Part shown: positions 1 to 31,909 of the stretch, piece by piece
Layout of the letters: each line of letters begins with the position of its first letter
Numbering within the stretch: the stretch's first letter is position 1
Origin: a virus
Length of the DNA stretch: 31,909 nt
Direction: 5' to 3' (one strand)
IMG/VR virus record: IMGVR_UViG_3300009537_000097
Span: 1 to 31,909 of that record
The notes under the pieces: model-generated
What the model saw: the letters and a program-made list of their open reading frames with translations, nothing else
Database searches by the model: none
Told to the model about the DNA's origin: nothing
Translations under genes and position numbers: made by a program

Positions 1-1
1 G

Positions 2-40
2 CAAATGAAGCAGTCTGGGTATCTATCGGGGATGAAGTGA
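2..40 (+). CDS. 3' end of an upstream gene (partial)
   Basis: The last 12 codons of a gene that begins before the window are visible, ending in TGA at 38-40. The TGA overlaps the GTG at 37 in a GTGA junction, the same packing used elsewhere in the window. That overlap is the main support; the visible residues (QMKQSGYLSGMK) carry no recognisable motif, so no function can be given. Confidence 0.4.
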   Translation, partial: QMKQSGYLSGMK

Positions 41-381
41 TGTGGCGACAACGGTACGGGAGCAAGTACGGAAACAAATCCGCGAACTACAACGGGATAT
101 TATTCCATTCTAAGAAAGAAGCCGGATTCGCCGCCGAGTTAGACTTGAGGATGAAAGCTAAGGACATTAAAAGCTGGTCGCGACAGGAAAAAATGTCGCT
201 GGATCTTAACGGCTACCATATCGCCAATTACTATGTCGATTTTACGATAGAGCATAACGACGGCACTAGGGAGTACGTTGAGGTCAAAGGGTTTGAAACT
301 GATGCCTGGAAGATCAAATGGAAGCTATTTGAGGCCATTTACGGCAATTTGCCAAACGTTAGGCTCACCGTTGTAAAATAA
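37..381 (+). CDS. DUF1064-type phage nuclease (PD-(D/E)XK fold)
   Basis: A 114-residue protein matching the DUF1064 family of small phage proteins, which are thought to be PD-(D/E)XK nucleases that cut branched or replication-intermediate DNA. Visible hallmarks are the N-terminal KYGNKSANYNG and FHSKKEAGFAAEL segments (the Glu of the second is the usual helix-1 acid), the acidic strand YYVDF near residue 66, and YVEVKG near residue 80, which supply the D and ExK of the active site. The length is typical of the family. GTG at 37 overlaps the upstream stop; ATG at 40 is the alternative start. It sits just before the terminase genes, where a resolvase-like nuclease would process DNA before packaging. 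The family call is firm; the substrate is inferred. Confidence 0.8.
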   Translation: MMWRQRYGSKYGNKSANYNGILFHSKKEAGFAAELDLRMKAKDIKSWSRQEKMSLDLNGYHIANYYVDFTIEHNDGTREYVEVKGFETDAWKIKWKLFEAIYGNLPNVRLTVVK

Positions 382-446
382 AAACTTCTTGAAATAACCT
401 GCATCCTGGGTTAGTATCCGCCAATGAAATCAGCGAGGATATCACC

Positions 447-812
447 GTGCCGGCAAAATTAAGAAATGGCGTTATCGGAGCCCCTGGCGGATATCGCAAT
501 AACTCTGGGCGTAAGCCTGACGAGTTTAAGAAATGGATTAAGGGCCTTGTCCATTCAAAAGAGGCTCGTAAGCGTTTTGAGGGATTAATTAAAGACCTTG
601 GCGACGTTGAAGACCGGATCACGGAAAAAGGCGATGTCATCCCAGGCCGGGCGAAAGCAGACACCTACCTCCGCGCGCTCGAACTCGGATTAAATTACGC
701 AGAAGGCAAGCCAGTCGCTGAAACAAAAACCGACCAAAAGCAACATGAGGACATCATCGCCGCCGTCCTCGGCCTCCGCGGCCAAAGGAGCCTGCCATCG
801 GAGCCGCAGTAG
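447..812 (+). CDS. terS: terminase small subunit (probable)
   Basis: A 121-residue basic protein directly upstream of the large terminase. It has the GRKPDEFKKWIKGL opening and the ALELGLNYAEGKPVAE segment (residues about 77-92) that recur in phage small terminases and DNA-binding relatives; the small subunit would recognise viral DNA and load it on the large subunit. The start is GTG at 447, with GAGG at 436-439 as ribosome site; an ATG at 424 is out of frame. Its last 16 bases overlap the proposed start of the large subunit, and its tail contains the AAAGGAG that probably serves that gene. The call rests on position and these segments rather than on a full domain match. Confidence 0.65.
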   Translation: MPAKLRNGVIGAPGGYRNNSGRKPDEFKKWIKGLVHSKEARKRFEGLIKDLGDVEDRITEKGDVIPGRAKADTYLRALELGLNYAEGKPVAETKTDQKQHEDIIAAVLGLRGQRSLPSEPQ

Positions 813-2461
813 CATCAAGGCCAACTGCGGCCCAAATTCTAAAGTGGCTTGAAGATCCTGTCTATTTCATCGAGACATTTCTTTCGATCATCGACAAGGA
901 CCGCAAGGCCGTTCCCTTCATCCTAAACCACGCCCAACGTTCATACGCCAAGAACCGGACAGCATCCGACCTCATCCTAAAAAGCCGCAAGCTGGGATTC
1001 TCTAGTCTCATCGAAGGCATGTACCTGCACGCCTGCCTGTTCGGCAAGAACGAGAACTGCATCACGATGGCGCATAACTGGGCCGATACCGCGATCCACC
1101 TGGACCGGGTGAAATACTTCCTGGACACAATGGGCTCAAGCGAATTCAAATTCAGCGTCACGCTGGACAAGGATACGCAACGTGAATTGTTCTTCCCCCA
1201 AACCAATTCACGCTACTGGATCGGCACCGCGGGATCGCGCGCGTTTGGCCGCGGCCGGGACGTGACTAAACTCCACCTGTCTGAAATCGCCTTCTATCCG
1301 GACGAAAGCGTTATCACAAGCGTGACCGAGGCATGCGTCCCTAAAGCCGTAAAGATATTCGAGAGCACAGCCAACGGGGTAGGGGGCGTGTTCTACCGGC
1401 TCTGGAAGGAATCATCGGCCCCGGCCTCCGGCAGCCCGTTCAAAGCTCACTTCTACCCGTGGTTCGACGATCCGACTAACGAGTCTGATCCGCCTGAAAG
1501 GGCGCCCCTCGGCCTCACCGACCGGCTCAAGAAACTGCAGGAGGCATACAACCTGTCCGACCGGAAGATTTACTGGTATTTGCAAAAGGAAAAATCGCTC
1601 GCCGATAAATCGCTCATGCCCCAGGAGTACCCGTCGAACCCGATGGAGGCGTTCCTCTCATCCGGCCGGCATTGCTTTAACCTGCACAAACTCCAGCAGA
1701 AGGTCGACCTTGCCTACGCCAACCCGCCGCTAATGACCGGCGATGTGGAAGACAACGGGAAAGCCGTGGTATTCAATCCGAGTGATGCGGGCCCGCTGAA
1801 AATCTGGAAAGCGCCGAGGCAGAACCGGATGTATTTCGTTATGGCCGACCCCGGCAAAGGCGTGGTGGACGGCGACTGGTCCGTGGCCCAGGTGTTCGAC
1901 CGGGCGAGTTGGGAGCAGGTGGCCATCTGGCGCGGCCGGCCCGACCCCGGCGCATTTGGAGAAAAACTTTGCGAACTCGGGTACTATTTCAACAATGCCA
2001 TTGTCGGTTCCGAACTAAACGAATCCGGCTGGGCCACCAACGAGCGCATGAAACGAAACAAGTATCCGCACGTTTTCAACACGAAACTCATCTGGCCCGA
2101 AACCGAACAGAAGCAATCCTGGGACGGATTTCCTACAAACGAAAAGACCCGCAGCCTGATCCTGACCGCCTTGCGTAACGCCGTGGACGACGACACCGCC
2201 TACTTCAACGACCCCGTGACCATCGAAGAAATGATGACGTTCATTCAAAACCCCAAGACGTTAAAATTTGAAGCGCAGGCCCAATGTTTCGACGATTGTG
2301 TTATATCGGCAGCGATATCTGTTTTCTGTTTGCAGTTTCTGAGCATCGACGAATCGTACGGCGACCATACGAAGAACCTGCACAGAGGATCGCCGCGGCT
2401 ACAGACCTTGTTAAAAAACAAGTCTGTTCCGCAGCGCGGTTCCAGTACGGGGTACCGGTGA
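797..2461 (+). CDS. terL: terminase large subunit, non-canonical ATC start proposed
   Basis: The packaging motor: an N-terminal ATPase that pumps DNA into the procapsid and a C-terminal RNase H-fold nuclease that cuts the concatemer. With a start at 797 it has 554 residues, normal for the family. Visible motifs are the Walker A variant KSRKLGFSS (62-70, lambda-like with the lysine first), a Walker B segment LHLSE ending at E163, and the nuclease acids D351 (MADPG), E406 (SELNESG) and D499/D500 (FDDCVIS). The first in-frame ATG is at 1019 and would remove Walker A. Between the in-frame stop at 746 and Walker A there is no ATG, GTG or TTG. The ATC at 797 follows AAAGGAG (784-790) by six bases and is the best start. 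A -1 frameshift from the small subunit or a sequencing indel are alternatives. Confidence 0.93.
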   Translation: MGAAVASRPTAAQILKWLEDPVYFIETFLSIIDKDRKAVPFILNHAQRSYAKNRTASDLILKSRKLGFSSLIEGMYLHACLFGKNENCITMAHNWADTAIHLDRVKYFLDTMGSSEFKFSVTLDKDTQRELFFPQTNSRYWIGTAGSRAFGRGRDVTKLHLSEIAFYPDESVITSVTEACVPKAVKIFESTANGVGGVFYRLWKESSAPASGSPFKAHFYPWFDDPTNESDPPERAPLGLTDRLKKLQEAYNLSDRKIYWYLQKEKSLADKSLMPQEYPSNPMEAFLSSGRHCFNLHKLQQKVDLAYANPPLMTGDVEDNGKAVVFNPSDAGPLKIWKAPRQNRMYFVMADPGKGVVDGDWSVAQVFDRASWEQVAIWRGRPDPGAFGEKLCELGYYFNNAIVGSELNESGWATNERMKRNKYPHVFNTKLIWPETEQKQSWDGFPTNEKTRSLILTALRNAVDDDTAYFNDPVTIEEMMTFIQNPKTLKFEAQAQCFDDCVISAAISVFCLQFLSIDESYGDHTKNLHRGSPRLQTLLKNKSVPQRGSSTGYR

Positions 2462-2517
2462 CGAGCAAAGCAATTTACATATTGATCCAGCTATACGCTG
2501 AAAGGATGGGGCGGTAA
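2458..2517 (+). CDS. tiny 19-residue ORF between terL and the co-chaperonin
   Basis: GTG at 2458 overlaps the terL stop (GTGA) and the TAA at 2515-2517 overlaps the next ATG (TAATG), so the ORF exactly bridges two genes with the junction types used throughout this operon. The peptide is MTSKAIYILIQLYAERMGR, amphipathic with no known motif, and the ribosome site is weak (GGGG at about 2449). It may be a translated coupling peptide rather than a functional protein. Support is the junction geometry only. Confidence 0.3.
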   Translation: MTSKAIYILIQLYAERMGR

Positions 2518-2891
2518 TGGGTTACGCAAATTCTCACGGATATCCGGAGATAGAAGCAGACAAAATTGAAGTCACTGGCGATCGCATACTCCTGGTTTGG
2601 GAGGAAAAGAAATCGACTCTCTTGGGTGGAAAGCTAGCCGCTCCATTAACTAACCGAAAGCAGCATTATACGGGAGAGGTGGTTAAGATTGGCCCGCTTG
2701 TTGACCCTACGATCCAAATAGGTGACAGGGTTATTTTTGACCAATTTTCAAATTTTATTCAGTTTTTTGATAAAAAGTACGGTAGACTCGCGTTGATTGA
2801 AGAAAGTAAACAGGGCGATTGCTACGCTGTTATCCCAAAGCGGGTAGAAGTCGATAACGGAGAACTGGGATATGATTTTGAAGCCGCATAA
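2517..2891 (+). CDS. GroES-like co-chaperonin (Cpn10 fold)
   Basis: A 124-residue protein with the GroES pattern: an opening strand and loop (VTGDRILLVWEEKKS), a mobile-loop region followed by GKLAAP, then YTGEVVKIGP and IGDRVIFDQFS, matching the GxVxxVGxG and GDxVxF elements of Cpn10. GroES caps the GroEL folding chamber; phage versions such as T4 gp31 replace the host protein so that the capsid protein can fold. No GroEL partner is in the window, so it would act with the host chaperonin. It is longer than bacterial GroES (about 97 residues), with extensions at both ends. Its place beside terminase in the morphogenesis operon fits a role in head assembly. The start ATG overlaps the preceding stop, with AAGGATGGGG upstream. 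Confidence 0.8.
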   Translation: MGYANSHGYPEIEADKIEVTGDRILLVWEEKKSTLLGGKLAAPLTNRKQHYTGEVVKIGPLVDPTIQIGDRVIFDQFSNFIQFFDKKYGRLALIEESKQGDCYAVIPKRVEVDNGELGYDFEAA

Positions 2892-2903
2892 CAGGAGAAC
2901 ACG

Positions 2904-3515
2904 ATGAAACGTTTGAAATTATTTCTGCCGCTGATTGCGGCGATGTTGTTTGTATCCATCTCGCACGCCGACCAATCCGACCGGCAAAAAGACAAATCAA
3001 AACTCGCGGTTTACAGCCAGAGTTTCGCGTCAACGGTAGTCCCAAGCACCAGCGTTGTATTGATCGACCTGAGCGATACCACGAACTTCCCGCACAAAGA
3101 AACAGATCGACTTTACATCCATAGCATTTGTGTGGATATTGACAAGGTGGCCGCGACCACCACCACAGTGAAAGTAGGAGTCGTAAACTACATCGACGCC
3201 AGCTCCAGCACCGTAACCTGGTTCAAGATCGTTGGGCAGGACCTGAATGTATCAAATACGAACCCGAAGCCCTGCACCGAGTACCTCGCTCCGCTCGACA
3301 TGCGAATCACCGCCGGGGCATCGATAACCGAAGGGGCCGTTGATAACGCAAAATCCAACCAGACCACAAACTCCACCACGTTCAAGACCGACGTTCGCCT
3401 TCCGTCAACCAACGGAAACATTTATCCCGGATTGGGAGATATTGTCGCCACGATCACCAAAGGCGGCGCCGCGGTGAATTACACATTCGAGATTGTTTAC
3501 AGCTCAAGCCGATAA
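2904..3515 (+). CDS. exported protein of unknown function, with signal peptide
   Basis: A 203-residue protein with a textbook Sec signal peptide: basic MKRLK, a hydrophobic core LFLPLIAAMLFV and a cleavage site SHA/DQ near residue 22. The mature part is Thr/Ser/Val-rich with many predicted beta strands and one Cys pair (the SICVD and KPCTEY segments), which could form a disulfide in the periplasm. I do not recognise a family. The gene follows the co-chaperonin by 12 bases with GGAG at about 2893-2896, so it is in the late operon. It could be a minor virion or decoration protein of the kind seen at 16489, or a periplasmic effector. The signal peptide is clear; the role is unknown. Confidence 0.75.
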   Translation: MKRLKLFLPLIAAMLFVSISHADQSDRQKDKSKLAVYSQSFASTVVPSTSVVLIDLSDTTNFPHKETDRLYIHSICVDIDKVAATTTTVKVGVVNYIDASSSTVTWFKIVGQDLNVSNTNPKPCTEYLAPLDMRITAGASITEGAVDNAKSNQTTNSTTFKTDVRLPSTNGNIYPGLGDIVATITKGGAAVNYTFEIVYSSSR

Positions 3516-3524
3516 GGGGGAAAA

Positions 3525-4085
3525 ATGGACATCAACAAATTCGCAAAGCGGGTAGCGTTCCACGAAACCGGCGACCGGCAGGTGGATATCGCCCAGATCA
3601 AGCAGATTCTTAACGTGATCAACAAGCTGACCAAAGGCGTATTTTACGCCGTGATTAAACTTATGACCGTTCTCCTGCTTGTCTGCGTCTCAGCCAAGGC
3701 CGCGGTTGATTTTACAAGCGTTGAATTAACGCTGATCGACCATGTGGCACCGACCACGCAATTCCGAAGCGGTGAAACGCGCGTTGGATTAATGGACTCC
3801 ATCGTTTTGATTGGAAGCCATGAAGGTAAATCGCTAGCCGATTTACAGTTCGGTTTTAATGGGCTCACGAAACCAGAATCTGGAAAAGCACAGGCCGCAA
3901 GTTTCCTTGTTGGTGGCTACTTAAAACTCAGTTCGATTGTTAACCCAAAATTAAAGTTCCCTCCTCACTGGGCTTTTCTCCGATCGCTTGAATGGGGACC
4001 GAGCATCCAATACGATTTTCGTGATAAAGTATGGCGCGGAAATATTGTTCAAGCCAGCCTTGCATTTGGCCTTGAGCCAAAATAA
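3525..4085 (+). CDS. cytoplasmic module fused to a membrane signal and beta-barrel-like domain
   Basis: A 186-residue protein in two parts. Residues 1-42 (MDINKFAKRV...VDIAQIKQILNVIN) resemble small stand-alone phage proteins of about 50 residues. Residues 43-59 are a hydrophobic signal-like segment ending in SAKA, a signal-peptidase-type site. The rest alternates polar and apolar residues (LQFGFNG, SFLVGGYLKL, SLEWGPSIQYDF) and ends in strand-like ASLAFGLEPK, as in small outer-membrane barrels. GTG at 3651 or ATG at 3663 could start the exported part alone; a short inverted repeat GGCGTA-TTT-TACGCC (3636-3650) precedes the GTG. So this may be two overlapping products from one frame. GGGGG at 3515-3519 serves the first start. 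If it is a barrel it may alter the host surface, but that is inference. Confidence 0.65.
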   Translation: MDINKFAKRVAFHETGDRQVDIAQIKQILNVINKLTKGVFYAVIKLMTVLLLVCVSAKAAVDFTSVELTLIDHVAPTTQFRSGETRVGLMDSIVLIGSHEGKSLADLQFGFNGLTKPESGKAQAASFLVGGYLKLSSIVNPKLKFPPHWAFLRSLEWGPSIQYDFRDKVWRGNIVQASLAFGLEPK

Positions 4086-4348
4086 TGAGCGACACCAACG
4101 GAACATCTAGGCCGCAGATCGAAGAAAAGTTTTCGATCAACGTCGATCCCGGCCCGCCGATGATGGCGATTGTATTTCTGCCGATTCAGAAGTGGATTGA
4201 CGACCGTGAGAACGGAGCCGCGCTGATCCACGGCAAGCTCAAGGAGTCTGAGGCGATTTTGCTCAAGCTGATGCGCGAACGCAGAGCCATGAAGGACCGT
4301 GGCGGCGTTATCGGCCCGGACGGCAAGCCGCCATTGTCGGTGGCATAA
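4085..4348 (+). CDS. small protein of unknown function
   Basis: An 87-residue protein whose ATG overlaps the preceding stop (TAATG). It has a short hydrophobic segment MMAIVFLPIQKWI (residues about 26-38) followed by a charged helix (LKESEAILLKLMRERRAMKDR) and a Gly/Pro-rich tail. The hydrophobic part is too short and broken for a confident membrane span. I do not recognise a family. Translational coupling to the beta-barrel candidate upstream suggests that the two are made together. Confidence 0.6.
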   Translation: MSDTNGTSRPQIEEKFSINVDPGPPMMAIVFLPIQKWIDDRENGAALIHGKLKESEAILLKLMRERRAMKDRGGVIGPDGKPPLSVA

Positions 4349-4353
4349 TTTTG

Positions 4354-4551
4354 ATGTTTAACGAAGGCGATAAGGTGAAATTATCTGTTGCCGGATCAGC
4401 TGATCGCGTACCCGAGATGGACGGCATTGAAGGCATTATTATTGATTATCCAGTAGCTAATAGTAATTGGGTGGCTGTTCTTTGGAATGGAAAGCGCCAG
4501 GCATGGACGGAACACAGGGACAATTTAATTAAAGTAGAGACAGGAGGCTAA
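4354..4551 (+). CDS. small SH3/KOW-like beta-barrel protein
   Basis: A 65-residue protein opening with FNEGDKVKL and containing MDGIEGIIID and WVAVLWNGKRQAWTEHRDNLIKV. This is the spacing of a small SH3-like or KOW-type barrel: a GD-x-V strand, a G-x-I/V strand, then a W-V-x-V-x-W strand. Such phage proteins often bind nucleic acid or other proteins, but no specific role is indicated. ATG at 4354 is preferred; TTG at 4351 is in frame just before it. The ribosome site is weak (GGTGG at 4339-4343), so coupling to the gene ending at 4348 is likely. Confidence 0.6.
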   Translation: MFNEGDKVKLSVAGSADRVPEMDGIEGIIIDYPVANSNWVAVLWNGKRQAWTEHRDNLIKVETGG

Positions 4552-4552
4552 A

Positions 4553-4804
4553 ATGCCAGCAGGAAAATCGTTGTCCTTTGTAGCAGGTGAATACCCGGAA
4601 CTCGACGGAATCGAAAGCGGAGCGAAAATAGAAGTGAGCGGGACTGCCACTGTAAATGTGAATGAGGATGGCTCCGGTGAGATTGTATTTGATTCAATGG
4701 AAATAGAAACCGAAGGAATTGCGACCAAAGAGCTTAAAGGCATGACCATGCAAGACGGCGTATACGCCGGTGGTGGACAGGCTGAGCAAGAAAGCACGTT
4801 TTAG
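4553..4804 (+). CDS. small acidic protein of unknown function
   Basis: An 83-residue acidic protein with a strong ribosome site (CAGGAGG at 4541-4547) six bases before its ATG. It is Gly/Glu/Val-rich with alternating strands (KIEVSGTATVNVNEDGSGEI), so a beta-sandwich fold is plausible, and it has no Cys, signal peptide or membrane span. It is the last gene before the terminator at 4837. No family is recognised. Confidence 0.65.
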   Translation: MPAGKSLSFVAGEYPELDGIESGAKIEVSGTATVNVNEDGSGEIVFDSMEIETEGIATKELKGMTMQDGVYAGGGQAEQESTF

Positions 4805-4836
4805 TAGTTTCATAACCGAGGCCAAGATTCACCAAG

Positions 4837-4875
4837 GCCCGCGAAATTCCACAATGGTGGATTCGTGGGCTTTTT
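4837..4875 (+). terminator. intrinsic terminator
   Basis: The arm GCCCGCGAAATTCCAC (4837-4852) pairs with GTGGATTCGTGGGC (4857-4870) around the loop AATG, with a two-base bulge and one G-T pair, followed by TTTTT (4871-4875). It closes the terminase-side operon 33 bases after the last stop and 17 bases before the next start, so it also forms part of the next gene's leader. Confidence 0.85.
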
Positions 4876-4891
4876 GTTTAAGGAGATATTC

Positions 4892-5296
4892 ATGAGCGGA
4901 TTCTTGAATCCCATCAGAGCCGAAGATGCAGGAGATGGATATCACCGCAGGTTATTGGAAAATGTTGTCTATCACGTTGGCAGGCCCGGCAGCAAAGATC
5001 GGATTATTGTTCCGAAAGGGTTTGAATGGGACGGGGGATCGGTCCCGCGCATTTTTTGGACCATAGTCGATCCGTGGGGACCAGCCTCAAAAGCCTACCT
5101 TCTCCACGACTGGCTCTACTACACGCATGACCGATCCAGGCTCGTATCAGATGCAATTCTCATGGAAGCGATGGAAGTGCTGGGCGTTCATTGGTTCAAG
5201 CGGAAATTGATTTACAAGGCCGTTCGCGCAGGCGGGTGGCTGCCGTGGTCAAGACGTGAGAAGGAACTAAAGAAAATGAATCGTAAGAGAGAGTAA
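4892..5296 (+). CDS. DUF1353 family phage protein
   Basis: A 134-residue protein with the DUF1353 signature: IVPKGFEWDGGSVPRIFW, then AYLLHDWLYYTHDRSRLVSDAILMEAMEVLGV and IYKAVRAGGW. The conserved D-G-x-S-x-P, H-D-x-L-Y and late Asp are all present. The family is widespread in phages, usually near tail or lysis genes, and its biochemical role is not settled; the HD pair suggests metal binding. The start at 4892 is chosen because AGGAGATATTC lies just before it; an upstream in-frame extension to 4865 would run through the terminator. Confidence 0.8.
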   Translation: MSGFLNPIRAEDAGDGYHRRLLENVVYHVGRPGSKDRIIVPKGFEWDGGSVPRIFWTIVDPWGPASKAYLLHDWLYYTHDRSRLVSDAILMEAMEVLGVHWFKRKLIYKAVRAGGWLPWSRREKELKKMNRKRE

Positions 5297-5541
5297 TGTC
5301 AGCCGGCCAGTACATTGATATTTTTGACACATACTTCGGTACTAAGCCGACTGTTTTGAGAGTTGATTACGCGTCCGATACCATATGGTACGAAGGCAAG
5401 GCCGAGTCCGGCGCGGCCACTAGCGCTGCCCGCTGGATCATACGCAGATCGACATTAGACAGCCAGGGTCGGATCGTATTGCGCGAATGGGCGCCGTTTA
5501 ACTCCGTTTGGTCAGACCGTGCCAGCTTGACGTACCAATGA
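5296..5541 (+). CDS. small conserved phage protein before the tail fibre
   Basis: An 81-residue protein whose ATG overlaps the DUF1353 stop (TAATG). The segments IWYEGKAESGAATSAARWIIRR and FNSVWSDRASLTYQ recur in short proteins found next to tail-fibre and structural genes of many phages. A compact beta fold is likely; it may be a virion or fibre accessory component. Its stop overlaps the fibre start (ATGA at 5538-5541), so the two are translationally coupled. Confidence 0.7.
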   Translation: MSAGQYIDIFDTYFGTKPTVLRVDYASDTIWYEGKAESGAATSAARWIIRRSTLDSQGRIVLREWAPFNSVWSDRASLTYQ

Positions 5542-8192
5542 AACGCGCAATCCTGATTGTTACCCTGTTCCTCTCCGGCCCGCTGCTAGCCGAGCAGATC
5601 AAACCCATGTACAACCCGGCGACTGGTAAGATCGACCTGATCACCGCTCTTTCGACTACCAGTATCGCCGCGGGTACAGGTATAGCTGTGACGACCACGA
5701 CTTCCGGCGTAACGATTACCGCCACTGGTGGCGGCGGCGCGTCTTCATTGGAGGTTTTTTCAACCTTTGACGGTACCAGATCGAGCCCAACAGCTTCCAT
5801 ATCCATAGGTGACGCATTGAAATTGAGTGTTACTGGTTCAACGGCTGTCGTGACCGTAGATTTCTCCTCCGTCCCGTCACGTTCTGATGTTATTCTCAAT
5901 CAGAATACCCTCCAATCCGGCTCCACGTTCTATGTGTCAAGTGGAACGGTAAATGGGACGCTTATAGTAAACGAGTCTACGGAAAATAAATTCCTCAGAA
6001 TGTACGGCGACACACCAGGCACCGGGCCGAAAAATGTTGTTATTCATGCAAAAACAAAAGAAGGTTTCGGCGTTGGCGGACAGCTTTTTATCGTTGCTTC
6101 CAGCCAGAGCGTTATCGGTGCTACTGGCGTAGCAAAGCAAACGTCCATAAGCCTGTACCCTCCAATCTCAAGCCCCGGCGGTGGGGCCATAATGATGAAT
6201 ATGGACGGTATCACGGCATTGTACATGGAAGCGAATTACACGGAAATGGATGCCGATCTCAGGGTAAACAGGGGGATCGAGGCGACCTACGGTATAAAAA
6301 CGGCGACGGCAACATTAACATCTTTAACTTCAAAAGGTTGTCTTGGAACTAACAGCAGCGGCGATGTTATTGAGGGTAATTGCATATCGGAGGTGACGCC
6401 TGGCTCAACCAATTATATCCAAGTAAGAAACACCCTCCAATCCGGTTCAACGTTCTATGTGTCAAGTGGTACGGTGACGAATCTGAACGTGGCGAATAAA
6501 TTTGTGGTAGGAAATGGGCTTTTGGATTACGTGAGCCCGCATTTATTCTTTAGTTCTCCCTTGGATTATTATGCGCTTAGGGCTGGATACGGTGAGATTT
6601 CAATCCCATCCAACGGCGGGGCATTGGACGTGTCGGCAGAAGGGTACGGAAGCGTATTTTCAGTGATTAATAACAGTGGAGTTGTAGATTTACAAGTCAC
6701 CAATACACTTGATGTTTTGGGGGATGTTATTTCTACTGCGGGTGTAAGCGGCGACACTGTTACCGGAAATACAGTCACGGCTTCCACCGATCTTGTTCTT
6801 GCAAGTCTTTTATCAAAAGATTGTCTCGGAACGGACGGTTCCGGAAATGTTATTGAAGGAACTTGCACAGGAGGCGGCGCATCCTCCCTCGAAGTATTCA
6901 GCCCCACCGCTCAGTCATCGCCAACGACTTCTATTTCGATTGCGGCCCCGTTGAAAATGACCGTTTCCGGTTCAACGGCCATTGTTACGGTGGACGTTTC
7001 CAGCGTAACCCTTCAAGGGAATAACCTCTCGGAAACCTACCTCACGAATTCCAGCGCCACGGCGACGTATTTCAATAAGCTGGCTCCCTACATTTCATCG
7101 GCCAACGTAAACGCCTCGCTCACCGTTACTGCCAACGGAACGGCCGGAGCCACGCCGACCTTTAGCGCCAACCCGTCCTCTGTAACGCTTTACGGAGCCA
7201 GTATTCCAGCCTCAGCGATTGCCGCGGGGAGCCTCGGATCATCCGTTCTTGCCTCATCCTTCCCCGTTACCGGAGTGACGGCAGGAAGCTACACCAACAC
7301 AAACATGACCGTGGACGCGCAAGGACGGGTCACAGCGGCGTCCAATGGGACAGTTGGATCATCGGTAAACGGAAGGCTGAGTTTGACATCCGGCGTTGCC
7401 ATTACTACATCTAATGTTACAAGCGCAGGCACATTGTATTTTACGCCTTACAACGGAAATAAAATATCGCTTTATGAGAGTTCAAATTGGGTTCTGTATT
7501 CTTTTTCACAGCTCTCATTGTCGCTGACATTAACTTCAGGAAAAAATTATGACGTTTTCGTTTACAATAACAGCGGTACGTTAACGCTTGAACTTTCCGC
7601 CGCATGGACAACAGACACGGAGCGCGCGGATGCTGTTATCTTGCAAGATGGTGTTTATGTTAAATCATCGAATACAACGAGAAGATTGGTAGGAACGATA
7701 CGGGCCTCAGGAACGAATGTAACCGAAGACAGCACATCGCGCCGTTTTGTGTGGAATCTATATAATAGGGTAGAAAGAATAATGCGAGCCTTGGAAACAA
7801 CGGACAGTTGGACGTATACAACCGCAACATTTAGGGAAGCCAATGGTGGGTCAACGCCGGGAGTGTCAAGATTTGACTATGTTGTTGGCTTTTCTGAGGA
7901 CTATTTGGATGTTCAAGTTTATGTTCCGGTTATAACTAATGCTGCGATAATATCGACCATTGCTGGTATAGGGATAGACAGTTCTTCTGTTAATTCAGCG
8001 AATTTATTTTATGGATTTACTCATTCAGATACGTTTGGATCGGCGCAGGCATTTTTCAAGGGACATCCAGGTATTGGGTACCACAGCATCAGATGGCTGG
8101 AATTTTCTACCGCCTCCGGGACCACAACATGGTATGGCGATAATGTCGGATTGGCTGTTGGAACCGGTATGCACGGGACGATCAAAGGGTGA
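5538..8192 (+). CDS. long tail fibre/spike protein with Sec signal peptide
   Basis: An 884-residue repetitive fibre. ATG at 5538 overlaps the previous stop and opens with basic MKR, a hydrophobic core AILIVTLFL and the site LLA/EQ near residue 18; the phage-fibre opening MYNPATGKIDLI follows at once. The body is Ser/Thr/Gly/Val-rich with duplicated modules: ASSLEVFS at about 68 and 448, NTLQSGSTFYVSSGTV twice, and a CLGT-x-SG-x-VIEG-x-C unit twice (two Cys each). Near residue 590 the common fibre motif NMTVDAQGRVTAASNG appears. The C-terminal third is non-repetitive and AT-richer, as expected for a receptor-binding tip. It would form the trimeric fibre that contacts the host. The signal peptide is unusual, since fibres are normally made and assembled in the cytoplasm. 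Confidence 0.85.
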   Translation: MKRAILIVTLFLSGPLLAEQIKPMYNPATGKIDLITALSTTSIAAGTGIAVTTTTSGVTITATGGGGASSLEVFSTFDGTRSSPTASISIGDALKLSVTGSTAVVTVDFSSVPSRSDVILNQNTLQSGSTFYVSSGTVNGTLIVNESTENKFLRMYGDTPGTGPKNVVIHAKTKEGFGVGGQLFIVASSQSVIGATGVAKQTSISLYPPISSPGGGAIMMNMDGITALYMEANYTEMDADLRVNRGIEATYGIKTATATLTSLTSKGCLGTNSSGDVIEGNCISEVTPGSTNYIQVRNTLQSGSTFYVSSGTVTNLNVANKFVVGNGLLDYVSPHLFFSSPLDYYALRAGYGEISIPSNGGALDVSAEGYGSVFSVINNSGVVDLQVTNTLDVLGDVISTAGVSGDTVTGNTVTASTDLVLASLLSKDCLGTDGSGNVIEGTCTGGGASSLEVFSPTAQSSPTTSISIAAPLKMTVSGSTAIVTVDVSSVTLQGNNLSETYLTNSSATATYFNKLAPYISSANVNASLTVTANGTAGATPTFSANPSSVTLYGASIPASAIAAGSLGSSVLASSFPVTGVTAGSYTNTNMTVDAQGRVTAASNGTVGSSVNGRLSLTSGVAITTSNVTSAGTLYFTPYNGNKISLYESSNWVLYSFSQLSLSLTLTSGKNYDVFVYNNSGTLTLELSAAWTTDTERADAVILQDGVYVKSSNTTRRLVGTIRASGTNVTEDSTSRRFVWNLYNRVERIMRALETTDSWTYTTATFREANGGSTPGVSRFDYVVGFSEDYLDVQVYVPVITNAAIISTIAGIGIDSSSVNSANLFYGFTHSDTFGSAQAFFKGHPGIGYHSIRWLEFSTASGTTTWYGDNVGLAVGTGMHGTIKG
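5907..6469 (+). repeat. direct DNA repeat within the tail-fibre gene (two copies)
   Basis: A near-identical segment of about 38 bases, beginning accctccaatccgg and ending tatgtgtcaagtgg, occurs at 5907-5944 and again at 6432-6469, differing at two positions. It encodes NTLQSGSTFYVSSG. It marks an internal module duplication and could recombine to change fibre length. Confidence 0.85.
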
Positions 8193-8196
8193 AATC

Positions 8197-8496
8197 ATGA
8201 GTATTCGATATCATGTCACAAAACTTGATAAAGAATTGAGAAGTGCGGGGATACCGATAATAAGCGTAAATTCTGAAGGTGTCATTACTTTTCATGAATC
8301 AGCCACATTGCAGCAACGGGAAACCGGGATACAGATAGTATCGAGGCATAACCCCGATTGGTATGTTGAAAAGAGGGTGGCGGCTTACGGAACCTTCGGC
8401 GATCAGTTGGACATGATTTATAAAGATAAAATAAACGGAACGAATACATGGATAAATCACATTACGAATGTAAAAACCATGTATCCAAAAAATTAA
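8197..8496 (+). CDS. fibre-associated small protein (GDQLDMIY motif)
   Basis: A 99-residue protein immediately after the tail fibre, with AAAGGGTGA (8184-8192) before the ATG at 8197. It contains ATLQQRETGIQIVSRHNPDWYVEKR and the C-terminal AYGTFGDQLDMIYKDKINGTNTW, a segment seen at the end of small tail proteins and some fibre C-termini in many phages. It may be a fibre assembly factor or a minor tail component. An in-frame extension upstream to 8011 would overlap the fibre gene and is not supported by a ribosome site. Confidence 0.75.
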   Translation: MSIRYHVTKLDKELRSAGIPIISVNSEGVITFHESATLQQRETGIQIVSRHNPDWYVEKRVAAYGTFGDQLDMIYKDKINGTNTWINHITNVKTMYPKN

Positions 8497-8672
8497 TGAA
8501 GGTTTTTTGCCTTCCTTGCAAAAATGAGTTTGAGCGATTGGATAAAGAGGTTATGGGTGAAACGTGGTGGTGCCGACAGTGCGGGGAAACCATATCCTTC
8601 GATTGGGATAAGGATACCGTTTCGATTGACAGGGAGCCAGAAAGTGGAAAGCGTAATTTTCGTAAAACGTAA
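8496..8672 (+). CDS. small zinc-ribbon protein
   Basis: A 58-residue protein starting at an ATG that overlaps the previous stop (TAATG). Two Cys pairs, FCLPCKN (C5, C8) and WCRQCGE, form a four-Cys zinc ribbon; the remainder is charged. An earlier in-frame ATG at 8448 would lie inside the preceding gene. The last 29 bases overlap the DUF5675 gene. It is one of four small Cys-cluster proteins in this window; its function is unknown. Confidence 0.65.
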   Translation: MKVFCLPCKNEFERLDKEVMGETWWCRQCGETISFDWDKDTVSIDREPESGKRNFRKT

Positions 8673-9048
8673 GATTTTCACTGATATTTCAACGATCAGT
8701 GAGTATTCTTTTGATAACGAGTCTTTGGGGTATATGTTAGAGGACACGGTGAGGAAGGACGGGGTGAAGGTGGCTGGTCAAACCGCCATCCCTTCAGGCC
8801 GATACGAGGTGGTGGTAAACTTCTCGAATCGGTTTCAGAAGTATCTGCCGCTCCTTTTGAACGTGCCTAATTTCACGGGCGTGAGAATACATCCTGGCAA
8901 CAGGCCGGAGGACACCGCCGGATGCTTGCTTCCGGGGAAAGGCCACGGCGATAACGTTGTTATGGACTCACGGACAGCTTTTAACGAGCTGTTTGCAAAG
9001 ATTCAAGAAGCATCGAAAAACAGAAAAGTTTTTCTTTCAATAGGATAA
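8644..9048 (+). CDS. DUF5675 family protein
   Basis: A 134-residue protein matching DUF5675: VKRKIFTDISTISEYS, LGYMLEDTVR, AIPSGRYEVVV, then FTGVRIHPGNRPEDTAGCLLPGK and a C-terminal SRTAFNELFAKI. The conserved I-P-x-G-x-Y and R-I-H-x-G-N segments are intact. The family occurs in phages and near virion or lysis genes; a cell-wall role has been suggested by context but is not established here. The start is GTG at 8644, which gives the family's normal N-terminus and has AGGGAG at 8629-8634; the longer reading from 8524 would add a segment overlapping the zinc-ribbon gene. Confidence 0.8.
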   Translation: MESVIFVKRKIFTDISTISEYSFDNESLGYMLEDTVRKDGVKVAGQTAIPSGRYEVVVNFSNRFQKYLPLLLNVPNFTGVRIHPGNRPEDTAGCLLPGKGHGDNVVMDSRTAFNELFAKIQEASKNRKVFLSIG

Positions 9049-9051
9049 GTC

Positions 9052-9324
9052 ATGGCGTGGGACGGCGAGGAGAGGCGAATGCAAGAAAGGGATCGAGACT
9101 TATTAACGAAAATAGATTCAAATTTAAGTAATTTCATGGTCCGTTATCAAGATCATATCGATCACTTTAACAAGCACATTTCGGATGACAAGGAAAATTT
9201 TAACGAGTTGAAAAAGAACCAGGATATCATGCGTGAAGGGCAGGATAAGACCCGCTGGGTTATTGCCATAGGGATAGGGATTGTTCTTTGTGTTGAATTT
9301 TTCAAGAACAAGATATTTCCATGA
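9052..9324 (+). CDS. coiled-coil protein with C-terminal membrane span (possible lysis protein)
   Basis: A 90-residue protein: a charged N-terminus (WDGEERRMQERDRD), a helical region of about 40 residues with heptad-like hydrophobics, then a single span WVIAIGIGIVLCVEFF and a short basic tail. This architecture, an amphipathic helix followed by one C-terminal span, is shared with XhlA-type and other holin-associated proteins. It overlaps the next gene (ATGA), which also has a single span. A lysis role is inference; no endolysin is recognisable in the window. Confidence 0.65.
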   Translation: MAWDGEERRMQERDRDLLTKIDSNLSNFMVRYQDHIDHFNKHISDDKENFNELKKNQDIMREGQDKTRWVIAIGIGIVLCVEFFKNKIFP

Positions 9325-9560
9325 AAATAAAGGAAATTATGCCAGATAAGGCTAAGATTGTTTTCGTTGTATTTGAGAGACTTGGCATCCCCACTGTCTT
9401 ATGTCTCGTATTTGGTTGGCTCTATTTCACGAAGCTGCAGAAGGTTATTGATGACGTGGCGTCGTTTCGGATTGACGTTAAGATTATCTCGGAGTTGTCG
9501 AAAGCCGATCACGAAGAAATAAAGCGGGAGATGCGGCGGTTATCTTTCAGGAGAGGGTAA
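9321..9560 (+). CDS. single-span membrane protein (holin- or spanin-like candidate)
   Basis: A 79-residue protein with a basic start, one membrane span (residues about 13-36, containing IPTVLCLVFGWLYF) and a charged helical C-terminus (IDDVASFRIDVKIISELSKADHEEIKREMRRL). Coupled to the previous gene by an ATGA overlap, so the two are likely partners. Together they could form a lysis pair, or a membrane anchor for virion assembly given the exported virion proteins elsewhere. No family is assigned. Confidence 0.65.
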   Translation: MKIKEIMPDKAKIVFVVFERLGIPTVLCLVFGWLYFTKLQKVIDDVASFRIDVKIISELSKADHEEIKREMRRLSFRRG

Positions 9561-9563
9561 TGA

Positions 9564-9758
9564 GTGGAGAAGAAACTTTCTTTCACGTCTTGCGAAGATT
9601 GTCCCTATATGAGGGTTGCCTTAATTGATTCGATAAGACACGACAAGGGATTCGATATCAAGTATCAGACAAACAAGAAGTTCTGCGGAAAGAAGGTTCA
9701 GGAAGTGACGGAGCATATAGAAAAGAAAAGGATACCTGAATGGTGTCCGCTGCCATGA
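9564..9758 (+). CDS. small Cys-rich phage protein (IPxWCPL type)
   Basis: A 64-residue protein with CEDCPYM near the N-terminus, a middle FCGKK and the C-terminal IPEWCPLP. This C-x2-C-P, C, I-P-x-W-C-P-L layout recurs in short phage proteins and probably binds zinc. GTG at 9564 has AGGAGAGGG (9549-9557) seven bases upstream; the ATG at 9560 is out of frame and leads to a short stop. Function is unknown. Confidence 0.7.
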   Translation: MEKKLSFTSCEDCPYMRVALIDSIRHDKGFDIKYQTNKKFCGKKVQEVTEHIEKKRIPEWCPLP

Positions 9759-9807
9759 ACGGTTTTAAAGAGTGGAATTTTAGGTTATAACTATATCTGG
9801 AGGTTTT

Positions 9808-10137
9808 ATGGAAATGGCGAATAGTGAACCAATGAAATATGTTCCTACGTCTGTTGTCCGGATAACGAAGTCGCAGGCAGCGGAACTTTCTATCGGAGAG
9901 AAGGTGTCGTTACAATTATCCGGTGAGATCCAGGCGTTAAGAAAATCAGATGACTATTACGAGGCTGAGATTAAGGGCGCCAGCGTGAACGGGATTGAAA
10001 TAAACAAAGCTGATCGAGCGATGAACGAAATGACCGGGACAGACAAGGCCATTAAGTCCGCCGCTGATAAGATCGTCAAGGCTATCGCAAAAACGCCGGC
10101 AGACCATTCTCTTGATAGGATAAATTATGGAAAATGA
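9808..10137 (+). CDS. small conserved protein upstream of the portal gene
   Basis: A 109-residue protein with GGAGG seven bases before the ATG. The first half is a small beta domain (VVRITKSQAAELSIGEKVSLQLSGEI, then DDYYEAEIKGASVNG); the second half is a charged helix (DKAIKSAADKIVKAIAK). No signal peptide. It precedes and overlaps the portal gene by 11 bases, so a head-assembly or portal-associated role is plausible, but no family function is known to me. Confidence 0.65.
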   Translation: MEMANSEPMKYVPTSVVRITKSQAAELSIGEKVSLQLSGEIQALRKSDDYYEAEIKGASVNGIEINKADRAMNEMTGTDKAIKSAADKIVKAIAKTPADHSLDRINYGK

Positions 10138-12223
10138 AATTACAGGCATCGGCGAACCGACCGTATCAACGATCCCGCGTACGCTTGAGGATTCCTATCT
10201 TAAGCGGATGGGAAAACTTATCGAACTTTCAGAAGCAGAGGAGAGAAATCTGAAGGCATGGCTTAAGAAGCAGTTAAACGATTGGGAATCGGATACCTCC
10301 GATCTTCATAAGATACTTGAAGAAGATAACGATTTGGTTGAAGGTTACGTTGATGAACCTTCCGGGATATATGAAGGGTGGGGATCAAACGTGCATGTGG
10401 ATGTCACGGGAATTTACATGGAGGTCTACCAGTCCATTGAAAAAAGGTCAATTTTGGGAGCCGACCAGATTTGGTATGCGGTGCCGGACCCGGAGGCTGA
10501 AGACGCTTTTGAAATAGTGGCCGACATAGACGAAATGCTTAATTACAAGGCACGCAACGAATGGAATATATCTCAAGCCATTCCGATGGCGATATGGGCC
10601 AAGAACCGGGATGGATTATGCGCGGTGCAGGTAACATGGGAGGAAAACTATAAAAAGTCTAACGATGTTATTTTAATTACAAGCGAAGATGAATTTATCG
10701 AACGGTTCCCCGCTCCTGAAAGCGCTGGCGTTGACGAAAACCAATGGAAAGAACTGCGCACCTATGTCGCTCAAAACGCCACCGAAGAAACGCCCGTCGA
10801 GATCCCCATTACGTTTAACAAGCTGGTCTATCATGGCAACAAGGCGCACGTTGTTGAATACGCGGATTTCGTTGTCTTGCCGGCTACCGCACCGAACATA
10901 TATGAAGATTGCTGCCGCGGATACGGTAAGCGGTTCCAGGAGTCAAAAGATGAGATCCGGCCAAAGATTAAAGATGAGATTTATTACAAGCAGTCAGCCG
11001 ACAGCCTTTTATCCAAAAAGCCAAAAGAGGTTAATAGTTACGTTCAGTCCAAGGATTATGTCGAAGGATTGAAGCGCAGCCGGGCCAATGGTTACGTTAA
11101 TTTTGAACTGGTGGTTAAGGGCCGCTTGAAAGGCGAAGATGATGAAGAAGGCAAGTATCTCGTTGTCTATAATCTTGAAAACGATATCCTTCTTCGGTGC
11201 GTTGAGTATTTTTACCGTATTGATTTTTACGCTGTTTTTGTCTTAAACAAGCGCCCAAACAGGCTGGGCGGCGTAAGTATTCCACGCAAGACGCGTGAAA
11301 CAAATGAGGAAGTGGACGTTCAGCATAATCAAAGAATTAACTCCCATGCGATCTCTGGCGTTCCTACTTTTATCACCAGCACAGACACGGATTGGGACCC
11401 GCAGGCACCCGAGAACCGGTGGCGACCAGGGCTCAGGATAAAGACCGACAAGCCGTTCCAGCAGTTTATCGTTCAGCCAACCGACCAGGGGAATTCCATG
11501 CAAGAGGAGGCGAATTCGTTCCGTATATTGGACCTTTCCCTTGGCTCTCCCGCCTCGCTATTTAGCGGTCAATCTGACGTAGGCGATCCTAATGCGCCAG
11601 GGAATAAGACCGCCATGCTGATTAACCAAGGGAATATGCGCATGGAGGACGTTTTGGATGAGGACCGGGACGGCGTTTCAATGATCGGCCAGATATGCCT
11701 TTCTCATATGTATCAATTTGGGCAGAATATCATTAAGTGGACATCCTCCAATATCGGTGCAAATGGGCAGACGCTAAGAGAAGTAAGGACCATCCATCGT
11801 AAGTTTCTTGCAAACGATATTAAGATGCACATGAAGGGCATTAACGTCATTAAAAATCCTGAATCGGAAATGGCTAAGGCTGCGGCCAGGCATCAGCTCC
11901 TAATGGCCGAGCCGCTGTTCGCCAATGACGCCGACCTGAGAATAAAATCCCTGCGTGAGGTTTTGAAAGCCGGGCGCGACCCCGTTGCTGACAATCTTCT
12001 TCCACCGGCAGAAGTCGTCCAGCAGAAACAAATCGAACTTCAAAAACAGGCCATTCTTCAGTTGCAGGCAGAAAAGATAATGCAGGAAAAACAAGCGCAG
12101 GAACAGGCGCTTAAAGAGCGAATCGGAAAAGCGCAACAGGATCTTCAGATACGAAGGCTGGCTGAACGATCCGCCGAAGCCAATCTAAGCAACAATACGC
12201 CCGACGAGGTGGCAAATGGATAA
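10127..12223 (+). CDS. portal protein
   Basis: A 698-residue portal of the size used by short-tailed phages. Twelve copies would form the ring at one capsid vertex through which DNA enters and leaves. Supporting segments are DEPSGIYEGWGSNVHVDVTGIYMEVYQSIEKRS (wing entry), the long alpha/beta middle, VSIPRKTRETNEEVDVQHNQRINSHAISGVPTF (stem/clip region) and SPASLFSGQSDVGDPNAPGNKTA, followed by an Arg/Lys-rich helical region. The C-terminal 80 residues are a Gln/Glu/Lys coiled coil (QKQIELQKQAILQLQAEKIMQ), like the barrel helices of P22-type portals. It has no signal peptide. The start ATG lies in the end of the preceding gene; the end overlaps the next gene by eight bases. Confidence 0.85.
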   Translation: MENEITGIGEPTVSTIPRTLEDSYLKRMGKLIELSEAEERNLKAWLKKQLNDWESDTSDLHKILEEDNDLVEGYVDEPSGIYEGWGSNVHVDVTGIYMEVYQSIEKRSILGADQIWYAVPDPEAEDAFEIVADIDEMLNYKARNEWNISQAIPMAIWAKNRDGLCAVQVTWEENYKKSNDVILITSEDEFIERFPAPESAGVDENQWKELRTYVAQNATEETPVEIPITFNKLVYHGNKAHVVEYADFVVLPATAPNIYEDCCRGYGKRFQESKDEIRPKIKDEIYYKQSADSLLSKKPKEVNSYVQSKDYVEGLKRSRANGYVNFELVVKGRLKGEDDEEGKYLVVYNLENDILLRCVEYFYRIDFYAVFVLNKRPNRLGGVSIPRKTRETNEEVDVQHNQRINSHAISGVPTFITSTDTDWDPQAPENRWRPGLRIKTDKPFQQFIVQPTDQGNSMQEEANSFRILDLSLGSPASLFSGQSDVGDPNAPGNKTAMLINQGNMRMEDVLDEDRDGVSMIGQICLSHMYQFGQNIIKWTSSNIGANGQTLREVRTIHRKFLANDIKMHMKGINVIKNPESEMAKAAARHQLLMAEPLFANDADLRIKSLREVLKAGRDPVADNLLPPAEVVQQKQIELQKQAILQLQAEKIMQEKQAQEQALKERIGKAQQDLQIRRLAERSAEANLSNNTPDEVANG

Positions 12224-12581
12224 TAGAATGAGAAAGCCGGTTGAGGAAAACCTGGAAGCGGATGAGTCGTTTTTAATTAAAAAGAGCATTGAATTATCCG
12301 AGCTTCGCCAGCTTCAAGGGATGAAAGAAACCAATGGATGGATGATCCGGACCGGCCGGATACGCAAGCGATTAGAAAGCGTAGAGAAGCAATTAATGGA
12401 ATTTGACAAGATGACGGATCGTCTTATTCTTTTAAATCTTGCCGAGTGGAAAATGCTTCGGCATGAGCTCTCCCTACCCAATGACATTGATGCCGATATT
12501 GAAGTTTTGGAATCACAGATCGCAATGACGCAGAAAAGGATAAATGAGAGAAAATCAAGACTCCGAGTCCCGTCAGCATAG
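12216..12581 (+). CDS. coiled-coil protein after the portal
   Basis: A 121-residue, almost entirely helical, charged protein. Heptad patterns are clear in RIRKRLESVEKQLMEFDKMTDRL and in DIEVLESQIAMTQKRINERK. It overlaps the portal end by eight bases and the next gene by 38, so it is made with the portal. A minor head, connector or scaffold-accessory role is plausible; no family is recognised. Confidence 0.65.
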   Translation: MDNRMRKPVEENLEADESFLIKKSIELSELRQLQGMKETNGWMIRTGRIRKRLESVEKQLMEFDKMTDRLILLNLAEWKMLRHELSLPNDIDADIEVLESQIAMTQKRINERKSRLRVPSA

Positions 12582-12756
12582 GTCCTGCTGCCCGGCCTGC
12601 GGTCATTTATTGACCAAACCCGTTCTTATTGTCCGAAGGATTGGACTATCCGTATCTGAGTTTGAATCTTTTTTAAGTCGGACGGAAATACGCTATGGCG
12701 CGGAATCCAAGTGTCGTCACTGTAAAGAGATTGTTCGAGTCATGGTAAAGGCATAA
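12544..12756 (+). CDS. small zinc-ribbon protein
   Basis: A 70-residue protein with two Cys pairs, SCCPACGHLL near the N-terminus and SKCRHCKEIV near the C-terminus, about 40 residues apart. This is a clear four-Cys zinc ribbon and argues that the ORF is real despite its 38-base overlap with the coiled-coil gene. It is the last gene before the promoter/terminator gap at 12757-12925. The role is unknown; nucleic-acid or protein binding is usual for such ribbons. Confidence 0.65.
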   Translation: MRENQDSESRQHRSCCPACGHLLTKPVLIVRRIGLSVSEFESFLSRTEIRYGAESKCRHCKEIVRVMVKA

Positions 12757-12769
12757 ATAAAAAAAGTTG

Positions 12770-12797
12770 TTGCAAATAGAATAAAACTGAGTAATAA
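12770..12797 (+). promoter_or_regulatory. putative sigma-70-type promoter
   Basis: TTGCAA (12770-12775) and TAATAA (12792-12797, continuing to TAATAAT) are separated by 16 bases in an AT-rich gap after the zinc-ribbon stop. Transcription would start near 12804, about 40 bases before the terminator hairpin and 120 before the scaffold-like gene. It is a match by eye to consensus in an AT-rich stretch. Confidence 0.35.
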
Positions 12798-12845
12798 TTC
12801 GCAGCAGTAGAAGAACAACATAATTCGAGGCTCAATCCACACCGA

Positions 12846-12885
12846 AGCCCTTTTTCCCGGAATGCCGGGAGAGAGGGCTTTTTTT
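12846..12885 (+). terminator. strong intrinsic terminator ahead of the capsid genes
   Basis: The arm AGCCCTTTTTCCCGG (12846-12860) pairs along its full length with CCGGGAGAGAGGGCT (12865-12879; two G-T pairs) around the loop AATG, then TTTTTT (12880-12885). The 169-base gap between the zinc-ribbon stop and the scaffold start holds this hairpin, the putative promoter and the scaffold ribosome site, and no gene that I can see. Confidence 0.9.
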
Positions 12886-12925
12886 GTGCTTGAGCTGATG
12901 ACCAAGAGTCAAAGGAGATGGTGGA

Positions 12926-13753
12926 ATGATTATCGACAATGACGGAATGCCGAACGAAAATAAACCGGAAGCCCAGCCTGGGGAGGATACCGATGCCCCT
13001 AAAGATGATATCAATCCGAAAGATACCAACCTTGAGTCTCAGCCGTCCGATGACAAAAATCCTGACGATGGAGGAGAAGATCAAGAAGCTGGAGCAGGCG
13101 GCACAGAAAATGAAGTTCCGGCTCCAGAAGCAGAATCGGCGCCTGAAATAGAGTCGCTTCGCAATCAGATTTCAGAGCTATCCACCAAACTTGAATCCGC
13201 TTTAAGCGCCAAACCGCAGGCGCCCGCTTCCGCTGCACCTCAAGTTGCCGAACTCAGCGACGAACAGTGGCGTGCACATGAGGAAAAACTTGGCGTAGGT
13301 CGGGAAACCATCAAGTATTTCACCAATCAGGCTGTTAAGGTTTACCAGACCTTGCTTGAAAAGATGGATGAGAAGATGGCGCGATACGAGAAAGCGGACG
13401 CGCTCCGCAGCATTTCACGGGACCCAAAATTTTCGGACGCCACCAAGTACCAAAAGGACGTGGACGAGTATCTTGGTCAATTTCATGTTTCTCAGCATGG
13501 CAATCCAGACTTGCTGAAAAATGCCATTTATTACGCCCGTGGCAAGAATATGGGCAAAACTATTAGCAAGGTTCAGTCGCAGGTCGCTCGCAACCCGAAG
13601 ATCGTAGGCGCTGGCCGCCCTTCAGCCCCGGCCCCGACTGCGTCCAAGCCAAAGATCGCAATGACCGCCGGCCAGAAGCATGCCGCGTCCATGTTTGGCG
13701 AGAAGGAATATAACGAGGGCCTGGCCCTGCGAGGCAAGGCGTTCGATGCTTAA
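12926..13753 (+). CDS. scaffold-like protein (probable capsid scaffold)
   Basis: A 275-residue acidic protein placed between portal and capsid genes, the usual scaffold position. The first 70 residues are disordered and rich in Asp, Glu, Pro and Gly; a coiled coil follows (IESLRNQISELSTKLESAL), then a helical core (QWRAHEEKLGVGRETIKYFTNQAVKVYQTLLEKMDEKM) and a basic, Ala/Pro-rich C-terminus, as scaffolds use to contact the shell. AAAGGAG at 12911-12917 lies eight bases before the ATG. It would guide capsid assembly and leave before or during packaging. The call rests on composition and position, not on a named family. Confidence 0.65.
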   Translation: MIIDNDGMPNENKPEAQPGEDTDAPKDDINPKDTNLESQPSDDKNPDDGGEDQEAGAGGTENEVPAPEAESAPEIESLRNQISELSTKLESALSAKPQAPASAAPQVAELSDEQWRAHEEKLGVGRETIKYFTNQAVKVYQTLLEKMDEKMARYEKADALRSISRDPKFSDATKYQKDVDEYLGQFHVSQHGNPDLLKNAIYYARGKNMGKTISKVQSQVARNPKIVGAGRPSAPAPTASKPKIAMTAGQKHAASMFGEKEYNEGLALRGKAFDA

Positions 13754-14031
13754 TGAGGCGAAGGAAATCAATTTCGTTTGGTAGTGAGGTTTACCCGCCC
13801 CAAATAAGAGGCGGGGCTCAGCTAGGCCAAACCCCGTTTCGTAGGTGTGTCCAATGCGGGACGTTGAACGATACGAGAAAAACGAGCTGGTCAGACGGCT
13901 CGAACGCAGAAGGCGGATGCAAACTTTGTCGGTCGCTTTTTTGGCAGAGAACAAAGCCGCAAGCGTTACCAGATGACAGGGAAATGCCTTCTGATGAAAG
14001 TGCAAGGTACAAAAGGAGACGAACACGATGA
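13753..14031 (+). CDS. small zinc-ribbon protein, basic
   Basis: A 92-residue, strongly basic protein whose ATG overlaps the scaffold stop (TAATG). It contains RCVQCGTLNDTRKTSWSDGS and GGCKLCRSLFW, two Cys pairs about 25 residues apart, as in small phage zinc-ribbon proteins found near head genes. It overlaps the next gene by an ATGA junction. The role is unknown; the charge suggests nucleic-acid contact. Confidence 0.6.
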   Translation: MRRRKSISFGSEVYPPQIRGGAQLGQTPFRRCVQCGTLNDTRKTSWSDGSNAEGGCKLCRSLFWQRTKPQALPDDREMPSDESARYKRRRTR

Positions 14032-14252
14032 TTCAGTTGAAAACAATCGTAATAAGCGGCCAGATTCAGATTTTAAATGGCGAAAAGGTATTTACGCTTA
14101 AAAATGAGATCGACAAGCAGGTTAATCCGATCCTCGAATCTCTTGGCGACGATGCCATTGACGTGAAGTACCAGGCTTTGAACGAAACCACGGCTTTAAT
14201 TGTGATCGTTCACAAATCGGCTCCGGTAACGGCGTCGAAGTCAAAGAAATAA
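14028..14252 (+). CDS. small protein of unknown function
   Basis: A 74-residue protein coupled by an ATGA overlap to the zinc-ribbon gene, with AAAGGAG at 14012-14018. It has an alternating beta-helix-beta layout (IQLKTIVISGQIQIL, EIDKQVNPILESLG, TALIVIVHKSA) and a Lys/Ser tail. No signal peptide or Cys. It sits between scaffold and capsid genes, so a head role is possible; no family is recognised. Confidence 0.6.
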   Translation: MIQLKTIVISGQIQILNGEKVFTLKNEIDKQVNPILESLGDDAIDVKYQALNETTALIVIVHKSAPVTASKSKK

Positions 14253-14276
14253 AGTTCAAAACGGAGGAGGAATAAA

Positions 14277-15020
14277 ATGTCACTTAATTTGAAGCAGCTT
14301 TTCACTCATAACGAAATTGTCAAATTGCCTATTTGGGGCAACGCAGCCGACGTTCCGCAGGGCGCGATTCTGCGCAAGGGCACGACGCCCGCAACACAAA
14401 ACGGTGCGTTGATCCAAATGACAGGCGATGCCGGCGTTGACTATGTTGGCCGATTGGCCCAAATGCTTGATTATTCTGCCGATGGCGAAACGCTTGTCAA
14501 TGGAACTTCGTTTGTATTGAAGCCGGTGCAGCTTTTGGCTCCGACTAAAATCCACATGATGGAATATGACCTAACCTCGGTTATTGATGCGACCCAGGCT
14601 GTTAGCACGACCACCATAACCCTCACCTCGCTTGAGGATGACATCGACGCTGCCTTCTTATACGTTGCCGCTGGATTGGGCGCGGGCCAGATGAACTATC
14701 TGACCGCTTCCGCAGCTGGTTCGGCTACGTTGAAAGCGGCTTTTGGCACCAGCTTGGACACCACCTCGGATATCGTCAAGGTGTTGCCGCGGTTCCATCA
14801 GTTAATCGAACTTAATTCCGATGGGACTAAACTTGGAAGCGGTGCAAATGCGCCCACCGGTACAGGGTTCGTCTGGGATACGTTCATTGAGCGCAACGGG
14901 AAGATTGACCGGCTTAGCCCGGTTTCTCACGCTGCCCTGACGGGTCTTTCCAGTCTTCGCAGCTTCAAAATATGGGCGGCGATTTCATTCAGAAATACGC
15001 AGCCGTATACAATCGACTAA
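14277..15020 (+). CDS. head protein upstream of the capsid gene (decoration-like)
   Basis: A 247-residue protein just before the major capsid gene, with GGAGGAGG at 14262-14269. The N-terminal ADVPQGAILRKGTTPATQNGALIQM reads like the entry of beta-barrel head decoration proteins, and the middle is Thr/Ala/Ser-rich (STTTITLTSLEDDIDAAFLYVAAGLG). It has no signal peptide, unlike the decoration-like protein at 16489. It is probably a capsid-stabilising or vertex protein. The position is strong evidence for a virion role; the exact family is not identified. Confidence 0.65.
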   Translation: MSLNLKQLFTHNEIVKLPIWGNAADVPQGAILRKGTTPATQNGALIQMTGDAGVDYVGRLAQMLDYSADGETLVNGTSFVLKPVQLLAPTKIHMMEYDLTSVIDATQAVSTTTITLTSLEDDIDAAFLYVAAGLGAGQMNYLTASAAGSATLKAAFGTSLDTTSDIVKVLPRFHQLIELNSDGTKLGSGANAPTGTGFVWDTFIERNGKIDRLSPVSHAALTGLSSLRSFKIWAAISFRNTQPYTID

Positions 15021-15044
15021 CGGAAACAAGGGAGGGATGACAAT

Positions 15045-15932
15045 ATGATAGCAGGAACAAATTACCAGGACGCTCTTGAGCCGATAGCGATCAAGAACTT
15101 CCAAGTTGGATACAAAGAGAAGCCGATGGAACGTGACATGATTTACACGGTGAAATCGTCTTCAAAGCTAACTGAGACTTACCTCGAGCTGGGCGATATC
15201 GGCGCGATGGGCGAGTTTTCGGGAGACTTGGAATATGAAGACACGAACCAAGGGTACAAGATGACCATTTCGGTCACTGAACTTGCGAAAGGAATTGAGA
15301 TCCGCAAGCTATTTGTACTCACCGACCAGCTGGATGTGGTGGAAGGACTGCCTAAGCTTCTTGGCCTGGCCGCCCGCCGGCGTCAACGCCGCGACGTGTT
15401 CCAAATCTTCAACGATGCGTTCAACACGTCTCTCTTGACCATTGACGGATTGCAGCTTTGTTCGGCGGCTCATACATCGAACAACGGCGGATCGTCTCAG
15501 GCCAACCGCGTGACCACCGCTTTCTCTGCGGCGAATGTGGAAACCATGCGTCAGAACATGAAAGCGAACATGACAAACACCGACCAGCTGTTCGATTCAA
15601 ACCCGAACATGCTCATTGTGCCCCGCCAGCTGGAAGAAGCGGCTTATGAGCTGATTTCTAGCTCCGGTAAAGTGGACACCGCCAACAACAACGCGAACTT
15701 CCATAAGGGTAAGTACAAGCTGCTGGTATCCGATGAACTAGACGACGTTAATAACTTCTTCGTCGTCGACTCGGAGCTGATGAAAATGATGAACCGCTGG
15801 AACACCGTTGCCAACCTGGAATTCAAACAGGCCGAGAACTTCAACGGTATTTCCGCTCGCTACCTGGCCTATATGGTCTACGGTCGCGGAAGCACGGACT
15901 GGCGCTGGGTTGAAGGGGCGGAAGTTTCTTAA
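15045..15932 (+). CDS. major capsid protein (HK97 fold, Mu gpT-like)
   Basis: A 295-residue protein of the Mu gpT-like major head group. Signature regions are the E-loop/N-arm part (GEFSGDLEYEDTNQGYKMTISVTELAKGIEI), the spine helix (GLPKLLGLAARRRQRRDVFQIFNDAFN), TIDGLQLCSAAHT, the P-domain strand SNPNMLIVPRQLEEAAYELI and the A-domain YKLLVSDELDD...NFFVVDSELMKM, ending in RYLAYMVYGRGSTDWRWVEG. It would form the icosahedral shell with scaffold and portal, probably with folding help from the GroES-like protein. GGGAGGG lies before the ATG. No signal peptide. Confidence 0.9.
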   Translation: MIAGTNYQDALEPIAIKNFQVGYKEKPMERDMIYTVKSSSKLTETYLELGDIGAMGEFSGDLEYEDTNQGYKMTISVTELAKGIEIRKLFVLTDQLDVVEGLPKLLGLAARRRQRRDVFQIFNDAFNTSLLTIDGLQLCSAAHTSNNGGSSQANRVTTAFSAANVETMRQNMKANMTNTDQLFDSNPNMLIVPRQLEEAAYELISSSGKVDTANNNANFHKGKYKLLVSDELDDVNNFFVVDSELMKMMNRWNTVANLEFKQAENFNGISARYLAYMVYGRGSTDWRWVEGAEVS

Positions 15933-15957
15933 TTAACCGAATGGAAGGAGGAGCGCC

Positions 15958-16476
15958 ATGAGCGCCATGATTATTAGACGTATTCTTTCGATCAAAGATC
16001 GGGAGCGATTAAAAAGGGAAATATCAGACAGGCGCCGGACATTAAACGGTGAGATTGTCATCCCGCAGCATCCGAACGGGAAGGAGGAAGGACTCTCCGC
16101 CCGGAGGATGGGCCGGTACTCGCAGTTCATGGATCGGTCTGTTCGAGAGGACCCGGCACTTTTGAACTCGCAGATCAGGAAGCTCTCGCGGATACTTGAG
16201 AATGGAAGTCCGGCTGATCTGAGCAAGGGCGAACGCTACCGGATTGAGAGAAAGGCGAACGCGGCCAGGGAGTGGCTTAAAAGGAACATGACGCAGAAAA
16301 AGTTTTACTTTGCCAAATCCGGCACCCAGGAAATGGCGACAGGGATGGAATCGATTAAGAAGCATGAGCAATCGCCTGAGTTTAGGAAGATGGCAGACCA
16401 GTACAAAAATTGCATGAGACAGATCGACCCGGACAACGCGGCGGCCCATAACATCGAGGCGCTGCGGCCCGAATAG
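15958..16476 (+). CDS. basic helical protein after the capsid gene
   Basis: A 172-residue protein rich in Arg, Lys and Glu, mostly helical, with a strong ribosome site (AAGGAGGAG at 15945-15953). Segments such as LSARRMGRYSQFMDRSVREDPALLNSQIRKLSRIL and KGERYRIERKANAAREWLKRNM recall small head-associated or DNA-contacting proteins, but I do not recognise the family. A second ATG at 15967 could serve as start. Its position among head genes suggests an internal or connector role. Confidence 0.65.
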   Translation: MSAMIIRRILSIKDRERLKREISDRRRTLNGEIVIPQHPNGKEEGLSARRMGRYSQFMDRSVREDPALLNSQIRKLSRILENGSPADLSKGERYRIERKANAAREWLKRNMTQKKFYFAKSGTQEMATGMESIKKHEQSPEFRKMADQYKNCMRQIDPDNAAAHNIEALRPE

Positions 16477-16488
16477 GAGGAGGAAGAA

Positions 16489-17073
16489 ATGAAATTTAAG
16501 AAAGCAGGATTGTTTGTTCTAGGAATCGTAGCTGTTGGCGTATCGTTGCTTTATGCGGCTAATTACGTTCAGCGGTTCACCGTGGCTGGAAGCCAGGTGT
16601 GGCTGATTGATAACGACGGCTCGACCATGCAGTCCGGTCCCCACAAATTCGGCAATAACGCGACCGCAACAAGCGTTACGGTCCCAACGGTAACTACAGG
16701 TTCTAATTTTTCTACTTATGTCCCCGTTTATAACGTCGGCGCCGCGGCAACTCAGGGCGATGTCCTGATCGCGTCCAATACGGGCACGGGGTACGTTGCC
16801 GTGGCTCCTGCGACCACCGATCTGACCAGCATTGTCGGCGTTTCAGCCGGTTCGATTGCATCCGGCGCTATTGGCTGGATGATCCCGCGCGGCGGCGGTT
16901 TTGCCGTTGTTAAAACAACCGGGACAGTTTCCATTGGCGATACCTTGGTTTCAACGTCCAGCGCTGCGGGATACCTCACGGGAGACGCCACGCCAACCAC
17001 CGGCGCTGACGTTGCGACCGCTATGTCGGCAGGCACCGCAGCCGGCGGAACCGTACTAGCGATTCTTCACTAA
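16489..17073 (+). CDS. decoration-like protein (DUF2190-type) with signal peptide
   Basis: A 194-residue protein with GGAGGAGG before its ATG and a clear signal peptide: MKFKK, a hydrophobic core containing GLFVLGIVAVGVSLL and the site LYA/AN near residue 23. The mature protein is Thr/Ser/Val/Gly-rich. Its C-terminal 100 residues (GDVLIASNTGTGYVAVAP, GVSAGSIASGAIGWMIPRGG, GDTLVSTSSAAGYLTG, GGTVLAILH) follow the small beta-barrel of DUF2190-type capsid decoration proteins, which bind the outer capsid face. A decoration protein with a Sec signal is not expected if capsids mature only in the cytoplasm. It is the first of three consecutive head-tail genes with signal peptides. Confidence 0.75.
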   Translation: MKFKKAGLFVLGIVAVGVSLLYAANYVQRFTVAGSQVWLIDNDGSTMQSGPHKFGNNATATSVTVPTVTTGSNFSTYVPVYNVGAAATQGDVLIASNTGTGYVAVAPATTDLTSIVGVSAGSIASGAIGWMIPRGGGFAVVKTTGTVSIGDTLVSTSSAAGYLTGDATPTTGADVATAMSAGTAAGGTVLAILH

Positions 17074-17095
17074 AAAATAAAAGGAGGCCACCAAA

Positions 17096-17839
17096 ATGAA
17101 GCGGATATTCAAACCGCTCATCACGGTCATCCTTTTATTCTCAGCACAGTTTGCATGGTCGCTGACATTATCCGAGATCCGGACCGAAATAAGACGCAAC
17201 GTTCGTGATACCGCGACCGTCGCAACGCTCCGGACATATTCAGATACCACTTTAAATACGCTCATTAACCAGGCTCAAGACGAAATCGTTAACCAGACCT
17301 GGTGCGTAACGACCTCAACGTCTTACGCGCTGTTGGCCTCCACGAGCTACTACAACCTCCCAACAGACTTCATCGCGCCTGAAGTCGTTACCTTCGCTGG
17401 GTCCACGGGCGTTTCCTACGAGTTAAAAGAGGCCGCCAGACGCAGTTTCATCCAGCAGAACCCGGACTGGCTCAGGCAAAGAGGCCCCCCGGCCCAATAC
17501 ATCATTCAGCAGTCCCTATCCGGCGGCAACCCACTGCTCATCTCCTACTATCCCATCCCATCATCCACTCAGATTGGAACAGTCACCATTACCTACTATA
17601 AACAGGTCGATGACCTATCCTCTGATTCCGACGTTCCCTTTGACGGACTCAATCACCTTTACCCTTTTCACCGGACCATCGTCTACGAGGTGACAGCAAA
17701 ACTGAAATTTATTGAAGGGCTGAGCGCTGAAGGATCGACTTATATCCAGCTCTACCAGTCCGACCTTGCCATCATGGCCAAAAGGCTTTCGACGAGTCCG
17801 AATTATAGTCCTGGCATCGTAGCCGGCCCGGCCAGATGA
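17096..17839 (+). CDS. head-tail adaptor protein with signal peptide
   Basis: A 247-residue adaptor of the type that forms a ring under the portal of short-tailed phages. Evidence is the opening TLSEIRTEIRRNVRD, then YSDTTLNTLINQAQDEIV, the strand SYYNLPTDFIAPEVVTF and a late helical region (FHRTIVYEVTAKLKFIEG). Ahead of this lies a Sec signal peptide of about 22 residues (MKR, a core containing LITVILLF, site AWS/LT). The family's usual start (a TLSEIR-like segment) comes immediately after the predicted cleavage, so the signal is an addition to an otherwise ordinary adaptor. AAAGGAGG lies before the ATG; the end overlaps the next gene (ATGA). Confidence 0.8.
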   Translation: MKRIFKPLITVILLFSAQFAWSLTLSEIRTEIRRNVRDTATVATLRTYSDTTLNTLINQAQDEIVNQTWCVTTSTSYALLASTSYYNLPTDFIAPEVVTFAGSTGVSYELKEAARRSFIQQNPDWLRQRGPPAQYIIQQSLSGGNPLLISYYPIPSSTQIGTVTITYYKQVDDLSSDSDVPFDGLNHLYPFHRTIVYEVTAKLKFIEGLSAEGSTYIQLYQSDLAIMAKRLSTSPNYSPGIVAGPAR

Positions 17840-20322
17840 AGAAGCTGCTCCTCGCCTTCTTCCTGGCCTCCGCGCCCCTGGCCGGCCCGGCCGGGGCGGA
17901 AGTTATTAACATCGCCAAATTCGGAGGTATAAATACCGACGAATCCCCTTTGGCCCTGCAAAACGGTCAATCCCCCGACTCTGAGAACGTCCTTACGGAC
18001 AATGGAGTAGGACTTCAGCCGAGAGAAGGGTTTGTTCAATTTTCAACGGAACCTTCACGCGGATTGTGGTCGTTTGGAAAGACGGACGGAACCCGGTATC
18101 TGATTGCGGTTTCCAGCGGGCACTTGAAAGCAACAACTGGAAGCAACTTCACGATTCAGATTGCGACTGTATCCACAACGGTGGCCACCCGCGGCGTCAC
18201 ATTGGGGAACACGTTTTATTTCATGAATACCGTCGATGGTCTAAAGGCATGGGACGGAACAGCCACGACTACGGTTGATCCGACAAAAAAGGGGATCGCG
18301 ATAGCCGCCTATAAAGGGCGTTTGGTTATCGGCGGAGTAACGGGAAGCGAGCGCACGATTTATCTGTCCCGGTATCTAAACGGTCAGGATTTTACCCTTC
18401 CTTCAACGGAAGACGATACGGCCCCCGCCCAAATCGTTGCTGCAGGGGCACTGGATGAGGGGATATCGGGTTTTTATGGGACTTTTTTGGACCGCTTAAT
18501 GATCTTCAAGCCCAATTCCACGCAGAGCCTTTCAGGAAGCCGAAGAAGCAATTTCAGCTTGCGCACGATCTCGGATTCCGTCGGTCTGACGGATGGAGAA
18601 AGCGTTCGTGATTGCGACGGGAAATTGAGATGGCTTTCAAGAGGCAGAAAGATCTACGAATTCGACGGAGCGTCGTTCTATAAGATCTCCGAGGACGTTG
18701 ACGAGATGTTCGCCGACATTGAACAGGGTGATTCCGCCAGCCGAGAAAATACGCAGACAACTCAATCTGATTTTTCCTCTGGGTCCATAAATTTCCCGAA
18801 TAGCTTGTCGGTAAGTTATTTGCCGGGAAGCGTTCTCATGCCTTTCCCGGATAATTTTTCAACATATAGAAAGGTCGGAGGTACCGATCCGCAGATATGG
18901 GCGGAATTTTTGAGTGCAAATTCAACAGCCTACCTTTCTTCTGGCGGGCTAAGATTGCAAGCGACTAATTTTTCTACAGCAACTATTCAAACAAATGAAA
19001 TTGCAATTAGCACAACTGCCATCGCATCCGGAGTCACTGTTCAATTTTTATTGAGAGATATTGGCACATCCGTCTTTTTTGAACGTCAACTTTTACATTT
19101 TGTAATTTCTACTATGACCGTTTCAGAAATAAAAAGTAAATGCTACGGAACGCCAACGAGCTGCGCCACAGATGATTCTGTATGGTTTTATCGTTGGACA
19201 TCCACCTCATCATTGACAGCAAAATTAAATCTTGGGCGAAATTTTAAGGTCGGAGATGAACCTGTGTATACGGCTGCAACGACGGTTTTGCCAGCTACCT
19301 ATACATTTGTTTTAAATGCGACGAATTATATTTTTAAAATAAACAATTCAGTAAACAAGTCCGGGGCTCATTCATTTTCAAATGTCAGTCCGTTTTATCT
19401 GTCTTTCTGGTTAAAAGACAATGATTCAACAGACCCATCAACAGAATATGCCGTTATTGATAATGTTCGCATAGACGCATCGACATCTGTTTTTACGTCT
19501 AATGTGATTGATGCTGGGGATGCCATTTCATCTTGGGGACCGACTGTTATCTCTGAGACAAATCAAGAAGGTGTTATTTCCTATCAAATTAATTCGTCAT
19601 CTCAATCAGTCTTATCCCTATTTAATCCTTCAAGCTGGACAAGCCTAACGAATGGCGTCGCCCCGTCAATCGGAGTTAATAGGTATCTTGCCTATCGAGC
19701 TATTTTTTACTCAACAAATGCAACAACTTCCGCAAGCCTTGATTCATTATCTGTTAATTGGAATGAGGGGTCTGTTTTAAAAACCGTTTCCGCTTACTCC
19801 AATCAGAGGTATTGGTTGGGCGTTTCCGTTTCCTCGACGGTCAACAACAAGGTCTTCGTCTACGACAAGAAAAATCAATGGCAGAGATTTTCAGGAATTA
19901 ACGCCGATGCCATGACGATCTATAACTCAAACCTTTATTTCGGCAATCCCTACGGTATATTTCAGGCGGAAATCGGCACAACGGACAACGGCTCCGCCAT
20001 CTCCGCTTATTACAAGACCAAGCCTTTGGCAGGCACCAGCTTGGATTTGGGAAACACCTATTCAAAACTGAGGATGACCACGGAAAGAAGCGATGATACC
20101 TTGGGTACGAGTTTCCGCATCGACGGCGACGACACCGATTACAGTCTGGGAAGTTATCAGATGAACCAGAACCCCGGCATCCAAAACTTTAAACTCCCGT
20201 TCTCGTCGGGCGAAGTCCAATCCGGCAGGTACATCGATTTCAAATGGAGTGTTTCGGGTACGACGTTTTGGAGAATCCTAAACGGGAATTTGTACTTCGA
20301 TCCCGATGTCGTGGTAGAATAA
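17836..20322 (+). CDS. tail nozzle/stopper-type protein with signal peptide
   Basis: An 828-residue protein coupled to the adaptor by an ATGA overlap, the same order as the two tubular tail genes of T7-like phages. After a signal peptide (MKK, core LLLAFFLASAPL, site AGA/EV near 21) it begins IAKFGGINTDESPLALQNGQSPDSENVLTD and LQPREGF, typical of the beta-propeller nozzle group. Propeller-like repeats follow (NTFYFMNTVDGLKAWDGT, KGRLVIGGV, YGTFLDRLMIFK, KLRWLSRGRKIYEFDG). Residues about 310-650 are an AT-richer, Ser/Thr-rich insertion resembling a lectin-type beta sandwich (AVIDNVRIDAS). The propeller resumes at YSNQRYWLGVSV and VFVYDKKNQWQRFSG. It would form the lower tail and seal the DNA exit. 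Confidence 0.75.
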   Translation: MKKLLLAFFLASAPLAGPAGAEVINIAKFGGINTDESPLALQNGQSPDSENVLTDNGVGLQPREGFVQFSTEPSRGLWSFGKTDGTRYLIAVSSGHLKATTGSNFTIQIATVSTTVATRGVTLGNTFYFMNTVDGLKAWDGTATTTVDPTKKGIAIAAYKGRLVIGGVTGSERTIYLSRYLNGQDFTLPSTEDDTAPAQIVAAGALDEGISGFYGTFLDRLMIFKPNSTQSLSGSRRSNFSLRTISDSVGLTDGESVRDCDGKLRWLSRGRKIYEFDGASFYKISEDVDEMFADIEQGDSASRENTQTTQSDFSSGSINFPNSLSVSYLPGSVLMPFPDNFSTYRKVGGTDPQIWAEFLSANSTAYLSSGGLRLQATNFSTATIQTNEIAISTTAIASGVTVQFLLRDIGTSVFFERQLLHFVISTMTVSEIKSKCYGTPTSCATDDSVWFYRWTSTSSLTAKLNLGRNFKVGDEPVYTAATTVLPATYTFVLNATNYIFKINNSVNKSGAHSFSNVSPFYLSFWLKDNDSTDPSTEYAVIDNVRIDASTSVFTSNVIDAGDAISSWGPTVISETNQEGVISYQINSSSQSVLSLFNPSSWTSLTNGVAPSIGVNRYLAYRAIFYSTNATTSASLDSLSVNWNEGSVLKTVSAYSNQRYWLGVSVSSTVNNKVFVYDKKNQWQRFSGINADAMTIYNSNLYFGNPYGIFQAEIGTTDNGSAISAYYKTKPLAGTSLDLGNTYSKLRMTTERSDDTLGTSFRIDGDDTDYSLGSYQMNQNPGIQNFKLPFSSGEVQSGRYIDFKWSVSGTTFWRILNGNLYFDPDVVVE

Positions 20323-20337
20323 ACAGAGGAGGAATTT

Positions 20338-21255
20338 ATGGCTGGAACAGTAAATAGGGTATTCGCTGGTTATGACAGCAAAGGCAACATGGTTTTTAAA
20401 TTCGTCAACGGGCTTACGGGAGAGGCCCTGCCCGACAGGGGACTGGAGGTCCAGGAGCCAAATGGGAGAAGGTCGGATTACAGCGGCGCTATTTACGACG
20501 GAAACGGAAACGCCGTCGCCGACCCTGGGCAGGTTCCGAGCGATCCCGTTGCAAAAAAACCGACAACGCCGCCGCTTAAAACTCATCCCGATTTGACAGG
20601 ACCAGGAAGCACCGACCCCAACGCTGTTACTCGTCCAGATCTCCTCGATCCCATCGCCAAGCCCATCGCGGGAAGGGATACCTATAACTTCCAGCCATTC
20701 CTCGACGAACAAGACAAGTATTTCAACGACCTTCTGGCTAACTTAAAACAACCGTCCTCCGTTGACGAGGCGTTGAAACTCACGGAAACCGACTTTATGA
20801 ACCAGCTTCTACAGGGGATCGACGAGGACACAACCGCTTCCGTTGGAAGCGCGAAACTTGACTTTCTGGAAAGAGGACTCGGCGGGCCGGGCCAAATATC
20901 GGACATTGAAACTTCCGCTCTGAATCAGGCCCGCACACTTGGAGACAAGACCAAGGCATCGACAAGGACGCAATTTGCCCTGTCTGAATTGGGCCGTCAA
21001 AAGGAAAAGGAGTCGGCGTTGACCGATGTTTATAAGACCCGATACGGAACGACCGCTGACTTATACAAGTCCCTCCTTGGTATTCAGGGGACGAAAGACA
21101 CCGCTTTGGCCCAGATTCTGGCGGACATGGAGAAGGAACGGCTGGCGCGGGCGTCGGGGAAGTATGCGCCGTCGAGCGTGGATAGGGGGGGCGGTGGCCC
21201 TTCATTCTCAATAGGGATCCCTACGCCGATTGGTAATATAGGGGTAGGGTTTTAA
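20338..21255 (+). CDS. candidate internal virion protein
   Basis: A 305-residue protein with GAGGAGG before the ATG. It opens with a small beta unit (VFAGYDSKGNMVFKF), followed by a Pro-rich linker and a long helical region (DEALKLTETDFMNQLLQGID, LGDKTKASTRTQFALSELGRQKEKESALTDVYKTRYG), and ends in a Gly-rich hydrophobic tail (SFSIGIPTPIGNIGVGF). It stands between the tail genes and the giant polyvalent protein, where internal or ejected proteins are common. The helical repeats and Gly-rich end resemble ejection proteins, but the match is general. Confidence 0.65.
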   Translation: MAGTVNRVFAGYDSKGNMVFKFVNGLTGEALPDRGLEVQEPNGRRSDYSGAIYDGNGNAVADPGQVPSDPVAKKPTTPPLKTHPDLTGPGSTDPNAVTRPDLLDPIAKPIAGRDTYNFQPFLDEQDKYFNDLLANLKQPSSVDEALKLTETDFMNQLLQGIDEDTTASVGSAKLDFLERGLGGPGQISDIETSALNQARTLGDKTKASTRTQFALSELGRQKEKESALTDVYKTRYGTTADLYKSLLGIQGTKDTALAQILADMEKERLARASGKYAPSSVDRGGGGPSFSIGIPTPIGNIGVGF

Positions 21256-21267
21256 GGGGGCGTTAGT

Positions 21268-21921
21268 ATGCCGAAGCTAAAAAGTTTTTCATTTGACCCA
21301 ATCAATCCGTGGGAACAAAAAAGAAAAAGAGAATCGGAATCATCCGATCTTTACTTAAAGTTATTGGATTACGGTTACGCTCCCGATGAAGCAAGGATCA
21401 TGTCTTTGGGTTACGCCAAAACAGGCCGATTCGAGCCCATCACGACCCGCGAAAAACCACCGGCTACCGGGATCGGCCCGTCCAACCGGGAACCGCTCGA
21501 CCTCCATCAAGAGAAAGCTAATATCAGTCTCAGGAGTAAAGGGTATAGGTTCAATAAAGAAACAGGCAAATTCGATAATGTTCTTCCCGACCAGGATGTT
21601 TTCACCTATGGCCCTGACGGAAAGCCGGTCCGTTCCGGCAGCGTTCCACGCGGATCGAAAGTTTCACCAAGGCCGAAACCGCAGTCGGAGATGCAGAAGG
21701 TTTACACCTACGATGAGGACAACAACCTTATAGAGATTGGCGAGGTACCAAGAGGATCGGCTGTAAAATCTCCTGTTCCAACAGACCCCATCGCAGAACT
21801 ACTCAAGCAACAGGAACTAAAAAAGGTGCGTAAGTTCAAATCAACCGAAGAAGCGGAAAGCGCCGACCTTCCTATCGGTTCTATTGTTGAAGTAAACGGC
21901 AAACGATTCAGGGTTGAGTAA
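21268..21921 (+). CDS. candidate internal virion protein with internal repeat
   Basis: A 217-residue basic protein, largely disordered, ending exactly where the giant gene starts (no spacing). It has a repeated unit: DVFTYGPDGKPVRSGSVPRGSKV, and about 30 residues later KVYTYDEDNNLIEIGEVPRGSAV. A third, looser unit follows (FKSTEEAESADLPIGSIVEVNGKRFRV). The N-terminus has a helical segment (LYLKLLDYGYAPDEARIMSLGYAKTG). AAGGGGG lies before the ATG. It is likely packaged or made with the polyvalent protein; no family is recognised. Confidence 0.65.
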   Translation: MPKLKSFSFDPINPWEQKRKRESESSDLYLKLLDYGYAPDEARIMSLGYAKTGRFEPITTREKPPATGIGPSNREPLDLHQEKANISLRSKGYRFNKETGKFDNVLPDQDVFTYGPDGKPVRSGSVPRGSKVSPRPKPQSEMQKVYTYDEDNNLIEIGEVPRGSAVKSPVPTDPIAELLKQQELKKVRKFKSTEEAESADLPIGSIVEVNGKRFRVE

Positions 21922-24900
21922 ATGGCGCTTGTTCCGCTTGAGGAATCAACGCGCCGCCGAAGGCTGGTCCCGATTGACGAACCCGTCAAACGTAAGCTGG
22001 TCCCGATTGGCGACCGGGAAGCAGGGGTTTTAGACCAACCACCGGGATTCCCGGTAAGAAGCGCTATTCGCACCGCGATCAAAAGCCTGCCTTTCCAGAA
22101 CCTGCCGCCTGAAGTTGAGCGGCTTGGCAGGGCCGAGGCTGCCGGCACGGCCAGGAGCGCGGCTGGTATCCTGCCGTTAATTCAAGGCGGACTTAAGCGA
22201 ACACCATTGGCCCCGCTTGTACCTGAGGGCGATGTATCCGGGCCTTTAATTCGAGCAGCCGAAAGAATCGAGCCGAAAGACCAGGGTTTTATCGAAAAAC
22301 TTCTTTCCGGGCGGATGTCCGATTCGGAACTTTTGGACAGTATTCGCTCCGTGTCGCCTTTAATATCGCAAGCGAGCCCGCTTACAGGTGCCGCCTTATC
22401 TAAAATCCCGACCGAAGAAAGCATCCTGGCTGAATCAGCTTCCAGTGGTCAGGTTCCTTACGGACAAATTTTGACCCGCGCACTGGCTGAAGGGTTTATC
22501 GGTGCTGTCCGGCCTTTGCTTCCAACCAATCCGGTCGAACTGGCCAATCTTGCCGCAGCTCCGCCATCCGTAAAATTTCTTCAAAACGAATTCCCGATTT
22601 TGAGCCGCGATATTGTCGGTATGATCCTTAAAAACAGGGTTAAAGTTCCGGACGAAAAGCTACCGGAAATAATGAAAAATACATTTGAAGTCGGAATGGA
22701 TTCCTACACGAAAGGCGCCTCCGCTCCGCAGGCCAGGAAGGCCATGCTCCAAAACTTTGAGCAGGAAGCCGCGTCCGCTCGCGGTCAAGCAGAGGCTGGT
22801 ATTCGCTCAAGACAAGGAGCGCCGCAGACCGGAACGCTTCCTTCCACCAGAGCGCCCGGCGGAATTCCGGTGACGGAATTGGAGATTCCCGGTAAGGTTC
22901 AGCGTAATGTCGATATTGCCATTGATACCATCAGTAAGGCATTGGGGAAGAAACCGTCTGCCGGGCCTATCGAGGCGCAGGGAACGGTTTTAGGTGAAGA
23001 AGACATATCCGGTATTGCTGGAATTGCAAAGCCGCCGCCTACCCGTCCTATCCAGCAAACACCGTATTCCTCCATTGTCACACCTGAAGGCGCTCAAAAC
23101 ATCGCCTCCAAGTTCCCGGCCATCTCAACCGTATTGGAAGGCCAGAACCTTCCCTTATCACCACAGGATGCCCAAAAAATTATTAAAAAGGCCAATGCCG
23201 TAGGCGAGGAGGCCCTGATCCGTGGTGCAACACCAGGACAGGCCAATGCGGCCGCTGGCGAGGCGTTAAAGGCCACTCTCATGCCCAAGTTGCAGCAGTT
23301 GGCCCAGGCCAAAACACCAAAGCCAAAAACCGTCAAATACGATAAACGGGGTGTCCCGATCCTTAAGCCCGGTTCGGTCGTTTTAACGGTTCAAGACGAA
23401 TCTGGCAAACCAATCAGGATAAAGCACAAGGACGCGCTCGAGTACGCTGAAGGGTTGCATCGGGAAGCTATGGAGAAATGGGAATTTATTAAAAACGATC
23501 CCGTTCGGTCCGCTATCGCCAGAGTTGGGATCGCGCCCGAGCGGCCGGATCAGTTTGGAATTTCCCCTGAGAGCGGTGAGTACGAACGGCTGCCAAAGAA
23601 CGCAAAGAACAAAAACGGAAGGACTGTTACGGAATGGGTCGAGAATCTTAACGAAGGAAAGGCGGAGCAGGATATAGATGCAAGCTATGTCTACGATATT
23701 GCAAAAAATCTTGAGGTCCCGCCCAAGCCAAAAATGGGCGATTCTTACCGGCAGGCGATACATGATCTCGAAGGCGAGCTGTCCGGCCTGTCAACCTACC
23801 AGCCACCGACCGCAGGCGCTTTTGAGGCGCGTGCCGCTTACGCTGAAAGTGCTCAGCCGTTTTACTCCCCGCTGAAACGCGCCATCGAAGCCAAGATGCC
23901 TAACCGGGCGCCGGCGCAGATGGTCAAGAACATCGTAAACAGCCAGGACGTGAAAAAGGAGGAAACCGACTGGATCGAAATCAACGAATGGCTGGACCAG
24001 CAGAAGGGCCCGGTATCAAAAGAGTCTGTCCTTAAATTCATTGATGACAATACCGTTGAGATTGAAGAAGTGGTCAAGGGTGACAAGTCCACGGATTTGA
24101 TCCGAAGGTTCACCCAGCAGATTGAAGAAAAAGGGTACGGGGTTATAAGGCACGACGACGGCGGCTACGAGGTTTACAAGGACGGCCGGTTCCTGCTTGA
24201 CGACGAACTGCCTAAAGACGTTAAGAACCTCTCCGAGCTTTTACAGAAAGCCATAGCGAAAGAAGGGACAAGCAACACGAAATTTGAGAAGTACACGCTT
24301 CCGGGGGGAGAGAACTACAGGGAGGTGTTGCTGACGCTGCCGGAAAAGGTTCCGGATAAATTGCCGGAAGGATTTTATACAAATAAAACTTCGTATGGAT
24401 GGGAGATTGTGAATCGGGAAGGCGGTCGATTCGCGATGCCTACGCAACCGACGGAAACGTTGGCGGTCGAGAAATTTAATCAGGCGCTTAGTGCGGAAGG
24501 CGGTTTTCGTTCTGCTCACTTCCCCGAACCCAACATCCTCGCCCACATCCGGATTGACGACCGCATAGACACTCAGGGCAACAAGGTTCTTTTCATTGAG
24601 GAGATTCAGTCTGATTGGGGGCAAAAATTAAGAGAGAGCGCTGACCTCAGGAAAGTTTCCAAGCCAGAGAGTGTTTCTAAACTTGCGACCGATTTCTTCG
24701 GCAGAGAGATAGCGTCCGGTATTTCTTTCAATCAAATGGATGGTGGCGTGCTGGCTCTTGCTGACAACGATCAGATTAAGCGGGCGATTATCTCGCTTTT
24801 GCCCATTGATATGGTGAATCAACTCGGTGGGAAGGAGGCGGCGACCAAGAAGTTTCTCAGCAATCCGTCGATGATCGGCGCGGACCTCCCCATCGATGCT

Positions 24901-27900
24901 CGTCTTACGGTGGCGCAAGGGATTCTCGATGCGGCGCGCCAAACTTTTGCAAGCACGCGAACAAAACTTCTTGCCGGGCTTAAGGCTGGGCGGGACATAG
25001 AGCTTCTTCCCGCATTGAAGGCAAGTAATCTCACAGCCCGCGAAGTTATAAGCACGCTTTCCCCTCAGAGCCTTTATCATGTGGACCTGTCTCAGGAGGC
25101 CGTCGGTGGCAACATAGCAAGGGGAGGAGCAGAAATATCCTCCGCGCCCGATCTTGCTATACGGGACACGAAACGACTTCCCGCAACCGACGCAGAATTT
25201 CTCAATGCTCCAATTCCGGCAAGCATAAGCGCAAAATCTGGCCGCGGACAATCTTCCGATCTTCGTGGTGAACTTTCTTCCACAAGTATTGCAAAAGCGC
25301 TGGACTGGCATAATCATATTATATCAGAAACAGGCGTTTCAAAACCAGTTAATTACAAGACTGCTAATTTGCCAAAAATGCCTTTTGAAAAATCATGGAT
25401 GGATCTTAGCCTCAAACGAATTCTGCGTTTTGCCGCCGAGAACGGCTACGATTCCATCGCGTGGACCACGGGTTCCCAGCAGGCGGAGCGGTATGACCTG
25501 AGCAAACAGGTAAATAAAATTGAATTTAATAAAACTCGCGATGGCCAATGGGTTGATGTAAATATTTACACACCCGACAGAAAAGAACCTATTAGATATG
25601 GTGATTTAACACATGAAAAATTGAAGGATACCGTCGGAAAAGAACTGGCTCAAAAAATTGTTGATTCAAAAGAAACGCGCGGAGATTTCTCCGGCCTCGA
25701 CCTAAAAATCGGCGGCGAAGGCATGAAAGGTTTTTACGACCAGATGATTCCCTCCTTCCTAAACAAGTACACGAAGAAGTGGGGCGGGAGAGTGGGGGAG
25801 ACAACCTTCCCGGAACAACGCATTGGCGATTTGCCTGCGCCGACGGCCCGTTCTTTTACGGCGCATAGTCTTGATATTACTCCAAGCATGAAGGAGTCCG
25901 TCCTGCAAGGCCAGTCCCTCTTTGAAAAGACTGGCGATCCCTACCAACAGGAGTTAAACTTTGCCGGTGGACAAGAAACCGGTAATTTACCAGCCCAGCC
26001 AGGAACGCCTCCTGGTCCCCGACCAACCGTGCGAGGTGGTTTTAAGGCCATATACAACCCGCACATCGAAGTTAAGTACAAGAAAGTCGGGTCCATCGTC
26101 ATCCCCAACCAAGTCCTCCAGGAACCAGCCGACCTTGCCTATGCGTTCAAAGAATTAAAGAACGAAGCTCAGGAGAATTTCTTTCTTGCCGCCATGAAAA
26201 ACGGCAGGATTGTAGCCGTTGAGCATTTGGGCTTCGGAACCATCGACCAGGTGGCTGTTTACCCTTACGAAACCATCAACCTTATAAACAAAACGGAAGC
26301 GGATTCGTTTCTAATTGTTCATAACCATCCGTCCGGTGAAATTAGCCCATCTCAAGAAGATAAAAATCTAACTATGGCTATTAAAAGAGCCATTGAAAAC
26401 AGCGGCGCGAAATTTAATGGCCATGTCATTATTAACGATGGAAAGTTTGGTTTTATAAATAAAGACATGGGCGTTTCCGAAGGTATTCAAAAGGAATACG
26501 AAAAGACGAAAAACATTTCCGTTTTGAAGAAGTATTTCGAGTGGTCGACAACCAAGGGAGAAATTGCGTCAAGACCGCTGCTAAGCTCGCCGGATAAAGT
26601 TTTTGAAGTATTCAAAGGGATTCAAACAGGCGCGGATGAAGGCGTGGCCTACCTTCTGGATGTTCAAAATAGAACGTTGAACGCGGTTGTCCTACCGCAT
26701 GGCCGGTTTAATACTGGAACAATCCAAAATATCGCCACGTCCTATCGTGCCGCGGGCATTGTTTTAGTTAACTCGAAACTTACAAATAGGGAAGCCGCGT
26801 CATTAAAGGGCGAATTGGGAACGGCTGGCATCCGCTTAATGGATGACATTGAGCTTGACCCGACATTTCGCGGATACAAATCAAGGATCGAGTCGGGAGT
26901 GTTTGAGTCTCCTTCACCTTACAGCTACGGAGCCAAGGAAGATACCGGCGAATTCTTCGGGATCGAGAAGGAGAACGTCGCCGACAAGTACATGCGCCTG
27001 CGCCGGGAGGCGATGAACCAGGGCATGAGCCATTCCGAAGCCATGAAATGGGCCAAAGCCAGGCTCCGCGGCGAGCCGGAGGGCGCCCCCACATCTGAAA
27101 TTAAACCGGCCCAGTCCGAGTTTACCGTTGAAGGCGGGGTCCAGAGTTTCGGCAAAGGAAAGAAAGGCGAGTCCGACATGTTCGGGAGCAAGGGCGGATC
27201 GGTTATCGACGCATTTGAGCCCATCGAAACGCCGGAAACCATCGCGGCCCGAAAGAATTTCAAGCTGGCCGACCGGGCGCTTGAGGTGGTCCGCAAGTTC
27301 GCGGGCCGGATCGGCGAGAAGTACCAGATGCGCGGCGCGCAAGGCCATTTTAATCCCAGGACGAACAATATCCGGATCAACTCCATGAACAACGTGTCCA
27401 CCGTGACCCATGAGGTGGTCCACTTCCTTGACCAGAAGTTCGGGTTCATCAAACCGCTCATGGAAAAGACCGGTGTATCGAGAACCGGCAACCCGATTTA
27501 CAGCCAACGCTGGGCCGCGATGCGCAAAGCCATCACGCAGGCTTACATCGAGTATTACCCTGGGGCCAGGAAGGAGCATAAGCTCCAAAAGAGACTGGCT
27601 GAAGGGCTGGCTGCCTTTATTCAGCAGTACGCCCAGTCACCTTCAACGGTGAGTGCGAAATACCCCGACCTGTCCAAAGTCCTTTTGGGTGAATTCTCCG
27701 CGAATATGGCTGTTCCCCCGGAATGGAAGGCGTCTGCGCCACAATTCAAGGAACTGGTTGATGATGTCCGCAAGATAGCCTCGGACTACCAGAAACTCGA
27801 CCCCAACGAAAAGATCGGGGCTAGGGTGGCTGAAGGGTTAAGGCAGGAGAATGAAAAGCTGCCGTTCATGTCGAAATCAGATTATCTCAAAACCGAAACC

Positions 27901-30510
27901 ATTGACGACGTGTTCCCCATTAAACGGTTAGCTCAAGAGTTTGGGAAAGCAGGCACAAAAGCGGACCCTGCGGATTGGATACGCGTATTTAACGCAGTCA
28001 ACTCCATCATTTACGGCAACCTTCGCGGGAAACTCGGCGTAGCCAGTAAAGTGTCGGGCGTGTTTTCGGGCCGGCACGGGTTCTGGTCGTTCAAGAACGG
28101 CCAGCCCATCAAAGTGAGCGAAACGAACTGGCGCGATTTGGAAAAGTCCTTGCGGGACGCCGGACTGCGGGAACAATTTCGTAATTGGCTGATCGCAAGG
28201 GACCAGCATTTCCTCCATTTGGAACTGGACAAAAAGCATCGAGCCGCGGAAGAAGCCGCCAAAATCCTGGCTGGGGCAAGAGAAGGCGAACAGATAGCAG
28301 GCAAAGATGTTGAGGAATTAAAAAAGGCTATCAAGGATTTCGCTGAATTGCGCGAGCAGCTGGCAAAGAACAGGATACCAAGACAGCTGGCGATAAGCGC
28401 CTACGAACAGGACAAGGACATCATGGCGCCGTTCGCCAAAGAGTTCGACACGTTTACTAGGGCGATGGTGGACCTGGCCGGCGATCCGACGGTCGGTCTT
28501 TTAACTCCCGACCAGGTGGCTCAATATCATTCGAGAGAAGGCTACGCGCCGCTTAAACGTGATGTGTTTGACGATATTTTGGCCGGAGAAAGTTCGTTTG
28601 GCGGCGGCCGGTCGATCAAGCCGTCATCTTTCAAGCAGCGAACGGGCAGCGAACTCCCCATCATCGACCCATTGTTTTCGTTCCCGCATGACATGGCCGA
28701 GGTGTTCCGTAAGTCCATTAAGCAACTGGTAATTAACAAGGTCGCCAATATCCTTGAAGAATTCCCCCAGTCCGGGCTGGCCGAACCGCAGCAGTTAAAG
28801 CCGTTTGTGGACAAGGAAACCGGGAAGATATCCTACCCTCAAGAACGGGACCCGAATATCCTCATGGCCAGGAGCCCGGACGGAAAAAGAAAACCTTATC
28901 TGGTAAACGCGGAGCTGAAAAAGGTTATCGAGGAGCTGCTGGATTACCGGAGCGCGGACATCCTCGCCCGGATCATGCGCGGGACCAGCCGTATCTTTAC
29001 AGCCAGCACGACCGGGCTTTATCCTCCGTTCGCTCTTATGAACGTTATCAGCGACCAGATTCAAGCCGCGTCGAACTCGATGCACAAAACGATCCCGTTC
29101 TTTAGCACGGTTAAAGTCTTGCGCAAAGTCCTTTTCGATCACGAATCTCCAGAAGCCAGGTTCGCAGCCGAGTATCTTGCGATGGGCGGCGACAGGCAGA
29201 CTATAACCAATGCGTTAAGCCTCCCTCCGGAGGAATTTGACCAGTGGCTGATGCAGGAGAAGAAGGGACTGGATCATCTGGTTGACTGGCTGGATACAGG
29301 TTCCGAGATTCTTGGGTTCCCGTCGAAGGTGAGCGAACTTTCCACCAGAATGGTTGAGTACATCCGTTCCCGGATGGCCGGCAAGGAATATGTGAACGCT
29401 TTGGAGGACGCTGGAATGGTTACAGGTCCGTTTCATCATCAGGGGCGACTGGTTCTAACTAAACGTGGCAGGGTTCGAGGCCAGCAGACGCCCATGACCA
29501 CACTGGTCCGCAGTATTCCGTTCTTTAACGCCGGGGTCCAGTCCATAAGGGTCCATATCGAATCGCTCAAAGGGTCAAGGGGCGAGAACGTAAGGAATCG
29601 GGCGATGTTCGTTGTGATGGCGTCGATGGCCGCGGCGATTGCGTCCTCGTATTGGATCATGAAGAAGGCGACCAAAGAGCAGAAGAATCTTTACACCGAA
29701 CTGGACCCGCAGGAACTGGCGAGCTATATATGGCTCCCGGCCGCAGACGGGAAGCGGTTAACGAAAATAAAGATGTACGGCCCTCAAATGGGGCTGGCGA
29801 CCGTATTCAATATGGGCATGTGGGAAATGGCGGGTGAAACAAGCTATGTCGGAGGCGAGTACGCCGATGCCGGGACCGCCTGGCTTCCGGACCAACTTAC
29901 TATCGGATCGCCTTCCAGGCTGTTCTTCTCCTGGCTGCCGCAGATCATTAAGCCGTGGATGGAAACTCTAACCGGAGTCAAGGTCTGGCCGTCGGTCCGG
30001 CCGCTTGAAACGATGGGCATGAAGAACCAGGAGCCTCGGTTCCGGTTCCATGAGCGGACCCCGGAATACGCCAAATGGCTAGGCGATAAACTGAACCTCT
30101 CACCGGTAAAAATTGACCACCTGATCGAAGGGCTCATGGGCCGCGGGACGCGCCCCTTTCTTGGCAAGGAGATCAAGAACCCGTTTATGCGGGAATGGTA
30201 TTTTACGGCCGGCAGGACGCTTCAAGACTATTACGAACAGCGCGAGGAATCGAATGGACTTTACAACTCGTTACAGAAAGGCGAACGGGAGTTCACTCTG
30301 GACGAAACCGTTAAGATTATCAAGCAGCGCCAGCAGATCCACGGCAAGCCGGCCAAGCGAGGGCAGAAGGGCGAGCCGGGCATAGACGATTTGATTAAAC
30401 GATACCGCGATTTGAATAAAACCGGCGTGCCGGACGAAGATCAGGACGCGATCAGAGATTTGATACTGGAGAGGATATCCACGTTTAGGCAGGGAGTGAA
30501 GCTGAAATGA
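21922..30510 (+). CDS. giant polyvalent protein with RadC/JAMM and zincin-type domains
   Basis: A 2,862-residue multidomain protein of the phage polyvalent class, whose members are thought to enter the host with the DNA and counter defences. Parts in order: LVP[LI] repeats (3-29); long helical and linker regions; a large-polyvalent domain start (FYSPLKRAIEAKMP, KEETDWIEINEWL); HIRIDDRIDTQGNKVLFIEEIQSDWGQ (about 875-901); an insert carrying the antisense HNH gene (about 904-1130); the domain's second half (AAENGYDSIAWTTGSQQAERYDLSK, DLKIGGEGMKGFYD, up to about 1320); a RadC/JAMM peptidase-like domain with complete H1467-N-H1469, S1477, D1480; a second RadC-like unit without these residues (about 1571-1645); HEVVH at 1830-1834; helical regions; and a C-terminal LPD38-like domain from RSIPFFNAGVQSIRV (about 2530). 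There is no signal peptide. Domain calls are by motif only. Confidence 0.85.
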   Translation: MALVPLEESTRRRRLVPIDEPVKRKLVPIGDREAGVLDQPPGFPVRSAIRTAIKSLPFQNLPPEVERLGRAEAAGTARSAAGILPLIQGGLKRTPLAPLVPEGDVSGPLIRAAERIEPKDQGFIEKLLSGRMSDSELLDSIRSVSPLISQASPLTGAALSKIPTEESILAESASSGQVPYGQILTRALAEGFIGAVRPLLPTNPVELANLAAAPPSVKFLQNEFPILSRDIVGMILKNRVKVPDEKLPEIMKNTFEVGMDSYTKGASAPQARKAMLQNFEQEAASARGQAEAGIRSRQGAPQTGTLPSTRAPGGIPVTELEIPGKVQRNVDIAIDTISKALGKKPSAGPIEAQGTVLGEEDISGIAGIAKPPPTRPIQQTPYSSIVTPEGAQNIASKFPAISTVLEGQNLPLSPQDAQKIIKKANAVGEEALIRGATPGQANAAAGEALKATLMPKLQQLAQAKTPKPKTVKYDKRGVPILKPGSVVLTVQDESGKPIRIKHKDALEYAEGLHREAMEKWEFIKNDPVRSAIARVGIAPERPDQFGISPESGEYERLPKNAKNKNGRTVTEWVENLNEGKAEQDIDASYVYDIAKNLEVPPKPKMGDSYRQAIHDLEGELSGLSTYQPPTAGAFEARAAYAESAQPFYSPLKRAIEAKMPNRAPAQMVKNIVNSQDVKKEETDWIEINEWLDQQKGPVSKESVLKFIDDNTVEIEEVVKGDKSTDLIRRFTQQIEEKGYGVIRHDDGGYEVYKDGRFLLDDELPKDVKNLSELLQKAIAKEGTSNTKFEKYTLPGGENYREVLLTLPEKVPDKLPEGFYTNKTSYGWEIVNREGGRFAMPTQPTETLAVEKFNQALSAEGGFRSAHFPEPNILAHIRIDDRIDTQGNKVLFIEEIQSDWGQKLRESADLRKVSKPESVSKLATDFFGREIASGISFNQMDGGVLALADNDQIKRAIISLLPIDMVNQLGGKEAATKKFLSNPSMIGADLPIDARLTVAQGILDAARQTFASTRTKLLAGLKAGRDIELLPALKASNLTAREVISTLSPQSLYHVDLSQEAVGGNIARGGAEISSAPDLAIRDTKRLPATDAEFLNAPIPASISAKSGRGQSSDLRGELSSTSIAKALDWHNHIISETGVSKPVNYKTANLPKMPFEKSWMDLSLKRILRFAAENGYDSIAWTTGSQQAERYDLSKQVNKIEFNKTRDGQWVDVNIYTPDRKEPIRYGDLTHEKLKDTVGKELAQKIVDSKETRGDFSGLDLKIGGEGMKGFYDQMIPSFLNKYTKKWGGRVGETTFPEQRIGDLPAPTARSFTAHSLDITPSMKESVLQGQSLFEKTGDPYQQELNFAGGQETGNLPAQPGTPPGPRPTVRGGFKAIYNPHIEVKYKKVGSIVIPNQVLQEPADLAYAFKELKNEAQENFFLAAMKNGRIVAVEHLGFGTIDQVAVYPYETINLINKTEADSFLIVHNHPSGEISPSQEDKNLTMAIKRAIENSGAKFNGHVIINDGKFGFINKDMGVSEGIQKEYEKTKNISVLKKYFEWSTTKGEIASRPLLSSPDKVFEVFKGIQTGADEGVAYLLDVQNRTLNAVVLPHGRFNTGTIQNIATSYRAAGIVLVNSKLTNREAASLKGELGTAGIRLMDDIELDPTFRGYKSRIESGVFESPSPYSYGAKEDTGEFFGIEKENVADKYMRLRREAMNQGMSHSEAMKWAKARLRGEPEGAPTSEIKPAQSEFTVEGGVQSFGKGKKGESDMFGSKGGSVIDAFEPIETPETIAARKNFKLADRALEVVRKFAGRIGEKYQMRGAQGHFNPRTNNIRINSMNNVSTVTHEVVHFLDQKFGFIKPLMEKTGVSRTGNPIYSQRWAAMRKAITQAYIEYYPGARKEHKLQKRLAEGLAAFIQQYAQSPSTVSAKYPDLSKVLLGEFSANMAVPPEWKASAPQFKELVDDVRKIASDYQKLDPNEKIGARVAEGLRQENEKLPFMSKSDYLKTETIDDVFPIKRLAQEFGKAGTKADPADWIRVFNAVNSIIYGNLRGKLGVASKVSGVFSGRHGFWSFKNGQPIKVSETNWRDLEKSLRDAGLREQFRNWLIARDQHFLHLELDKKHRAAEEAAKILAGAREGEQIAGKDVEELKKAIKDFAELREQLAKNRIPRQLAISAYEQDKDIMAPFAKEFDTFTRAMVDLAGDPTVGLLTPDQVAQYHSREGYAPLKRDVFDDILAGESSFGGGRSIKPSSFKQRTGSELPIIDPLFSFPHDMAEVFRKSIKQLVINKVANILEEFPQSGLAEPQQLKPFVDKETGKISYPQERDPNILMARSPDGKRKPYLVNAELKKVIEELLDYRSADILARIMRGTSRIFTASTTGLYPPFALMNVISDQIQAASNSMHKTIPFFSTVKVLRKVLFDHESPEARFAAEYLAMGGDRQTITNALSLPPEEFDQWLMQEKKGLDHLVDWLDTGSEILGFPSKVSELSTRMVEYIRSRMAGKEYVNALEDAGMVTGPFHHQGRLVLTKRGRVRGQQTPMTTLVRSIPFFNAGVQSIRVHIESLKGSRGENVRNRAMFVVMASMAAAIASSYWIMKKATKEQKNLYTELDPQELASYIWLPAADGKRLTKIKMYGPQMGLATVFNMGMWEMAGETSYVGGEYADAGTAWLPDQLTIGSPSRLFFSWLPQIIKPWMETLTGVKVWPSVRPLETMGMKNQEPRFRFHERTPEYAKWLGDKLNLSPVKIDHLIEGLMGRGTRPFLGKEIKNPFMREWYFTAGRTLQDYYEQREESNGLYNSLQKGEREFTLDETVKIIKQRQQIHGKPAKRGQKGEPGIDDLIKRYRDLNKTGVPDEDQDAIRDLILERISTFRQGVKLK
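24628..25317 (-). CDS. three-zinc-ribbon HNH endonuclease nested antisense in the giant gene
   Basis: A 229-residue protein on the minus strand, wholly inside the polyvalent gene. Three zinc ribbons of the form C-x2-C-x16/17-C-x3-C are visible (C9/C12/C29/C33, C42/C45/C63/C67, C99/C102/C119/C123), the last Cys pairs each in an FC-x3-C setting. An HNH domain follows: ELIHHINGQKRDNRPLNL, with H168-H169, N181 and H190. This is the build of free-standing HNH homing-type endonucleases. Its codons pair exactly with those of the + strand frame, which stays open throughout, so it uses no TTA, CTA or TCA codon. No ribosome site precedes ATG 25317 or ATG 25311, but TGATATAAT lies just upstream. It probably arrived as a mobile gene; whether it is expressed is unknown. 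Confidence 0.85.
   Translation of the reverse strand: MIMPVQRFCNTCGRKFTTKIGRLSAARFCAYACRNWSIEKFCVGCGKSFRVPYSKIGRGGYFCSSPCYVATDGLLRQVHMIKALRGKRAYNFAGCEITCLQCGKKLYVPPSLKPGKKFCSRACKSLARRIENPLRHRKTSIDGEVRADHRRIAEKLLGRRLLPTELIHHINGQKRDNRPLNLIVVSKSQHATIHLIERNTGRYLSAEEIGRKFRNTLWLGNFPEVSALS
25318..25326 (-). promoter_or_regulatory. putative extended -10 promoter for the HNH gene
   Basis: On the minus strand, TGATATAAT (25326 down to 25318) is a perfect extended -10 sequence and is followed at once by ATG 25317. A start point about seven bases on would fall at the second ATG (25311), giving a leaderless message beginning at Met3 of the listed protein. There is no good -35 sequence. The bases also encode sense codons of the giant gene. 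Confidence 0.3.
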
Positions 30511-31166
30511 AACGCCCCTTAATGTTCCTTGCGTTTTTCACCATGCTCACTCTGTCACATGGAGCCGAGCAGCCGCCCTACGATGTCAAAGATCCGGCCG
30601 TCTCCGAGAATTTCAGGGAAATCTATCGCGATGTCGATTCACTTCAGAAAGAGACTTCTGTTCTGACCACCAACACCTCTGGCCAAATCCTTTTAGGCCA
30701 GGGCACCGGCGCTGTTCCGATATGGGGGTTTAGGGGGATTGGAAGAATTTCAGTGGTAGCTGGTACCACAACAGGCTCCACAACATCATCGTCATTTGCG
30801 GCCATGACATCTTCAGCCACAATTACACCCAGTTCAACGGCAAGCCGGATACTGGTAATTGCAAACGGGCGCCTTCACAATAGCGCTGTCCAAACAGATT
30901 CTTGCTATGCCACGTTGTGGAATGTGACAGGCGACTACAATATGGCCGGTTCCAATGGCCGGGCGGAGATTGGGTTCAGCGGGTTCCTTGACGCTTCTGC
31001 AATGGCTACTCCTGCGACATTGCTACACATGGATAGTCCGGCAACAACGTCCCCGGTAACGTATCAAGTGCGTTTAAGGAATAGCGCCGGAGGGATTACC
31101 TGTTCGTGGGGCGGATCGAATTCTGAGCCTGCAATGATTCTAATGGAGGTTTTAACGCCGCCATGA
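30507..31166 (+). CDS. fibre/spike-type protein with signal peptide
   Basis: A 219-residue protein overlapping the giant gene's stop (ATGA). Signal peptide: MKRP, a hydrophobic core LMFLAFFTMLTL and a site at SHG/AE or GA/EQ (about residue 19-20). The mature N-terminus (DPAVSENFREIYRDVDSLQKE) is the short helical virion-attachment segment seen in small phage fibres. The rest is Ser/Thr/Ala-rich beta (SFAAMTSSATITPSSTASRILVIANGRLH, YQVRLRNSAGG), as in receptor-binding heads. It is probably a second, shorter adhesin next to the fibre at 5538. One Cys pair (DSCYA, ITCSW) may form a disulfide after export. Confidence 0.75.
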   Translation: MKRPLMFLAFFTMLTLSHGAEQPPYDVKDPAVSENFREIYRDVDSLQKETSVLTTNTSGQILLGQGTGAVPIWGFRGIGRISVVAGTTTGSTTSSSFAAMTSSATITPSSTASRILVIANGRLHNSAVQTDSCYATLWNVTGDYNMAGSNGRAEIGFSGFLDASAMATPATLLHMDSPATTSPVTYQVRLRNSAGGITCSWGGSNSEPAMILMEVLTPP

Positions 31167-31723
31167 AAAAATTGGTTGTTTTTTTTGTAACGATTCTCAT
31201 TTCGACTTCATCGTGGTCAGACCTTATTGTTTTTTTTGATCCAGTCACCAGCGAAGTCCTGAAAGTTTCTTCGGATGCAAGGCTTGACCCGTCCGAATAC
31301 CAAAGGAATCCAAATTACGTTATTCTTACGCAAGAGTCCGACATGAAAGCTGTCCATGCTTTACGCGAAAATTTACCGGACAGATACCTAAAAAACCAGA
31401 ACGGGTCGATATTGGAAATGACGGCATCCGAAAAAACGCAGTCGGACAATCGATTATTATTATCGGTTCGAGATCAAGCGAAAGCGGTTTTCATGTCTTC
31501 TGAACATGACGGAAATGTATTGAGGGCGATTGTCTTGGTTTTGATTGATGAGATCAATACGTTAAGGAGCCGGGACCGGGACCGGGCGGTGGACGTGGAG
31601 AACGCGACCAGTTTAGCTGATTTGAAATCGCGCTGGGCGTCGCGAAACGCGCTGGACGATCGAACTACATCTCAAGCAAAAACAGCGGTGAAAAATAAAA
31701 TTAACAGCGCTCAATCCGACTGA
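31163..31723 (+). CDS. fibre-associated protein with signal peptide
   Basis: A 186-residue protein coupled to the previous gene by an ATGA overlap. Signal peptide: MKK, a core containing LVVFFVTILI and the site SWS/DL near residue 19. The mature start LIVFFDPVTSEVLKV matches the FFDP-x-T-G/S-E-V opening of small tail proteins. The C-terminal half (MTASEKTQSDNRLLLSVRDQAKAVF, NVLRAIVLVLIDEINTLRSR, LADLKSRW) follows the helical tail-accessory pattern in which LRA-x-x-x-VL-x-DEIN-x-LR is typical. It is probably a fibre-assembly or minor tail protein for the adhesin upstream. Its last 23 bases overlap a minus-strand ORF. Confidence 0.75.
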   Translation: MKKLVVFFVTILISTSSWSDLIVFFDPVTSEVLKVSSDARLDPSEYQRNPNYVILTQESDMKAVHALRENLPDRYLKNQNGSILEMTASEKTQSDNRLLLSVRDQAKAVFMSSEHDGNVLRAIVLVLIDEINTLRSRDRDRAVDVENATSLADLKSRWASRNALDDRTTSQAKTAVKNKINSAQSD

Positions 31724-31829
31724 ATAGCTCAGGGTCCAACGACCTGGCCTCGGACAATAACAGTTTCGGCTCAGCACCGTCAGCGTATTCGTCCATTTCC
31801 CAAAACCCGGCTTCCCGGCAATCTTCCAT
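31701..31829 (-). CDS. short minus-strand ORF, unknown function
   Basis: A 42-residue acidic peptide (MEDCREAGFWEMDEYADGAE and onward) starting at ATG 31829, which overlaps the stop of the minus-strand gene to its right (TAATG), with GGAG about eight bases upstream. Its end overlaps the + strand gene by 23 bases, tail to tail. The junction type and ribosome site support translation; no motif is recognised. Confidence 0.5.
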   Translation of the reverse strand: MEDCREAGFWEMDEYADGAEPKLLLSEARSLDPELFSRIERC

Positions 31830-31909
31830 TACCGCTTCTCCGTAGCCCTGTCCATCCACAATGCCCTGGCTTCGGTACAACCCTTAAGCATTTCCTCGAG
31901 CCGAGCGAT
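31829..31909 (-). CDS. 3' end of a minus-strand gene (partial)
   Basis: The last 26 codons of a gene that enters from beyond the window: IARLEEMLKGCTEARALWMD and a short charged end, stop at 31831-31829. The helical, charged composition and the TAATG overlap with the following ORF suggest a real gene. It shows that transcription switches strand here, probably at the border of another functional module. Confidence 0.55.
   Translation of the reverse strand: MARLEEMLKGCTEARALWMDRATEKR

Follow-up and report, generated by a model that had tools for sequence, protein, structure and literature searches.

To our knowledge, every tailed phage studied to date is understood to assemble its heads and tails in the cytoplasm, and we know of none that builds its tail outside it. 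The virion proteins of filamentous phages (M13/fd) carry Sec/YidC-dependent signals and are assembled at the inner membrane, but those phages have no head, tail or capsid packaging and are extruded rather than produced by head-tail joining. Exported phage lysis proteins (signal endolysins, spanins) also use the host Sec but are not parts of the virion. In T4, prohead initiation (gp20 portal, gp40, YidC) ties virion assembly to the inner membrane; there, however, it is the head side that lies peripherally on the membrane's cytoplasmic face, and none of the tail proteins is exported (PMC9958956). Zero to two signals per genome were reported for five rumen phages (PMC5723332). The locus described here shares with the SU10-type phages (SU10, HMO-2011, the CRP phages) the adaptor family (SU10, MaAM05), the adaptor-then-nozzle gene order and the GGxNT/GGLNT motif of the nozzle. 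It differs from them in that a signal peptide directly precedes the canonical N-terminus of both adaptor and nozzle.

The stretch of DNA analysed (31.9 kb), hereafter the window, is a virus record from IMG/VR and probably represents a genome fragment. Relatives were found by scanning viral contigs with its major capsid protein (MCP) and portal. Shorter or near-identical copies aside, ten related IMG/VR contigs were identified (L002, L003, L004, L005, L006, L009 (with L007/L008), L025, L028, L031 and L032), whose MCP or portal is 27–71% identical (30–71% for the MCP); L031 (portal, 27%) and L032 (MCP, 36%) are distant. The HK97-type MCP and large terminase recognised by family search, together with a portal assigned by position and conservation, place the window in the Caudoviricetes, and the clade is one of uncultured short-tailed phages. 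A tblastn search with the adaptor, the nozzle, the portal and the products of genes 30507 and 31163 found no close relative among cultured phages. Genome contigs scanned for a host with MCP and portal alignments yielded no relative, and no tRNAs were found that could serve as a host clue.

Signal peptides were called with a Sec rule that we wrote ourselves: a basic n-region, an uncharged core of at least 9 residues with high hydropathy, and small residues at −3/−1. In a 30-kb stretch of E. coli K-12 used for calibration, all five exported proteins and none of 22 others pass the rule, as do about 1% of shuffled proteins. Seven window genes, named here by their first position, open with a classical Sec/SPase I signal (5538, 30507, 31163, 2904, 16489, 17096 and 17836). 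Judged by this rule their leaders have the basic n-region, the uncharged hydrophobic core of at least 9 residues and the small −3/−1 residues of Sec/SPase I substrates, and this n-h-c architecture predicts that they work as such signals. On reading, the listed leaders contain no Tat motif (S/T-R-R-x-F-L-K) and no lipobox with Cys at +1 of the cut site.

Gene 17096 (17096..17839, +) encodes the head-tail adaptor, with leader MKRIFKPLITVILLFSAQFAWS and mature sequence LTLSEIRTEIRRNVRD. Its product is a full-domain member of SU10_adaptor (PF24175), matched over residues 24–231 and profile positions 2–185 of 194 (E 2.3e-20; 74.3 bits against a curated cut-off of 27). The adaptor domain starts at residue 24, right behind the leader, whereas in the PF24175 members checked (SU10, MaAM05) it lies at the N-terminus with no leader, a trait of those members that stands outside the Pfam definition of the family. 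The only start is the ATG at 17096, behind a perfect AGGAGG, and no ATG, GTG or TTG occurs before the mature domain. All six adaptors, the window's included, match SU10_adaptor and all six bear a signal; two of them are encoded in tandem in L003 (12161-12865 and 12862-13623), each with its own signal peptide. The parts of L028 and L031 that were examined yielded no SU10-type adaptor. The next gene (17836..20322, +) stands immediately behind that of the adaptor, an order shared with other short-tailed phages, and encodes a nozzle/tail-tube-like protein with leader MKKLLLAFFLASAPLAGPAGA and mature sequence EVINIAKFGGINTD, the mature part beginning EVINIAKFGGINTDESPL. It is assigned as the nozzle by this position and by tail-protein matches: members of its family match PHROG minor tail, tail and virion structural proteins (2e-7, 4e-6 and 2e-4, respectively), and it has weak homology to the leaderless nozzle-like protein of MaAM05 (E 5e-6). 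The nozzle bears a signal in five of five relatives. Solved-structure profile searches found no match to the adaptor and none that was credible to the nozzle, and the AlphaFold2 model of the latter (mean pLDDT 37) is too poor for a structure search. Most adaptors and nozzles have no usable internal start, the L002 adaptor having an ATG at its mature start; since the window adaptor and most others lack one, every copy of them would bear the leader. Because they carry leaders, these two proteins, which have to attach to the portal and build the tail channel, are predicted to be exported. Homing-endonuclease-like ORFs lie within the structural module of L002 (6343-6804, −) and L005 (7133-7570), adjoining the nozzle or MCP gene.

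Upstream of the adaptor, gene 16489 (16489..17073, +) encodes a tail-side protein with a signal and a beta-rich C-terminal half, behind an AGGAGG ribosome-binding site. Eight of eight proteins at this position bear a signal, although those of L028 and L009 align weakly (15–20%); the AlphaFold2 model of the window protein is of low confidence, too poor for a structure search. Gene 2904 (2904..3515, +) has the leader MKRLKLFLPLIAAMLFVSISHA followed by DQSD and no assigned function; the 2904-like proteins of L004, L006, L025 and L032 all carry a signal. Near it, in the window ORF at 3525-4085, a signal-like core (MTVLLLVCVSAKA/AVDF) occurs some 46 residues into the reading frame, which may point to a different start or to a gene fusion. 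The window also encodes, at 2517-2891, a phage GroES-like co-chaperonin; several relatives have one upstream as well. At the right end, gene 30507 (30507..31166, +) encodes a fibre with a signal; it starts MKRPLMFLAFFTMLTLSHG/AEQPPYDVKDPAVSENFREIY, and its mature N-terminus EQPPYDVKDPAVSENFREIY recurs in its group as EEQPPFEVKDPAATENFRQIY and SEQPPYEVPDPAVSENFREIY. Its homologues in G005 and G006 are also signal-bearing, as is its positional counterpart in G002, whose C-terminal C1q domain supports a receptor-binding fibre role for this group. L012 (5938-6924) likewise encodes a fibre that has both a signal and a C1q domain; trimeric heads of this kind are more familiar from animals. The signal-bearing product of gene 31163 (31163..31723, +), which starts MKKLVVFFVTILISTSSWS/DLIVFFDPVTSEV, has no match in family or database searches and its function is unassigned.

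Gene 5538 (5538..8192, +) encodes a fibre of 884 amino acids that starts MKRAILIVTLFLSGPLLA/EQIKPMYNPATGKIDL, contains two Cys-pair motifs and resembles, in its C-terminal third, tail spike or fibre-region genes of Pam5 and of Rhizobium phages. Homology to the signal-bearing fibres of L028 and L031 was not proved. A second possible start, the ATG of codon 24 at position 5607, lies just before the YNPATGKIDL codons and would drop the signal; its upstream match is slightly better than that of the ATG at 5538. Because the fibre could start leaderless at this internal ATG, its signal is less certain than any other in the set.

A preliminary description of this DNA had listed 5538, 30507 and 31163 as three unlinked adhesin genes with signal peptides. 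The signals are present, all three products passing the Sec rule, but genes 30507 and 31163 adjoin and overlap, and 31163 is without family support as a fibre. That list lacked 2904, 16489, 17096 and 17836, and of these four the adaptor and the nozzle matter most.

No signal was found on the proteins of the head. The portal (10127..12223, +) was assigned by position and by conservation in nine relatives, and none of ten portals has a signal. The same holds for the scaffold-like acidic protein (12926..13753, +; assigned by position; 0/9) and for the MCP (15045..15932, +; 0/10), which matches PF10124 Mu-like_gpT (2e-13), PF25209 (4e-13) and the major head protein family phrog_371 (2e-18). The probable head decoration protein (14277..15020, +), assigned by its position before the MCP, has no signal either; one of ten members of its group passes the rule and was judged a false positive. 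At the head/tail border a conserved cytoplasmic protein (15958..16476, +; 0/10) is, we infer, a candidate head-closure factor. Genes 20338 and 21268 (20338..21921, +), assigned by position, encode two probable internal/ejection proteins (0/8). Gene 21922 (21922..30510, +) encodes a leaderless internal virion-type protein of 2862 amino acids, probably ejected; around residues 1400-1510 it contains a RadC-like JAB domain, that is, a DNA-repair-type or isopeptidase fold within a giant protein.

The strict rule is thus passed by 27 of the 31 tail-side genes of the window and its relatives and by one of their 61 head, portal, scaffold and internal genes (Fisher p 6e-18, the homologues counted being non-independent); the four tail-side genes that fail are classical by eye, e.g., MKKLLPFLLLFFAGPVKA. 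The split follows the virion: leaders are found on everything beyond the portal and on nothing inside the head or among the proteins that make it. Wherever a relative's contig spans the region and both genes can be recognised, adaptor and nozzle carry a leader, and the genes downstream of the 15958 homologue in L031 and L032 are likewise signal-bearing. In L009, five signal-bearing genes stand in a row between the 15958 homologue and the adaptor (11405-14519), including collagen-like (Gly-rich) and LamG-like ones. The leaders have drifted in sequence (mean pairwise identity 31%, vs 51% over residues 1–20 of the mature adaptor) but still keep the basic n-region, the hydrophobic core and, close to the cleavage site, small residues. 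Drift with the design retained fits selection for function rather than for sequence, the usual mark of signal peptides. The selection for export that the preliminary description had proposed from its three genes, and had made depend on an enrichment of signal peptides, is therefore supported by these counts and reaches beyond the fibres to the whole tail side across the clade. A feature of the fibres alone is rejected, since adaptor and nozzle have signals too.

The other half of the earlier argument, that Cys pairs able to form disulfides only outside the cytoplasm underlie export, was not sustained. The fibre 5538 has four Cys in all, paired in CLGTNSSGDVIEGNC and CLGTDGSGNVIEGTC, and 30507 contains two. 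The window fibre contains the motif CLGTxxSGxVIEGxC twice, and none of the relatives' proteins has it. Cys is no more frequent in signal-bearing proteins (63 of 10,578 mature residues) than in others (273 of 35,529), and even Cys numbers are about equally common in both (27/40 and 109/170, respectively). Disulfides as a shared reason for export were rejected because the motif is confined to the window fibre and Cys pairs are neither enriched nor conserved with the signals.

The control records (SU10, P22, Alcaligenes QDWS535, Vibrio 1.083, Manatee Spring phages and a Helicobacter prophage) were scored with the same signal caller and contain 0–4 signal-like genes each; none of their inspected adaptor, nozzle and spike genes has a signal. 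Few signals per genome (0–2 in the rumen phages, 0–4 in these records) are the usual condition in phages. The strongest control is the homologous adaptor-nozzle pair, whose two proteins open at once with their mature domain, without a leader, in seven phage records (HMO-2011, Roseobacter CRP-2, CRP-13 and CRP-603, Rhizobium RHph_N3_19, Manatee ctYwJ313 and MaAM05), most of these adaptors having a stop codon 1–4 codons upstream, and most control adaptors and nozzles show GGLNT, GGxNT or GGxN near their start. As the homologous pairs are leaderless elsewhere, the leader was either gained in this clade or lost in the others, the comparison being unrooted. The MaAM05 record (MW495066.1, L022, ‘Microcystis phage MaAM05’) has lepA, proS, ftsH and kimA beside phage genes; the record is possibly mis-assembled or includes bacterial DNA.

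The n-h-c architecture of the leaders, their conservation, their restriction to the tail side and the leaderless homologous pairs elsewhere can be read in the sequence itself. From them we conclude that the tail-module proteins are very probably exported from the cytoplasm by the host Sec. An overall arrangement in which a tail module with Sec signals is built outside the cytoplasm and later joined to heads made of leaderless head and internal proteins is, on these sequence features, the reading we favour as probable; assembly of the tails outside the cytoplasm, taken on its own, is somewhat favoured. In its full form, in which filled heads form in the cytoplasm, a completely Sec-secreted tail is built in the periplasm and the two join at or after opening of the inner membrane, the proposal hangs in the balance. 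Host Sec would move the tail proteins across the inner membrane and signal peptidase would remove the leader at the canonical mature N-terminus; neither a signal peptidase nor another phage export factor is found among the 25 Pfam families that recur most often in the relatives' genes. By the positive-inside rule a basic n-region leaves the mature part outside, so this would hold even with the leader uncut. Tail assembly would then take place in the periplasm, or else on the inner membrane's outer face. DNA-filled heads from the cytoplasm would encounter the tails at the membrane, or when it is opened by the holin. T4 and P22 heads and tails join spontaneously in vitro, which makes joining at the membrane or at holin opening possible. 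Against the proposal stands the need of the adaptor to bind a portal that belongs to a cytoplasmic head: with the tail exported, the two would have to come together across a membrane. P22-like heads lacking adaptor proteins lose their DNA, which the P22 adaptor and plug proteins retain. This difficulty leads us to predict a cytoplasmic closure factor: such a factor, perhaps the 15958 group, or a retained terminase would hold the DNA in until joining.

The main rival sees in the leaders a means of membrane targeting, the tail being held at the inner membrane by uncut or late-cut leaders while heads dock from inside. The T4 heads that start on an inner-membrane-bound portal with YidC nearby (PMC9958956) are a precedent for membrane-tied assembly, and a few leaders (16489 in L031, 31163) have weak cut sites. 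Most, however, combine a short length with small residues close to the cut site, as is typical of cleavable signals, and a large nozzle hexamer with its fibres would hardly be released from many uncut membrane helices; we consider this explanation rather unlikely. Exported copies might instead act before or at lysis, as a surface decoy, in superinfection exclusion or in binding to neighbours, with virion copies arising from internal starts or unprocessed precursors. The lectin-like and collagen-like signal-bearing extras (Laminin_G_3 proteins, the Gly-rich repeat in L009:12781) would fit such roles, as would the internal ATGs in the L002 adaptor and the window fibre. These two are nevertheless the only places where dual translation from an internal mature start is possible; elsewhere all copies would bear the leader, as argued above for the window adaptor and most others, and an exported adaptor has no obvious surface role, so that this alternative is decidedly improbable. 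Still less credible is an assembly leader, merely signal-like, that a protease removes in the cytoplasm: the first 20 residues of P22 gp7 are removed by a host protease according to a record note, but the leaders here have no common cut motif and share only the general signal design, on unrelated proteins and on the tail side only. Start miscalls or chance hydrophobic N-termini, which apply to the fibre 5538 alone with its better-matched internal ATG, are a negligible explanation of the whole and are refuted for the adaptor and the signal-bearing set by a chance rate of about 1% against 27/31 observed, by strong ribosome-binding sites before 16489 and 17096 and by the lack of alternative starts in most adaptors and nozzles.

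A search of full-text literature returned no precedent for signals on phage structural or tail proteins (adaptor, nozzle) or for a Sec translocon associated with tails; subscription journals and bioRxiv lie mostly outside this search, so that the result weighs little. What is new is the predicted cellular location, the protein families themselves being already known. For lectin-fold phage proteins, the lack of signals was taken as support for a phage origin (PMC6199706); compared with that reasoning, tail export in this clade would mean that a signal peptide cannot prove a metagenomic gene to be bacterial rather than phage. If tails of this clade are indeed built from exported proteins, the rule of cytoplasmic assembly would be broken, and how a filled head stays closed and how the two halves meet would become questions. 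Export would also allow such phages to evade the sensing of tail proteins in the cytoplasm or to exploit periplasmic folding.

Follow-up and report, generated by a model that had tools for sequence, protein, structure and literature searches.

The window analysed in this study is a virus record of 31,909 bases with 34 genes, which are named here by their start positions; every feature with coordinates lies on the plus strand. The late module begins with terminase, a GroES-like protein, fibre-side genes and lysis-type genes, and continues with portal, scaffold and capsid. The capsid gene is followed by 15958, 16489, the adaptor, the nozzle, 20338, 21268, the polyvalent protein, 30507 and 31163. 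The terminase large subunit was annotated at 1019–2461, and its real start lies upstream of 1019. The portal-like protein (10127–12223, 698 aa) was assigned from position and size, and the scaffold-like protein (12926–13753) precedes the capsid. The major capsid protein (15045–15932) was Mu gpT-like, matching PF10124 (E 2e-13) and phrog_371 (E 2e-18). The polyvalent protein (21922–30510) has 2862 aa, with RadC-like JAB and LPD38. Genes 9052 and 9321 encode candidate single-TM, holin-like proteins.

Signal peptides were scored at every N-terminus by a custom n-h-c scorer based on N-terminal charge, core hydrophobicity and the -3/-1 site. The scorer was calibrated with proteins from 47 kb of the E. 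coli K-12 genome: known Sec proteins scored 8.0–9.5, and no cytoplasmic protein exceeded 6.9. Scores above 8 were also given to two inner-membrane proteins, and the scorer alone cannot tell signals from N-terminal anchors. Seven of the 34 window genes scored 7.5–10.0, each with a basic n-region, a hydrophobic core and small residues at -3 and -1. Three of them are consecutive: the protein in the decoration or head-fibre position (16489–17073, 194 aa; score 9.9; signal MKFKKAGLFVLGIVAVGVSLLYA, cut before AN), the head-tail adaptor (17096–17839, 247 aa; 10.0; MKRIFKPLITVILLFSAQFAWS, cut before LTLSEIR) and the nozzle-like tail protein (17836–20322, 828 aa; 9.9; MKKLLLAFFLASAPLAGPAGA, cut before EVINI). 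The others were 2904, without an assigned role (2904–3515, 203 aa; 10.0; MKRLKLFLPLIAAMLFVSISHA, cut before D), the tail fibre or spike 5538 (5538–8192, 884 aa; 9.0; MKRAILIVTLFLSGPLLA, cut before E), the tail fibre-like protein 30507 (30507–31166, 219 aa; 7.5; MKRPLMFLAFFTMLTLSHG, cut before A) and 31163, also without an assigned role (31163–31723, 186 aa; 8.7; MKKLVVFFVTILISTSSWS, cut before D). The ORF 3525 (3525–4085) has an internal signal segment, and the signalled product from 3651 or 3615 (VIKLMTVLLLVCVSAKA, cut before A) scored 9.4–11.0. The terminase, portal, scaffold, capsid and polyvalent proteins showed no signal by n-h-c scoring. The earlier note had assigned Sec signals to these same eight proteins and none to the five unsignalled ones, and both assignments were borne out; background-level scores for most of the eight were not found.

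The scores were compared with several controls. Only 0.33% of composition-preserving residue shuffles reached 7.5, so about 0.1 signalled gene would be expected by chance in the window, and the signalled genes, 16489, 17096 and 17836 among them, scored like known Sec proteins and far above chance. The highest score among 83 non-coding ORFs was 6.7. A score of 7.5 or higher was reached by 7 of the 18 window genes that encode 150 aa or more, compared with 3.9% of the genes in this size class in unrelated phage loci. Lipoprotein (SPase II) signals were ruled out: the +1 residues of 16489, 17096 and 17836 are A, L and E, with no cysteine.

The start codons of the signalled genes were investigated. 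Shine-Dalgarno motifs lie 5–8 bases upstream of 2904 (AGGAG), 16489 (AGGAGG, 5 nt before the start) and 17096 (AAGGAGG, 8 nt before the start). The genes 5538, 17836, 30507 and 31163 have an in-frame four-base overlap with the stop of the preceding gene, which at 17836 is an ATGA shared with the adaptor stop codon. No Shine-Dalgarno-backed start was found downstream of the assigned starts of the signalled window genes, by which an annotation artefact was ruled out. In the adaptor gene, start codons are absent from residues 11 to 66; therefore, its hydrophobic stretch must be translated. The homologue of 3525 in the related contig G001 starts at the internal segment, with its own ATG and AAGGAGG. 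Homologues starting past the hydrophobic segments with their own ribosome sites, an outcome that the earlier note had named as refuting, were not found.

The identity of the adaptor was examined by profile and structure comparison. The 17096 protein matched Pfam PF24175 (SU10_adaptor) with E 2e-20 and 74.3 bits, against a curated cut-off of 27, and the G001 adaptor matched it with 73.4 bits. The predicted structure had a pLDDT of 74 and a pTM of 0.64, with the first 20 residues poorly modelled. All 20 of its PDB matches at E ≤0.001 were phage portal, neck, connector or tail complexes; the E values for 8jov, 9k09, 7z47 and 8zkk were about 1e-8, and the model resembled the connector proteins of GP4, cyanophage A4, SU10 and VP1. 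The Pfam and fold matches identify 17096 as a genuine head-tail adaptor. The SU10_adaptor alignment began at residue 24 in the window and residue 22 in G001, at profile position 2. The adaptors of L120 and L121 begin MNFGEIR or MNLKEIR, and the window adaptor after the predicted cut begins LTLSEIR. Since the predicted mature N-terminus is where the family domain starts, the adaptor signal is an extension added to the canonical protein. The SU10-type adaptors (PF24175; SU10, GP4, cyanophage A4, VP1 and KHP30) have the same domain at the same site beside a nozzle-like gene, whereas the window protein adds a 22-residue Sec-type signal and the adaptors in sampled phages begin at the domain. In an iterative profile search, two dozen further phage contigs yielded adaptors, several of them near-identical and none signalled.

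The other identities were assigned as follows. An iterative profile of 17836 reached an L031 protein annotated as a phage stabilization protein and unsignalled nozzle-position homologues; no nozzle homologue outside the lineage in the fetched phage loci was signalled. The name nozzle for 17836 is a putative one from remote homology and gene order, the predicted structure having a pLDDT of 33. Decoration protein is likewise a provisional name for 16489, taken from its position after the capsid gene and from weak similarity; its hhalign match to L122 12394 had a probability of 29%. The C-terminus of 5538 resembled the tail spike of Pseudanabaena phage Pam5, and the G001 homologue of 30507 matched the tail fibre family phrog_4492 with E 8e-41.

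Three kin contigs were obtained, G001 (L034) by searching with a section of the polyvalent protein and L122 and L124 by a portal-alignment scan; with the window they make four contigs from different metagenomes. Their identity to the window was 54–69% for the capsid and 42–46% for the portal. Gene order common to the window, G001, L122 and L124 ruled out a chimeric contig. Single-protein scans for the nozzle, adaptor and portal in IMG/VR and for the capsid in GTDB genomes gave no matches; GenBank phages gave no adaptor match and a single weak nozzle match.

The same gene families were signalled in the kin contigs, with diverged sequence and the n-h-c anatomy kept. The genes at the 16489 position in G001, L122 and L124 scored 9.6, 10.1 and 9.1, and were thus signalled in all four contigs. 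The 2904 family was signalled in three contigs (9.2 in G001 and 9.9 in L122), as were the YNxxTG fibres, for which the kin of 5538 are G001 and L124. The adaptor, nozzle, 30507 family and 3525 family were signalled in both of the two contigs covering each, with a score of 8.5 for the G001 homologue of 30507. The signal of 31163 stood in the window but was not kept in G001, where a shorter homologue has no signal. The terminase, GroES-like protein, portal, scaffold, 14277, capsid and 15958 were unsignalled in all four contigs. Between the window and its nearest kin copy, 7 families were signalled on both sides, 1 was signalled in the window alone and 14 had no signal in either. Signals thus agreed in 7 of 8 signalled families and were gained in 0 of 14 unsignalled families (Fisher p 5e-5, for a small number of families that share ancestry). 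Signal peptides are usually less conserved than the mature protein. The adaptor signal was conserved at 7 of 20 positions, compared with 47% for the mature protein; the short nozzle signal was conserved at 10 of 18 positions, about equal to the 41% of the rest. It is extremely improbable that the leaders are functionless, whether as hydrophobic N-termini that arose by chance or as artefacts of annotation: the scorer does pass some inner-membrane proteins, but the start codons, the conservation in kin and the enrichment contradict such an origin.

The earlier note had left it open whether the segment is a tag removed by signal peptidase or a retained anchor. In a set of 21 signals, the highest -3/-1 score downstream of the core was matched in 1 of 2000 shuffles; therefore, the SPase I-type motif after the core is enriched beyond composition. 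The mature signalled proteins have no second membrane-length hydrophobic segment. Together with the coincidence of the predicted mature start and the canonical start of the adaptor family, these results favour removal by signal peptidase. Retained N-terminal anchors are the unlikely alternative. Late parts would then stay attached to the inner membrane on its periplasmic side, perhaps like signal-anchor-release endolysins, until collapse of the proton motive force frees the unprocessed parts to join heads; the hydrophobic peptide might even be kept in the virion and used at entry. The hydrophobic cores are strong, the use of signal-anchor-release sequences by phages is well established (PMC6116005, PMC3765740), and the 3525 ORF can be read as a cytoplasmic domain with a membrane anchor. 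However, a cleavage motif after the core is commoner than expected from composition, and the canonical adaptor start coincides with the predicted mature start. Signal-anchor-release sequences are characterized by the lack of a cleavage site, and here, judged by sequence, the site motif is present and enriched.

Head completion in tailed phages is generally placed in the cytoplasm. The procapsid of P22-like phages consists of portal, scaffold, capsid and ejection proteins; after terminase has filled it, the adaptor, nozzle and fibres are attached. The window has the same part order and late role as P22-type head completion (gp4 adaptor, gp10 nozzle and fibres), but its late parts bear export signals, whereas the P22 parts are completed in the cytoplasm. 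A split by virion location had been proposed for the signals; the split exists, but assembly time, before or after DNA packaging, fits it better. The parts needed before or during DNA packaging were unsignalled. The signals are translated and conserved, and among role-assigned proteins they are restricted to late, post-packaging parts; 2904, 3525 and 31163 have no assigned role. In this lineage of uncultured short-tailed phages, the placing of signals on late parts, with none on those that make the head and pack it, suggests that particles are finished outside the cytoplasm.

There is about an even chance that this is a podovirus-like lineage whose head-completion and tail parts gained cleavable Sec signals as N-terminal extensions, and that these parts are exported, cleaved and joined at lysis. 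The terminase, portal, scaffold, capsid and polyvalent proteins would remain cytoplasmic, make procapsids and load DNA. The decoration or head-fibre protein, adaptor, nozzle and fibres would cross the inner membrane via Sec. Signal peptidase I would trim the leader, and the adaptor would regain the N-terminus canonical for its family. Export would separate the connector from portals until packaging is finished. Breaching of the inner membrane at lysis would bring the periplasmic parts together with filled heads, and completion would take place there or outside. We infer export, cleavage, separate pools and joining at lysis, and head completion in the periplasm may reasonably be inferred as well. 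Two-compartment assembly as a whole, with heads filled in the cytoplasm, Sec-secreted and trimmed connector, nozzle and fibres attaching after the inner membrane opens, and completion coupled to lysis, is put forward tentatively, at somewhat below an even chance.

Well-studied tailed phages seal their filled heads with adaptors while still in the cytoplasm, and DNA leaks from heads that have none. Filled heads would therefore need another means of holding DNA until lysis, and DNA retention in filled heads without the adaptor is the weak point of late export. Canonical holin holes are micron-scale (PMC6116005), so heads could pass the inner membrane. A phage endolysin is also exported through Sec (PMC6116005). 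Sec-exported endolysins (Lys44) and signal-anchor-release endolysins likewise act late, use host Sec and wait outside the cytoplasm (PMC6116005), but those are lysis enzymes, whereas the signalled proteins here are conserved virion structural proteins.

The compartment reached by the signals may differ from the periplasm. With an unusual host cell plan or a phage-made membrane compartment, a Sec-type signal would lead to a lumen, where maturation would take place during infection. The signals are compatible with any Sec-accessible lumen, but none of the window genes was recognised as membrane-shaping, and such a lumen is considered very unlikely. Export for disulfide-dependent folding was dropped. 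The cysteines of the signalled proteins were not conserved, and thus did not point to adaptation to an oxidising compartment.

Searches of open-licence full-text literature, whose coverage is incomplete, brought up no case of a connector protein with an export signal; the matches there were lysis enzymes or per-genome counts. If two-compartment assembly is true, compartment, besides protein-protein order, can time head completion. The timing of connector binding could then be addressed directly, and phage parts that travel through Sec, and can hence be reached from the periplasm, would be recognized as a class.

The polyvalent-protein phages L043, L087, L061 and L095 likewise have signals on fibre-like genes near virion genes; L043 differs from the window in that its adaptor- and nozzle-position genes have no signals. 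The window lineage may extend fibre signals to the adaptor and nozzle. Export might instead serve a purpose other than assembly, with exported fibres or connectors blocking receptors or acting on the envelope while an unexported share builds virions in the cytoplasm. This would suit sampled phages such as L043, which sometimes signal fibre- or lectin-like proteins and not the adaptor or nozzle. It is nevertheless quite unlikely for the window, where it leaves the adaptor and nozzle signals without reason and where no leader-free start with a ribosome site was found for a cytoplasmic copy. A protein with a strong signal was present in 8 of 79 other loci with related polyvalent genes; in about 5 of the 8 it looked fibre- or lectin-like (for example in L043 and L087), and fibre signals may therefore be more widespread.

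An HNH_3 endonuclease ORF of 229 aa (E 5e-9) was found at 24628-25317 on the minus strand of the window, nested antisense within the gene for the 2862-aa polyvalent protein. The plus-strand frame of the polyvalent gene was uninterrupted through this region, and the kin contig G001 carried only a short unrelated linker at the same position. The ORF looks like a homing-endonuclease insertion that is tolerated in frame. The polyvalent protein (21922-30510) contained no cysteine; its kin counterpart, of 2253 aa, was also cysteine-free.

At 3525-3700, a short soluble segment (MDINKFAKRVAF...) was fused in frame, within a single ORF, to a protein with a signal-peptide-like N-terminus. In the G001 counterpart, the signalled part started at an internal ATG with AAGGAGG, within another long ORF. 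A nested or internal-start gene is possible at 3525-3700. In the region 780-1019, terminase homology extended upstream of the first ATG/GTG/TTG.

A phage GroES-like co-chaperonin gene (2517-2891) adjoined the terminase gene and was common to the window and its kin; Manatee Spring podovirus MW202785 likewise has one. Runs of signalled proteins adjoined virion genes in two other phage loci with related polyvalent genes, L087 (18384-21210) and L043 (117-3615), and some proteins of these runs had Laminin_G_3 lectin domains.

Follow-up and report, generated by a model that had tools for sequence, protein, structure and literature searches.

The cytoplasm is regarded as the place of assembly of tailed phages, and we know of none that is built outside it. 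In P22 and T7, the portal is sealed by the adaptor as soon as packaging ends. The adaptor examined here belongs to the SU10-type podophage family (PF24175; equivalents P22 gp4 and T7 gp11) and shares with it the capsid–adaptor–nozzle gene order and the residue at which the protein body starts; it differs in that all six adaptors of its lineage carry an extra predicted signal of 20–24 aa, against none in the signal-less homologues found. The protein encoded next to it resembles the stabilisation or nozzle proteins (P22 gp10, T7 gp12 type) in gene position and in profile homology over its N-terminal ~250 residues, and departs from them in having a predicted signal peptide in front.

The coat proteins of inoviruses (filamentous phages) enter the inner membrane via signal peptides before assembly. 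These too are virion proteins with signal peptides; however, inoviruses are headless and extrude ssDNA, whereas the lineage described here has a terminase, portal and capsid. Sec-exported phage endolysins (e.g., UFJF_PfDIW6; PMC8951688) and SAR endolysins use a Sec signal to cross or enter the inner membrane, as we propose here, but they are lysis enzymes, whereas the cargo in this lineage would be the virion exterior. The absence of signal peptides has been used as support for a phage origin of tail-type proteins (PMC6199706), and our literature search, with preprints and many subscription papers outside its scope, found no earlier description of tailed-phage exterior proteins with signal peptides.

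The Locus and Its Relatives

The window (the whole stretch of DNA analysed) is a 31.9-kb linear virus record with genes for a terminase, portal, capsid, adaptor, nozzle-like, giant and fibre-like protein (table 1). The 2862-aa giant protein carries RadC and LPD38 domains and is one of three post-nozzle products that we call ejection-type by their position. An HNH endonuclease ORF of 229 aa (PF13392, E = 5e-9; 24628–25317, minus strand) lies antisense inside the gene for the giant protein; since the plus frame stays open across it, an inserted homing-type gene, read in reverse, may account for ~230 residues of the giant protein.

Relatives retrieved from IMG/VR by their capsid (58–71% identity) have the same architecture. 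The signal trait recurs in L031, L035, L038 and L041/L039, and L036 also encodes a decoration-like protein of this kind. A host search of genome contigs with the capsid and nozzle profiles gave no match.

Table 1. Features of the window and adaptor junctions in related viruses (a slash marks the predicted cut)
Feature	Position	Strand	Sequence or basis
Protein of unknown family, strong predicted signal peptide, after GroES-like gene	2904..3515	+	MKRLKLFLPLIAAMLFVSISHA; signal scorer
Fibre/spike-like protein, 884 aa, hydrophobic N-terminus	5538..8192	+	MKRAILIVTLFLSGPLLA/EQ; below scorer threshold
Portal, no signal	10127..12223	+	family profile versus annotated portal, E = 1.7e-7
Major capsid protein, no signal	15045..15932	+	PF25209 and PF10124
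Decoration-like beta protein, predicted signal at residues 1–23	16489..17073	+	signal scorer; weak identity, some DUF2190 fold matches, poor model
Adaptor ribosome-binding site	17080..17087	+	AAAGGAGG; 8 nt before ATG
Adaptor ORF	17096..17839	+	MKRIFKPLITVILLFSAQFAWS/LTLSEIRTEIRRNVRD; body starts LTLSEIR
Adaptor predicted Sec signal peptide, 22 residues	17096..17161	+	MKRIFKPLITVILLFSAQFAWS
Adaptor body, SU10_adaptor family	17162..17839	+	LTLSEIR...; PF24175, E = 2.3e-20, residues 24–231
Nozzle-like predicted signal peptide	17836..17898	+	MKKLLLAFFLASAPLAGPAGA/EVINIAKFGG; start overlaps adaptor stop
Nozzle/stabilisation-like tail protein body	17899..20322	+	family profile matches L034 and Microcystis phage protein
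Three post-nozzle genes (305, 217 and 2862 aa), no signal	20338..30510	+	ejection-type by position
Tail-fibre-like protein, predicted signal at residues 1–19	30507..31166	+	signal, then AEQPPYDVKDPAVSENFREIY segment; signal scorer; match to L062:1649
Protein of unknown family with predicted signal peptide, adjoins fibre-like gene	31163..31723	+	signal scorer
L031 adaptor junction			MKRIFIPLSGLLLFVGVAHG/MTLAEI
L035 adaptor junction			MTFKRSFWLLLAFVPSVAWS/LSLADL
L035 tandem second adaptor junction			MRRFKISALCLVASLWLIPSVSSA/LTLGDM
L038 adaptor junction			MKRFIFILGVLSLCARASFS/LTLAEA
L041 adaptor junction			MKKFCLAVLPLFLFSVNCFG/LTLADI

A Predicted Signal Peptide Abuts the Adaptor Domain

The adaptor gene lies between the capsid module and the nozzle gene, and its product scores 74.3 bits against PF24175 (curated cut-off 27), covering profile positions 2–185 of 194. 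Residue 24 corresponds to profile position 2, just past the predicted cleavage point; together with the alignments to signal-less homologues described below, this bears out the original prediction that the family N-terminus follows directly on the cut. The residues ahead of it read as an SPI signal, with a positive n-region, a hydrophobic core of eight or more residues, small residues at -3 and -1 and a length within 15–30 aa. Read by eye, neither the adaptor nor the nozzle N-terminus has a lipobox ending in Cys or a Tat SRRxFLK motif. The ribosome-binding site serves the upstream ATG and not a start at TLSEIR, as had been predicted; indeed, the first residue after the signal is encoded by CTG and lacks a usable Shine–Dalgarno sequence. 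From the sequence, we regard it as confirmed that the extension is a Sec-type signal peptide placed at the junction with the conserved domain, by which the adaptor would be translocated and then cleaved.

If the signal were an addition, alignment with homologues that lack it should leave a gap over the extension only. The signal-less adaptor loci (seven viruses aligned and one more) leave a gap of exactly window residues 1–22. Signal-less PF24175 adaptors from viruses found via their terminase begin MAIVSSNEIL... or MTTINDII..., and the adaptor-like protein of the deposited podophage ctXG1253, which starts MTTRIEDIIIRARDTL...ASRYSDERLL, has no extension. A phage structural protein in the PDB pairs from its own residue 5 onward with profile column 25, in a weak alignment (E = 0.025), and a single adaptor query against viral contigs and deposited phages returned no close relatives. 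The same hydrophobic N-terminus in homologues from model phages had been named as grounds for doubt; it is absent from every adaptor found in ordinary phages. These alignments, the pattern in the nozzle and the recurrence in related viruses support a clean N-terminal addition, as originally predicted, rather than a chance hydrophobic stretch.

Among the relatives, the upstream segment of the L031 adaptor (MKRIFIPL...) is conserved with that of the window (MKRIFKPL). L035 encodes two tandem adaptors (12161–13623), both members of PF24175 and each with its own predicted signal peptide. In L031, a cysteine-rich HNH-like ORF with weak family matches lies between adaptor and nozzle (6343–6804, minus strand) and is possibly an inserted homing-type gene.

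The Nozzle-Like Protein

The nozzle family matches an annotated phage stabilisation protein (L034; hhalign E = 1.8e-5 over 240 columns), with the homology spanning the N-terminal ~250 residues of the nozzle, and its profile is also matched by a Microcystis phage protein (E = 1.3e-6). In profile comparison, no match was obtained for two other annotated stabilisation proteins, and a PDB search with the nozzle profile returned chance matches only. The structure model of the nozzle has a mean pLDDT of 38 and its fold matches are uninterpretable, such that any beta-propeller comparison rests on a poor model. The reading of the L035 nozzle as an unrelated family was rejected, the protein being a remote member of the nozzle family (E = 6e-24).

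Family columns from ~20–24 onward align with residues 8–11 onward of two signal-less homologues, one of them an annotated stabilisation protein. The claim that the nozzle repeats the adaptor pattern is supported, with a predicted signal ahead of the family homology; the proposed cut at AGA/EV after residue 21 (score 6.4) is one of two equally good sites, the other falling after residue 17 (6.9).

Predicted Signals Separate Outer from Inner Proteins

Signals were scored with a home-made von Heijne-type matrix instead of SignalP; in Escherichia coli K-12, this scorer called 12 of 13 proteins that are exported or are lipoproteins, none of 23 cytosolic proteins and 1 of 9 membrane proteins. Across the window and its relatives, 22 of 23 proteins of the outer classes are signal-bearing: adaptors (6/6) and nozzles (5/5, among them those of L031, L035, L038 and L041), both in a small sample of five viruses, fibre-like proteins (6/6, the class comprising those tested downstream of the giant gene) and decoration-like proteins (5/6). 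The inner classes (portal, scaffold, 247-aa pre-capsid protein, capsid, 172-aa protein, two ejection-type proteins and giant protein) yield 2 of 44. Both of these are 247-aa proteins (L038 and L041) that we judged probably false, the cut at residue 36 being preceded by a long polar stretch; their homologues do not share the call. The split is significant at the level of genes when kinship is ignored (Fisher p = 2e-14), and the more cautious figure, given that the classes were set after a first survey had shown which genes score, is that obtained when each class has a single vote (p = 0.002).

Several backgrounds are available for these counts. Taking all frames of the window, 9 of 619 open start codons are called as signals, the true ones included, and none of 31 mostly structural genes does so in three further annotated deposited phages. 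In a broader set of control loci, 24 of 320 genes score; lysis- or membrane-type genes make up many of these, along with a 126-aa protein that recurs in several related loci. When the candidate cleavage sites of the six adaptors are ranked, the homology boundary comes first (of 7–9) in four, second of seven in one and fourth of 12 in the other. At the level of sequence, the predicted signals, their exact junctions with conserved domains and the division of the lineage into inner and outer proteins are established.

The outer proteins other than the adaptor and nozzle are less readily named. The first 48 columns of the protein at 30507 match L062:1649 (E = 2e-12), a signal-bearing tail fibre by PHROG (phrog_4492, E = 8e-41), and in both proteins a common segment, EQPP[YF].VKDPA, begins directly after the signal; another signal-bearing protein, L057:5938, has a C1q domain. 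The protein at 16489 has no Pfam match, and its decoration-like label is a weak assignment drawn from position and from weak DUF2190 fold matches of a model with pLDDT 49. In place of this single gene of the window, L041 has five consecutive genes with signal-type N-termini (11405–14519), one with a weak laminin-G/ConA-like match. Family searches with the 884-aa protein gave no match.

Two further observations concern the left part of the window. A GroES/Cpn10-like co-chaperonin (PF00166, E = 8e-7; 2517–2891, plus strand) is encoded just upstream of the signal-bearing gene at 2904, and a similar order is found in L035 (GroES-like at 3014, then signal-bearing at 3444). A 186-aa protein at 3525–4085 (plus strand) has a polar 45-residue head followed by a hydrophobic stretch (MTVLLLVCVSAKA) and possibly represents two overlapping reading units.

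A Proposed Split Assembly and Its Alternatives

We hypothesize that these are genuine cleavable Sec signals, by which the exterior proteins would be exported to the periplasm and would meet DNA-filled heads upon breach of the inner membrane, a reading that we hold to be probable, if by no means secure. In one short-tailed dsDNA phage lineage, signals would have been fused upstream of otherwise normal adaptor, nozzle, fibre and decoration-like proteins. Head formation should be cytoplasmic, since neither the portal nor the capsid nor the ejection-type proteins carry a signal; these, together with the scaffold and terminase, which likewise lack one, would stay inside for assembly and DNA packaging. 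The exterior parts would cross the membrane unfolded and be trimmed by signal peptidase, such that the trimmed adaptor would begin where ordinary adaptors begin, and would gather in the periplasm of a host that is presumably of diderm type, because the signals are short. With cytoplasmic heads and exported exterior parts, a meeting is possible only when the inner membrane opens, and the two would unite at such a breach late in infection or just after lysis. The holin lesions of lambda can be large enough for the passage of heads. Export, cleavage, periplasmic accumulation, late joining and the place of assembly are what we infer from these patterns. The broader proposition, that Sec signal peptides divide virion assembly in a tailed dsDNA phage lineage between the cytoplasm, for the heads, and the far side of the inner membrane, for adaptor, nozzle, fibres and decoration, with completion only on mixing of the compartments, we regard as evenly balanced between true and false.

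The hydrophobic N-termini may alternatively be uncleaved membrane anchors or membrane-active peptides, which would tether tail parts to the inner membrane or, as virion peptides, aid penetration of the next host. Their cores are strong, their starts are positive, and a good cleavage motif is missing in the L036 decoration-like protein and the 884-aa protein of the window, both below the cleavage-site threshold. Nevertheless, in most of them the small residues at -3 and -1 coincide exactly with the homology boundary, and the core length fits a signal peptide; moreover, the trait is borne by all of several unrelated exterior proteins, the decoration-like ones included, and we consider this reading unlikely.

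Rather unlikely, too, is the existence of two pools, in which an internal start or inefficient export would leave unsignalled cytoplasmic forms that build virions as usual, with the exported pool acting, for example, as a surface decoy or a block to superinfection. An in-frame start at the junction in relatives, with a good ribosome site, had been foreseen as evidence against an added signal. The L031 adaptor does have such an ATG, but its Shine–Dalgarno score, rather than good, equals that of the upstream start, both being weak, and a second, unsignalled cytoplasmic adaptor is thus possible in that virus. The junction start is not conserved, however, being absent from all five nozzles and replaced by CTG in the window adaptor, and an adaptor or nozzle would be an odd choice of decoy.

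It is improbable that the signals, although real, serve tails completed at the inner membrane, with the head on its cytoplasmic side, and that particles then leave by extrusion or budding instead of mixing at lysis. The portal vertex is where exported and cytoplasmic parts have to come together, and the topology would permit this; however, no extrusion or secretin-type gene was recognized among the proteins scanned against families, and the window has at 8524 a DUF5675 gene, of a kind often seen near phage lysis genes. Chance hydrophobic stretches or wrong start codons, for which only the weak Shine–Dalgarno sequences of several coupled genes speak, are scarcely credible given the recurrence in the same protein classes across related viruses (p = 2e-14), the background rate in the window and the silent annotated control phages.

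Should the preferred reading of cleavable signals and late joining be true, the annotation of exterior virion proteins would change, since such proteins could be misread as secreted proteins of the host. In the classical systems the adaptor closes the portal after packaging, and its export would thus need another way of holding the DNA until joining; how a filled head without its adaptor would retain its DNA is the question that this raises. It would also be the first case known to us in which a tailed phage routinely joins head and tail outside the cytoplasm.

Follow-up and report, generated by a model that had tools for sequence, protein, structure and literature searches.

Can a nuclease gene of the homing type live on the opposite strand of another gene's coding sequence, without splicing and without breaking the gene it occupies? 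The question is raised by the window, i.e., the whole 31,909-nucleotide stretch of IMG/VR virus record IMGVR_UViG_3300009537_000097 that was analysed here. HNH homing endonucleases of introns and inteins, such as those of the I-HmuI type, are likewise found inside coding genes without destroying them, and they depend on splicing; in this locus no splicing element was found (see below), and the host reads through the other strand of the nuclease gene. The features of the locus are as follows.

21922..30510, plus strand: host gene for a large polyvalent protein of 2862 aa, whose C-terminal part carries a RadC-like JAB domain and LPD38.
24295..24624, plus strand: interrupted host domain, N-terminal part, with EEIQSDWGQ at its end (homologue alignment, AlphaFold).
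25378..25950, plus strand: C-terminal part of the interrupted host domain, starting with MPFEKSW (homologue alignment, AlphaFold).
24628..25317, minus strand: nested HNH endonuclease gene (229 aa), antisense to the host frame and codon-aligned with it (ORF, Pfam, PHROG).
24745..24873, minus strand: HNH_3 catalytic domain, aa 149-191, motif HHINGxKxDN..NL (Pfam, alignment).
25219..25293, minus strand: zinc-ribbon-like motif 1, C9, C12, C29, C33 (sequence).
25117..25194, minus strand: zinc-ribbon-like motif 2, C42, C45, C63, C67 (sequence).
24949..25023, minus strand: zinc-ribbon-like motif 3, C99, C102, C119, C123 (invariant among 7 relatives).
25318..25377, minus strand: AT-rich leader of 60 bp upstream of the HNH start (32% GC).
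25313..25342, minus strand: promoter-like TTGAAA-18-TATGAT with an overlapping extended -10, TGATATAAT (consensus match only, 10/12).

As the original prediction held, the nested gene is a complete HNH gene with three zinc-ribbon-like motifs, antisense in an open host ORF. It has an ATG start, 229 codons and a TAA stop, and its product matches HNH_3 (PF13392; E 4.6e-9, 36.2 bits against a cut-off of 24.8) as well as several PHROG HNH families. The HHIN..D-N..NL..H pattern is invariant in the alignment of HNH relatives, and the three CxxC...CxxxC motifs lie at aa 9-33, 42-67 and 99-123. The plus-strand ORF continues uninterrupted across the block, and the two frames are codon-aligned because 24628 minus 21922 is divisible by three. 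LPD38 and RadC in a giant phage protein identify the host as a large polyvalent protein. Our reading, to which we assign a probability of about 0.82, is that the block represents a homing-type HNH gene that moved antisense and codon-aligned into a variable loop, where it persists without splicing. The leader, whose GC content is 32% compared with about 53%, separates the HNH start from host sequence, is open in the host frame, and was probably carried along with the insertion. The extended -10 directly adjoins the HNH ATG in the window copy, and no Shine-Dalgarno sequence precedes this start; among the nested copies, a Shine-Dalgarno of at least 6 nt was found before 5 of 18 starts (background 0.6%).

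In the codon-aligned antisense register, only TTA, CTA and TCA codons of the HNH gene would break the host frame, so that host selection would need to purge just these three, which may be why this register is favoured. Exactly 36 Leu and Ser codons occur in the window HNH gene and none is one of the three, in agreement with the original count of about 36; the accompanying estimate of about 3 in 100,000, made with even codon use, was roughly 20-fold too small, as the locus's own codon usage gives a chance of 5.6e-4 for an open host frame. The remaining four frames of the block contain 8, 12, 8 and 9 stops, and therefore the block is not simply stop-poor. Codon-usage chance combined with selection bias could nevertheless produce such a pattern, since the per-gene chance reaches 0.05 for some nested copies and the cases were chosen by openness, an open host frame being the feature by which nested copies were recognised. 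The joint chance over the nested copies (10^-59) is post hoc and stems from copies that are not independent, and it was therefore not relied on. We nevertheless consider chance very improbable, because reverse stops (TTA, CTA or TCA) number 0 in the nested genes, whereas free relatives of equal GC average 1.92 for every 100 codons, and stop density is normal or high in most of the nested genes' other four frames (averages of 2.0-8.7 per 100 codons in nested and 3.6-5.3 in free genes). Such codons in HNH homologues had been named in advance as an argument against the arrangement; three occur in each of two free, intergenic relatives, L134 and L137, the latter 70% identical to the nested L138, and none in the nested members of their clade. 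Moreover, when the neighbouring proteins of 20 free HNHs flanked on both sides by antisense genes were read, no broken antisense host was evident and the genes looked intergenic, and the constraint described below exceeds mere stop avoidance.

The same HNH family was expected to turn up elsewhere in antisense, and family-wide searches together with a mechanical survey revealed 17 contigs with a total of 20 antisense copies. Every copy is codon-aligned with its host, almost all are metagenomic, and they are not phylogenetically independent. The set comprises the window copy, two copies each in L116, L120 and L141 (one of the latter decayed), and single copies in L118, L119, L122, L129, L138, L143, L190, L199, L206, L207, L278, L279 and L305; three hosts thus carry two copies each. 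The nearest relative found of the window HNH, at 48% identity, is in L001/L116, where a giant polyvalent ORF likewise harbours it in antisense, at a different loop of the same domain, and this host ORF carries a second antisense HNH. Host ORFs range from 1045 to 3181 aa, with that of L129 measuring at least 667 aa before the contig end cuts it. Most of the ORFs scanned for domains (the hosts other than L129, L278, L279 and L305) have LPD1/3/5/37/38, ART-PolyVal or InPase domains; the L143 host has no Pfam match but does contain the QSDW domain, and the L120 host has no match. The hosts belong among the large polyvalent proteins with LPD and ART-PolyVal domains (Iyer 2017, PMC5512222), the main text of which mentions HNH once, in the context of GmrSD, and no antisense or inserted gene. 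When the HNH alignment was searched against PDB sequences, only weak helical matches and no homing endonuclease were returned, and a plasmid search gave a single weak match.

The insertion site was characterised by comparison with empty homologues. QSDWGQ (ending at 24624) and MPFEKSW (starting at 25378) are conserved and both belong to one host domain, and the proposal that the block splits a polyvalent domain between them is upheld by 85 polyvalent homologues without the block, in which the gap from QSDW to PFxxxW amounts to 8-146 unconserved residues; in the window, the distance from QSDWGQ to MPFEKSW is about 250 residues. Because the gap varies in length among homologues, the window HNH occupies a natural hypervariable loop, and the site is one that accommodates changes of length and is not strictly invariant. 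The idea of a tolerated insertion thus stands, supported by these empty homologues and by a second, independent site in L116 (224 aa, compared with 14-19 aa in homologues), with the correction that the loop is naturally variable. Occupied and empty alleles of the same site therefore exist as distant homologues, not strains; no close relative of the window, with or without the block, was found. A further site, the ART-PolyVal loop after GTGEGAQAYGxGxY, is common to L122, L138 and L206, and Methanosarcina virus MetMV (H180) aligns across it in one piece without a block. In AlphaFold with 48 sequences as input, the host domain adjoining the block was mostly predicted at pLDDT 86-98 and the block mostly at 30-69, and the sense block alone was likewise of low confidence (pLDDT 51), so that the host-frame reading of the block may burden the protein instead of forming a domain. 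A fold search of the PDB with the host-domain model gave no useful match.

Both strands of the block are open, and it must be asked which of them carries the gene. The plus strand might be the real gene, as part of the polyvalent domain, with the HNH reading merely its mirror image, as the host frame is open and the sense readings can be aligned among copies. However, among the codons that differ between the window and L001, 34 are synonymous in the HNH frame alone, compared with 9 in the host frame alone, and identity is 75/140 for HNH against 50/140 for the host frame; the HNH strand is therefore the primary constraint, and on this substitution pattern a sense-strand domain was rejected as the real gene. 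In addition, the cysteines and the HHIN motif match those of free HNH genes outside any host gene, and the block, translated by itself in the sense frame, has no Pfam or PHROG match; we regard a mirror image as the least probable of all explanations. The host-frame codon use of the block scores lower than that of all 690-base host windows. Constraint was further examined in disjoint nested pairs versus free HNH pairs matched in identity (0.53) and GC, with 7 and 18 independent pairs, respectively. The p3/p1 ratio was 1.28 in nested and 1.60 in free pairs (p=8e-6), third-position differences were 0.545 versus 0.624 (p=0.001), host-strand identity was 0.364 versus 0.278 (p=0.012), and synonymous differences outside Leu and Ser codons were 0.476 versus 0.562 (p=0.03). 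At the level of sequence, protein-level constraint is present on both strands of the antisense pair, as measured on few independent pairs.

Another way to keep a host gene functional would be removal of the block at the RNA or protein level, by an intron, an intein or ribosome bypass, the open frame being incidental. Group I introns and inteins commonly house HNH genes, and bypassing is exemplified by T4 gene 60 (PMC5009743). However, neither the window region nor any of 16 nested loci gave an Rfam match to group I or II introns, on which ground an intron was rejected, and no intein domain was detected in the window or the scanned antisense hosts, so the splicing elements that would mark an intron- or intein-encoded homing endonuclease were not found. 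Removal would also leave the open frame in no need of selection, which counts against it, and we consider it highly unlikely. One copy, at L141:6498-6758, is a fossil in which the HNH contains in-frame stops and the host frame continues intact, as expected if the host gene alone is needed. A sense block without a conserved HNH had been named as a possible objection, and L141 is the only case without an intact HNH, its host frame being kept; a sense-profile search among the fetched loci revealed no further fossils. The proposed parasite on the opposite strand is thus supported by the nesting and by this asymmetry between host and parasite, while homing itself is what we infer.

The phylogeny indicates that nesting is recurrent. 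A tree of 173 HNH cores, built on few columns and with many of its forks unresolved, requires 7 changes of the antisense label, of which at least 3 are forced by well-supported branches, so that the minimum is 3 gains or losses of antisense nesting. One clade of 14 (SH-aLRT 95) unites 11 antisense rows and L129 with the intergenic L134 and L137. Related HNHs also occur inside phage N6/N4 DNA methyltransferase genes, on the same strand in another frame and with the host frame open, in the cultured mycobacteriophages Bipolar, ShiLan, Starcevich, MISSy, OwlsT2W, Filuzino and Mantra and in cyanophage Cr-LKS3. In five phages the block is 96-99.6% identical to that of MISSy and the methyltransferase flanks are 47-77% identical, indicating recent lateral movement; this evidence concerns the same-strand class, as no close pairs for such a comparison were found among the antisense copies, and the near-identical mycobacteriophage copies offer very few changes for two-frame counts. 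A different HNH in MKC-IRE-02 lies antisense in a methyltransferase and is not codon-aligned, a single case that is weak because its open-host chance is 0.056.

These data also bear on whether the nested HNH has been domesticated as part of a dual-coding gene, with both products used by the phage, for example in nuclease-based exclusion of competitors. Constraint on both strands, the strong Shine-Dalgarno of several copies and the paired copies of three hosts would fit such a role. We consider it unlikely, since the copies are patchy and occupy different sites in different genes, the L141 copy has decayed, the close free relatives L137 and L134 lie between genes, and the block of the methyltransferase relatives is far more conserved than its flanks.

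The insertion of a homing-type gene remains our preferred reading, and its course may be pictured as follows. An HNH gene, bringing along its own short leader, would enter a giant polyvalent phage gene at a variable loop, and insertions there would survive where the host frame can stay open. The host ribosome would read the block as an extra loop of roughly 230 residues with host function intact, the minus strand thus encoding the nuclease and the plus strand a tolerated insert. The nuclease would cut empty alleles, and copying by repair would drive its spread; host-gene selection would keep the overlapping frame open, and in this way the gene could persist unspliced inside a coding sequence. 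Splicing has been described as the way to invade coding sequence without harm (PMC3943268), and phage homing endonucleases are reviewed as residing between genes, in introns or in split genes (PMC2988022). Free-standing HNHs (T4 mob genes, mobE, mobA) likewise share the HNH motif, patchy occurrence and mobile behaviour in relatives, but known free-standing HNHs lie between genes or split the host into two ORFs (PMC2988022), whereas the host ORF is whole here. Overprinted genes such as pop/ompA (PMC7103648), laoB (PMC5810103) and asa (PMC6294744) of EHEC are likewise long embedded antisense ORFs, but each of them originated de novo on top of an older gene, whereas here the enzyme family that came in is old and widespread, and it is the host reading that became new. 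No precedent for the antisense in-gene arrangement was found in the open-access literature searched, subscription papers lying outside its scope.

Our results suggest that parasites can live unspliced within genes, coding on both strands. On balance, we lean towards a fourth mode of residence beside intergenic, intron and intein, in which mobile nucleases persist within protein genes, antisense or in another frame, because the frames of insert and host come to be open to each other, and which would have arisen several times, with recurrent two-strand coding and new host loops after decay. Such residence would rest on keeping both strands readable, in contrast to the self-splicing, intergenic or host-splitting modes of the reviews. 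It would offer many natural replicates in which two-strand coding can be tested, account for odd segments in phage polyvalent proteins and methyltransferases, and provide a route by which the antisense reading of a parasite becomes new protein sequence. Genome annotation hides nested genes of this kind, which should serve as a warning, and in the mycobacteriophages and Cr-LKS3 the methyltransferase is annotated right across the HNH block.

In the contigs L119 and L120, which carry antisense, codon-aligned HNH copies, a common host-frame flank (DVTPxSDVxLGGA..ET) adjoins the block upstream of the HNH start, so that some 70 bp of 5' leader may belong to the mobile unit. In the window, the GC content drops to 41.5% directly downstream of the block (25318-25700), a stretch that extends beyond the 60-bp leader and possibly reflects older recombination. 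Some giant genes on other contigs harbor two HNH copies:

L116:3900-4580 and 4998-5570, antisense to host, two HNH genes
L120:493-990 and 1411-2031, antisense to host, two HNH genes
L141, antisense to host, two HNH genes

The polyvalent phage protein of L116 (1017-10559) also contains a GGDEF (diguanylate cyclase) domain.

HNH genes were also found inside phage DNA methyltransferase genes:

L353-L360, L157, L162, L165, L174, L192, L291, L294, same strand, other frame, HNH gene
L361:1441-1809, antisense, HNH ORF in an annotated methyltransferase of the cultured Mycobacterium phage MKC-IRE-02

The methyltransferase frame stays open across the same-strand genes, and in mycobacteriophages the HNH block is almost identical while the flanks have diverged. 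The MKC-IRE-02 ORF is not codon-aligned with the methyltransferase frame. Mobile elements have a hot spot in the phage methyltransferase gene: two methyltransferases carry intein-like sequences (L355 and L356; ShiLan gp65 and Starcevich gp66) and two further ones LAGLIDADG-like insertions (L165 and L360).
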